Shown here: piece after piece, positions 1 through 36,128 of the stretch
Position numbering within the stretch: the stretch's first letter is position 1
Layout: each line of letters starts with the position of its first letter
Origin: a virus
Length of the DNA: 36,128 bases
Virus record (IMG/VR): IMGVR_UViG_3300047455_000348
Location: 1-36,128 of that record
Direction: 5' to 3' (one strand)
Position numbers and translations under genes: made by a program
Notes under the pieces: generated by a model
What the model was told of the DNA's origin: nothing
The model's database searches: none
Seen by the model: only the letters and a program-made list of their open reading frames with translations

Positions 1-127
1 CCCGCACCGCGCATGGCATTGGCACGGCCGATGCCGCGGTGAAACTGGTCGTTGGCGCGCTTGGCTTTGCGCTGCGCCTCGGCGAGCTGGCCCATCTTGC
101 GTTTCTGGGCATCGAACTGGGTATTGG
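1..127. repeat. Terminal direct repeat (left copy) marking circular closure
   Basis: The first 127 bases are identical to 36002-36128. Joining the two copies continues the tape measure reading frame without interruption, so this is the overlap of a circular contig. A length of exactly 127 matches a k-mer size commonly used by short-read assemblers. A real viral terminal repeat is less likely because the cos-type terminase genes and a cos-like motif lie elsewhere. Confidence 0.93.
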
Positions 128-572
128 CCTCGCGTATGCGCTCGGCCAATTGATCCTCGCTGCGGCCCAGGTTGTCGGTGCTGACCCCGCCCTGGCGCAG
201 GCCGGTGCGCAATTCGCCCAGGCGGCGGCGTTGGTCGCCGAGCTTGCCGCTCAGTCGTTCGACCTCGTCGCTGGCCTGCTTGAATTGGCGCTGGAACTTC
301 TCGGTGGGGGCGTCGGTGCGCTTGAGCTCGCCGCGCATGTTGCGCAGCCGTTCCTGCGCGGCGGCCAGGGCCTCGCCGTTCTCGCGCGTGGCTTCCTTGA
401 GCTTCCGAAACGAGCCCAGGTCACGCTGCTGGCGTTCGAGCTTGCGCAGCTCCTCCTTGCTCGCACGCAGGGCGTCGGCGGTCTTGCTGCTACCTCGGGT
501 GATCTTCTTCAGCGGCGCCGTGGCCTTGTCAGCGGCGTCGAGGATGACCTGAAGCTTGAGATCGCGCGCCAT
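1..572 (-). CDS. T: Tail tape measure protein gpT, N-terminal part (gene crosses the contig join)
   Basis: This is the 5' part of the tape measure gene, which sets tail length and is packed inside the tail tube. It starts at ATG 572 after GGAG with a 6-nt gap. It reads MARDLKLQVILDAADKATAP, a start typical of P2-like tape measure proteins, then about 130 residues of charged, coiled-coil-like sequence rich in R, E, Q and K. The frame leaves the window at base 1 and continues at 36001 in the same phase. The joined gene (572 to 1, then 36001 to 33940) encodes 877 residues. The start lies inside the E' extension (44-nt overlap), the same nesting as in P2. Confidence 0.93.
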   Translation of the reverse strand, partial: MARDLKLQVILDAADKATAPLKKITRGSSKTADALRASKEELRKLERQQRDLGSFRKLKEATRENGEALAAAQERLRNMRGELKRTDAPTEKFQRQFKQASDEVERLSGKLGDQRRRLGELRTGLRQGGVSTDNLGRSEDQLAERIREANTQFDAQKRKMGQLAEAQRKAKRANDQFHRGIGRANAMRGA

Positions 573-1043
573 TGCCGGCTCCGTCACTATCGGCGCCGCT
601 ACGCTTGCGCGCGCGTTCGCGCCATTCCATCAGTTCGCGGAGAGAGAAGTCCGCGCAATCGCTGGGCGTCCAGTGGAAGACGATGGCGAGATCCGCCATC
701 GCGTCTTCCACCGAGGCGGGGAGGGCTATGCGTCCTCGCCCTTGGCCCGCTTCGAGATCAAAAAACCGGCGATCTCCCCGCCGCACTGCACCAGGTCGGC
801 GGGATCGAGCCGGCCCGCTTCCTTCTCGGTGAGTGAGGGGCTCGAGAGGCGCGGGATCAGCTTGATCAGCGCGTCGGTTTGCATCTGCAGCACGTCGGCG
901 AGGTTCACGCCGCGTAGCTCGCCGGCGTGTGGCTTGCGCAGGGTGATGGCATCGATCTTCGTCTCGCCGCGCTGGATCGGCGTGTCGAGCTCGATCGGCT
1001 CGCTGACGTTGGTGGCGGTGGCTTTTTCTTTGGCCTGGGCCAT
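529..1043 (-). CDS. E': Tail assembly chaperone gpE+E', made by -1 frameshift
   Basis: This is the extended form of the tail chaperone, which in P2 coats the tape measure protein during tail assembly. Translation begins at ATG 1043, slips one base back at the T TTT TTG heptamer (765 to 759), and continues in the -1 frame to the stop at 529. The fusion is about 171 residues: 95 from E and 76 from the second frame. The downstream frame contains ADLAIVFHWTPSDC followed by LRELMEWRERA, the hallmark of the P2 E' family (hydrophobic stretch, FHW, then WRERA). The frame phase, heptamer and neighbours (FII before, T after) all match P2. Frameshifting efficiency cannot be read from sequence. Confidence 0.88.
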
Positions 1044-1214
1044 GGTCTTTCTCCAGTAGAGGTGCGGCATTAGCGCGCCGCTTGCGATGAAATAAACCAG
1101 TACCGCAGGAATGCCATAGACCCAGCTGGGGTAATCCTCGATCAGGCCGGTGACGTAGAGCCACTGAGCAACGATGGTCAGCAGGGCGCAGCAAATACCG
1201 CGAGCAGCATTCAT
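726..1214 (-). CDS. E: Tail assembly chaperone gpE, with an in-frame N-terminal membrane extension
   Basis: Two starts share one frame. The conventional E start is ATG 1043 (MAQAKEKATATN), preceded by GGAG at 7 nt, giving 105 residues and close to P2 gpE in size. A second ATG at 1214 has an equally good AGGAG at 7 nt and adds 57 residues: a very hydrophobic stretch, a short polar turn containing ED, then a second hydrophobic stretch ending near HLYWRKT, i.e. two predicted membrane helices. No stop separates the two, so translation from 1214 would make a 162-residue membrane-anchored chaperone. Alternatively the upstream start makes no abundant product. The short form is well supported; the long form is inference. 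Confidence 0.8.
   Translation of the reverse strand: MNAARGICCALLTIVAQWLYVTGLIEDYPSWVYGIPAVLVYFIASGALMPHLYWRKTMAQAKEKATATNVSEPIELDTPIQRGETKIDAITLRKPHAGELRGVNLADVLQMQTDALIKLIPRLSSPSLTEKEAGRLDPADLVQCGGEIAGFLISKRAKGEDA
759..765 (-). other. -1 ribosomal frameshift heptamer T TTT TTG
   Basis: On the - strand the heptamer reads T TTT TTG, aligned with the zero frame as TTT TTG. It lies 11 codons before the stop of E at 726. It is the same slippery sequence type known for P2 E/E', and the -1 frame beyond it carries the conserved E' motif. Confidence 0.88.
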
Positions 1215-1228
1215 GCGGGTACTCCTAG

Positions 1229-1741
1229 TCAGATACCCAGGCGCTGGCGCCGGCCCGCGAGGCGGTCCTCGCCGTTGACCTTGAACACCTGGTTGATGAG
1301 GTCGATCTCGATCTTGGGGGCGCCGTCGATCGACAGCTTGTAGTAGCTCAGCGTGCTGGTGACCTGGTGTTCGGTGTTCTCGCCTGACTGGGCATCGCCC
1401 ATGTCGATCTCGGTGTGACGGCCGCGCATGACGACCTCGACCGCCGAGGCCTCGTCGACGTCGTCGCGCTCATAGCTGCCGGTCATGCGCAGCATGTCGG
1501 CGTCGATGCGCGAGGTGCCGAAGTTGTCGAAGATGCTTTCGACCAGGCCGCCGACGGTCCATTGGCAGGTGAGCAGGCCATCCATACCCATATCGATGCC
1601 GACGGGACCATCCATGCCGCCGCCGCGCCATTCCTCGATCTTGCGGGTGAGGGTGGGCAAGGTGACGGCCTGGACGATGCCCTGCCAGCTATCGCCATTG
1701 CTGAACAGGTTCAGGTCCTTGAGTTTCTTGGGGAGTGCCAT
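1229..1741 (-). CDS. FII: Major tail tube protein gpFII
   Basis: 170 residues, the building block of the inner tail tube of a contractile tail. The start MALPKKLKDLNLFSNGDSW followed by a VTLPTLTRKIEEWRGGGM segment is diagnostic for the P2 FII family. The length is usual for the family (P2 FII is about 172). It lies 22 bp downstream of the sheath gene FI and directly upstream of E, as in P2. The start ATG 1741 has AGGGA at about 7 nt. It is expressed from the FI promoter as part of the FI-FII-E-T-U-D late operon. Confidence 0.96.
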   Translation of the reverse strand: MALPKKLKDLNLFSNGDSWQGIVQAVTLPTLTRKIEEWRGGGMDGPVGIDMGMDGLLTCQWTVGGLVESIFDNFGTSRIDADMLRMTGSYERDDVDEASAVEVVMRGRHTEIDMGDAQSGENTEHQVTSTLSYYKLSIDGAPKIEIDLINQVFKVNGEDRLAGRRQRLGI

Positions 1742-1763
1742 GATCGGTCCCTATCTAGTCAGT

Positions 1764-2948
1764 TCAGGCGGTGGCCGCGACGCGCTCGGCGAAGTCGGCG
1801 AGATACGAATCGGTGATGCGCTGCTGGAAGCCCAGGTCCTCGAGCGGCGGCACCGGCGTGTAGTCGTAATCGATGCGCAGCTTGCCGGCCTTGAGGGAGG
1901 TCTCGGTGTTGAGGTCTTCGTTCAGCCAGGCCGCGCCGTCGACGATCAGCCCCAGGTTCTTGAGCTCGCGAAACTTGGCGTTGACCCCTTCGATGATGTC
2001 CCGCGCGAGCGAGGCGTGAAGCGGCTTGTCGACCGCCCACAGGTGCGCCTCGGCGACCGTGTCGGCGAGAATTTGAGCCGTCCTCGTATAGTTTTCAAAA
2101 GGGAACAGGGATTCCGGTCCGGCGCAGGTGCGCGAGCCCCAGAAGCGGTAACCGCCCTGGTTGATCAGCGTGGTGACGTCCGCAGCGTTGAGGATGCCGG
2201 CATCGGTATTGGGCGACTGCAGATCCCAGAACACGTCGCGGTCGATCCCGGTGACGCCGTTGACCACGACGTTGGAAAGGGTCTTGTGCCAGCCGACTTC
2301 CTGGTCGAGCTTGGCGCGCAGGCCGAGCGCGACCGCGACGGGGCTGACCGTGCCCGTGGCAGCGTCATCGGTGTCGAACGCCTCGAACTGCGGCCAGATC
2401 ACCATCAGCTCCCGTGCGCCGAACTGGTCGCGGTAGGCGGTGACGTCGGTAATGGTCTCGCAGCCGTGGGCGTAGACGTAGCCGAAGGCGCGCAGTTGTT
2501 GCAGCACCGGTACCAGGGCGGTGGCCACCGGCTGGGTGTCCAGCGCTGGTACGCCGATGATGCGTGGCGTCACGCCCAGTTTTTGCTTGGCGGTGAGCAA
2601 CGCTTGTAGGCCGGTACGCTGGCCCGTCTCGGTCGTGGTGCCGATGATATTGGCGGTGGTCTCCTCGTCATCGATGCCCTCGGCCACGCGCACCACCACG
2701 ATGACCGGCTTGGACTGGTCGCCGATCGTGGTGAGGGTGTCTTTCAGCGTGCCTTGGGTGCCAGCCTTGCCGATGGCGGTATCGACATTGGTGACCAGCG
2801 CCGGGCGGTCAAGGGGGAAGGTGGTCGCGTCGGCATCCTCGGCGGTGCAGACCACGCCGATGACCGCCGTGGAAACGGTGCGGATGGTGCGGGTACCGTC
2901 ATTGACTTCGGAGACGCGCACCCCGTGATGGTATTGGTCGAGTGCCAT
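1764..2948 (-). CDS. FI: Contractile tail sheath protein gpFI
   Basis: 394 residues, matching P2 gpFI (about 396). It forms the outer sheath that contracts on infection. The start MALDQYHHGVRVSEVNDGTR, with RTVSTAVIGVVCTA just behind it, is typical of the family. The C-terminal half contains the WAVDKPLHASLARDIIEG and VPPLEDLGFQQRITDSYLA segments expected for the sheath core. ATG 2948 follows AGGAG at 7 nt. It is the first gene of the FI-FII-E-T-U-D operon and is preceded by a late activator box at 3033-3056. Confidence 0.96.
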   Translation of the reverse strand: MALDQYHHGVRVSEVNDGTRTIRTVSTAVIGVVCTAEDADATTFPLDRPALVTNVDTAIGKAGTQGTLKDTLTTIGDQSKPVIVVVRVAEGIDDEETTANIIGTTTETGQRTGLQALLTAKQKLGVTPRIIGVPALDTQPVATALVPVLQQLRAFGYVYAHGCETITDVTAYRDQFGARELMVIWPQFEAFDTDDAATGTVSPVAVALGLRAKLDQEVGWHKTLSNVVVNGVTGIDRDVFWDLQSPNTDAGILNAADVTTLINQGGYRFWGSRTCAGPESLFPFENYTRTAQILADTVAEAHLWAVDKPLHASLARDIIEGVNAKFRELKNLGLIVDGAAWLNEDLNTETSLKAGKLRIDYDYTPVPPLEDLGFQQRITDSYLADFAERVAATA

Positions 2949-2994
2949 GGAGGCTCCTGCACAGGTTCGGCGGAAAACGTGAATTCACGCCGAT

Positions 2995-3056
2995 ATCGTG
3001 CGGGGCCCGGTACTGTAGGCGAAGTGGGGGAGGGTGTGGGAGGGGTGGTTTACACC
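2995..3056 (-). promoter_or_regulatory. Late promoter PF: palindromic activator box plus -10 hexamer
   Basis: The box GGTGTA-N12-CACACC (- strand) occupies 3033-3056. A -10-like hexamer CACGAT lies at 3000 to 2995, its centre 47 bp from the box centre. The predicted start is about 7 nt beyond the hexamer, giving a leader of about 41 nt before FI. The same box and spacing recur before V and P/O. P2 late promoters use an Ogr-bound dyad centred near -55, which agrees with this geometry. Confidence 0.75.
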
Positions 3057-3118
3057 TAAAGGTTTCAGTTCATCTGCCGATGTACATCTGGATTTATGTT
3101 CAAGGGAAGGTGAATGGT

Positions 3119-3502
3119 ATGAAGTCAGTAACTACGAAAGAGGAGCTGAATGATGCTGTTAAAGCCGGTGTGCCTGAGATAGTTATCGTTGGCGATCTTG
3201 CGGATAAGGTCGCAAGAACAAAAAAGTTGGGGATGCTTTCTGGTTGGCGTAAAAAAGTGTTTCTCACTTCAATAGCTTCAGCCACGGCGGCGACAGCTGC
3301 TATACCATTGACAGGAGGTTCTAGTACTGCAGCGGTTGCTGGTTTTGTGGCACCCGCAGCCGCCCTAAGTGGTATGGAGATTGCTGCTATCATTATTTCC
3401 ATCACAATTGGCGCAGGGATGTTGATAGGTTTACACAAAGATTATGAAGAAATCGAAGTTGGAAATGGCAAATTAGTGTTGCGAAAAAAGCAGAAAAAAT
3501 AG
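3119..3502 (+). CDS. AT-rich cargo gene: small protein with two C-terminal membrane helices, function unknown
   Basis: 127 residues from ATG 3119 (AAGG at 8 nt). Residues 1-35 are soluble and charged, with an EIVIVGDLADKV strand. Then come two hydrophobic Ala/Gly/Thr-rich segments, one after GWRKKV and one IIISITIGAGMLIGL. A short tail begins HKDYEEIEVGNGKL and ends in a basic RKKQKK. I do not recognise a named family. It is on the opposite strand to all surrounding tail genes, has its own terminator, and is clearly lower in G+C than its neighbours. It sits between G and FI, the position of fun(Z) in P2, a gene that excludes another phage. This suggests transferred cargo, possibly for superinfection exclusion (inference). 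An upstream in-frame Met at about 3080 is a less likely start. Confidence 0.72.
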   Translation: MKSVTTKEELNDAVKAGVPEIVIVGDLADKVARTKKLGMLSGWRKKVFLTSIASATAATAAIPLTGGSSTAAVAGFVAPAAALSGMEIAAIIISITIGAGMLIGLHKDYEEIEVGNGKLVLRKKQKK

Positions 3503-3513
3503 TTCTTTTCTTC

Positions 3514-3545
3514 AAAAATAGCCCGCCTTTCGGCGGGTTATTTTT
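3514..3545. terminator. Bidirectional rho-independent terminator
   Basis: The stem CCCGCC (3522-3527) pairs with GGCGGG (3532-3537) around TTTC. It is flanked by A5 on the left and T5 on the right, so it can terminate in both directions. It ends the + strand cargo gene and also the V-W-J-I-H-G operon. The stop codon of G (3546-3544) touches its T-tract. Confidence 0.88.
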
Positions 3546-4116
3546 ACCACACCACTGCTTCGATCCTTTCCCGATCCTCGGCCTCGAGCGCAGAGTTGAT
3601 CTCGCCTTTGCGCTGCCAACTGTGCTGGTACTGCGCGCTGACGTGCGCCTGGGCGGCCTCGGCGAGCTCGAGCATTTCGTCGGCCGTGAGTTCGTATTGC
3701 GCATTTGATTCAGCGCGGAACGCGAACGTACCCTCGGGATTTCGTTGAGCTGAGACAGCCAGGCCCACGATGTTTTCGCGATCACGGGCGCGCATCTGCA
3801 CCGTGTCCGTGGTGTCGCCGAAGGTATGCTCGAAGCCGGCGGCGATGGCCTCGTCGCGTGCGTTCTCGATCTCGCGGCGCTTGCGCTCGGCGAGGTCATT
3901 GAGTGAAGGCGGCTCCGAGGCTGGAAGATCTACCCAGGTTGGCCGGCCCTCTTGCGTGGCTCCTCGAGCTTTTCCTGTAGGTGGAGAGTTGGCGCCGTAG
4001 GTTTTCCATTCTTTTCGCGTGACCTTGATCGCGTCACTGGGCCACACGCCGTTAGCTTCATATCGAGCTTTAAAGGCTGGATCGTAAAACTTGTTTTCAG
4101 TAGGACTATAGAACAT
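3544..4116 (-). CDS. G: Tail fibre assembly chaperone gpG (Tfa-like)
   Basis: 190 residues. The N-terminus MFYSPTENKFYDPAFKARYE with PSDAIKVTRKEW, and the central NDLAERKRREIENARDEAIAAG stretch, match the tail fibre assembly/DUF4376 type. Such proteins trimerise or fold the distal tail fibre. It is encoded 12 nt after the tail fibre gene H, as in P2, and ends at the bidirectional terminator. ATG 4116 follows GGAAG at 6 nt. The C-terminal part is helical and rich in Glu and Ala. Confidence 0.88.
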   Translation of the reverse strand: MFYSPTENKFYDPAFKARYEANGVWPSDAIKVTRKEWKTYGANSPPTGKARGATQEGRPTWVDLPASEPPSLNDLAERKRREIENARDEAIAAGFEHTFGDTTDTVQMRARDRENIVGLAVSAQRNPEGTFAFRAESNAQYELTADEMLELAEAAQAHVSAQYQHSWQRKGEINSALEAEDRERIEAVVW

Positions 4117-4128
4117 AACGTCTTCCCA

Positions 4129-5331
4129 TTAGCGACCTATGCCAAAAAACATAGCGTGTGCATCTTCACTACCACCGCTATTGCTTCCACTAATCCTGTA
4201 AGCAATACCGTTTAGGCCGGAAGAACTAACCATGGATAGAGAGCAAATCAGCTCCTGTGCTTCGGAATTAAAATTTCCCTGCGTGGTCGCTACTGCACAA
4301 AAAACTTCGCTAGGGAATGGGACTGGCCAGTCAGCCGAGAAAACAGTTTTTCCATGAACATGATCCACGCTGCCACTGGGGTTCCCGCCCAGGTCGTTAT
4401 CGCTATCAGGGCCCTTGAACATTACCCCGCCCCATTGAAAAATCACTCCCCCCAGCCAATCGGGAAACCCGATATAACCGTTTTTGCCGAGACTAATTGA
4501 AAACCCCCACCGCAGTTTTTTCGGCGTCACCGCCGTTTCATCATCTTCCCCGGCTTCAACCTGCGCTTGAGTCGCAACTTTCATCATGCCGGCAACAGTT
4601 TCAGTTGCCTGCTTTACCCAGCTCGTTGCCCATGCTTTGAGTTTCTTTGGGGTGACGAACTTGGTGTCGTTTGTGCCGGTATCGACCGTGTCTTGATCGG
4701 CAACACGATCATCAATCGCGGCTTTCACTCCGGCGAGATGCGCGGCGCGGTCGGTGCGGGTGCCTTGTCGGGTTTCCTCGCTGGTGCCGAACTGCATGAA
4801 CCCCTTGGCGGTGGTCGTTGCGTCGGGGTGATTGCGGCTTTGCGCGTGGGAGTCGATCTCGTCGTCGACATAAGCTCGCGTGGCGAGGACCACCGCTGGG
4901 TCAACCTTCAGCTCGACGTTGGCGGTGTTGCTGAGGATCAGGTGCATACGCACGACTTGGTTGCGTCCTGAGCCCTGAGCAAGCAGCGGCTTGTAGCTGG
5001 GGGCGCAGTTGGCGACGGCGACAAAATCGCCATCCTCGTCTTCGAGGCCGAGTTCGCGGATCCACCAACCCCCGACGTTGGGCGGCAGTACCAATTCAGC
5101 GATCAGGATCGCGGGATTGGCCGGATCGATGGAGAGCTGATTAATCGCGGCTCGGTAGACCTGGTGGATCAATCCGGTCTGCTCAGGATCCGGTACCGGG
5201 TCGGAGCCATTGGCATCGCCCAGCAGCATATGGGTGAGCTTCCATGGGATCTTGAGCGCGTTGGCGTTGGACTGCTTGGCCTCGCCGATATCGGTCAGGA
5301 AACCGCCAAAGGTGGAGTTTTCGTCAACCAT
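4129..5331 (-). CDS. H: Tail fibre protein gpH
   Basis: 400 residues from ATG 5331, which overlaps the end of I by 8 nt. An earlier in-frame Met would lie deep inside I and is not used. Residues 1 to about 160 form the N-terminal collar-attachment domain of P2-like fibres, including [18 protein letters not shown] and a [20 protein letters not shown] segment. The middle contains fibre repeats of the type [20 protein letters not shown] and [20 protein letters not shown], each followed by a VTPKKL motif. The C-terminus ([17 protein letters not shown] to the end) resembles the gp53-like distal tip domain, the likely receptor-binding part. At 400 residues it is shorter than P2 H (about 669). Confidence 0.93.
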
Positions 5332-5950
5332 AGAGATGGACTTCCAAGGTGTCGGTGGTGGTTGTGGCCACGGCATGTCGCGAGTGGCATGCGATATCGA
5401 TGTCGGGCGTCTCCCATGGCAAAACGTCGAGTTCATCCCCGTCGTAGACGGACACCCCGACGTACGTTGTCAGCGAGCTGCTCAACGTGATGTCGAGACC
5501 AGTGATGTGCCGAGTTAGAGGTTTCGCATCGGCGATCAGCCGCTCAAGTTCGGTGAACATCTCTTCGGTGATGCCGGTATCGAGCACGCCGATGCGCAGG
5601 TCGAACGTGCCGCGCTGACCTGGGGGATCGGTCTGCCACCATTCGACGACCTCGAGCAGGTAGCCCAGGGGCTCGACGACGCGGCGTAGGGCGCTGATCG
5701 TGCCTTTCTTGCGGTGTACATAGAACGAGCTACGGATCACCGCGCGCTTGGCTGCTTCCGACCAGGTCGGATCCCAGCGATCGACCGAGAAGGTCCATGC
5801 CAGGTAGGGCAGCAGCCGCGCTGGGCAGCGGTCGGGATGCCAAAGATCTCGCAGAGGCACCGGGACGCGCTCGATCTCGGCGCCCGCCTCGGCAGCGGCG
5901 CGCTCGAGGAACGATGCATTGGGGGGGAGCAACGTCCAGTGATCAGCCAT
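5324..5950 (-). CDS. I: Baseplate protein gpI
   Basis: 208 residues. It contains the P2 gpI core: a start ending in [20 protein letters not shown], then the [18 protein letters not shown] and [19 protein letters not shown] segments. gpI is a wedge component at the baseplate rim that connects to the tail fibre. It overlaps J by 8 nt at its start and H by 8 nt at its end, indicating tight translational coupling. Confidence 0.95.
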
Positions 5951-6860
5951 TGCTCGCTCCCAGAGTGACGTTGATGCCTGTGCAATGTCCGGCCTGGGTG
6001 AGGTCGAAGAGGATGTGGTCTGCCGGTGAGATCAGGTCGACATGCTCGACCCCCTCGACATGCAGAGCGGCTTCAATCGCATCGGTGTAGATGCTGCGGC
6101 CAAGTTTGCGCTGCTCGTTGCGGTACTTCTCGGCGCGGGCCAGGGCGCTTTCGAGGATGAGTTCCTGCTCGGGGCCGTGCCCTTCATACAAGTGCAGTAC
6201 GGCCTGGATGGTGTATTCGGTGATTGCCGCGGACTGGACAGTGACTCGATCACCCAGTGGCCGAATGTCTTCGGGAGTGAGTGCGTCATACACGTTGTCG
6301 AGTAAGTCCTGCGGGGCCTCGCCATTACCCAAGCGCGACAGCACTGTGATCAGGGCCTCGCACGGTGCCGGCGAGATCGCGCGAGCATCGGCGACACGCC
6401 CATCGGCACTGCGGGCATAGAATTCGTAGGCGCCGGTCGGTCCGGCGACGCTGAGTCCCTCGAAGGCTTCGGGGCCGCGCATGCGAAGGTCGTCGTCCGG
6501 TTCCAGCGTCGGGGGGACCGGTGGCACTGCTTCCGCATCACCTGGTTCTACGGTCAGGCGTTGGACGTTGAAATTGGCGACCAGGTTGTCGAGGTCCTCG
6601 TTTTGCGCATGAGCGATCATGACCGCCTTGGCCGCTTCATTGACTCGCTGGCGCCAATGCAGCTCACGATAGGCGTTTTCCTCGAGCAGCTTGGTGATCG
6701 GTTCGCTTTCGAGCTCAAGGGTGGCCGCGACGTCGGCGCGTTCATCCTCCGGCGTCAATTCGAGCAAGCGGGATTTGCGCTCGGCGAGAATCGTCTCGTA
6801 ATCGAGTTCCTCGACGACGGCCGGGGCTGGTAAGCGGGAGAGATCGATCGGGCTACTCAT
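5943..6860 (-). CDS. J: Baseplate protein gpJ
   Basis: 305 residues, near P2 gpJ (302). The start MSSPIDLSRLPAPAVVEELD with ETILAERKSRLLELTPED, and later HAQNEDLDNLVANFNVQRL, identify a baseplate J-like wedge protein. It overlaps W by 4 nt upstream and I by 8 nt downstream. It belongs to the V-W-J-I-H-G operon. Confidence 0.96.
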   Translation of the reverse strand: MSSPIDLSRLPAPAVVEELDYETILAERKSRLLELTPEDERADVAATLELESEPITKLLEENAYRELHWRQRVNEAAKAVMIAHAQNEDLDNLVANFNVQRLTVEPGDAEAVPPVPPTLEPDDDLRMRGPEAFEGLSVAGPTGAYEFYARSADGRVADARAISPAPCEALITVLSRLGNGEAPQDLLDNVYDALTPEDIRPLGDRVTVQSAAITEYTIQAVLHLYEGHGPEQELILESALARAEKYRNEQRKLGRSIYTDAIEAALHVEGVEHVDLISPADHILFDLTQAGHCTGINVTLGASNG

Positions 6861-7207
6861 GCGGCGGCCCCCAATGGGACGTCGATGTCCACGTCATCAC
6901 CGGTGTCGATACGGCGCCCTGCGATGCGCAGGTCGAAACGCCCTGGGCGCGTGGTGGATACGATGCGGGTGATCTGCGTCACGCGGACGCGCGGCTCCCA
7001 CTTCATCAGCGCGACGACGGTGGCCGAGTAGGCGCGCAGAGCCGTGGCGCCGTTCAGCGGCTGGTCGATGAGTTCGGGCAACAGCGAGCCGTAGTCGCGG
7101 CGCATCACACGCGAGCCCAGCGGCGTGGTCAGGATATCGACGATGGATTGCCGGAGATGCTCGAGCGAGTCGAGACGCTGGCCGGTGGTGCGCGACATGC
7201 CAGGCAT
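6857..7207 (-). CDS. W: Baseplate wedge protein gpW (gp25-like)
   Basis: 116 residues with the gp25-like pattern: RQSIVDILTTPLGSRVMRRD followed by YGSLLPELIDQPLN, and a C-terminal RRIDTGDDVDIDVPL. gp25-like proteins form the core of the baseplate wedge and help trigger sheath assembly. The start ATG 7207 overlaps the stop of V by one base (TAATG). Confidence 0.96.
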   Translation of the reverse strand: MPGMSRTTGQRLDSLEHLRQSIVDILTTPLGSRVMRRDYGSLLPELIDQPLNGATALRAYSATVVALMKWEPRVRVTQITRIVSTTRPGRFDLRIAGRRIDTGDDVDIDVPLGAAA

Positions 7208-7896
7208 TAAATGACCTCCCCTGATGTACCGCTACCGGGCTCGACTTTGTCGTGGGCGTGCTTGGAGCTGATGTCCTTGCCGTTGCTGGTCACGGCACCC
7301 TTGAATGCCACGTCGCCGGCCATCGTCGCCTTTTTGCCTGCGGGCTGGCTGAGGTTGCCATTCAGCGTCAGGTTGCCGTTGATGAGGGTGTTGGCGTTGA
7401 TCGTCGCGCCGCCGGTGGCCGTGGCGTTGAGGGTCGATTTCGTTGTCGCTTTGATAGCGCCGTCGGCAGATACGGTAACGGCACCGCTCGTGGTCAACCC
7501 GGCGGAGCCGGGTATATCGGCCCGTAAGTGATGTGCCGCGTGGTCGTACTCTAGGACAGCGCCATCGGGGAACACGCGACGCCAGATGTCTGGGGAGTTG
7601 GCCGGGGCCGAGTGAGCGTTGGAAAAGAGGCCGGTAAGCACCACGCCAGTGGCCGGATCGCCGCCGGGCGAAAACACCATGACCTGCTCGCCTTCAGTCG
7701 GCGGATCCCAGTCGCGTGTCGTCCCGGCTCGGCCTTCGATCCACGGCAGCCAGTCGGTCAGCAACTCGCCGGATTTGACGCGCACGCGCGGCGGCCGAGG
7801 TGGATCGGCGTCGGGGTCACCATGATCGACCTCGGCGATGGTGCCCAGGCGGATGAGGTTGTGAATCAGGCGGAGAAGTTCGGCGACGTTTTGCAT
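7207..7896 (-). CDS. V: Baseplate spike protein gpV
   Basis: 229 residues, near P2 gpV (211). The N-terminal part contains LLRLIHNLIRLGTIAEVD, the OB-fold region, then a repetitive beta-helix-like middle rich in T, A, G and N. It ends with a HAH motif near the C-terminus; in P2-type spikes an HxH motif binds iron at the tip. gpV trimers form the membrane-piercing needle. No Shine-Dalgarno sequence is visible before ATG 7896, and the predicted transcription start falls on the ATG (see promoter), so it may be translated from a leaderless mRNA. It is the first gene of its operon. Confidence 0.95.
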   Translation of the reverse strand: MQNVAELLRLIHNLIRLGTIAEVDHGDPDADPPRPPRVRVKSGELLTDWLPWIEGRAGTTRDWDPPTEGEQVMVFSPGGDPATGVVLTGLFSNAHSAPANSPDIWRRVFPDGAVLEYDHAAHHLRADIPGSAGLTTSGAVTVSADGAIKATTKSTLNATATGGATINANTLINGNLTLNGNLSQPAGKKATMAGDVAFKGAVTSNGKDISSKHAHDKVEPGSGTSGEVI

Positions 7897-7902
7897 GCCG
7901 CT

Positions 7903-7964
7903 ATCGTGCGGAAGCTGCGGTGCCAGGCGAAGCGGGCGCGGGTGTGGCGCGGGCGTCTTACACC
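7903..7964 (-). promoter_or_regulatory. Late promoter PV: palindromic activator box plus -10 hexamer
   Basis: The box GGTGTA-N12-CACACC (- strand) occupies 7941-7964, overlapping the 3' end of S. The hexamer CACGAT lies at 7908 to 7903 and its centre is 47 bp from the box centre, exactly as at PF. The sequence CCGCACGATA around the hexamer is identical at PF and PV. A start 7 nt beyond the hexamer coincides with the A of the V start codon (7896). Confidence 0.75.
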
Positions 7965-8416
7965 GAGTTCAGATGGGTGAATAGCGCATTGATGACGAGC
8001 TCGCGGTCGGCATCGGTGAAGCCGAGCAGCTCGCGCTGCGGGTATTCAATGGTGGGGCCGTCGCGATCGACGCGGTCGCGTAGACCGTACTGGTGGGTAC
8101 GGGCGATGCGCGCGACGTTGCCCATGAAACCGACCACCGCGGTGTCACCGTGCGCGGTGGCTTTCATCCACTTGGCGGTGGAGAGCTTGTCGAACATGGC
8201 GCTTCGGCGGATGCTGCCTTGGCGGGCGCGCCACTTTTGGGGTTTGCGCGGCGCATAGGGCGTGCCGTCGGGATTGGTCTGCGAGCGGATGCGCTGGCGT
8301 TGGCTGCGGCGCAGGTCGCGGGCGATGGCGCGCGCCAGGCGGCGGCGTTCCTTGGCTTCGAGCTGGGCGAGTAGGGGCGCTGCCCAGTCTTCCAGGGCTT
8401 GCAAGTCATCCGTCAT
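7958..8416 (-). CDS. S: Tail completion protein gpS
   Basis: 152 residues, the usual length for P2 gpS. It contains RRRLARAIARDLRRSQRQRI followed by NPDGTPYAPRK, the family signature. gpS-type proteins finish the tail and are needed for head-tail joining. Its start overlaps the end of R by 11 nt. Confidence 0.95.
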   Translation of the reverse strand: MTDDLQALEDWAAPLLAQLEAKERRRLARAIARDLRRSQRQRIRSQTNPDGTPYAPRKPQKWRARQGSIRRSAMFDKLSTAKWMKATAHGDTAVVGFMGNVARIARTHQYGLRDRVDRDGPTIEYPQRELLGFTDADRELVINALFTHLNSV

Positions 8417-8900
8417 CGGTCTCGCCCCATTCGGCGGCTAGGGTGTAGTCGTCGTCGGCTTCGGCGTCGCGCAGTAGTAGCTGCCAACGCGCGATAGGGC
8501 AGGCATCGCGCTCGAACCGTGACAAGACATGATCGACGTGGATATGGCCGCTGTCGCAATCGACCTTGGCGATCACGCGCTCGGTGAGTCGTACGCGCAG
8601 CGCGACGTCCACCGCTTGGTTGCTGAGGATCTCGGCCTCGAAGCTGACCGCCTCGCCGGGATCCGCGTCGGGTTGGTACTCGGCCAGCCACTGCAGCAAC
8701 GGCACCATGACGGTGTCGAGGTCATCGCCAAAGTCGGTCAGCACCAGCTGCGCGGCGAACTGATATTCGTGTGACAGGTTAGGGCCGCGTCGAAACTCGA
8801 GGCTGCCATCCTCGACGAAGGTCAGCAGCCTATCGGGATCTCGGGCCAGCCCCGGCACGGCGTTAATCAGGTGCGTGCGTAGCAGGTGGAGTTTTTTCAT
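8406..8900 (-). CDS. R: Tail completion protein gpR
   Basis: 164 residues from ATG 8900 (MKKLHLLRTHLINAVPGLAR). An in-frame ATG at 8930 would add ten residues, but the shorter start matches P2 gpR (MxKxxxLRxxL). The middle carries FRRGPNLSHEYQFAAQLVLT, typical of the family. It overlaps lysC upstream by 38 nt and S downstream by 11 nt. Its product acts with S in tail completion. Confidence 0.93.
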   Translation of the reverse strand: MKKLHLLRTHLINAVPGLARDPDRLLTFVEDGSLEFRRGPNLSHEYQFAAQLVLTDFGDDLDTVMVPLLQWLAEYQPDADPGEAVSFEAEILSNQAVDVALRVRLTERVIAKVDCDSGHIHVDHVLSRFERDACPIARWQLLLRDAEADDDYTLAAEWGETDDG

Positions 8901-9153
8901 CGGTGTGCTCGTGGCATTGGATGATGGCATCGACCTCGGCGGCGCATTGCGCCCAGGCGGCTTCGGTTCGCTCGAGCTGCTCGAGTAGTGCGCCGTTAGT
9001 CATCGGTGCGCTCGCGGGGAGGCTGCATGGGCTGGGCGTCGCGCAGCGCTTGACGATAATCGGCGGCGCCGGTGACGGCGGGGCGCTCGCGCAGGCGGAT
9101 AACAGCGTCAGGCAGGCGAGTACCAGCCCACGCACGTAACTCGGCATTTTCAT
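8863..9153 (-). CDS. lysC: Rz1-like outer-membrane spanin lipoprotein (LysC-like)
   Basis: 96 residues with a lipoprotein signal peptide. The hydrophobic segment LVLACLTLL is followed by the lipobox L-S-A-C (Cys 21), then a proline-rich stretch SAPPSPAPPII. It is the outer-membrane partner of the spanin pair that fuses the two membranes at the end of lysis. The gene begins in a different frame inside lysB and extends beyond it, the classic Rz/Rz1 nesting. At 96 residues it is somewhat long for the type, with a soluble tail overlapping R. Confidence 0.9.
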   Translation of the reverse strand: MKMPSYVRGLVLACLTLLSACASAPPSPAPPIIVKRCATPSPCSLPASAPMTNGALLEQLERTEAAWAQCAAEVDAIIQCHEHTDEKTPPATHAPD

Positions 9154-9466
9154 GGATCAGCTCCCGCAGGCGGGTGAGTCGGTTCGAGGCGGTGCGCTCC
9201 AGGTCAGCCTTCGTGTCGTTCAGTTGCTGGCGTTGCTCCTCGAGGCGCTGGGCGTTTTGCCACAAGGCGTCGATTACCAACTGACGCTGGGCGTTTTCGG
9301 CCTGGGCAGCGTCGAGCGCTTGCCGGGCGGCGGCTGCGTCGGTCAGCGCGGTGCGGTATTCCTGCCAGGCGAACCAGCCGCCGGCGCCGACTACCCCGGT
9401 GCCGATCAGCACCAGCCATACCTTGAGCGGTACGGCGCCGATAGCGCGCCCCAACAATGCGGTCAT
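8996..9466 (-). CDS. lysB: Rz-like inner-membrane spanin (LysB-like)
   Basis: 156 residues from ATG 9466, which overlaps the endolysin stop by ATGA. One N-terminal membrane helix (about residues 14-34, VWLVLIGTGVVGAGGWFAW) is followed by a long periplasmic coiled coil rich in A, Q, R, E and L. This is the topology of i-spanins. The C-terminal half contains LTRLRELIHENAELRAWA and LPDAVIRLR, common in P2 LysB proteins. Its partner LysC is encoded inside its 3' half in another frame. Confidence 0.92.
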   Translation of the reverse strand: MTALLGRAIGAVPLKVWLVLIGTGVVGAGGWFAWQEYRTALTDAAAARQALDAAQAENAQRQLVIDALWQNAQRLEEQRQQLNDTKADLERTASNRLTRLRELIHENAELRAWAGTRLPDAVIRLRERPAVTGAADYRQALRDAQPMQPPRERTDD

Positions 9467-9936
9467 GGGTCGAGCCCCCGCAGGCATAGCTTGCGCTCAG
9501 CGGCGCGGCGCTTGACCAAGCCGGCGAGCTTACGGCCCCCGCCGTAGACCCAGCGGTTGAGCTCGTTACAGGCGGCGCGCACTTTGCCGGCGTTCAGTCG
9601 CTTCAGCAGAGTCGAGCGGGCGAATTTACCTTCGCCGACGTTGTAGACGAACGAGGCCAAGGCCGCGCGACGCGCCGGGGGCAGCTCGACTTCGACGCGC
9701 TGGTCGACGGCGTCGAAGGCCGTGCCGAGATCCTTGGCGAGCAATTCCTTGCACCGGGCTTTACTCAGGGTCTGGCCCATATCGACATCGCCGGTGTGCC
9801 CGTAGCAGATGGTCGGGATGCCCACTGGGTCGCGGTAGGCCTCCGACCGGTAGCCCTCGAACTGGGAGACAACCGCCGTGGCTAGGCTGAGCGCGCCGGC
9901 GGTCCCGCCGACGATGAGGCGGCGTTTAAGACTCAT
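9463..9936 (-). CDS. SAR endolysin (lysozyme, glycoside hydrolase 24)
   Basis: 157 residues. It cleaves peptidoglycan glycan strands. The T4-lysozyme catalytic triad pattern E-8-D-5-T is complete: E27 (FEGYRSEAYRD), D36 and T42 (PTICYGHTG). Residues 7-24 form a weakly hydrophobic Ala/Gly/Thr-rich segment after two Arg, typical of a signal-anchor-release domain that lets the enzyme escape the membrane once it is depolarised. This suggests the neighbouring holin may be of the pinholin kind. It overlaps the holin stop by 11 nt. Confidence 0.95.
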   Translation of the reverse strand: MSLKRRLIVGGTAGALSLATAVVSQFEGYRSEAYRDPVGIPTICYGHTGDVDMGQTLSKARCKELLAKDLGTAFDAVDQRVEVELPPARRAALASFVYNVGEGKFARSTLLKRLNAGKVRAACNELNRWVYGGGRKLAGLVKRRAAERKLCLRGLDP

Positions 9937-10126
9937 CGCGGTTCCTCCAGCGCTTCCACTTGCGCACGTAATGCGGAATCAGCAAGCCGATCTGCAAGAC
10001 CAGGTAGAGCAGAGTCAGGGCGGTGACCCAGTCGGCCGGCGTCATGCCGCCCATGTATAAAGCGGTGACGAATGCAGGTGGGGTCGCCTTGAGGCTTTCG
10101 GTGGTGATTTCGAGCGGCTGGGCCAT
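9926..10126 (-). CDS. Small holin
   Basis: 66 residues from ATG 10126, with GAGG at 5 nt. Residues 33-54 form a single clear membrane helix ending in PHYV. A basic C-terminus (RKWKRWRNRDES) follows. It sits between X and the endolysin, the holin position of P2-like genomes. It is shorter than P2 Y (93 residues, three helices) and of a different class. Pairing with a SAR endolysin would fit a depolarising holin, but that is inference. Confidence 0.82.
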   Translation of the reverse strand: MAQPLEITTESLKATPPAFVTALYMGGMTPADWVTALTLLYLVLQIGLLIPHYVRKWKRWRNRDES

Positions 10127-10149
10127 GCGGTCCTCGAAGCGTTGGAAAG

Positions 10150-10362
10150 TCAGTCCCAGAGCTGCACGGTTGGCGCACGGCTGGGGGCTTGGGTGATCTC
10201 GGGCAGCATGACGGGCGTACCGTGAGGCAAGACGGGGCCGAGATCGGCCAGTCCAGGATTGGCCCGCAGCACGCGTTCGGTGACGCCGGCGGTGGTGCCA
10301 TAGATGCGATAGCAAATAGCGTCGAGTGTGTCGTATTGCCGTGCGTGGACCGTGCGGCTCAT
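10150..10362 (-). CDS. X: Tail protein gpX (LysM-like)
   Basis: 70 residues, close to P2 gpX. The motif QYDTLDAICYRIYG, then VLRANPGLADLGPVLPHGT and a final VQLWD, is the family signature. It is probably a LysM-like tail component. Its ATG overlaps the stop of L (ATGA). Confidence 0.96.
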   Translation of the reverse strand: MSRTVHARQYDTLDAICYRIYGTTAGVTERVLRANPGLADLGPVLPHGTPVMLPEITQAPSRAPTVQLWD

Positions 10363-10829
10363 ATCAGCTCGACCGTGCTATGGGGGCGCCCCTCGATCTC
10401 GCTGATTGCCCAGGCCGCATCGCGCCGGTAACTCTCTGCCGGCTCGGCGAGGCTTTCGCTACGCTCGCGCCCGCTGTTGGTGGTGTCGTAGTCGGCGTAA
10501 CGCTCGACCAGGCTGGCGTGCGCCGTGGAGTAGACCGCGCGGCGATACAGCGCTTTGAACACTCCCGGCGCTTGCCAGATTGGCACCGGCACGGCATCGA
10601 CCGTGTCATAGCCCGCCTCGACCTGTTTGGCCTGCCAATTGCGCAGCGTGCGATTGACCGTGGCCATGGCGGCAAGCAGGGCGCCTTCGATTCGCACTGC
10701 GGTGATGGTGCCGTCGAGGCGATGCGTGTCACGGAACGCATCGGGTTCGATATCCGGCCAGAAGCCGTTATTCGTGACGGGCTCGGCGGTGGTCGTGCTT
10801 GTGGTGCCGGTCGAAACGAAGCTGCTCAT
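10359..10829 (-). CDS. L: Head completion protein gpL
   Basis: 156 residues (P2 gpL is about 169). It contains NNGFWPDIEPDAFRDTHRLD and the VNRTLRNWQAKQVEAGYDTV segment of the family. gpL-type proteins bind at the portal after packaging to stabilise the head and receive the tail. ATG 10829 follows AGGAG at 6 nt. A 114-nt gap to M upstream holds no gene or clear signal. Confidence 0.95.
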   Translation of the reverse strand: MSSFVSTGTTSTTTAEPVTNNGFWPDIEPDAFRDTHRLDGTITAVRIEGALLAAMATVNRTLRNWQAKQVEAGYDTVDAVPVPIWQAPGVFKALYRRAVYSTAHASLVERYADYDTTNSGRERSESLAEPAESYRRDAAWAISEIEGRPHSTVELI

Positions 10830-10943
10830 CGTGGCTCCTGGTGCTGATCAAGAAGGGGGTGGGCGATGGGTCGAGGCCGCGCCCCTTGGGCTTGCCTCTA
10901 CCGTCGCGCCCCCTGACGTCGGCGTGCGACTCGTTGGCGACGA

Positions 10944-11609
10944 TCAGGCGTTGGCTTGATCGTCGGCGTTCTTTACCTCGCGCTCGAGGCGCTCGATGTC
11001 TTTCTTGACGCCGGCGCGGTCGTTGAGCTCCAGCGCCCGGCGAAAGTGCGTCAGCGCTTCCTGTGGCGTGCCCTCGGCGCGATGGGCGTTGCCCAGGGCC
11101 TTGTGCAATTTCGCGCGGATCTGGTCGTGCATGTCCGCGCCCGCGGTGAGGCGCTCGATCTCCTGGAGTTCCTCGAGCAGGGTGGCGTCATCTGCTTCCA
11201 GGGCGAGCGCTTGGTCGGCGGCTTCCTCGACGAGAATCGCGGCGGTGGAGCGCTGAAATTGATCGCCAGGCTCTAGCCCGTGGCGCAGGGCATAGCGGCC
11301 GATGCTCAACGCGCCCTCGATGTCGCCGACATCGATGCGCCAAAGCATGACGCGCATCAGCACCTCGTCTTGTGCGCCCTGGCCAGCTTCGAGCACACCT
11401 TCCACGTAGGCCGCGTAGTCGGGCAGGATCTCGCGCTTGATGGCGACCTTGCGCTCGATGGATTGCACCGACTTGAGCCGGCGGTAGTCCTCGAAGAGCT
11501 TGGCTTGCATGAAGTGATATTCGTCGCCCTGCATGGGCGCGTCGCCGGCGTCACGCGCCGCTTGTGCGGCGCTGACGCGTTCGAAGTGTCGACGAATGGA
11601 ACTGACCAT
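10944..11609 (-). CDS. M: Terminase small (endonuclease) subunit gpM
   Basis: 221 residues (P2 gpM is about 247). The YHFMQAKLFEDYRRLKSVQS, KREILPDYAAYVEGVLEAG and GDIEGALSIGRYALRHGL segments identify P2 gpM, which cuts DNA at cos together with gpP. The last third resembles TPR-like helical repeats (TPQEALTHFRRALELNDRAG). It starts 2 nt after the N stop, with a GGGGCG stretch as a weak ribosome site. Confidence 0.94.
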   Translation of the reverse strand: MVSSIRRHFERVSAAQAARDAGDAPMQGDEYHFMQAKLFEDYRRLKSVQSIERKVAIKREILPDYAAYVEGVLEAGQGAQDEVLMRVMLWRIDVGDIEGALSIGRYALRHGLEPGDQFQRSTAAILVEEAADQALALEADDATLLEELQEIERLTAGADMHDQIRAKLHKALGNAHRAEGTPQEALTHFRRALELNDRAGVKKDIERLEREVKNADDQANA

Positions 11610-11611
11610 CG

Positions 11612-12622
11612 TTACGCCCCGCTAGTGGTATCGGCATCGGCGAACTCGATGCCCTCGACCAGGCAGCCGAAGCCGTAATCCTCGATCACGTATGCATCGT
11701 TGCTGGACTCGTAATTGACGATGCGCTTGCGCTCCGGCTTCTCGACCAGGTGGCGGCGGCGCGAGCCTTCCTGCCAGTAAATCGAGAGGTTCTCGGTCGA
11801 GGTGATGAAGATGGCGTTGTCCGGCATGAACGGCACTTGCATGGCGTTCTGCCCGCCGAAGCGCTTAGCGGCCATGATCAGGTCCAAGGCGCGGGATTCC
11901 GTGGGCTGCTCCCATTCATTGATCTTGGGCAGGTACTTGTCGGTCATCAGCGAGCGGCCGACGATGGCGACGAGATCGGTGTTGTCGCGGTACCACGGGT
12001 CGATGAGGGAGTTGACCGCCTCGTACACCAGAGCGTCGAGGTTCTGGAATTCCTGCCCCTTGCCGATCTGGATGCCATCGATCACGCGCTCGGCGGCATT
12101 GGCGCGGTATTGCTGCAGCCAGCCGACGTTCACGTCCTCGAGCATCGGGTTCGCCGTACGGTCGGTCTGCTTGGCAGCGCTGGTGCCGTTGAGCCCGATC
12201 ATGATCCGATCGAGCGCTTGCTGGCGAACGATGGCATCGCGCACGCGGGCCTGAAAGTCCGGGAACTTGGCCCAGGCATCCAGCTTGGCCCAGCTCAGGA
12301 AGGTATCGAACTCGGTGGATTGGCAGCGGTATTCGTGCTCGTCCAGCTGGGTAGGATCGCTGGGATTGCGGTCACGCTGGCTGACGTCGGTGCGCCCGGC
12401 GATGGGGCCGCTGATGCCGAGCCCCAGCTTTTCACCAATCATGTCGCGCACGCCGACCATGTTGACGCGATTCAGGAACTCGCTGGATTCCTGGATCTTG
12501 GTTTCCAACGTTTGCTGCACCGACGGATCGACATCGAACGTCGAGAACGCGTCCGGGGCGCCATTCAGCTGCGCGAGCCGCTGGGCGTAGTTGTTCAAAA
12601 GTTTGCGGGTATCGTTACGCAT
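11612..12622 (-). CDS. N: Major capsid protein gpN
   Basis: 336 residues, close to P2 gpN (357). The opening MRNDTRKLLNNYAQRLAQLN and the KIQESSEFLNRVNMVGVRDM segment are typical of the P2-family HK97-fold capsid. P2 capsid protein is processed at its N-terminus by the gpO protease, so the first roughly 30 residues here may also be removed (known for the family, not visible here). It lies directly after O in the late operon. Confidence 0.97.
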   Translation of the reverse strand: MRNDTRKLLNNYAQRLAQLNGAPDAFSTFDVDPSVQQTLETKIQESSEFLNRVNMVGVRDMIGEKLGLGISGPIAGRTDVSQRDRNPSDPTQLDEHEYRCQSTEFDTFLSWAKLDAWAKFPDFQARVRDAIVRQQALDRIMIGLNGTSAAKQTDRTANPMLEDVNVGWLQQYRANAAERVIDGIQIGKGQEFQNLDALVYEAVNSLIDPWYRDNTDLVAIVGRSLMTDKYLPKINEWEQPTESRALDLIMAAKRFGGQNAMQVPFMPDNAIFITSTENLSIYWQEGSRRRHLVEKPERKRIVNYESSNDAYVIEDYGFGCLVEGIEFADADTTSGA

Positions 12623-12637
12623 GAGCGTCGGGATTCC

Positions 12638-13453
12638 TCAGCAGTCGGTTTCGATGGTGCCGTCGTCGCCGGTGGCGCGCTGGCGTGGGGTGTGGCGCGG
12701 CGTGCTGTCGAGCTGGGTATACAGCTCGTCGAAGCGGGTTTGCAGGGTGTCGTGCGCGGCTTTCAGGTCATTGAAAGCCGTGGCGCTGGGACGCGCGTTG
12801 AGGTCATCGGCCAGGGCCTGGTGCTTCTCGACGAAGAGTCCCAGGGTCTGCTCGAGCTCTTCACGAAACGCTGCGAATCCCGCCTCGCTTTTGGCGTCGT
12901 GCTTGCGAAACAGCGCCTTGACGCGCTCGGTGAGCGACGGGCCGGAATCTGTCGGTGGCTCGGCGGTGAAGTCGAACTCGGTCTCGATGGCGGCGGTAAA
13001 CAGGTTGTCCGGGCGTTGCTTGCGTCCGGCCAGCGGTGACTCGCTACCCGCGCCGGCGGCGAACTGCAACATCTGGGTGCCCAGCGAGGCGGGGGAGTCG
13101 GTGACGGCGAGCCCGACGAGATACGCCTCACCGGTGTCCGCGAAGTTGGGATCGACTTCCATCGACGTGTAGACCTTCTGGCGCTTGTCGTTGAGCGCCT
13201 TCAGGTCGTCGGTGGGATCGATGGCCGCGAGCAGCTGAAGCTTGCCGTCCTCGCCTTTCTCGGTCTTCAGCGCGGTGACGTCGCCGTAACTCTTGAACGG
13301 CCCGTCGGGCAGCATGCCGCGCATGTGCTCCAGATTGATCCGGCAGCCGTAGGTGTCGGGATCGAAGTTGTCGGCCATCTGTTGCAGCCAGGCGGCGCTG
13401 ATGTTGCGGCCGTCGGTCGTCGCGCCCTCGGTCGCGATGCGGAACCATTTCAT
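12638..13453 (-). CDS. O: Capsid scaffold and maturation protease gpO
   Basis: 271 residues from ATG 13453, with GAGG at 7 nt. The longer reading frame above it is not used. The N-terminal half is the serine protease. D14 (TTDGR), H43 (NLEHMRG) and S97 (VYTSME) align with the D19, H48 and S107 triad of P2 gpO. The C-terminal half is helical and charged (KALFRKHDAKSEAGFAAFRE onward) and corresponds to the scaffold. It is the first gene of the O-N-M-L-X-lysis-R-S operon and diverges from P. Confidence 0.95.
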   Translation of the reverse strand: MKWFRIATEGATTDGRNISAAWLQQMADNFDPDTYGCRINLEHMRGMLPDGPFKSYGDVTALKTEKGEDGKLQLLAAIDPTDDLKALNDKRQKVYTSMEVDPNFADTGEAYLVGLAVTDSPASLGTQMLQFAAGAGSESPLAGRKQRPDNLFTAAIETEFDFTAEPPTDSGPSLTERVKALFRKHDAKSEAGFAAFREELEQTLGLFVEKHQALADDLNARPSATAFNDLKAAHDTLQTRFDELYTQLDSTPRHTPRQRATGDDGTIETDC

Positions 13454-13489
13454 GAAGTGCCCTCGGGGTACGGAATGCGTATGGGCGTC

Positions 13490-13589
13490 AGGTTCCGCGC
13501 ACTCGGTGCCCGGCTCAACGCGGGCCGGGTGTGAGTCATGCCGTCTACACCGGGGCCTGCAATAGCGAAATCCCGCGCGCGGGTACGCT
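13490..13589. promoter_or_regulatory. Divergent late promoters PO and PP sharing one palindromic activator box
   Basis: The box GGTGTG-N12-TACACC occupies 13528-13551. On the + strand a hexamer TACGCT (13584-13589) and on the - strand a hexamer GAACCT (13495 to 13490) are both centred exactly 47 bp from the box centre. One dyad may therefore serve both directions, whereas P2 has a separate promoter element for each. The predicted PP start falls on or next to the P ATG (13597). PO gives a leader of about 30 nt with a Shine-Dalgarno sequence. Confidence 0.72.
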
Positions 13590-13596
13590 GGGCGCC

Positions 13597-15381
13597 ATGA
13601 CGACACCGACCCCCGACCTGGATACTCAAGACGCCTCGCGTCTCTCCGCCCGGCACCTCTACTGGATGGGGTGGCGCATCGCGCGTATCGCCGAATTCCT
13701 CGACCTGCCCCGTGCCACCATCGATAGCTGGAAGAAACGCGATGCCTGGGACGATGCCTCGCCCAGTCAGCGCATCGAAGGCGCGCTCGAGGCGCGCATG
13801 ATCCAACTGATCTGGAAGGACGCGAAGGAGGGCAAGGACTTCAAGGAGCTGGATCTCTTGGGGCGCCAGGTCGAGCGCCTGGCGCGGGTCCACAAGTACG
13901 AGGAATCGGGCAAAGAAAGCGACCTCAATCCGAACATCGAACGGCGCAACGCCGGCGAGAAGCGCAAACCCGCGCGCAACGATGTCGGCGACGAGGGCGT
14001 GATCCAAATCGTGGAAGCGTTCGAGGCCTCGCTGTTCGATTACCAGCGCGCCTGGTACCGCGCCGGCCAGCACGAACGTATCCGCAACCTGCTCAAGTCG
14101 AGGCAGATTGGCGCGACCTGGTACTTCGCGCGTGAGGCGATCGCCGACGCCGTGGAGACCGGCAAGAACAAGATCTTCATGAGTGCCTCGAAGGCCCAGG
14201 CGCACATCTTTAAGCACTACATCGTGCAGTTCGTGAAGGAGGCCACCGGCGTGGAGCTCAAAGGCGACCCCATCGTCTTGGCCAATGGCGCCGAGCTCCA
14301 TTTCCTGGGGACTAACGCCAAGACCGCGCAGGGCTACCACGGCGACACCTATCTCGACGAATACTTTTGGATCAACGGCTTCGAGCAGTTCCGCAAAGTC
14401 ACGTCAGGCATGGCGATGCACAAGAAGTGGAAGCAAACCTACTTCAGCACGCCGTCATCGGTGGCGCATGAGGCGTATCCGTTCTGGACGGGCGAGCGCT
14501 TCAATAAGCGCCAGAAGAAGGCCGACCGAGTGTTGATCGACGTCAGCCACGCCGCGTTGAAAGGCGGCGCTCGCGGCCCGGACGGTCAGTGGCGCCAGAT
14601 CGTGACCATCGAGGACGCGATCGCCGGCGGCTGCGACCTATTCGATCTCGATCAGCTGCGGCTGGAATACAGCGACGAGGAATTCGCCAACCTCCTGATG
14701 TGTGAGTTCGTCGACGACTCCCAATCGGCGTTCCCGATGATGACCATGCAACGCTGCATGGTGGATAGCTGGGACATCTGGCGCGACTGGAAGCCTTTCG
14801 CCGCGCGCCCATTCGGCGACAAGCCGGTGTGGCTGGGCTATGACCCGGCGGGGGACAACCTGGACGGCGATGGCGCGGGGCTAGTCGTGCTGGCGCCGGC
14901 GAAGAATCGCAACGATCGGCATCGCATCCTGGAGAAGCACCGCATCAAAGGACAGGACTACGAAGAGCAAGCGGGCTTCATCGAGCAGGTGACCCGACGC
15001 TACAACGTCCAGTTCATCGGCATCGATATCAACGGCATGGGCGAGGCGGTAGCGCAACTGGTCGCAAAGTTCTTTCCGCGCGTGACGCGCTATCGCTACA
15101 CGCCGGACAGCAAGGCGGCGCTGGTGCGTCAGGCACAGCACATCATCGAGCGCGGGCGTCTCGAGTTCGATAGCCGTGACGTGATCATCGCCCAGTCCTT
15201 CACCGCCATTCGCCGCGAGCTGACCGCGAGCGGCCGCCAATTCACCTTTACCGCAGGGCGCAACGCCCAAACCGGCCACGCCGACTTGGCGTGGGCGACG
15301 ATGCACGCTCTCAACAACGAACCCATCGACGTGCTCGCCGAGGGCGAGCGCGGCGGCGCCATCATGGAGATGTCCGAATGA
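13597..15381 (+). CDS. P: Terminase large subunit (ATPase) gpP
   Basis: 594 residues from ATG 13597 (P2 gpP is 590). It drives DNA into the prohead. Residues about 18-50 form a helix-turn-helix (MGWRIARIAEFLDLPRATID) typical of the P2 P N-terminus. The Walker A-like LKSRQIGATW is at about 166-175 and the Walker B TYLDEYFW at about 251-258. The nuclease-fold segments GYDPAGDNLDGDGAG and GHADLAWATMHAL lie near the C-terminus. No ribosome site is seen before the ATG. Upstream in-frame Met codons would overlap the activator box and are not chosen. Confidence 0.97.
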   Translation: MTTPTPDLDTQDASRLSARHLYWMGWRIARIAEFLDLPRATIDSWKKRDAWDDASPSQRIEGALEARMIQLIWKDAKEGKDFKELDLLGRQVERLARVHKYEESGKESDLNPNIERRNAGEKRKPARNDVGDEGVIQIVEAFEASLFDYQRAWYRAGQHERIRNLLKSRQIGATWYFAREAIADAVETGKNKIFMSASKAQAHIFKHYIVQFVKEATGVELKGDPIVLANGAELHFLGTNAKTAQGYHGDTYLDEYFWINGFEQFRKVTSGMAMHKKWKQTYFSTPSSVAHEAYPFWTGERFNKRQKKADRVLIDVSHAALKGGARGPDGQWRQIVTIEDAIAGGCDLFDLDQLRLEYSDEEFANLLMCEFVDDSQSAFPMMTMQRCMVDSWDIWRDWKPFAARPFGDKPVWLGYDPAGDNLDGDGAGLVVLAPAKNRNDRHRILEKHRIKGQDYEEQAGFIEQVTRRYNVQFIGIDINGMGEAVAQLVAKFFPRVTRYRYTPDSKAALVRQAQHIIERGRLEFDSRDVIIAQSFTAIRRELTASGRQFTFTAGRNAQTGHADLAWATMHALNNEPIDVLAEGERGGAIMEMSE

Positions 15382-16448
15382 CCACGGCCGACAAACCCCG
15401 CATGCGCGTGCCGGCGACCCTGTCCGAGTCCGAACCGGCGGCGGAGGCGTCGCCAGCCCCGGCGCGGGCCGAGGCGTTCACCTTCGGCGAGCCGGTACCG
15501 GTGACGGACCTGGCCGACTTCCTCTACACCGGCTGCTGGATGCTGACGGCGCGCTGGTACGAACCGCCGGTGGATCTCCCGGCGCTGGCCAAGGTGTATC
15601 GCGCGACGGCGCATCACGGCTCCAGCTTGCAGGTGAAGCGCAACATCCTGTCGCGATCGTTCATTCCGCATCGACTACTGAGCCGGCAGGCGTTCCGCGC
15701 CCTGGTTACCGATTATCTGGTGTTCGGCAATGCGTACATCGAGCGAGTGTATGGGCGCCTTGGGCGGCTGCTGGCATTGCGGCCGGCGCGGGCCAAGTAC
15801 GTGCGACGGGGCGTCGAAGAAGGGCAGTACTGGTGGGTGACATCCTGGCAGGTGGCCAGCGAATTCGAGCGCGATTCGGTGATCCACCTGATGGAGCCGG
15901 ACATCAACCAAGAGATCTACGGCGTGCCGGATTACCTCGGCGCGCTGCAGTCGATTCTGCTCAATGAAAACGCCACCCTGTTTCGCCGCAAGTACTACCT
16001 GAACGGCTCCCATGCTGGTTTCGTGATGTACGTCTCCGATACCGCGCAGAACCAGGAAGACATCGATGCCATGCGCGAGGCCCTGCGCAACTCCAAGGGC
16101 GTCGGCAACTTCCGCAACCTGTTCCTTCACTCGCCGGGCGGCAAGAAGGATGGCGTACAGATCATCCCCATCTCGGAAGTCGCCGCCAAGGACGAATTCG
16201 CCGGCATCAAGCAGGAAACCCGCGACGATACCCTCGCCAGCCACCGCGTACCGCCCCAGCTGATGGGCGTGATGCCCAATAACGTCGGCGGATTCGGCGA
16301 CGTGGAGAAGGCGGCTAGGGTCTTCGTTACCAACGAACTCGAGCCGCTGCAAGCCGTCTTCGAAGAGATCAACGACCTGTTGGGGGAGCAGGTGATCCGG
16401 TTCCGGCCTTACACACTTGAGACGGCCAGCGAATCGCCAACCGGATAA
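15378..16448 (+). CDS. Q: Portal protein gpQ
   Basis: 356 residues (P2 gpQ is 344) from ATG 15378, overlapping the P stop as ATGA. It forms the dodecameric ring through which DNA enters and leaves the capsid. The family segments HHGSSLQVKRNILSRSFIPH, FVMYVSDTAQNQEDIDAMRE, SKGVGNFRNLFLHSPGGKKD and VPPQLMGVMPNNVGGFGDVE are all present. It is co-transcribed with P. Confidence 0.97.
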   Translation: MTTADKPRMRVPATLSESEPAAEASPAPARAEAFTFGEPVPVTDLADFLYTGCWMLTARWYEPPVDLPALAKVYRATAHHGSSLQVKRNILSRSFIPHRLLSRQAFRALVTDYLVFGNAYIERVYGRLGRLLALRPARAKYVRRGVEEGQYWWVTSWQVASEFERDSVIHLMEPDINQEIYGVPDYLGALQSILLNENATLFRRKYYLNGSHAGFVMYVSDTAQNQEDIDAMREALRNSKGVGNFRNLFLHSPGGKKDGVQIIPISEVAAKDEFAGIKQETRDDTLASHRVPPQLMGVMPNNVGGFGDVEKAARVFVTNELEPLQAVFEEINDLLGEQVIRFRPYTLETASESPTG

Positions 16449-16450
16449 CA

Positions 16451-16481
16451 CGAAAAAGCCCAGGGCTTGTGGGCCCCGGGC
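16451..16481 (-). terminator. Hairpin with T-tract on the - strand, behind Q
   Basis: Two stacked stems (GCCC 16458-16461 with GGGC 16478-16481; GGGC 16463-16466 with GCCC 16473-16476) form one hairpin. Only the left side carries A5 (T5 when read on the - strand). It should stop transcription entering Q from the right. A role as the Q terminator is weaker because no T-tract follows on the + strand. Confidence 0.5.
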
Positions 16482-16579
16482 ATGCATCGCCGTGATCGTC
16501 CCTGATCGTAAACGCCTTCCTGGCGCATCCAGCGACACCGAAAGCATATCAGAAACTGGATAAATAAACAGGTGTCAGG

Positions 16580-17341
16580 ATGACCATGAAACCGATCCTC
16601 CCATGGATGGGAGGCAAGCGCCGTCTTGCGAAAGCCATCATCCCCCAGTTCCAGCCACACAGAACCTATGTGGAACCCTTCTGCGGGGGAGCGGCCATCT
16701 TCTTCTTGAAAGATCCGAGCCCCGTAGAGGTGATCAATGATGCCCATGGGGAGTTGGTGAATCTCTATCGCATCGTCAAGCACCACCCCGACGAGCTGGT
16801 GCGCCAGTTCCGCTGGAGCCTGGTAAGCCGGGAAGAGTACCTGGCTCAGCGTGAAGTGAACCCGCGCCACCTCACTGACATTCAGCGCGCGGCACGCTTC
16901 TTCTACCTGCAGAAGCTGGCCTTCGGTGGCAAGGTACACGGCCAGACCTTCGGGACGTCAGCGACCAGCCCACCTCGTCTCAACCTGATGCGCATTGAGG
17001 AGGATTTGAGCCAGGCACACCTCCGGCTATCTCGCACGGTGATCGAGCATCTAGACTGGTCGGAATGCGTGACGCGCTACGATCGGCCCGAGACGCTCTT
17101 CTACCTGGATCCGCCGTACTGGGAAACCGCCGGCTACGGCACCGACTTCGGCCTCGAGCAGTACGAGCGAATGGCCGAGCTGGCACGGAAAGCGAAAGGG
17201 CAGGTCGTCATCAGCGTCAACGATATCCCGGAGATGCGGCGTGTCTTCGCGGGCCTCAAGATCCACACCACCCAGATCAACTACACCGTCGGCAAGCAAT
17301 CAACTGGGAAGCGGGGAGAGCTGATCATCACCAACCGTTGA
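16580..17341 (+). CDS. D12-class adenine-N6 DNA methyltransferase
   Basis: 253 residues. Motif I is EPFCGGAAIFF (about 32-42), preceded by the N-terminal PWMGGKRRL loop that binds S-adenosylmethionine. The catalytic DPPY is at about 177-180 (YLDPPYWET). The order is that of the alpha-class (Dam-like) enzymes. The middle segment FYLQKLAFGGKVHGQTFGTS differs from the NRTxxNGL type of Dam, so the target site is unknown. It lies between Q and the cos-like region as cargo, with its own terminator. ATG 16586 is an alternative start with slightly better spacing to AGGA. It probably protects phage DNA from host restriction (inference). Confidence 0.93.
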   Translation: MTMKPILPWMGGKRRLAKAIIPQFQPHRTYVEPFCGGAAIFFLKDPSPVEVINDAHGELVNLYRIVKHHPDELVRQFRWSLVSREEYLAQREVNPRHLTDIQRAARFFYLQKLAFGGKVHGQTFGTSATSPPRLNLMRIEEDLSQAHLRLSRTVIEHLDWSECVTRYDRPETLFYLDPPYWETAGYGTDFGLEQYERMAELARKAKGQVVISVNDIPEMRRVFAGLKIHTTQINYTVGKQSTGKRGELIITNR

Positions 17342-17359
17342 TTGAACTTCATGATAGAA

Positions 17360-17389
17360 GCGGCCACCCAGCCGGGTGGCCGCAGTTTT
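17360..17389 (+). terminator. Rho-independent terminator after the methyltransferase
   Basis: A perfect 10-bp stem, GCGGCCACCC (17360-17369) with GGGTGGCCGC (17374-17383), encloses the loop AGCC. TTTT follows two bases later. It ends the + strand methyltransferase unit 19 nt after its stop. Confidence 0.9.
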
Positions 17390-17394
17390 ATGTA

Positions 17395-17619
17395 TTAACC
17401 CGTCGTACGATGTGGGTCTGCACTACGGGGATAGGTCCTCTCCTCCTGGATAGTCCCATCTTCTTTGTGAATTTTGACGCTGGCCGTCTTGCCCTTCATG
17501 AAATCCTGAGTCTTATGTATCGCGTCCTCTTTAGTTGGCGCGGTAAGGGTGGCCTGTGTAGCCCCTTCCTTCTTCAAAGCCCAGTGGTTGCCATCTTTCA
17601 CGATATGATAGTTGTCCAT
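17395..17619 (-). CDS. Small DUF2188-like protein
   Basis: 74 residues. The pattern is a short strand, then GNHWALKKEG, TKEDAIHKTQDFMKG, and SVKIHKEDGTIQEERTYP. This is the DUF2188 layout: one helix between two beta hairpins, with a closing kDGkIq..r-Y-P motif. The function of that family is not known. ATG 17619 has a strong AGGAGG at 4-5 nt. It runs opposite to and converges on the methyltransferase. The gene appears to be cargo between Q and cos. Confidence 0.85.
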   Translation of the reverse strand: MDNYHIVKDGNHWALKKEGATQATLTAPTKEDAIHKTQDFMKGKTASVKIHKEDGTIQEERTYPRSADPHRTTG

Positions 17620-17720
17620 GACCCCTCCTATTTCATGAGTACACCCTTCAAGCTAGTTGACGGCTAACACACCGCTACACTTCTTTGGTCTCAGTAACCT
17701 TAAGGACACAAGCAGCTTAC

Positions 17721-17779
17721 GGGCGGGTGGCCCTGTCCGTGTAGCTGCGCGCCGGCGCCGCGCCGTCGACACCCCGCCC
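17721..17779. repeat. Long G+C-rich imperfect dyad
   Basis: GGGCGGG (17721-17727) can pair with CCCGCCC (17773-17779). Inside it, GTGT (17739-17742) pairs with ACAC (17769-17772) around an almost self-complementary GCGC-rich centre. No T-tract follows on either strand, so it is not an ordinary terminator. It lies about 140 nt before the cos-like motif and may be a packaging or protein-binding element. Confidence 0.4.
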
Positions 17780-17914
17780 CGCCTGCGCGCTAAACCTGTC
17801 GCTTTTCACGCACTCATGCAGGACGGTCAATAAAGCCTGGCTGCAGGGCTTCGAAGCGGGTGGCAGAGGGAGATTGGTCATGCGGAATCATGCGAAATCG
17901 AGCAGCCCCCAAAA

Positions 17915-17935
17915 CGGGTCGTGGGGAAGCACAGG
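17915..17935 (+). other. Candidate cos site
   Basis: The stretch CGGGTCGTGGGGAAGCAC resembles the cohesive-end sequence of P2-group phages, which as I recall contains GGCGGGGAAAGCAC. It lies on the far side of Q, as cos does in P2, with only two cargo genes between. The resemblance is partial (one A fewer and changed bases on the left). The exact nicks cannot be given. Confidence 0.45.
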
Positions 17936-17971
17936 AAGGGGAGGCGCCTTAAGAAGGTGCGGGGGCCTCGG

Positions 17972-18255
17972 AAAAAGGTAACATCGGTCACATGGGGGTA
18001 GATCATGCCCCAACCGTCTGATTTATCGAAGCTTTTCTGTTACCTCTAAAAGGTAACGTGAGGTGATGCAAAAGGTAACGTGCTCGCAAGTGGCTGTTTT
18101 TAAAGGATATGGATATTTCTCTCTGTCACCTCTCAAAAAGGTAACGCATTACCTTTGCATCACCTTTTTGTTACCTTTTGAACGATCGCTCGAATCTCTT
18201 TATATTCAATGGCTTATATTGGATTTCGGCAATCCATTACCTTTGTTACCTTTTT
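17972..18255. repeat. Array of AAAGGTAAC repeats in both orientations
   Basis: Copies of (A)AAAGGTAAC read forward at 17972-17982, 18048-18057, 18070-18079 and 18135-18145. They read in reverse (GTTACCTTT or shorter) at 18039-18045, 18170-18179 and 18245-18255. Variants ATTACCTTT lie at 18148-18156 and 18236-18244, and CACCT variants near 18125 and 18160. AT-rich stretches lie between them. No convincing gene occupies this region. Roles as a replication origin (iterons), integrase arm sites or terminase-binding sites are all possible. Confidence 0.8.
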
Positions 18256-18335
18256 CCGAGCCCCCCTCGGATTCTGAGTCTACCCCGCGCAACATGCGTA
18301 CACGCGCACGTCACACGCATACCTCCGTCAACGCC

Positions 18336-18354
18336 TGGGAACAGTTTGGGAACA
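18336..18354 (+). repeat. Integrase arm-type repeats, left of the attachment core
   Basis: Two direct copies of TGGGAACA start at 18336 and 18347, 11 bp apart (one helical turn). The same repeat occurs on the right side of the core. Position and phasing fit binding sites for the integrase N-terminal arm-binding domain. Confidence 0.65.
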
Positions 18355-18427
18355 AAAATCGCCAAAATCGCGAGATTGCCTCCATATAAATCAGTAAGTT
18401 ACAGATGTTTTAGGCGGTAGTGGAGGT

Positions 18428-18450
18428 TTCGAATCCCTCCCCCTCCGCCA
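18428..18450 (+). other. attP: attP core: 3' end of a serine-type tRNA
   Basis: The 23 bases fit the end of a tRNA exactly. T-loop TTCGAAT is at 18428-18434 and the 3' strand of the T-stem CCCTC at 18435-18439. The acceptor 3' strand CCCCTCC is at 18440-18446, discriminator G at 18447 and CCA at 18448-18450. The implied 5' acceptor GGAGGGG and the G discriminator suggest tRNA-Ser. Upstream bases (TAGTGGAGGT) do not complete a T-stem, so the core starts at about 18428. Integration would rebuild the host tRNA gene. Confidence 0.78.
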
Positions 18451-18459
18451 CAGAATTTT

Positions 18460-18503
18460 GAAGGGGAATCAACTACTTAGGTTGATTCCCCTTCTTCGTT
18501 TTT
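18460..18503 (+). terminator. Strong terminator directly behind the tRNA-like core
   Basis: A perfect 14-bp stem, GAAGGGGAATCAAC (18460-18473) with GTTGATTCCCCTTC (18481-18494), encloses the loop TACTTAG. TTCGTTTTT follows. It begins 10 nt after the CCA of the tRNA end and reads in the tRNA direction. After integration it would terminate the rebuilt tRNA transcript and keep it out of int, which lies opposite. Confidence 0.88.
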
Positions 18504-18509
18504 GGCCTT

Positions 18510-18540
18510 TGGGAACGGTTTTGGGAACAATTCTGGGAAT
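18510..18540 (+). repeat. Integrase arm-type repeats, right of the attachment core
   Basis: TGGGAAC starts at 18510, TGGGAACA at 18522 and TGGGAAT at 18534, each 12 bp apart and ending just before the int stop codon. With the pair at 18336-18354 they flank the core, as expected for P and P' arms. Confidence 0.65.
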
Positions 18541-18542
18541 GC

Positions 18543-19709
18543 TTATAGATCCAGAAGCTTCTCAATCATGGTCGGCACGTCCTGCCCGTCGGCATGAATC
18601 CATTTGCCATAACGGCGCTGAATCATGGTGATGCTGGAGTGGCCAACGTGGTTGGCAATCCAGTGAAGCGGCACCACGCCCAGGGACAGCATCTGGCTGA
18701 TGAAGGTGTGCCGGCATTGGTTCGGGCCCCGGTACCTCACCCCCGCCTTCTCCAGGTGAGTCTTCCAGAAGCGCTGACGGATGGCGTTCTCATAGAATGG
18801 CTTCCCGCTCAGCGAGTTCAGGAACACTAGTCGCAGCTTTTCTTGCCTGACGGTCCGGTTGTCTCGATCGACGACCTGGTAGGTTTGCGCCGGCAGTTTG
18901 CCGGTCAGCGCGAACTGTTCCTGGAGCGCCTCTCGAGCTGGTTTCAGTAGATGGTGCACTCGCGTCGATCGCTTGGTCTTGGTCACCTTGAAGCGTCCAC
19001 GCACCACAGCACGCCGGTAGCGGATGATCCCCTTTTCGACATCGAGCACATCCTCCCACGCCAGCGCCTGGGCCTCCGAGATCCTGGGCCCGTCGTACAT
19101 TGCGAATTTCATCAGGTTGAGCTCCTGGACACGCTTTGTCGGCGTCTCGAGGATCTTACGGATCTCGGCTTTCTCGAATGGGTCGGGATCTTCGTCATCT
19201 GGAAGCCGGATGTTGATGCCCAGGGTAGGATCGAAGGCTTTCTTGTTGCGTGTGGCGTACAGCCGGAAGGTCTGCCGCATGATGCTGACGACCTCTTTGA
19301 TCGTCTTGTTCGCCAGGTGCGTGGCCAGGTCCTTCTGAATCCAATCCTGCAGCTCGATGTGGTCGATGTCATCGGCCTGTTCGTTGCCCCAGCGCGGGCG
19401 AACGTGTGTCTCGGCCTTGGAAGCTATTCCCCGGTAGCTCGAGTAGGCCAGCTCGTTCTTCTTGATGGCCAACCACAAGTCCAGGTAGAAGCCGAAAGTG
19501 CTCTCGTGCAGCCGCCGTGATTCCGGAAAGTGCCTGGCATAGTCGAAGGTGCCGGCATCGATCTCGTAATTGATGATCGTGACCAGCCGCCTGGCATGCT
19601 CAATGTTGCGCTCCGTGGCCTTACCTGGGAGCGGTTCCCGGCAGAGCTCTCCCTGCCAACGGAAGTAGACGCGCACGGTGTTGCCGCGCACCTCGACGCC
19701 GTCCGCCAT
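18543..19709 (-). CDS. int: Tyrosine-family site-specific integrase
   Basis: 388 residues from ATG 19709, with GGAG at 8 nt. It recombines attP with a tRNA gene. The first about 65 residues (VRVYFRWQGELCREPL) resemble the DUF3596-type arm-binding domain. A SAM-like core-binding domain follows (about 70-165), then the catalytic domain. R209 (GPRISEAQALAWED), K245, R333 (PNQCRHTF), H357 (NHVGHSS) and Y367 (RRYGKWI) form the active site. The usual HxxR histidine is N330 here; related integrases also vary at this place (PYQTRHT type). A LexA box lies 18 bp upstream of the ATG, suggesting SOS control. Confidence 0.95.
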   Translation of the reverse strand: MADGVEVRGNTVRVYFRWQGELCREPLPGKATERNIEHARRLVTIINYEIDAGTFDYARHFPESRRLHESTFGFYLDLWLAIKKNELAYSSYRGIASKAETHVRPRWGNEQADDIDHIELQDWIQKDLATHLANKTIKEVVSIMRQTFRLYATRNKKAFDPTLGINIRLPDDEDPDPFEKAEIRKILETPTKRVQELNLMKFAMYDGPRISEAQALAWEDVLDVEKGIIRYRRAVVRGRFKVTKTKRSTRVHHLLKPAREALQEQFALTGKLPAQTYQVVDRDNRTVRQEKLRLVFLNSLSGKPFYENAIRQRFWKTHLEKAGVRYRGPNQCRHTFISQMLSLGVVPLHWIANHVGHSSITMIQRRYGKWIHADGQDVPTMIEKLLDL

Positions 19710-19726
19710 GATATGTCTCCCCACAA

Positions 19727-19742
19727 CTGTACTCTTATACAG
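19727..19742. promoter_or_regulatory. LexA box upstream of int
   Basis: CTGT-N8-ACAG with A/T-rich centre ACTCTTAT. The symmetry extends to AACTGTA and TACAGTT. It fits the gammaproteobacterial LexA operator and lies directly before the int ribosome site, so LexA would block int expression until DNA damage. Confidence 0.75.
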
Positions 19743-19824
19743 TTTAAGGGAATCTTTAGGACTGTGGCAGGGGTGGAAGCACGGCGGTTTCTTTCCTTAT
19801 ACCGTTATCTAGCCGTCCGAAGAG

Positions 19825-19844
19825 CGCCGCCCAAGAGGGCGGCG
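19825..19844 (-). terminator. Hairpin at the end of the early operon
   Basis: CGCCGCCC (19825-19832) and GGGCGGCG (19837-19844) form a perfect 8-bp stem with a 4-base loop. It starts 6 nt beyond the last early gene. No T-tract follows, so it is a weak or factor-dependent terminator at best. Confidence 0.4.
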
Positions 19845-19849
19845 GGCGA

Positions 19850-20065
19850 TTAGTCCATGATCTCGTTGATGTCGTACTTGTTGAGCAGCCTACGACAGTT
19901 CTTCAGCTCTTCCCGCGTCCGGGCAAGTTCTCGCTCAAGCACGTCGGCCGGTCTCGCTTGCCGTCGCTCCAGGTCGCGGATATAGCCGGCCAGTCTCTCA
20001 ATCTCGCCTGCTGAAAGGGGGCGATTACCGGCCATCGCGAGAATCTGATCGATGTGACGGGGCAT
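19850..20065 (-). CDS. Small helical early protein, unknown function
   Basis: 71 residues from ATG 20065 (AAGGAG at 9 nt). It opens MPRHIDQILAMAGNRPLSAG. From about residue 25 to the end it is a continuous charged helix (YIRDLERRQARP, ELARTREELKNCRR), probably a short coiled coil. It is the last gene of the early operon, 1 nt after the stop of the gene before it. No family is recognised. Confidence 0.75.
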   Translation of the reverse strand: MPRHIDQILAMAGNRPLSAGEIERLAGYIRDLERRQARPADVLERELARTREELKNCRRLLNKYDINEIMD

Positions 20066-20066
20066 A

Positions 20067-20363
20067 TTAGGCGTCTCCTTGGCGACTTTGCAGACGCCAG
20101 CGCCCATAGCGCTGACGGATTGTTCGGAACATGGTAGCGGCCTGTTCCTGGTGATCCAGCGCGGCGCGGCTCTGGATACCGCAGGCGGCGCAGAGCCAAT
20201 CCCTTGCGTCTTGCTCATTGTGAGTACCGTCGGGCAGGTCCTGCTCGCTGAGCCCGAACTTGTGGCGCCGGCGACGATCCAGGTAGAGCCGAAAGCGCGC
20301 GTCTCTGCACAGCATGGCGGCTTGGCGGGCCAGTGGCCCGCCTTTTACCGTTTCACCGTACAT
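20067..20363 (-). CDS. Early protein of unknown function
   Basis: 98 residues from ATG 20363 (MYGETVKGGPLARQAAMLCR). It contains FRLYLDRRRRHKFG, a central GTHNEQDARDWLCAACGIQS, and a C-terminal FRTIRQRYGRW. This pattern (FRxYLD, then HNExDAxxWLC..CGI.SRxxLD) looks like a small conserved phage protein. I cannot name it. The start lies 11 nt inside the preceding zinc-finger gene and no separate promoter is seen. Confidence 0.75.
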   Translation of the reverse strand: MYGETVKGGPLARQAAMLCRDARFRLYLDRRRRHKFGLSEQDLPDGTHNEQDARDWLCAACGIQSRAALDHQEQAATMFRTIRQRYGRWRLQSRQGDA

Positions 20364-20571
20364 GCCGCCTCCGTTGCTCCCGGATGGATTGGCACTCGAT
20401 GCAGGTTGTCGCCCAGGGTGCGGCTTCTCGGCGGGCGGCGGGGATCTCTTCGCCGCATTCCTCACACTCGGCGCGCGCCCAGTCGACGCCGGTCCAGGCT
20501 GACCTGGTGGCCAGTGCGTGTTCCAGGGTCTGTTCCATCAGTTCGGTGGCGCGGTCTGCGTTGTCGGCCAT
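20353..20571 (-). CDS. DksA/TraR-type C4 zinc-finger protein
   Basis: 72 residues. An N-terminal helix (MADNADRATELMEQTLEHAL) precedes the zinc site C-x2-C (CEECGEEIP) and C-x2-C (CIECQSIREQ), separated by the AARREAAPWATT stretch, as in TraR/DksA C4-type proteins and P2 orf82-like genes. Such proteins bind RNA polymerase through its secondary channel. Here it could adjust host or phage transcription (inference). It is packed between two early genes. Confidence 0.9.
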   Translation of the reverse strand: MADNADRATELMEQTLEHALATRSAWTGVDWARAECEECGEEIPAARREAAPWATTCIECQSIREQRRRHVR

Positions 20572-20574
20572 GGG

Positions 20575-20973
20575 TCAGTCGTCTCCGCGGGTTTCGATGA
20601 GTCGGAAGCGCTGCATCAAGCGATCGCCATTGGGCAGGTACTCGTGCAGCTCGTGGCGGGTGTAGGTGGCCCACTCGATGACGACCAGGGCGGCGTCTTG
20701 CAGGCTGCGGTCGATCGCGCGCAAGCGAGTGAGTTCGAACGGCCACTCGGGCCCGTTGTAGATCGCGAGCAGCAGGCGTCGGCAATGGTGGCTCTGGCCA
20801 CTGTCGCCCTGGGCGACATCGACCAAGCGGCTCAGTGCTGCAGCGCCGAGCTGCTCGACACGATCCAAGCGGCGCTTGGCATCGGCTTCGGCAAGGCGCA
20901 TGGCCTCCAGGGTCTGGTGATTGCGTTCACGCAGACGCTGGGTGACACGCGGCATGCTTGGTGGGGTGGTCAT
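20575..20973 (-). CDS. Early protein of unknown function next to the primase-helicase
   Basis: 132 residues from ATG 20973 (AAGGAG at 7 nt). The first about 50 residues are helical and charged (RERNHQTLEAMRLAEADAKR). The second half contains RRLLLAIYNGPEWPFELTRL and LQDAALVVIEWATYTRHELH, a compact alpha/beta-looking segment that recurs in small P2-like phage proteins as I recall. No catalytic motif is evident. It starts 20 nt after the primase-helicase and is probably coupled to it. Confidence 0.8.
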   Translation of the reverse strand: MTTPPSMPRVTQRLRERNHQTLEAMRLAEADAKRRLDRVEQLGAAALSRLVDVAQGDSGQSHHCRRLLLAIYNGPEWPFELTRLRAIDRSLQDAALVVIEWATYTRHELHEYLPNGDRLMQRFRLIETRGDD

Positions 20974-20993
20974 CACAGGCTCCTTTTGTGGTT

Positions 20994-23660
20994 TCAGGCT
21001 TGGAATACCCAGCACTTCACGCTGGTGTTGCCCAGGCGGATCTGGCTGCGGACAGTGCGGTTGGCATCGACGTACTTGCGGGTCTTGCTGGACTTCAGGT
21101 AGCGCTTGAGCTCGCGCACCTCGGGGATGCGCAGCTTGTAGTCGGCACAGCGGCGCTCGAAGTCCTTGAGGTTGATGGCGATCAGGTCCGCGTTCTTTCC
21201 GTAGTGGTTGAGCACCGGCTCTTCGGAAAGCCCCTCGAGGTACTCGACCGCCTCCCAGAACTCGGCGACGAGCGGGTGGTCGGCGTTGATGGCTTGCTGG
21301 CGATCGCGCGCCATTTGCCACACGTGGCCACAGGCCTGGTCGATGGTCTGGGCGTCGAACAGGCCCAAGCCTTCGGGGCCGAGACAGTCCAGCAGTGCCA
21401 TCAGTTGGCCGTGGCACTTGGCGATCCGTAGCACCTTGATCTCGGGATCGTCGGTCAGTCGGTTGGCGTACTCGCGCGAGCGGGTATTGATCAGCTCGAG
21501 CAGGGCGCTTTCCCGCTTGGCCACGTCCAAGGCGAACTGGCTGACGTGCTCGAGCTCGGTCTTCTCCAGGGCCTCGGCCAGCTCCTTGGTCTGGCGGGTC
21601 TGGCCCTCGCGGGTGAAGTGCAGGTGGCAGATGCGTGTCTGAATCGCCTCGCCGGCCTGTACCGGCGCGTTCTGGCTGATGACGATGCTGCCGCGGAAGG
21701 GCGGCTCGTAGGTTTCATTGCCGCTGCTCTTGACGCCGCGGGCACGGATCGAGCGACCGTTGAAGGCGGTCTTCAGCTCGTCCCAGTCGAACTGCTTCTG
21801 CTTGGCGCCGTCGCCCTGATCCCGGTCGGATTCGATCAGCACCACCGGCAGGTTGGCGACCTGGGCGAAGTTGCGGGAGCGAGCCGGCATGGTCGCCTTG
21901 CTGGGGTCGAACCCTTCATAGTCCCGCCGGCCGACCAGCTTCCACAGGAACTCGATCAGCGTTGACTTACCGGCGCCGGCCTCGCCGACGATCTCGAGAA
22001 AGGGGAAGCTGCCCTGGGCGGCGCGGATCTGCTCGGCGAGCAGGCTGCCCAGCCAGTAGCCGGTGGCCACCACGCCCTTGGCACCGAAGGCGCCCAGCAG
22101 CTGGCGCGTCCACGCGGTGCTGTAAGCGTCCCGATCCGGGTTCAGGTGCAGGGTGACGGATTGACTCAGCGTCTTGAGGTGTTTGCGTGGACCAAGCTCG
22201 AAATAGTCCTCGCTATTGATCGACACGACTTTACCGCCGGCCACGGCAAGATCGCCGAACACATAGGCCTCGTGCTCCTTGCTGTAGCCGATGTAGTCGA
22301 TGGTCTCGACCGTCTTGATGTTGCCGATCTGGTCCTGGAGCAGGGTATCGAGCTGCTGGCTGGTACCGGTCCATACCGCGCCCGGCGCCACGCCGAGCAG
22401 GCGCTTCTTGTACTCGCTGGCACTGGCCAGCTGGCCACCGCTGAAGGTGTTCTTCACCGGCGCCCGGCCATCGGGAAACTCGACGCGGTAGTAGTACCAA
22501 CTCTCGTCGGTGACGGCGTTGGCCTGGTAGTACAGTGCCGTGGGGTAGCAGGTGCAGATACGCTTTACGCTGCCGGCTTGTTCCAGGGCCGCATCACGGA
22601 TCGCCGGGTTCAACTGCTCCTGGTCGCCGCCGTCTTCACCCTCGGCGCGTACCGCGCGGTCGAAGGCGTCGACGTCCAGCTTCCACCACCAGATCTGGCG
22701 CTTGTACTCGAACCAGCACTCGCGCCGCTCGGTGCGCTTGTAGAGGAGCAGCGCCTTGGCCATGGCCGACGGCGCCAATAGCAGGGCGCCGTGGTGGCGG
22801 TAAGTGGCATAGTGCTCGTCGGTCAGCTCGCCGCGTTGGTGCGCGTCGTTCCAGTCGTGCTTTCCATTGCCGGGGATTTGCGCGGCCTTACATTCCCAGC
22901 CCTCGGCCCGGGCGCGGCGCACATGCTTGAGCGTGTTGTTTTGGCCGGCGCGGTTACTGTCCAGTGCCCACACCAGCGTCGGGCGCGCGGTGCCCGCGGC
23001 ATGGGCGGCATCAGCCAGCCGTGCCAAGGCCACGTCGGGATAGTTGTAGCAACTCATCGCTGATACAGCGGCCTTGCCATGGTGGTAATGGGCCGTGGCA
23101 TCGAAGATGCCTTCCGTGATCCAGACCTCGCCGGCGTCCACCAGGTCGGCATCGGTCAGCGCCGGCGGCTGCCACCATTCACCTTTGTACGGGCCGACGA
23201 AGTTGGCCTTCTGCTTGCCGAAGCGCTCGGGCTTGTCGAGCAGGCGCTCCCAATACGCGCCGCCGGGCAGGGCGAAGCGCACCGTGGCGGAGCCGCCGAT
23301 GCCCGGCTTCCAGTAGCTCTCCTGGGTGTACCAGCCCCGGATGCGCTCGAGATCGAAGCCGCGGCCATCGCGCAGGTAGCCATCGGCGACTGGCGAGCCA
23401 CTCTCAGCGCGTTGTTCGGGCACGTCATAGCGTTCCGTCCAACTATCGAATAGCTCCGGGAAGAGCGCTTTGACGTGGTGCTGAGCGCCGCAGTTGTTCT
23501 CCCGCCCACACTTGAGCATCCACGGCGACTCGGCGTTGATGAACGCCTCCCGCTTGCCGCAGTCGGGGCACTGCACCTTTTGCAGGTACGGGCCCCGTTC
23601 CTCGGCCTGATAGTCGCGCGTCAAGCGCGCAAGAATGTCCTGGCGTAGCGATGGATTCAC
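20994..23660 (-). CDS. Replicative primase-helicase (zinc ribbon, Toprim, AAA-type ATPase)
   Basis: 888 residues from GTG 23660, chosen because AAAGGAGG lies 6-7 nt before it. An ATG at 23681 has no ribosome site. Residues 31-57 form a primase-type zinc ribbon (CPDCGKREAF, CGRENNCG). The Toprim-like part has E183 (VWITEGIFDATA) and D234 (LVWALDSNRAG). The C-terminal half has a Walker A at about 559-567 (GEAGAGKST) and a hydrophobic strand ending in ESD at VVLIESDRD. It should prime and unwind DNA for theta-type replication. It stands in place of the rolling-circle gpA of P2. It is the largest gene of the early operon. Confidence 0.93.
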   Translation of the reverse strand: MNPSLRQDILARLTRDYQAEERGPYLQKVQCPDCGKREAFINAESPWMLKCGRENNCGAQHHVKALFPELFDSWTERYDVPEQRAESGSPVADGYLRDGRGFDLERIRGWYTQESYWKPGIGGSATVRFALPGGAYWERLLDKPERFGKQKANFVGPYKGEWWQPPALTDADLVDAGEVWITEGIFDATAHYHHGKAAVSAMSCYNYPDVALARLADAAHAAGTARPTLVWALDSNRAGQNNTLKHVRRARAEGWECKAAQIPGNGKHDWNDAHQRGELTDEHYATYRHHGALLLAPSAMAKALLLYKRTERRECWFEYKRQIWWWKLDVDAFDRAVRAEGEDGGDQEQLNPAIRDAALEQAGSVKRICTCYPTALYYQANAVTDESWYYYRVEFPDGRAPVKNTFSGGQLASASEYKKRLLGVAPGAVWTGTSQQLDTLLQDQIGNIKTVETIDYIGYSKEHEAYVFGDLAVAGGKVVSINSEDYFELGPRKHLKTLSQSVTLHLNPDRDAYSTAWTRQLLGAFGAKGVVATGYWLGSLLAEQIRAAQGSFPFLEIVGEAGAGKSTLIEFLWKLVGRRDYEGFDPSKATMPARSRNFAQVANLPVVLIESDRDQGDGAKQKQFDWDELKTAFNGRSIRARGVKSSGNETYEPPFRGSIVISQNAPVQAGEAIQTRICHLHFTREGQTRQTKELAEALEKTELEHVSQFALDVAKRESALLELINTRSREYANRLTDDPEIKVLRIAKCHGQLMALLDCLGPEGLGLFDAQTIDQACGHVWQMARDRQQAINADHPLVAEFWEAVEYLEGLSEEPVLNHYGKNADLIAINLKDFERRCADYKLRIPEVRELKRYLKSSKTRKYVDANRTVRSQIRLGNTSVKCWVFQA

Positions 23661-23718
23661 GCTGGGCCTCCTTTTGCTCATGAATAGAGAACGCGGTGAA
23701 GGGCGGTGGCTGCCCGCT

Positions 23719-24114
23719 TCAGTACTCGAGGACGACGGGGCGCCGGCGCTCGCGATCGACCACCACGGCACGCTCTTCCTGACGGGCCTGGGTCAGCACG
23801 TGCATCAAGTCGGTCACGGTGAATACAACCGGACGTCCGCCCTCGGTGCGCAGCACCACCACGTGGGGCGTACACGCGTCGATATCGATACGGGCGACCT
23901 GGTTGGTGGACTCCAGGTCGGCATAGGCTTGTATGGTCACCAGTTCAGCGTTTGCCTCAGTCATGTCGTGATCGACGATGAGGTGCTCGATGCAATTCGC
24001 CAGAGCGTTGACGCGGTTCTCCCAGCGATCCCGGAGTAGGCGGCCGGCAGCGATGTTGTGCGCGTCTTTTTGCGGGGCGAGGGTGGTCACGTTGTTGGCT
24101 GTGCTTTTCATCAT
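23719..24114 (-). CDS. Early protein of unknown function
   Basis: 131 residues from ATG 24114 (GGAG at 6 nt; a second ATG follows at once). The start MMKSTANNVTTLAPQKDAHN leads into a helix (LLRDRWENRVNALANCIEHL), then a beta-rich part with VVVLRTEGGRPVVFTVTDLM. No motif allows a function to be named. It lies between ogr and the primase-helicase. Confidence 0.75.
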   Translation of the reverse strand: MMKSTANNVTTLAPQKDAHNIAAGRLLRDRWENRVNALANCIEHLIVDHDMTEANAELVTIQAYADLESTNQVARIDIDACTPHVVVLRTEGGRPVVFTVTDLMHVLTQARQEERAVVVDRERRRPVVLEY

Positions 24115-24128
24115 GCTGTTCTCCGGTA

Positions 24129-24392
24129 TCAGCCGTTGGCGGCGTGGGCTTGTTTGGTGATCAGGTCCCGTAGGCGTGGCACTAACGGCAAGGCCACGGT
24201 CGGGTTGGGGATATCGCTGGGCGCGATGGTGTGCGTGATCTCGATCGACGCTTTTCCGCGCCAGCCGCAATCCTCGTTGCGGCACTCGAAGACCGCCTCG
24301 CGGTACACCGGCGTGAGCCCCTGGCTCTTGCGAACGCGCAGGTTCACGCCGCAATGCGGGCACGGGATGCGGTGGCGGTTCTGTACGGTCAT
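24129..24392 (-). CDS. ogr: Ogr/Delta-like zinc-finger activator of late genes
   Basis: 87 residues from ATG 24392 (GGAGG at 8 nt). Four cysteines, C11 and C14 (CPHCG) and C37 and C42 (CRNEDCGWRG), match the C-x2-C...C-x4-C zinc site of Ogr/Delta. In P2 this protein contacts the RNA polymerase alpha subunit and binds a dyad upstream of each late promoter. Here three matching dyads precede P/O, V and FI. It sits inside the early operon rather than behind D as in P2, so it should be expressed early and switch on the late genes. Confidence 0.9.
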   Translation of the reverse strand: MTVQNRHRIPCPHCGVNLRVRKSQGLTPVYREAVFECRNEDCGWRGKASIEITHTIAPSDIPNPTVALPLVPRLRDLITKQAHAANG

Positions 24393-24577
24393 CAATGTTT
24401 CCTCCCTGCGGGGTAAAGGGCGCGGCCACGTCCTGTCAGCTCTTGCGCGCCGCGACGGATTCGCCGGCGCAGCAGCCATTCCGCGGCCTGCTCGCGACTT
24501 TCCAGCCCTTGTTGATCACGGATGGCGTCGAGCACGTCTTGTAGCTGTGGGTCGAGCTCCATCGCTTTTTCCGGCAT
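24392..24577 (-). CDS. Small early protein coupled to ogr
   Basis: 61 residues from ATG 24577 (GAGG at 7 nt). The core LQDVLDAIRDQQGLESREQA followed by AEWLLRRRIRRGAQ looks like a short ribbon-helix-helix-like or helical regulator. The tail is basic (LTGRGRALYPAGRKH). Its stop overlaps the ogr ATG by one base (TGATG), so the two are translationally coupled. Confidence 0.8.
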   Translation of the reverse strand: MPEKAMELDPQLQDVLDAIRDQQGLESREQAAEWLLRRRIRRGAQELTGRGRALYPAGRKH

Positions 24578-24614
24578 GAAGCACCTCGAATGCACGGTGG
24601 ATGTGGTGCTGGGC

Positions 24615-24818
24615 TCAGCTCGCGCAGGCGGCGATAGTGTCGGCAAGCACGGCGAGGTCGACGCCGAGCACCTCGCGCGCCTCCTTCATCATCATCTGGC
24701 GCATGACCTCGGCCTTGGGCACGCCCAGGTAGTTGGCCAGCGCGGTGATGACGTCGGCTTCGTACTGGTCCAGATAGACGGTGGCCTTGGTGCGAACGCG
24801 TTTCGGGTCCTGGTACAT
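24615..24818 (-). CDS. Ribbon-helix-helix-like early regulator
   Basis: 67 residues. MYQDPKRVRTKATVYLDQYE followed by LANYLGVPKAEVMRQMMMKE has the layout of a CopG/Arc-type strand-helix-helix. Small proteins beginning MYQDPKR are common in P2-like phages as I recall. AGGA lies 8-9 nt before the ATG. Its DNA target is unknown. Confidence 0.82.
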   Translation of the reverse strand: MYQDPKRVRTKATVYLDQYEADVITALANYLGVPKAEVMRQMMMKEAREVLGVDLAVLADTIAACAS

Positions 24819-24858
24819 GGCGGAGTTCCTTATGCGGCAATGCAGGACGATGGAGAGA

Positions 24859-25074
24859 TCAAGATCGAGCGGCCTGCTCGGTTTCGGCGTCGTACTGCTC
24901 GATGCCCTTGATCATCAGCAGGCGAGACGTCGCGGAAAGCGAGCGCATTTCCAACTCGGCAATGCTCTCCAGGCGCTGCCGCTCGGTTTCTGTCAGGTGG
25001 GTCATCACCGGGCGATTACAGCCTTTGGGCGCGCGACTCACGGTGGGCGACATGATGGTGTCGGGATGGCTCAT
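24859..25074 (-). CDS. Small ribbon-helix-helix-like early protein
   Basis: 71 residues. After a polar N-terminus comes TETERQRLESIAELEMRSLS then ATSRLLMIKGIEQYDAE, resembling the helix pair of ribbon-helix-helix proteins. GAGGAA lies about 10 nt before ATG 25074; internal ATGs (e.g. at the MTHLTETE position) could also be used. Its role is unknown. Confidence 0.7.
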   Translation of the reverse strand: MSHPDTIMSPTVSRAPKGCNRPVMTHLTETERQRLESIAELEMRSLSATSRLLMIKGIEQYDAETEQAARS

Positions 25075-25117
25075 AGGTTAGGCTTCCTCAATGGAGTGAA
25101 AGACAAGGAGCGCCGGT

Positions 25118-25399
25118 ATGCCGGCAGGGAAAAAGGTGCTGAGTCCGTTGTTTCCAAGGCTCGAGACCATGGATGCTTCGGGGTTCAGCGATACGCTCTA
25201 CGCGGCAGCCGCCAACATCGAGGAAAGCTTGCTGATGGCAGGCGCGACTCCGGGCGAGGACTACACCCGGCTCGACCTGTTGCGGCTCGCCGAGCCCTAT
25301 GTAGTGGAGCTGCATCGCCAGTCCGAGAAAGGGCTGCGTGTGTTGTACCCGGCGGAAACGGTTTGGGACGAGCATGGTCAGGCACCTCACCGTTCGTAG
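25118..25399 (+). CDS. Small gene on the opposite strand within the early block
   Basis: 93 residues. It has a good ribosome site, AAGGAG at 7 nt. The sequence FPRLETMDASGFSDTLYAAA, EESLLMAGATPGEDYTRLDL and LRLAEPYVVELHRQSEKGLR looks protein-like and helical, while the opposing frame looks like noise. It runs against the early operon and overlaps the end of the first early gene by 13 nt. No promoter is obvious. I do not recognise the family. Confidence 0.62.
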   Translation: MPAGKKVLSPLFPRLETMDASGFSDTLYAAAANIEESLLMAGATPGEDYTRLDLLRLAEPYVVELHRQSEKGLRVLYPAETVWDEHGQAPHRS

Positions 25400-25740
25400 A
25401 GCGCTGCGTACTTACGCTGGATGAAGTGTTCTTCCAGGTGGCCACGCAGGGTGGTGAGCGCGTCTTCGATGGCGTCATCGTCCCGGCGGGCGGACACCAT
25501 GTCGCCGGCCAGTTTGGCGCAGGCCTCGGCCAGCGTGCGTTCCTCGAGCGCCTCAAGCTCGGCCAGGGGATTGCTGCCGCCGAATTCCGGCGAGATGTAG
25601 CGCAGCAGCGCCATGCGCATGCCGGACGAACACTTGGCGAGTTCGACGTGCAGGCCGCGGACGTACACCTCGGCTGGCGCGTTTTCGTGCAGCTCGCGGG
25701 TAGCGCGGGCCGCAGGAGTGATCATTTCGGGGTCGGCCAT
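25387..25740 (-). CDS. First early gene, function unknown (possible cox-position gene)
   Basis: 117 residues from ATG 25740 (GGGAG at 8 nt). It is mostly helical: ITPAARATRELHENAPAE, AKCSSGMRMALLRYISPE, then EALEERTLAEACAKLAGDMV and a basic end. No helix-turn-helix is visible, so calling it Cox or Apl would rest on position only. It is transcribed away from the repressor gene from a shared 71-bp operator region. Confidence 0.78.
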   Translation of the reverse strand: MADPEMITPAARATRELHENAPAEVYVRGLHVELAKCSSGMRMALLRYISPEFGGSNPLAELEALEERTLAEACAKLAGDMVSARRDDDAIEDALTTLRGHLEEHFIQRKYAALYER

Positions 25741-25765
25741 GGCAGTGGCTCCCTTGTGATGTGAA

Positions 25766-25811
25766 AACCAGTGAAAGACTGCAAATCAATACTGGTTCAT
25801 GAATGTGAACC
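25766..25811. promoter_or_regulatory. Lysis-lysogeny operator region
   Basis: The 71 bp between the early operon and the repressor hold two dyads. GGTTCA-N6-TGAACC (25794-25811) ends right before the repressor ATG. AACCAGT (25766-25772) pairs with ACTGGTT (25791-25797). They are likely sites for the repressor and perhaps an early regulator. The -35 and -10 elements are not clear. Confidence 0.68.
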
Positions 25812-26495
25812 ATGTCAAGTATATATGGTGCTGATTTGAGAACCGTTGGCGAGCGTATCAAAGGGGAGAGGGAGCGGTTAGGCCTTAGTCAGACCGCGTT
25901 TGCGAACCTTGCGGGTGTCGGGAAGACGACCCAGATCAACTATGAAAAGGGCACTCGTAACCCCGACACGGAATACCTCGCGGCCCTCGATAGCGCGGGT
26001 GTCGACGTGTATTACGTGCTGACTGGGCGTAAGAGCAGAGGTGGTTCCTCCGACGTGCAGGCACCAGTTGAAGAACCCCTGGATGGCTATTCACCTGTGC
26101 CGATGTACGACATCGAGGCCGCTGCCGGCGCAGGGCGCCTCATCGAGCACGAGAACATCGAAAGCACCCTCTATTTCCAGACCCAGGCTCTATCCGCTGA
26201 GGGGCTCGATCCCACGCACCTGATCGGCGCTAAGGTTCGCGGCGACTCCATGGGCAGTACGCTCCAGGACGGCGATCGGGTGATCGTCGACTGCAGCCAG
26301 CGCACGCCGGACGGCGTGTTCTTGCTTCGCGTGGGGGAGGAGTACCGCATCAAGCGCGTGCAACGTGTCGCGGGTGGAGCCTGGCTGCTGATCAGCGACA
26401 ACCACGCTTACGAGAAAGAGATGATCAAGCCCGACGAGATGCAGGACGTGGAGATCCTGGGACGGTGCCGGGTCAGGATTGGGCGGATTGTTTGA
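25812..26495 (+). CDS. CI-like repressor (HTH-S24)
   Basis: 227 residues. The N-terminal XRE helix-turn-helix spans about 12-55 (LSQTAFANLAGVGKTTQINY). A linker follows, then an S24/LexA-type C-terminal domain with Ser 146 (GDSMGSTLQDGD) and Lys 181 (YRIKRV). An Ala-Gly pair in EAAAGAGR (about 102-109) is at the usual self-cleavage position. It should maintain lysogeny by binding the adjoining dyads and be inactivated through RecA after DNA damage. P2 itself has a short, non-SOS repressor, so this is a clear difference. Confidence 0.95.
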   Translation: MSSIYGADLRTVGERIKGERERLGLSQTAFANLAGVGKTTQINYEKGTRNPDTEYLAALDSAGVDVYYVLTGRKSRGGSSDVQAPVEEPLDGYSPVPMYDIEAAAGAGRLIEHENIESTLYFQTQALSAEGLDPTHLIGAKVRGDSMGSTLQDGDRVIVDCSQRTPDGVFLLRVGEEYRIKRVQRVAGGAWLLISDNHAYEKEMIKPDEMQDVEILGRCRVRIGRIV

Positions 26496-26571
26496 GATAA
26501 CATATTACGCAGGGAGGCATCATTGCTATGTCAATCACTTATTATAACAAACCATGTCCGGAGGCATTGAT

Positions 26572-27102
26572 ATGTCTTCGTTAAGTAAGCTTTTTTCACG
26601 GATTCAAAGAGATCCTAGAAGATGGTTCAGAGGCGTAGTTGGCTCTGCTTTTGCTGAGTTTTCTATTACGACGTTATATGCTTTGTCATCTATCTTGATC
26701 GGCATTTTGCTGATTGGCATCCAAGCTTCTAATAGCTGGTATGACGCACTGTCTGTCAATGCTAGGCAGGGAGAGCTTATGATTGCTTCTTTGGCAATGA
26801 TGGGGCCTCTAGCATATTCTGTCGTAGCAGAGCCGCCGATCAAGTTTCGCCCATTTTTCCAGCTGATAGTTCTTTTCTACACCTTGATTGGTGTGTCGAT
26901 ATATGTTGCTAATAAAATGGGGTCTGCTATAGATGGCAGTATGATGATATATGTTTCGGCAGGAGCCCTTGTCATAGCGTTGGTGTTGAATCTTATTACT
27001 ACGATCAGTAATCATCATACTAAGGGGCCTGCTGACACTATGCGTGATTCTACGCTTGATAAAGCAAGGAAGTACGCTGAGCATGCCGCAGGGAGAGATT
27101 AA
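26572..27102 (+). CDS. Four-helix membrane protein of the DGQHR cargo module
   Basis: 176 residues from ATG 26572 (GGAGG at 7 nt; an ATG at 26554 lacks a ribosome site). An amphipathic, basic N-terminus (LFSRIQRDPRRWFRG) is followed by four hydrophobic segments at about 33-51, 69-88, 95-114 and 122-144, then a polar tail ending KYAEHAAGRD. No family is recognised. The gene is much AT-richer than the phage backbone and ends 2 nt before the DGQHR gene, so the two form one unit. TATAAC at 26543-26548 is a possible -10. Confidence 0.82.
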   Translation: MSSLSKLFSRIQRDPRRWFRGVVGSAFAEFSITTLYALSSILIGILLIGIQASNSWYDALSVNARQGELMIASLAMMGPLAYSVVAEPPIKFRPFFQLIVLFYTLIGVSIYVANKMGSAIDGSMMIYVSAGALVIALVLNLITTISNHHTKGPADTMRDSTLDKARKYAEHAAGRD

Positions 27103-27104
27103 TA

Positions 27105-28280
27105 ATGACTGCTCAGGCTGAAATGTTTCATCGCTACAGCGATAAGGATATTTTCGATATATCATGTGTTCCTGTTAAGCAGCCTATTGGCATGTTTTTT
27201 ATGGGAGCTATCGATTACCGGGATCTGATTGATATCACTCACACAGATGTGAGAAGGATTGATGGGGAAAGAGGGTTCGAAACTTATCTAGGTATTCAGC
27301 GACCATTAAGCAAAAAGCGCGTTGATGAAATAGCTGAGTACGTAAATAGCTTTGACGCTTGCTTTCCTACAGCAGTGATTCTTTCAGTGGATGGGAAGTG
27401 TGCTGAGTATGATGACAAGACTGGAACCCTTAGCTTGTCACCTTATGTAAGTGAGACCAATGAAGAGGACGATGAGGATATACCTCTTCAAAAAATTGCG
27501 AAAGTTATTGATGGGCAGCACAGAATAGAGGGGCTGAAGGGTTATAATGGGAAAGAAGATTTTCAGGTTAATGTTTCAATATTTGTAGATATTGACGTGG
27601 CTTCTGAGGCTTATATTTTCTCCACTGTCAATATTGCTCAGACAAAGATAAATAAAAGTCTTCTTTACGACCTTTATGATCTGGCTGAATCAAGGAGTCC
27701 TCAGAAGCTTTGTCACGATATTGCAGTTTCTCTTAATGAGACTAAGGGGAGTCCGCTTTATAAAAGAATAAAGAGGCTTGGTGTAGCAAGTCCTCATACT
27801 TTGCCTGGTGCTATCACTCAGGCTGCGTTTGTTCAGTCTTTGATGAAATATTTGAGCAGGAAGCCTCAGAAGGATAGAGATCTTTATATCAGGAATAAAA
27901 AGATACCTAGAGTTGAGCCAAAAGATCAAAATAAGCTCATTTTTAGAGATTTTATGATAGATGAGCGAGACTTTGAGCTTACAGATATACTCTGGTACTA
28001 CTTTTCTGCCGTTTCAAAGCGGTGGCCGACAGCTTGGGATGCTGAAGACAGGGGTGTAATGCTTCGTCGTACTAATGGCTTCATGGCATTAATGAGGTTT
28101 CTTAAACATTGCTACTTATATATTGGAAAGGAGATTCCTAAAGAGGGTGATTTTAAAGATATATTTGATGCAATGGATTTGGAAGATGATCATTTCACAA
28201 CTGATAATTATAAGCCTGGCTCCAGTGGTGAGGCGGCTCTTTACAGGACCTTGAAAGAGCATGCGCCTTTCGAGATCTAA
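27105..28280 (+). CDS. DGQHR-domain protein (DndB-like superfamily)
   Basis: 391 residues. The hallmark VIDGQHRIEGL is at about 135-145. It is preceded by GIQRPLSKKRVDEIAEYVNS and FPTAVILSVDG, the usual order in DGQHR proteins. The superfamily, which includes DndB of DNA phosphorothioation systems, has a ParB/Srx-like nucleotide-binding fold and recurs in defence islands. The middle (FSTVNIAQTKINKSLLYDLY) is also typical. No dnd modification genes accompany it. It is AT-rich, follows the membrane protein at 2 nt and converges on a methyltransferase with a 4-nt overlap of ends. Confidence 0.88.
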   Translation: MTAQAEMFHRYSDKDIFDISCVPVKQPIGMFFMGAIDYRDLIDITHTDVRRIDGERGFETYLGIQRPLSKKRVDEIAEYVNSFDACFPTAVILSVDGKCAEYDDKTGTLSLSPYVSETNEEDDEDIPLQKIAKVIDGQHRIEGLKGYNGKEDFQVNVSIFVDIDVASEAYIFSTVNIAQTKINKSLLYDLYDLAESRSPQKLCHDIAVSLNETKGSPLYKRIKRLGVASPHTLPGAITQAAFVQSLMKYLSRKPQKDRDLYIRNKKIPRVEPKDQNKLIFRDFMIDERDFELTDILWYYFSAVSKRWPTAWDAEDRGVMLRRTNGFMALMRFLKHCYLYIGKEIPKEGDFKDIFDAMDLEDDHFTTDNYKPGSSGEAALYRTLKEHAPFEI

Positions 28281-29089
28281 TTCCAGCATTTGATGGCGAG
28301 TTCTGAGTATTTTCCTCTGAACTCGCTTTTTCCCGACAGCACGCTGCTTCTTGATAGCGTGCTGTGCTGCACATAGTCTTGGTAAAGATCTATTATTGAT
28401 TCGTGGTTTGCGTTGGTGAGCAATACCTTTGCTCCCCTTTCTGTTGCACGATCAATGGCATGCTTTAGTCTGACCTGATCTTCCCACGAGAATAGCTTCT
28501 CGTTGTATTTCACGAAACCGTTGTAGTTATGCCTTACCGTGTAGGGAGGATCGACAAAAACAAAATCGTTTTCCTGCGCCGCATTAACAATTTCTTCAAA
28601 GTCGGAGCGCGTGATCACAGAGCGACGGAGCAGCTTAGCGGTTTCTCTGAAGTTGTCCGTATCAAGCACCACGTTGCTCTTGGTTCCTTTTGGAACGTTG
28701 AACTTTCCCGAAAGGTTGACGCGATAAAGCCCGTTCCAGCAGGTTCTGTTCAAGTAGATCATGCGTGCTGCGATCTCTTCCTGCTTGGTCGGCGTCTGGT
28801 CGCGCATGAAGTAGTAAAACTCTTCGGAGTGCTGCTCGTGGTAGCTTTTGAGCAGATTCTCGACCATGCGATTCCGATTTCTCAGGGCACGATATGTCGT
28901 GATGAGCTCCTGGTTCGCATCGGATAGCAAGGCCTGCTGAGGCTGCAAATGGAAAAACACCGAGCCGCTTCCGAGAAAGGGCTCAATGTAGGTGTTGAAC
29001 TCAGTGGGGAAGATCTCAGGATGATCGCGGACCAACCACCTTTTACCCCCGGCCCACTTCAGAAAGGGCAGTACGATCTGCTCTGACAT
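28277..29089 (-). CDS. dam: Dam-like adenine-N6 DNA methyltransferase
   Basis: 270 residues, the usual Dam length. It has the N-terminal PFLKWAGGKRWLV, motif I EPFLGSGSVFF (about 36-46), NRTCWNGLYRVN (about 114-125), the segment by which Dam-type enzymes are recognised, and the catalytic DPPY at 180-183. GATC is therefore the probable target (inference). AGGA lies 7-8 nt before ATG 29089. It lies 64 nt downstream of umuC on the same strand, possibly in the same SOS transcript. It is distinct from the methyltransferase at 16580. Confidence 0.9.
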   Translation of the reverse strand: MSEQIVLPFLKWAGGKRWLVRDHPEIFPTEFNTYIEPFLGSGSVFFHLQPQQALLSDANQELITTYRALRNRNRMVENLLKSYHEQHSEEFYYFMRDQTPTKQEEIAARMIYLNRTCWNGLYRVNLSGKFNVPKGTKSNVVLDTDNFRETAKLLRRSVITRSDFEEIVNAAQENDFVFVDPPYTVRHNYNGFVKYNEKLFSWEDQVRLKHAIDRATERGAKVLLTNANHESIIDLYQDYVQHSTLSRSSVLSGKSEFRGKYSELAIKCWN

Positions 29090-29153
29090 CTCATCATCCT
29101 GACACGAAAATCTGGTCGCTATGATACGTGGACCGTGGATCCGGCGCCATGGC

Positions 29154-30434
29154 CTAAAGGGTCGTAACGCAAGGCAATTCTCCCCACTGCGTCGTCCACC
29201 GCGGCGTGCGGTGCGCGCAGCGCAGGTGCCAGGCGGCGTTCTGCCGCGGCACGCCCAGGCGCACCGTGCCCTTGCCCATCTTCCCGTTCAGCTCGTCTAT
29301 GGCGGCCATCAGCTTGTGGTCGCGCTCGCGCTGGGCTTCCCGCTCGGGCGTGTCGAGCAGCGAGAGCTGCTCGCGGTTGGCGTCCACCAGGTCGAGCAGC
29401 ATCACGCCGGCCTTCATGAAGCAATACCCGCGGCGATAGATCGTCTCGAGCCCCTGGCGGGCGGCGGCGAGGATCGGCCGGCTGTCGTCGGTGGGCTCGG
29501 GCAGCTCGACGACGACGCTGGGCGAGTACTGGGGTAGATCGGGCCGGTGACGGTTGGTCTTGAGGAAGACGAGCACGGCGCGGGCGTGGCTGTCCTGCTG
29601 GCGGAGCTTCTCGGCGCCGCGCTGGGCGTGCTGGCGGATGGCGTCCTGTAGGTCGCCCAGCTCGCCGGTCAGGCGGCCGAAGGAGCGCGAGGTCATGATG
29701 CGCTGGCGGGGCTCGCTGGCGTCGTTGAGCTCGATGCAGGGCGTGCCCTGTAGCTCGCGCACGGTGCGCTCGAGGGTGACGGAGTAGCGCCGGCGGATGG
29801 CCTTGGGGTCGGCCTGGCGGAGATCCCAGGCGGTCTTGATGCCCTGGAGAGCGAGCCGTTCAACAAGCCGCTGGCCCACGCCCCAGATGTCGCCCAAGGC
29901 GGTGTGCTCGAGTAGGCGGCGAGTGTCAGCACCGTCGGCGTGCATGACGCAGGTACCGCCGTACTCCGGCAGCTTTTTGGCGGCTCGGTTGGCTAGCTTG
30001 GCCAGGGTACGGGTGGGCGCGATGCCAACGCAGACGGGGATGCCGGTGAATTGGCGCACGTTGCGGTAGAGCGTGCGGGCCAAGGCCTGGGTGGTGGCGG
30101 CGTCGAAGCCGTCGAAGCGCACGAACATTTCGTCGATGGAGTAGGGCTCGACGCCGGCGGAGAACTCCTCGAGGACTTCACGCACCCGAGCGCTCATGTC
30201 GCCGTAGAGCTCGTAGTTGGACGAGAGCAGATGGATGCGGCCCTGGTTGACCCACTCCTGCAGCTCGAAGGCTGGGGTGCCCATCTCGACGCCCAGAGCC
30301 TTGAGTTCGTTGGAGCGGGCGATCACGCAGCCATCGTTGTTCGACATCACCCCCACCGGTACGCCCTCTAGCCGTGGTTGGAAGACGCGCTCGCAGCTGA
30401 CGTAGAAGTTGTTGCAGTCCACGAGCCCAATCAT
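29154..30434 (-). CDS. umuC: UmuC-like Y-family DNA polymerase
   Basis: 426 residues (E. coli UmuC 422) from ATG 30434, overlapping the umuD stop as ATGA. It is an error-prone translesion polymerase that works with processed UmuD. The catalytic acids are D6 ([11 protein letters not shown]) and D101/E102 ([10 protein letters not shown]). A palm and thumb with [15 protein letters not shown] (helix-hairpin-helix) follow, then the little finger domain. QLSLLD (after DANRE) matches a beta-clamp binding pattern. It is under the LexA box at 30893. Confidence 0.96.
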
Positions 30435-30871
30435 ACGACGAACTCGTGGATGACCGAGCGCACCACCCCCCATACCTGGCACTCGATGTTGGCAAGCGGA
30501 ATCGGCGCGTACTGGAAGTTGCCAGAGCACAGGTAGGGCCGCCGGCCAATTATCTCGTAGCGCTTCACGATCACTTCGCCGTCGACCAGGGCGACGACGA
30601 TATGACCGGGCTTCGCGTCTATGGAGCGGTCTACCACCAGGGTGTCACCGTCCTGGATGCCAAAGTCGACCATGCTGTCGCCGGCGACGGTCATGAAGAA
30701 GGTGGCTGCAGGGCGTTTCACCAGCCGCTCGTTGAGGTCGAGCGTGCGGCCGACGTAGTCCTCCGCCGGTGAGGGGAAGCCGGAGATACCGGCGCGGATG
30801 GTAATCAGCGGATGGGGCAAGGCGCGGTACGGTGGCGCCGGGTGCGGATGGCGGATCTCGGGATCGCGCAT
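30431..30871 (-). CDS. umuD: UmuD-like SOS mutagenesis protease
   Basis: 146 residues from ATG 30871. It undergoes RecA-stimulated self-cleavage to form the active UmuD' partner of UmuC. Ser 66 (AGDSMVDFG) and Lys 103 (VIVKRYEI) form the dyad. The cleavage region reads [12 protein letters not shown], i.e. Ser 30-Gly 31 instead of the Cys-Gly of E. coli or the more common Ala-Gly. The first 20 residues are rich in P, H and R. Confidence 0.95.
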
Positions 30872-30892
30872 GGCGGTGCCTCTTGTCAAAAA

Positions 30893-30908
30893 CTGTTTGT
30901 TTATACAG
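30893..30908. promoter_or_regulatory. LexA box of umuDC
   Basis: CTGT-N8-ACAG with centre TTGTTTAT. On the - strand it contains TATAAA, a likely -10, so LexA binding would cover the umuD promoter. It lies 22 bp upstream of the umuD start, in the 152-bp divergent region shared with the S24-like gene at 31024. Confidence 0.85.
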
Positions 30909-31023
30909 TATTCGACAGTAACGCACCCTTAGGCAAACGCTAATATGTACAAACGCGAGGGAGCGCAGGTGGCCGGGCCCGGCATGGCGCGGCGGGTAGT
31001 AGGATCCGAATGGCAGGGACGAC

Positions 31024-31377
31024 ATGCGAGTGAACTACCTCGGCCCGGCGATGCTGGGTATCAAACACCCCGCGCTGGAAGGCTACGACCTCTCCGGCTT
31101 TCCCCCGAGCTGCTATGTGGTCGAGGTGAGCGAAGAAGCCGGCGTGAATGGCCCGCTGATGGAAGGTGACCTACTGGTTGTCGATGAGCAGAAGCCCGCC
31201 GGGCACGCGGATCTGGTGGTGGTAGACCTGGAAGGTGAGCAGCGGCTCTTCAAGAGCCATCGCATCGGCGGGCGCCTGCGCCTGATGCCGACCGCCGGCC
31301 CCAAGGAATCGCTATGGGCCAGACGGTCGGATCTACGCGGCGTGGTAGTCAGCCAGGCGCGGCGGTATGGGTGGTAG
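31024..31377 (+). CDS. S24/UmuD-like fold protein lacking the catalytic serine
   Basis: 117 residues (AGGGA before ATG 31024). The segment PLMEGDLLVVDEQKPAGHAD with LVVVDLEGEQRLFKSHRIGG aligns with the S24 peptidase core (xxGDxLVVD, GDlVVV, K). Where UmuD has Ser 66, this protein has Ala 39 (SEEAGVNGP). The catalytic lysine position is kept as K77. No helix-turn-helix is present. It is probably an inactive S24 domain that binds UmuD, LexA or CI-like partners (inference). It is transcribed divergently from umuDC. Confidence 0.75.
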   Translation: MRVNYLGPAMLGIKHPALEGYDLSGFPPSCYVVEVSEEAGVNGPLMEGDLLVVDEQKPAGHADLVVVDLEGEQRLFKSHRIGGRLRLMPTAGPKESLWARRSDLRGVVVSQARRYGW

Positions 31378-31383
31378 GAACTG

Positions 31384-32142
31384 TCAGCCTGCAAGGTCTA
31401 AGTACTGCGCTTCATTCACGGACCTTACATACGAAAGGATTCCATTGATGACTTCTTGATTTTTTGCTTCTGCAATTTGAAATCTGAATTTTTCCAACCT
31501 TGGTTTTTCAATTTCCAAATGATTGTGTGATAGGAGGATGTTGAAAGCGGAAATGGACTCGGAAACTTTGGGTTGACTGTCGATCCCAAAAGGAAGTAGG
31601 GAGCGAGACGATTTTTCTAACAAGATCCTGCAAGCTTCTTCTAATGGAGCTTTTTCAGTCCCGGAAATAATGATGTCGTCTACATATACGCTGACATTTA
31701 ACGTATTGGATATCTTTTCTAGGTATTGGCCCAATGCGCTGTCCCATAGGCATATTGAAGCAAGAATGGTTGACTGCGGGTAACCGTAGGGAAGATGGTA
31801 AGCGGTATCTGTTCTATCAGGAATCCGGACTGTAGAAGATACTGCGATATTTCTAGCTACTTTGTATGGCAGTGATCTCTTTAATGACCTGGTGATTCGC
31901 GTTCTGTTGATCTTTCCGAAAAAGTTTTCTATGTCGGCGTGTATAAAGTAAAGGCTATCGGTATGGCTTTTTATTGCCTCTACATGCCCACCATTTTGGA
32001 GGTGAAAGTAGTTTTTAGGGGGTGTGAAGACTGTGTTGACGAGCTTTTGGATTTTACTCCCTTCTTCGAGAGTTTCCTCAGTAGGGATGTACACCCAGCG
32101 TCCCGGCTTCACTTCGAACTTATCTTGCCATCTCAGGGACAT
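31384..32142 (-). CDS. Compact reverse transcriptase (defence-type candidate)
   Basis: 252 residues. All core palm motifs are visible: D70 in YFIHADIENFFGKIN, PYGYPQSTILASICLW at about 118-133, and the catalytic YVDD at 153-156 (VSVYVDDIIIS). A short region follows with no clear thumb or intron-maturase domain, so it is neither a group II intron protein nor the roughly 500-residue Abi-P2 type. It could belong to a short unknown-group or defence-associated RT lineage. The gene is AT-rich and sits in the phage cargo block. Its ATG lies inside the 3' end of the small gene before it (23-nt overlap). Confidence 0.9.
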   Translation of the reverse strand: MSLRWQDKFEVKPGRWVYIPTEETLEEGSKIQKLVNTVFTPPKNYFHLQNGGHVEAIKSHTDSLYFIHADIENFFGKINRTRITRSLKRSLPYKVARNIAVSSTVRIPDRTDTAYHLPYGYPQSTILASICLWDSALGQYLEKISNTLNVSVYVDDIIISGTEKAPLEEACRILLEKSSRSLLPFGIDSQPKVSESISAFNILLSHNHLEIEKPRLEKFRFQIAEAKNQEVINGILSYVRSVNEAQYLDLAG

Positions 32143-32284
32143 GATTTTTTCGATAGTTAAGGGCCACGCTCAGGACATCTAAAATCATGCTGACCTTGTC
32201 CGTCCACGTCACCGAAAGACCGATGATGTGTAGGGCAAGCATGATGCGCTCCCGAGCTAGCCGAGAAGGTTTTTGATTTCCCAT
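32120..32284 (-). CDS. Small helical protein coupled to the reverse transcriptase
   Basis: 54 residues from ATG 32284 (AGGAG at 8 nt). It reads MGNQKPSRLARERIMLALHI and then a hydrophobic helix-rich stretch to a basic NYRKNHVPEMAR. No family is recognised. It overlaps the RT gene by 23 nt in another frame. The good ribosome site lies in front of this gene, and the RT start has none of its own, so RT translation probably depends on it. It may be an RT partner or only a leader peptide. Confidence 0.68.
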   Translation of the reverse strand: MGNQKPSRLARERIMLALHIIGLSVTWTDKVSMILDVLSVALNYRKNHVPEMAR

Positions 32285-32485
32285 TTCTCGGACTCCTCTA
32301 TACGTCTTGGCCTGACTAGCGCTATGCGCATGACCCAATAACCAACCAACGGAACATGGCGAACATGAAGCGATAGTAACCATGGCAACGTTCAGTACGT
32401 CACAGTGTGACTGAGGAGAACAGGTGGCCGGGAAGAGCCGCCTATCGCCAAGACATGTATTTTGTAACAGTCTGAAAGTCTTCTT
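32285..32485. other. Intergenic region between D and the RT pair
   Basis: These 201 bp hold a palindrome GTCACA-G-TGTGAC (32399-32411). They also hold a hairpin AGGTGGC (32422-32428) with GCCGCCT (32437-32443), more stable on the + strand because of a G-U pair. No T-tract terminator is seen after D. It may hold the RT promoter or a non-coding RNA, but nothing proves this. Confidence 0.4.
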
Positions 32486-33490
32486 TCAATCCCCCTTCAC
32501 CTCACACTGCACCCGCGTGCCAAAGCCGTTGTCATCGAGTGAATCTTCCACTTCCGTGACCAGCCAGGGCGTGGCGTCGATGTCCGGCTTGAAGCCGATG
32601 GCTGTGAGTGGCGACTCGGGGAGGATGTCGGCACGCCCTTCGGCAAGAGTAATGTCGAAGGTGGCTTCGCCGCGTTGCACGCGCCGCCATTCGGCTTTGG
32701 CGGCGTCCAGGGCGTCGGCCTGGCTGGCGTAGGTGGGGCGCAGTTCCTTGGCATCTTCGTCGCTGCCGGCGATGACACGCTGGCGCTTGGCGTTTGCCTT
32801 GTCGTTCCAGTAGGCGATGACGCCGGTATAAGTGTCGCGATCGGTGGCGCTGTAGCGGTGCCGATCGCCATCGCGCCGGGTGAGGGTGACGGTCGGCATG
32901 GCCAGGCCGCTGGCCGTCAGTGCTTCGCCGGCTTGTGTGAATAGCAGCCGCGCGGCTTTGACGGTGGCCACGACATCGAAGCGTTCGCCCAGGCGGGTGA
33001 GGAAGTTCAGGTCGCTCTCTTCGGTCTGGTCGATGTGGCCGATGCGGATGCCGCGCACGGTGTCGCCGACCACTGGCTCGAGTGTGTGGCGCTTGGCGAT
33101 GGTGTCGATGATCTCGCCGACGGTGATGTCGTGCCAACTGCGGCTGCGCTTGCCCGGCAGGCGGCCGCGCATGTCGGCGCTGCGCGCGCGGATGGTGATC
33201 TGGTCCGGCGTGCCGCTGTGCTGGACTTCATCGACGGTGAACAGCCCCTTGTCGATCAGGCCTTCATCCTGCCAGCCGTAGGCGACGCGCAGGGACACGC
33301 CGCGCCTCGGTAGCGCGAGCGCGCCATCGTGGTCGGCGAGGGTCAGGTCCAATTGATCGGCCTCGAGGCCACGTTGTGAGCGCAGGCGCAGGCGGATCAA
33401 GCGACCGTTGATCCTGGGCGTAATGTCTTGCTCATCGAGCGTGATGCGGTAACTGGGGCGCCGGTAGCGGCGCTCGGCGTTGTCATTCAT
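32486..33490 (-). CDS. D: Tail protein gpD
   Basis: 334 residues (P2 gpD 387). The family segments RPSYRITLDEQDITPRINGR, LRVAYGWQDEGLIDKGLFTV, LPGKRSRSWHDITVGEIIDT and EESDLNFLTRLGERFDVVA are present. gpD forms the hub of the baseplate around the spike. It starts 4 nt inside the end of U and is the last late gene of the FI operon. In P2, ogr follows here; in this phage it does not. Confidence 0.96.
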   Translation of the reverse strand: MNDNAERRYRRPSYRITLDEQDITPRINGRLIRLRLRSQRGLEADQLDLTLADHDGALALPRRGVSLRVAYGWQDEGLIDKGLFTVDEVQHSGTPDQITIRARSADMRGRLPGKRSRSWHDITVGEIIDTIAKRHTLEPVVGDTVRGIRIGHIDQTEESDLNFLTRLGERFDVVATVKAARLLFTQAGEALTASGLAMPTVTLTRRDGDRHRYSATDRDTYTGVIAYWNDKANAKRQRVIAGSDEDAKELRPTYASQADALDAAKAEWRRVQRGEATFDITLAEGRADILPESPLTAIGFKPDIDATPWLVTEVEDSLDDNGFGTRVQCEVKGD

Positions 33491-33930
33491 GCGAAGGCCC
33501 CTGCGAGTCGCGCGAGGGTGGAGGTGGTCAGGTCGCCCATCAGGTCGGTGCGTTGATCGTCGACGTGCTCGAGCGTCATCGTGAACTCGATCTTGGCCGC
33601 GGCGCCGTCACGGAAAAACGCGCTCGAGGTTTCGTCCACCTGGGTGATCACCCATAAGCCGTATTGCCTGCCCGTGCCCTCGACCAGCGGCCACGCCTGG
33701 CCACGATCCGCCATGTCGCGGATCTCGTCCAGGTCCAGCCGGCCGCCGGTGAATTCGGGCAGCAAGGTGCCGCTCAAAGTGATGGTGTCGGTACCGAGGC
33801 CGACGAACTGATACGCGGGCCGGTCGCCGACGCGCGACTGTGAGGCATGGCGCCACTGCGTGGCGCGCTTGAGCTGTTGGTACGGCACGCTGCCAACCTC
33901 GAAGACGAACATGCCCAGGGCCATCAACAT
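33487..33930 (-). CDS. U: Tail protein gpU
   Basis: 147 residues from ATG 33930 (AGGAG at 6 nt; a second in-frame ATG lies two codons later). It contains GMFVFEVGSVPYQQLKRATQ, RVGDRPAYQFVGLGTDTITL and ADRGQAWPLVEGTGRQYGLW, the P2 gpU signature. It is a tail-terminus or baseplate-associated structural protein. It lies 9 nt after T. Confidence 0.95.
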   Translation of the reverse strand: MLMALGMFVFEVGSVPYQQLKRATQWRHASQSRVGDRPAYQFVGLGTDTITLSGTLLPEFTGGRLDLDEIRDMADRGQAWPLVEGTGRQYGLWVITQVDETSSAFFRDGAAAKIEFTMTLEHVDDQRTDLMGDLTTSTLARLAGAFA

Positions 33931-33939
33931 GGCAATCTC

Positions 33940-36128
33940 CTATTCGATATCGTGCAGGGATGAACGGCGGCGGGCGGCTTGCTCGCGCTGGGCGTCTTCC
34001 AGGGCGCGCTGGACTTCCTGGGCGACGTACTGGGCGAGCTGGCGTTCGTCCATGCCGGGAGCGGCATTCACCTTGATGTTGATGTCGCCCATGGTGAGGC
34101 CGCCTGACTCGCGAGGGGCAGGCTGGCTCAGCGGTGGCCGGGTATCGAACTGGATCGGCGCTTGCTGAGCCACGCTGGGCATGGCGGCGGAAGGGAGCGT
34201 CGCGGCGCCCAGGGCCAGCCCCGCCCCGGCTTGTTGCACGCGCTTGGCGATCTCGGCCACACGCCGGGCGGGCTCGTCGCGCTGGGCATCGAGCCCGACG
34301 TTCAGGCCGTCCACGGTGTAGCCGCCCAACTGAGCGAAGACGCGACTCGGGGAGTTGATATCGAGCACGTCAGCGAACCAGCCTTTCACGTCGCTGGCCA
34401 TGCCGACGACTTTGTCTTTCAGCGCGGCGAGCTTGCCCGTCAGGCCGCCGATCAGGCCGTCGACGATGGCGCTGCCGAGCGACGTGAACTTGTCCGGCAC
34501 CTCGACGCCGAGCTTGGAAAGCCCAGCGGTGATGCCGCGATAGAGCAAGCCAATGGGGTTCCAGTTGAGCAGCAGCTGAAGCACGGCACCGGTGCCTTGG
34601 CTGAAGGCGGCTTTGACGTCAGCCCAGCGGTCCTTGAAGAACTGGCTGATCGGCTCCCAGTTCTTGTAGATGAGGTAGGCCGCGCCGGCGAGGGCGGTGA
34701 TGGCCAGGCCGATGGGGTTGGTCAGCAGCAGGCGCCCGGCAATGGCAAGCGTGCGGCCGACCATCAGGATGCCGCGGCCCAGCGCGGGGAGAATCTTGCT
34801 GGTGAAGGCATAGATCCTGCCGCCAAGGCCGCCGGTCTGTATGCCCAGCATGGCGAGACCGTAGCGGACGGTGACGATCGGGCCGAGTAGCGAAGCCAGG
34901 ACGATCGTGAATGCGCCGCCCACCGCGACCAGGGCGGCGAGGCCGGCGGCGGCCTTGGCGATGCCGCCGGCCAATTCCGGATTCTGTTTGATCCAGTCGC
35001 CGACCCAGCGGGTGATCGCGGTGACGTTCTGGATGAGCTCGCGCAACGGCCCCTTGTTGGTGTCGGTGATCGAGATCCCGACCTCTTCCCAGGCGGACTG
35101 CAGGCTCTTGAGATCGCCGCCGATGTTGTCCTTCATCGTGGCGGCCATGCGGTCGTTTTCACCGTTGGCCACCCTGAGTTTCTCGATCAAACCATCCAGC
35201 TTGCCGGTGCTCATCTGGCTGACCAGCTCGGCCATGCCCGAGCCTGCCTCGGCGCCGAAGATCTGCTGCAGGGCCTGTTTGCGGTCGGCGTTGCCGAGAT
35301 CCTTGGTGGCGTCGTTGATGTCGCGCAGGATCTCGGGCATGGCGCGCATCTCGCCATCGGCGTTGGCCACCTTCACGCCGAGCCGGTCGATGACGCCGGC
35401 GGCTTCCTTGGTGGGGTCGGTGAGGCGATTCATCATGCCGCGCAGCGTGGTACCGGCCTGGCTGCCTTGAATGCCGATGTTGCCCAGTAGGCCGGCCATG
35501 GCGCTGGCCTGCTCGAGGGTGAAGTCCAGATCCTCGGCGCCGCCAAGATACTTCACTGTTTCGCCGAGCTTCGCCAGATCGACATTGGCGCGGCTGGCCG
35601 TGGCCGAGAGCACGTCGGCAACGTGGCCCATGGCGCCTTCCTTCTCCAGGTCGATCTTGAAGGTACCGGCGATATTCGAGGCGATGTCGGCGGTGCGGCC
35701 GAGCTCGGTATTGTTGGCGACGGCGAGGTTGAGCACGTCTTTCATCGAGGACCGAATGGCCTCGGCGCTCATGCCGGCGCGCAACAGGAACTCTTGCCCG
35801 GAGCCAACTTCACTGGCGCTGAACTGGGTGCTCGAGCCCAGGTCGCGGGATTGCCGTTTCAGTGCCTGGAACCGCTCGTCGTCCGCAGTGAAGCGCCCGA
35901 CGGCTTGGACGGCGCTCATCTGTTGGCCGTACTCGACGCCCGGCGCCAGTAGCTGGCCAGCGCCATAGAGTGCGGCGCCACCGGTGGCCAGTCCGGTCAT
36001 GCCCGCACCGCGCATGGCATTGGCACGGCCGATGCCGCGGTGAAACTGGTCGTTGGCGCGCTTGGCTTTGCGCTGCGCCTCGGCGAGCTGGCCCATCTTG
36101 CGTTTCTGGGCATCGAACTGGGTATTGG
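33940..36128 (-). CDS. T: Tail tape measure protein gpT, C-terminal and central part (continues across the contig join)
   Basis: This continues the gene that starts at 572; the two parts overlap in the 127-bp repeat. The conserved TP901-type core follows the N-terminal coiled coil: GAGMTGLATGGAALYGAGQL, the FTADDERFQALKRQSRDLGS and TQFSASEVGSGQEFLLRAGM segments, then NRLTDPTKEAAGVIDRLGVK. A central hydrophobic region with several membrane-helix-like stretches is present, as is usual for tape measure proteins that may form a DNA channel in the inner membrane. The C-terminus is again helical and charged (EVQRALEDAQREQAARRRSS). The full length is 877 residues (P2 gpT 815). Confidence 0.95.
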   Translation of the reverse strand, partial: NTQFDAQKRKMGQLAEAQRKAKRANDQFHRGIGRANAMRGAGMTGLATGGAALYGAGQLLAPGVEYGQQMSAVQAVGRFTADDERFQALKRQSRDLGSSTQFSASEVGSGQEFLLRAGMSAEAIRSSMKDVLNLAVANNTELGRTADIASNIAGTFKIDLEKEGAMGHVADVLSATASRANVDLAKLGETVKYLGGAEDLDFTLEQASAMAGLLGNIGIQGSQAGTTLRGMMNRLTDPTKEAAGVIDRLGVKVANADGEMRAMPEILRDINDATKDLGNADRKQALQQIFGAEAGSGMAELVSQMSTGKLDGLIEKLRVANGENDRMAATMKDNIGGDLKSLQSAWEEVGISITDTNKGPLRELIQNVTAITRWVGDWIKQNPELAGGIAKAAAGLAALVAVGGAFTIVLASLLGPIVTVRYGLAMLGIQTGGLGGRIYAFTSKILPALGRGILMVGRTLAIAGRLLLTNPIGLAITALAGAAYLIYKNWEPISQFFKDRWADVKAAFSQGTGAVLQLLLNWNPIGLLYRGITAGLSKLGVEVPDKFTSLGSAIVDGLIGGLTGKLAALKDKVVGMASDVKGWFADVLDINSPSRVFAQLGGYTVDGLNVGLDAQRDEPARRVAEIAKRVQQAGAGLALGAATLPSAAMPSVAQQAPIQFDTRPPLSQPAPRESGGLTMGDINIKVNAAPGMDERQLAQYVAQEVQRALEDAQREQAARRRSSLHDIE
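36002..36128. repeat. Terminal direct repeat (right copy)
   Basis: This copy is identical to bases 1-127. Removing one copy gives a circle of 36,001 bp with an intact tape measure gene. Confidence 0.93.

Follow-up and report, generated by a model that had tools for sequence, protein, structure and literature searches.

The 36,128-nt window (the whole stretch of DNA analysed) belongs to a P2-like phage of salt-loving bacteria whose closest relatives are Chromohalobacter prophages, and it carries three perfect copies of a palindromic box, GGTGT-N14-ACACC, each set at a fixed distance from late promoter -10 hexamers. Judged from sequence, the three boxes probably form a late regulon read by the phage's Ogr protein, in which base 2 of the box arm would be recognized mainly by Ogr residue 22, with residue 34 a likely helper. 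The boxes, the fixed -10, their conservation in relatives, the covariation of box and regulator and the concerted switches of the two were established computationally; regulons of this kind are already known, the arm variant is new, and a testable recognition code is proposed.

Boxes and late promoters of the window

The motif GGTGT-N14-ACACC starts at 3033, 7941 and 13528 and is present in none of 100 dinucleotide shuffles; when spacers of 0-30 between GGTGT and ACACC were tried in the window, 14 was the sole one present. An earlier note, made from the letters of this DNA, had described the box as GGTGTR-N12-YACACC at 3033-3056, 7941-7964 and 13528-13551, nowhere else in the window, and placed before the FI, V and O/P units; the same three copies were recovered and the gene starts agree with that placement. 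A scan of the window at up to three mismatches returned 26 matches with 31.3 expected, no more than chance would give; weak matches were therefore set aside, and only the perfect boxes stand out.

Box 1 (3033..3056, minus strand) lies upstream of the operon headed by FI, the tail sheath gene (1764..2948, minus strand, ATG at 2948; Pfam Phage_sheath_1, 1e-21), and is kept before FI in relatives. Box 2 (7941..7964, minus strand), also a perfect match, is upstream of the unit headed by V, the baseplate spike gene (7207..7896, minus strand, ATG at 7896; Pfam Phage_base_V, 5.9e-14), and overlaps the 3′ end of an ORF at 7958-8416. Box 3 (13528..13551, no strand assigned) is common to two divergent promoters, those of O, the capsid scaffold/protease gene that heads the O unit (12638..13453, minus strand, ATG at 13453; Pfam Phage_GPO, 1e-99), and of P, the terminase ATPase subunit gene (13597..15381, plus strand, ATG at 13597; Pfam Terminase_5/6N/6C); the P2 record likewise has one activator site for pO and pP.

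The late -10 hexamers are CACGAT for FI (2995..3000, minus strand), CACGAT for V (7903..7908, minus strand), GAACCT for O (13490..13495, minus strand) and TACGCT for P (13584..13589, plus strand). In all four promoter directions the centre of an xAxxxT hexamer lies exactly 47.0 bp from that of the box, and the three boxes with their fixed -10 are confirmed as an observation. Among 100 offsets downstream of the box, a single one (0-based 33) has A with T four bases on in all four promoters, every remaining offset having the pair in fewer than three; a search for a late -10 on the far side of boxes 1 and 2 found none, the two positions being occupied by G and T at box 1 and by A and C at box 2. 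The O promoter also has a -35-like TTGAGC (13513..13518, minus strand) 17 bp from its -10, and TTGAG is kept in every one of the 13 N14 O promoters that remain after deduplication. Boxes 1 and 2 have stretches in common in the sequence between box and -10.

The -10 of V is six bases from the V ATG and that of P is seven bases from the P ATG, the spacing of a leaderless transcript of the P2 V type. A gap of 6-7 bases recurs in relatives, for P in 50 of 50 cases with a called -10 (seven more lack one) and for V in 37 of 42 (two more lack one), all counted before deduplication. The V mRNA should be leaderless and the P mRNA near-leaderless; as predicted from these distances, each would start on its own ATG or within 1-2 nt of it.

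Conservation in relatives

The boxes are kept at matching places in relatives, and perfect copies are no commoner inside genes than before late units; perfect GGTGT boxes never exceed three per record in the 19 K- or N-type records (named for the Ogr residue discussed below) that make up the box class of the window, and are absent from 11 T-type records. A reversed control pattern was present once, in G006. In relatives the -10 lies at a fixed 33 bp from the proximal arm; among 89 N13 and N14 promoters left after deduplication, whose boxes were called without use of the -10, A is conserved in 88 and T in 87. The fixed 47 bp given in the earlier note holds within the window; across spacer lengths, the constant distance runs from the proximal arm rather than from the box centre. 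In 30 of 31 genomes the three sites share one spacer length, and N12, N13 and N14 boxes were all called among relatives; the window's departure in arm and gap from the published consensus is thus that of a variant within this regulon type, not of a phage outside it.

Several further sites were recorded. C stands on one arm at some other T-phage sites (V of G004, G006 and G031; FI of G048), and at FI of G031 the call, a weak one, is C/G. In Larsenimonas (L235, L250) a GGTGT-like box lies near Q beside a K-type Ogr, where, on a rough estimate, chance alone would supply about one match of this kind per locus. Cellvibrio mixtus has two Ogrs (F and S types) and two prophages (one with GCTGT, the other with TTTGT/CTTGT), on contigs that break; the F-type Ogr is predicted to belong to the GCTGT prophage.

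Ogr and its covariation with the box arm

The ogr gene (24129..24392, minus strand) encodes an 87 aa zinc-binding late activator of the Ogr/Delta family, and is the one match to PF04606 in the whole record (3.2e-12, cut-off passed); it is placed in an early block beside a Toprim protein. The protein has the zinc motif C-x2-C ... C-x4-C (C11, C14, C37, C42); these cysteines and R21 are invariant, and S23 is at least 90% conserved, among 16 diverse Ogrs. The candidate specificity residue, K22 within R21-K22-S23, was singled out by covariation with arm base 2. No sequence relative of Ogr was found in the PDB, and none of the PDB structures matched an Ogr model in Foldseek at E ≤ 0.001; that model, whose confidence is modest (pLDDT 67.6), was used for strand assignment only.

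The comparison of box arms with Ogr sequences, suggested in the earlier note, covered 116 pairs, of which 99 were usable; arm base 2 (N-[2]-TGT) was set against residue X of R-X-S. The 17 pairs left out, in which either a clear box or an Ogr match was missing, came from 15 of 26 named phages and 2 of 33 IMG/VR records, and include six of T type (Acica, EtG, Kp3LV, Kp5.4, P88 and 186); G263, G242 and AsaLPM4 were retained under a looser rule. K goes with GG in 24 of 24 pairs and Y with CC in two of two, each of these residues being represented by one or two related Ogr families, and T goes with TT in 49 of 50, the exception being Alfacinha1 with A/C. N goes with A or G in 11 of 12 (seven AG, two AA, two GG, one GT), and S is mixed (six TT, three GT, one CG, one GG). 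Among 35 pairs not previously seen together the agreement was T 24/24, K 2/2 (one of the two being G263) and Y 1/1. The claim that the Ogr of the window should have its own specificity is thereby supported, as base 2 covaries with residue 22.

With 63 or 49 Ogr clusters in the comparison, residue 22 scores highest among the Ogr columns (z 20.8 and 14.5); with only 34 or 23 distant clusters kept, residue 34 equals or passes it (z 8.3 against 8.2; 5.3 against 4.0), which leaves both residues as candidates for the contact.

Concerted switching of Ogr and boxes

Along a gpP tree, 15 changes of base 2 and 16 of residue 22 were counted; in 5-6 of 7 independent pairs on supported branches the two change together (median p 0.06, a small test). 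Of nine pairs compared around ogr, only two, both close, retain a neighbouring primase with an identity of about 90% or more (92% and 90%), versus 43% and 37% for Ogr. In the first of the two, G010/G015, divergence extends to the repressor and to small genes upstream of ogr (about 50-60% identical), so Ogr is not the sole protein exchanged. Ogr and the boxes, as read from these comparisons, switch jointly and repeatedly, even among close relatives; a regulatory motif at three sites shifts in step with its regulator many times, mostly inside one host family.

Alternative readings

It is quite possible, if less probable than recognition mainly by residue 22, that the boxes bind Ogr with residue 22 a mere family marker and the specificity in residue 34 or in several residues jointly. 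The slight lead of residue 34 at 34 and 23 clusters, the mixed S class and the confinement of K and Y to few families would fit this, as would two N-type records, vG032 and vG033, which share the Ogr context RNSVAMHP and differ in base 2 of their O/P boxes (G/T and A/A). Against it, residue 22 is clearly first at the two larger cluster sets, and among the closely related class-A Ogrs K is found with G only, while in four of six N relatives one arm of the O/P box carries A as its base 2.

Binding of the boxes by another phage protein, with Ogr merely co-travelling, is unlikely; the divergence of the G010/G015 repressor and small genes would make these the candidates, but P2 has annotated activator sites at matching places, and PMC3931495 and PMC5694545 describe Ogr as the late activator of P2. 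The adjacent primase is an improbable candidate because it stays 90-92% identical across two switches. Least credible is conservation for packaging, coding or shared ancestry with no regulatory role: box 2 does overlap the end of an ORF, and the stretches common to the intervals between box and -10 at boxes 1 and 2 could be read in this way, but the box-to-hexamer distance is constant over four promoter contexts with different surroundings and the arms at three dispersed sites change in concert. Recognition by Ogr is the preferred reading.

Comparison with known systems

The late operons are those of P2 (NC_001895), where three sites also serve four late promoters: as annotated, pO and pP use a common site, pV and pF have one each, and transcription starts 55-59 bp away from the centre of the site. 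The P2 promoters PP, PO and PF have xAxxxT at -12..-7 (PF start taken as 17626), like the window, and PV has CAATCT one base further up; the V transcript of P2 starts on the V ATG, and both phages have an Ogr-type zinc activator. The dyads of P2 are imperfect and of GTTG type, in contrast to the perfect boxes of the window; ogr follows D in P2 rather than lying beside a Toprim gene, and the P leader is 23 nt in P2, unlike the near-leaderless P predicted here. The earlier note had given the P2 dyad as TTGT-N12-ACAA: its arm does differ from that of the window, but the P2 PV site reads TTGT-N11-ACAA.

The gap from TGT to ACA is 14 in the window, and the printed values are 12 for the P2 consensus (TGT-N12-ACA) and 13 for the phiRSY1 motif (PMC3931495, PMC5694545); TGT and ACA are kept in the window, and base 2 and the gap differ. 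In Ralstonia phages phiRSY1 and phiRSA1 the dyad TGTTGT-N13-ACAACA precedes late units, centred -50 to -90 from start codons, and an Ogr homologue is present; base 2 is T and the spacer 13, whereas the window has G and 14, and PMC5694545 reports no sigma70-type promoter, in contrast to the present set, where the fixed -10 is plain. For Stenotrophomonas phage Smp131 four late promoters with TGT-N12-ACA have been proposed, and the phage encodes an Ogr homologue; its arms and spacing are unlike those of the window, and a comparison of box with regulator sequence was not found in the available part of PMC3931495.

Two phages of the same clade as the window have N rather than K at the variable Ogr position: Halomonas phage vB_HboP_4908, with three perfect GGTGT-N14 boxes, and Bacillus phage vB_BpuM-ZY1, with one perfect copy and an O/P box that has A at base 2 of one arm. 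A residue-base rule was not found in the parts of the literature covered on Ogr, P2 late promoters and Halomonas P2-like phages; coverage of that field's journals was thin, which makes this weak evidence of absence. Ogr/Delta specificity is said to have been treated by Julien and Calendar (1996) and Pountney (1997); to our knowledge, the way in which small zinc proteins of this type, from P2-like phages or their satellites, recognise DNA has not been solved.

Proposed mechanism and implications

The regulon interpretation of the earlier note is supported. We infer that Ogr binds the box and contacts its base, activates the promoters and sets the start sites: the zinc protein of 24129-24392 would bind all three boxes and, positioned some 55-59 bp before the start as its P2 counterpart is, activate four sigma70-type promoters (PF, PV and the divergent pair PO/PP). 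In the half-site N-[2]-TGT, base 2 would be read by the first β hairpin of Ogr, with residue 22 (X in R-X-S) the main reader and residue 34 a likely helper; K would read G (as in the window phage), T would read T, Y would read C, N would accept A or G and S would be permissive. When a new Ogr is acquired, the three dispersed boxes would change along with it. If base 2 is read by a lineage-specific Ogr code, late regulons would be private to a phage lineage.

We lean modestly towards a general form of this proposal, in which Ogr/Delta proteins use a simple code, one residue in the first strand of the zinc ribbon reading base 2, and P2-like phages rewire the whole late regulon in concert. The covariation points to a single base and to one or two residues, and from it follows a prediction of what exchanging a single residue would do. 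Such a rule would state which Ogr/Delta protein switches on which prophage's late genes, with a bearing on helper-satellite and prophage-prophage cross-activation; if true, concerted rewiring would shield prophages and satellites resident in one host from one another's activators.

Probable late promoters of the window

The window, a virus record of 36,128 bp, carries a P2-like phage gene set, in which GPO scaffold, terminase P, baseplate V, sheath FI and GPD were found together with a tyrosine integrase, an S24-type repressor, a Toprim protein and an Ogr/Delta protein. The record looks circularly permuted, since late genes D, U and T at its right end seem to be continued by E, FII and FI at its left; of these, U, T, E and FII are named by position only. 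Among named host sequences the closest is a prophage of Chromohalobacter marismortui, with a terminase product, gpP, that is 99% identical.

The palindromic box GGTGTR-N12-YACACC, claimed in the earlier note at 3033-3056, 7941-7964 and 13528-13551 only, is present at all three places, before FI, V and the divergent O/P units, and absent elsewhere in the window; it occurred in 0 of 100 shuffles, and a scan of the window allowing up to three mismatches gave no excess of matches. The fixed spacing also stands, as the distance between box centre and hexamer centre is exactly 47.0 bp for all four -10 hexamers; the A and T recurring in all four promoters do so at one offset among 100, and no other offset reaches three. 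The P2 record annotates transcription starts and one activator site common to pO and pP, one at pV and one at pF; this layout of three sites for four promoters is that of the window. The two phages differ in the placement of ogr, which in the window (24129-24392, minus strand) lies in the early block, adjoining a Toprim/primase-like gene, with D at 32486-33490, whereas P2 ogr lies behind D.

Conservation and promoter geometry

Among 80 viral loci kept from a gpP scan, a loose dyad, TGT-N(10-17)-ACA, precedes P in 61 of the 63 with gpP 54-99% identical, L051 and L061 being the exceptions; none of the 17 with gpP 43-44% identical has it. Among the matches listed, arms and spacer are mostly uniform across the P, O, V and FI sites within a genome, where the window's class has GGTGT-N14-ACACC and others have GTTGT with N14 or N13; spacers agree across sites in 30 of the 31 genomes with all three sites called. 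Among 19 window-class records the perfect box never exceeds three copies (three copies in 12, two in 3, one in 3 and none in 1), and it has 0 copies in 11 GTTGT-class records; a reversed control pattern occurs once, in the record G006. Where traced, copies missing from IMG/VR records are the same sites with departures of one or two letters, as are those missing at P and FI of phage ZY1.

For the -10 counts near-copies were removed (90% identity), N12 boxes and P2 were left out, and the O/P box was counted once in each direction. With N14 boxes the A lies at 45.5 bp and the T at 49.5 bp, each in 50/51 promoters; with N13 boxes the A lies at 45.0 bp (38/38) and the T at 49.0 bp (37/38). Measured from the proximal arm these values are one and the same spacing, so that with a longer spacer it is the distal arm that moves. 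TTGAG occupies the -35 place of all 13 O promoters with N14 boxes; across O, V and FI, 37/37 promoters with N14 boxes have a T at this position, against 0/14 for P.

P2 gene V is a classic leaderless message. The gap from -10 to first ATG is 6 or 7 bases in all 50 P promoters in which a -10 was called (7 others had none) and in 37/42 V promoters (2 others had none), neither set being deduplicated; in the P2 record the V transcription start is the first base of the V ATG. From this gap and the P2 start, the V and P mRNAs of the clade are expected to have no leader or almost none; leaders are predicted for the O and FI mRNAs.

Covariation of Ogr and box

The comparison of box arms with Ogr sequences suggested in the earlier note drew on 116 Ogr-O/P box pairs, some of them duplicates. 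Besides the window itself, they come from 33 IMG/VR records, 26 named phages and 56 bacterial prophages, the last mostly from the family to which Salinicola rhizosphaerae (G062) belongs, taken here to be Halomonadaceae; in one pair (G061?) the Ogr gene and the box are on separate contigs. Boxes were called by requiring TGT and ACA, with the outer two bases free and a symmetry bonus. The residue compared (K22 in the window) follows the first CxxC and is flanked by a conserved R and a conserved S; in two-domain Ogrs the last domain was counted, which matters for G160, H and T. Seventeen pairs were dropped (no clear box or no Ogr match), leaving 99, three retained on a looser rule.

In these 99 pairs residue 22 goes with the second base of the half-site on both arms: G/G in 24/24 K-type, T/T in 49/50 T-type and C/C in 2/2 Y-type Ogrs. 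N-type Ogrs have A/G in 7, A/A in 2, G/G in 2 and G/T in 1, and the S-type is mixed (T/T 6, G/T 3, C/G 1, G/G 1). Thirty-five pairs not seen together before gave T 24/24, K 2/2, Y 1/1, N three A/G, and S four T/T and one C/G. The Y-type S. rhizosphaerae has TCTGT arms at its O/P and FI sites alike, with the V site uncalled. Two loci (L091, L092; genomes G044, G037) carry an R-R-S Ogr and no box by the criteria used; these Ogrs may have another half-site or another geometry.

Residue 22 is the strongest of all Ogr columns at 90% and 80% clustering (63 and 49 clusters; z 20.8 and 14.5); at 70% and 60% (34 and 23 clusters) residue 34 matches or exceeds it (z 8.3 against 8.2 and 5.3 against 4.0). 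A predicted Ogr model of modest confidence (pLDDT 67.6) has strands at residues 17-25 and 30-37, on which residues 22 and 34 may face each other; a sequence search found no PDB relative of Ogr and a fold search no convincing one. Residue 22, with 34, is taken as the candidate contact to base 2. The mixed S class argues against a pure one-residue rule, as do one T phage and the viral record pair vG032/vG033.

Shared ancestry was weighed on a gpP tree of 74 rows, with 15 changes of base 2, 16 of residue 22 and 3 of spacer. Well-supported branches gave 7 independent pairs, of which on average 5.5 have residue and base differing together and 0.1 apart, with no difference in the rest (sign test, median p 0.06, range 0.03-0.22). 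The primase beside ogr appears unlikely as the cause of the box switch; of nine pairs compared for ogr surroundings, two are informative: G010 (K, GGTGT) and G015 (T, GTTGT) have primases 92% and Ogrs only 43% identical, and G296 (K, GGTGT) and G195 (S, GTTGT/TTTGT) have primases 90% and Ogrs only 37% identical. The remaining seven pairs show primase identities of 65-73% or no primase match. The exchanged block is larger than ogr, since small genes and the repressor upstream of it have also diverged between G010 and G015.

Neighbouring genes and related prophages

Downstream of D lies a 252-aa reverse transcriptase (31384-32142, minus strand), the best models for which are retron-type (RT_I-B, 7e-18). 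Cargo between repressor and D (26554-30530) holds a DpdB-like protein (27105-28280; 1.5e-22), a Type II DNA methyltransferase (28277-29089; 5.9e-156) and a neighbouring 458-aa protein (29154-30530) without a PADLOC match, which could be the nuclease partner of the methyltransferase.

'Bacillus phage vB_BpuM-ZY1' (L154, L179, L209; OR820920.1) matches the Halomonadaceae P2-like clade in its genes, Ogr and boxes, with gpP 83% and sheath 89% identical to the window's; its recorded Gram-positive host looks doubtful. Cellvibrio mixtus J3-8 (L260, L261, L282, L293) carries two related prophages with GCTGT versus TTTGT/CTTGT boxes and two Ogr proteins, R-F-S and R-S-S, and is a natural case of co-resident phages with putative separate late regulons. 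Two Larsenimonas genomes (L235, L250, L270) have a K-type Ogr (L250:15648-15899) in addition to the T-type Ogr of their own GTTGT prophage, and a lone GGTGT-like N14 box near the end of Q (L250:12914; L235:12978). Some Ogr regions (L290, L359, L288; G063, G160, G053) encode at least two zinc domains, in one frame or as tandem genes, recalling the double-domain Delta protein of P4.

Relation to known regulons

Published work gives TGT-N12-ACA boxes for P2 and Smp131 (PMC3931495) and TGTTGT-N13-ACAACA for phiRSY1 and phiRSA1 (PMC5694545), and the polymerase mutation rpoA109 is suppressed by Ogr mutations, as cited in PMC11434276; a term search found no passage on late promoters in PMC11131426 (Halomonas prophages) and PMC11448403 (phage ZY1). 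The three-box finding is real and, to the extent that sequence can tell, so is its regulatory interpretation. This kind of regulon is already known; new are the GGTGT-N14 arms, one of a wider set of interchangeable arm types, and the new and testable part is the apparent pairing of an Ogr residue with an arm base.

Follow-up and report, generated by a model that had tools for sequence, protein, structure and literature searches.

The locus studied here raises the question of which kind of system is formed by a compact reverse transcriptase (RT) and the small gene preceding it at a P2-like cargo site. It lies in the window, i.e., the whole 36,128-nt stretch of DNA analyzed (IMG/VR virus record IMGVR_UViG_3300047455_000348, positions 1 to 36,128). 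A preliminary description, made from the sequence alone, had claimed a compact 252-residue RT with intact catalytic motifs and no extension, and a gene for a small helical protein that has the only good ribosome site and overlaps the RT gene by 23 nt. Both claims held, the former by a YVDD motif, one RVT_1 domain, and no extra domain, and the latter by coordinates and sequence. What had been overlooked is a structured RNA directly upstream of the small gene, and the 'RT of unknown group' therefore becomes a 'retron-like tripartite system'. A conserved locus with the order ncRNA, small ORF, RT is shown, with a covarying a1/a2 stem and an RT of retron fold, the last by structure prediction. We consider it likely, at a probability of ca. 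0.66, that the cassette is an undescribed retron type in which a small membrane-active or amphipathic effector is under RT–msDNA control; msDNA, toxicity, and defence are inferred. The two ORFs and a candidate promoter are located as follows.

31384–32142, minus strand: RT ORF of 252 aa, with YVDD, HVxAxxxH in region X, and AFN replacing VTG
32120–32284, minus strand: small ORF of 54 aa, helical, with an ATG start and the SD GAGGAG; the proposed effector
32461–32489, minus strand: candidate weak sigma-70-like promoter, TTGAAA (32489–32484), 17 nt, TACAAA (32466–32461)

On the minus strand, the cassette reads ncRNA, 54-aa small ORF, and RT. The two ORFs share 32120–32142, and inspection of the sequence found no site comparable to GAGGAG directly 5' of the RT ATG. 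The upstream side is occupied by the P2-like late gene D (32486–33490; phrog_52, E 9e-133), and the cassette faces a divergent UmuD-like gene. The candidate promoter ends just short of a1 and overlaps the gene D stop. A mechanical promoter scan with stricter rules found none in the window, TTGAAA-17-TACAAA being under its threshold. Across the family, a TATAAT-like hexamer (at least 5/6) is present just 5' of a1 in 41% of the loci vs. 15% in shuffles. At 29154–30889 and 31024–31377, the window carries a phage-borne UmuC-type polymerase with a UmuD-like gene, and a second, weaker UmuD-like ORF that adjoins the retron on the opposite strand. The window also has two distinct Dam-like DNA adenine methyltransferase ORFs (16580–17341 and 28277–29089), the second of which matches phrog_56; some retrons are reportedly triggered by DNA methylation (PMC12548924). 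Next to the methyltransferase, the cargo block encodes a 391-aa protein (27105–28280) whose only match is a weak, ParB-like one.

We then inspected the RT. Its Pfam match is a single RVT_1 domain (E 3.6e-10) without any extra domain. Several PADLOC retron models score 30–63 bits on it, the best 62.9 bits, vs. 188–511 bits for genuine members with the four PADLOC RT/UG models searched, and no NCBIfam equivalog reaches its cut-off. A search with RT_IX turned up no member scoring well above type VI or II-A RTs. The AlphaFold2 model of the RT, built with 70 aligned relatives, has a pLDDT of 96.8 and a pTM of 0.91. Retron RTs (Ec83, retron IA, Ec86, Eco7, Eco8, Ec78, and Ec67) take all of its first 14 PDB ranks, with DRT9, UG15, DRT2, and group II structures ranked below, and the top ranks of a profile search are the retron RTs of Kva2, Eco8, Ec86, and Ec83. 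The fold predicted by the model is retron-like. The family's own profile scores members at 250 bits or more and all others at 62 or less, and a maximum-likelihood tree places the family in a clade with 100/100 support, apart from type VI, other retrons, UG17, and group II RTs. The deep joins between groups in this tree are affected by long branches and were not used.

Retron signature motifs are missing from the family. NAxxH of region X is found at the right position in none of 124 members, which have HxxAxxxH there instead; VTG, at the start of region Y, is in place in 0/124, the aligned position reading aFN; and YADD occurs in 0/124, with YMDD, YVDD, or FMDD in its stead. Five apparent NAxxH and two VTG-like regex matches within the family were discounted as lying at wrong positions. 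Of 16 validated retron RTs, 14 have NAxxH and VTG, and two deviate (PMC6868368). The family RT is also short, with ca. 250 aa vs. ca. 310–350 aa for most of the retron RTs compared, and starts at a position corresponding to residue ca. 50–60 of the Ec86 RT.

Single-sequence scans of viral and genome collections returned no homologues. Tblastn with the RT found Klebsiella Peduoviridae phages and proteobacterial plasmids at 30–39% identity, and scans based on the alignment of these relatives yielded 79 genome loci and 49 viral loci, giving 76 non-redundant representatives at 75% identity. The scans being pattern-based, the host range is a lower bound: it comprises at least alpha-, beta-, gamma-, and zeta-proteobacteria, with phages, plasmids, and chromosomes as carriers. 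One contig of a Roizmanbacteria-labelled MAG is among the loci and is possibly misbinned. An apparent relative (L137) was dropped as a canonical retron RT with NAxxH. The closest relatives, at 56–57%, are from Halomonas/Vreelandella and one viral contig. E. coli P2-like prophages carry the system as well; in strain CV839-06, the order is D, ogr, small ORF, RT, ssrA, and the RT scores 320 bits with the family profile. The annotation of the two genes there goes no further than 'hypothetical protein' and 'reverse transcriptase domain-containing protein'. STY2879, a 257-aa RT used as a typhoid assay target, reportedly has 99% similarity to that E. coli RT, its function being left open (PMC4409374). 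Among the neighbours, no second conserved effector gene beyond the small ORF was found, the gene clusters being host-phage late genes or unrelated; the late genes are the sole other conserved neighbours, and only in the enterobacterial subset. Several plasmid copies have defence-type genes beside them (AbiEii, Abi-family, RES/Xre, and an S8 peptidase with an ATPase). The pair of S8 peptidase and ATP-binding protein adjoins the cassette on two unrelated rhizobial plasmids (L005, 691–4038; L007, 5817–9299), and is a recurrent defence-like neighbour.

An automatic rule places the small helical ORF at the same position in 75 of the 76 non-redundant loci, and the remaining one, L052, has it by an earlier survey. 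It is 39–104 aa long (median 55) and ends near the RT start in every locus with upstream sequence, lying just upstream of the RT gene, overlapping it, or being fused to it. In-frame fusions occur in two enterobacterial sequences and their near copies (L106/L107/L108 and L118); in these fusions (L106, 3842–4750; L118, 3842–4750), an internal ATG might still permit separate translation of the RT. A hydrophobic helix is conserved among the small proteins, and close to the end they have an [NSH]Y motif. For the part before the RT overlap, pairwise dN/dS is ca. 0.2–0.35, so purifying selection acts on the small ORF, as shown for the pairs with enough divergence. The best 19-residue hydropathy has a median of 1.76, with 47/74 above 1.6 and the window protein at 1.27, and the net charge is ca. 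+4; as predicted from sequence, the helix is between transmembrane and amphipathic, and borderline for transmembrane. The small proteins tested, from the window and relatives, have no match above noise in Pfam or NCBIfam and none in PHROGs or PADLOC. AlphaFold2 was also run on a natural fusion, modelled from close rows only; a joint MAFFT alignment of all small ORFs and fusion RTs was set aside as it misplaced the small rows. The RT part reaches a pLDDT of ca. 97, and the small part is an unattached single helix with a pLDDT below 50, where the alignment is shallow.

The preliminary description had taken the pair for a possibly undescribed type, to be refuted if the RT fell inside a characterised DRT clade with the same partner or if the small ORF was not conserved with homologous RTs. 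Neither is the case: model scores and tree exclude the former, and the small ORF is present with all 76 RTs. The claim is supported, as the RT is outside the characterised clades compared.

We next describe the RNA upstream of the small ORF, whose features in the window are listed below.

32302–32456, minus strand: retron-like ncRNA (msr-msd) of ca. 155 nt, from a1 arm to a2 arm; conserved in 34 aligned loci, with a1/a2 covariation
32447–32456, minus strand: a1 arm ATGTCTTGGC, then GATAGGC with a priming-type TAGG motif
32419–32446, minus strand: msr hairpin 1 (GATAGGC...ACCTGTT), a hairpin in the window MFE
32413–32420, minus strand: arm1 TTCTCCTC, complement of the small gene's SD region
32399–32411, minus strand: invariant hairpin 2 (GTCAC-loop-GTGAC), 100% of cells paired in 34 sequences
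32348–32391, minus strand: putative msd, a hairpin of variable sequence and msDNA template, boundaries inferred
32340–32347, minus strand: GGTTGGTT motif preceding conserved hairpin 3
32316–32331, minus strand: conserved hairpin 3 (ATGCGC-loop-GCGCTAG), immediately 5' of a2; almost invariant, with 100% of its cells paired
32302–32311, minus strand: a2 arm GCCAAGACGT, 6/7 tested pairs with double compensatory changes
32293–32299, minus strand: arm2, the SD region of the small ORF (AGAGGAG), pairing with arm1 and crossing a1/a2

The same order is seen in the family: a1, GATAGGC or GTTAGC, hairpin 1, arm1, the GTCAC/GTGAC hairpin, the variable hairpin region, TTGGTT, the invariant GCGC/GCGC hairpin, a2, SD, and ATG. 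In the alignment, the hairpin 1 region of the relatives shows complementarity of the GATAGG/CCTATC type. Hairpin 2 gives no covariation signal as it is nearly invariant, and the msd region, located between conserved hairpins, has hairpin-like complementarity by eye in several loci. The a1/a2 cells are paired in 97.4%, and in 27–40% once the partner is slid. Double-change cells number 47 vs. 15.4 in shuffles, which leave relatedness in. As the a1/a2 positions had initially been picked by complementarity, we repeated the test with windows anchored only on flanking motifs. Matched arms gave −14.81 kcal/mol and mismatched arms −8.80 kcal/mol, with 0/10000 permutations as good. Some automatic a1/a2 picks in alphaproteobacterial loci were false pairs, and a restricted re-run was used instead. 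By relaxed rules, 64/75 representatives have an a1/a2 stem with a2 14–27 nt 5' of the small ATG. After a1, 57 of these 64 good-stem loci have TAGC (18/64) or TAGGC (39/64), the latter being the window's version; the priming guanosine of retrons is most commonly in TAGC at the end of the a1/a2 stem (PMC6868368). An upstream ncRNA with covarying a1/a2 and a TAG(G)C priming-type motif is shown, and the use of this motif in priming is inferred. No Rfam family matches the window at gathering scores, and a search of three loci with a limit of E 1 brought up none of relevance.

A solitary, unannotated copy of ca. 43 nt of the a2-proximal enterobacterial ncRNA (GGGGCGTAGCGTTATTAGTTTGGGCTATGCGCTTGCGCTA) occurs elsewhere (L189, 2501–2543; L190, 2501–2544). 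It is present in ca. 208 of 5426 E. coli genomes, within other integrated elements and with no RT beside it, and in L189 a target of c4-type antisense RNA is nearby. It is possibly a relic, a decoy, or a shared phage element.

Arm1 and the SD region form another stem, and the order a1, arm1, a2, arm2 means that the two stems are a pseudoknot or alternatives. RNAalifold cannot show crossing stems, so arm1 and arm2 were tested by permutation, their windows being fixed independently of each other's sequence. Own partners gave −12.87 kcal/mol and swapped partners −8.51 kcal/mol (33 loci; 0/10000 permutations), and because own partners beat swapped ones, the pairing exceeds generic anti-SD complementarity. 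Covariation is seen in the gamma-, beta-, and enterobacterial groups, the last having versions of 10–12 bp (0/5000 permutations as good), and the signal is weak in alphaproteobacteria (13/5000 as good). The window's own stem is short (CUCCUC/GAGGAG), and it is the family that supports the pairing. Folding of the window RNA puts arm1/SD rather than a1/a2 into the MFE structure, with ordinary stability (z −0.84). That the arms covary is shown; that the msr-like RNA thereby masks the SD of the small gene is inferred.

In the proposed mechanism, the G in TAG(G)C would provide the 2'-OH from which the RT primes, and the RT would copy the msd part into msDNA. The complex of RT, msr, and msDNA would hold in check the small amphipathic protein, a putative toxic effector acting at the membrane. 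Phage interference with the complex would release the small protein, and the infected cell would stop. By pairing with the SD, the msr-like RNA may, in the manner of type I antitoxin RNAs, limit translation of the effector in cis and perhaps also in trans. The effector-restraint part is drawn by analogy with retrons as tripartite toxin-antitoxin systems, a reading favoured by the set of parts, by the cargo site of P2-like type, and by the fact that no other partner is conserved. Defence, also suggested by the preliminary description, is supported as a guess by the defence-type genes beside several plasmid copies; it remains inferred. Against the main reading stand the lack of NAxxH and VTG in 124/124 members, the borderline hydropathy, a window MFE that is not a1/a2, and the weakness of the arm1/SD stem in alphaproteobacteria. 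A bolder reading, which we offer tentatively and would not quite bet on, is that the msr RNA of a retron doubles as the type I antitoxin of its own effector. The RNA would then be a pseudoknot in which a1/a2 primes reverse transcription and the crossing stem hides the ribosome site of the toxin; toxin translation and sequestration would both be switched by reverse transcription, by turnover of the RNA, or by a phage attacking msDNA.

The main rival takes the small protein as a required RT subunit, namely the N-terminal helical part of a retron RT that has been split off. It would account for an RT that has ca. 250 instead of ca. 310–350 aa and begins at Ec86 residue ca. 50–60, and for a helical small ORF that is directly upstream, translationally coupled, never lost, and fused in L106/L107/L108 and L118. 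We consider it unlikely, however, since the RT alone folds at a pLDDT of 96.8, the hydropathy and net charge of the small protein look membrane-active, and no conserved effector candidate would remain without it; the free, undocked, low-confidence helix in the fusion model also speaks against a subunit, but only moderately given the shallow alignment. A translational leader for the RT within a selfish or phage-regulatory retroelement without a defence role is less probable still. The coupled overlap and SD-sequestering stem could indeed control RT expression, but a leader peptide needs neither a dN/dS of ca. 0.3 nor a hydrophobic helix and [NSH]Y motif conserved across classes.

Also improbable is a DRT-like system, in which RT and ncRNA would make a different product (template-dependent repeat, homopolymer, or protein-primed DNA), with the small protein as an accessory. 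The missing retron signature motifs, the pseudoknot-like crossing stems of the ncRNA, and DRT9 structures among the PDB matches favour it; against it, a1/a2 with TAG(G)C is the priming arrangement of retrons (PMC6868368), retron RTs rank over the DRT9, UG15, and DRT2 structures, and the UG17 model gives 39.5 bits on the window RT vs. 511 on a true member. The retron type might also be recognised already in a newer classification or a supplement, as lists of subtypes are still expanding ('sixteen subtypes ... with more still being classified'; PMC13405049). This is unlikely too: no model matching the RT type or the small protein was found in PADLOC-DB 2023, NCBIfam 2026, PHROGs, or Pfam, and no description of the family in the literature searched. 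Prior recognition in a supplement is not excluded, and the founding classification (gkaa1149) was outside the search.

If the reading as an undescribed retron type is true, it adds a widespread retron branch that current defence finders overlook and whose partner proteins (about 40–70 aa) would be the smallest suggested for any retron so far, as well as a link, open to testing, from retron RNA to the translational control of a toxin. A likely role would also follow for STY2879, the 'reverse transcriptase' gene that serves as a diagnostic marker for typhoid (PMC4409374). The copies in E. coli P2-like prophages make the system testable in laboratory E. coli, and DNA-writing tools give a further interest in compact RTs that bring their own ncRNA.

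Among known systems, DRT1, DRT2, DRT9, and the UG RT systems likewise pair a defence-associated RT with an ncRNA, but their models score low on the window RT (UG17, 39.5 bits; Drt3a, 32.9 bits) and their structures rank lower; a true UG17 RT has 511 bits with its own model. Retron type VI is among the best PADLOC models for the family (76/76 match, best E 4.9e-25) and also has a small gene before the RT on the ncRNA side. However, true type VI RTs score 220–300 bits with the type VI model, have NAxxH, and go with an XRE-type HTH partner of ca. 105 aa, whereas the window RT scores 52 bits, its partner is not an HTH protein, and the family is a separate clade (100/100). In two type VI-like loci, an extra conserved-looking ORF of ca. 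80 aa with a hydrophobic C-terminus is upstream of the HTH gene (L147, 900–1139; L150, 2727–2981), possibly an unlisted third protein of retron type VI. The type I toxin-antitoxin systems TisB/IstR-1 and Hok/Sok resemble the family in a small, positively charged amphipathic helix and in an RNA that pairs where translation of the toxin mRNA starts (PMC8309996); unlike theirs, the pairing RNA of the family belongs to a retron ncRNA with an RT gene, and no sequence homology is claimed. With the retrons whose RTs are solved (Ec83/Eco4, Ec86/Eco1, Ec78/Eco7, Eco8, and Ec67/Eco2), the family shares the RT fold, the upstream ncRNA, the a1/a2 stem, the TAGC-type priming motif, and the P2-like phage cargo site. 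It differs from them in an RT of ca. 250 aa without the N-terminal extension, NAxxH, VTG, or YADD, and in a helical partner of ca. 55 aa that is none of the solved retron effectors. The Ec48-type retron has a transmembrane effector, a larger protein with two helices, and its RT is also off the NAxxH and VTG consensus (PMC6868368); the proposed effector of the new family would likewise act at the membrane.
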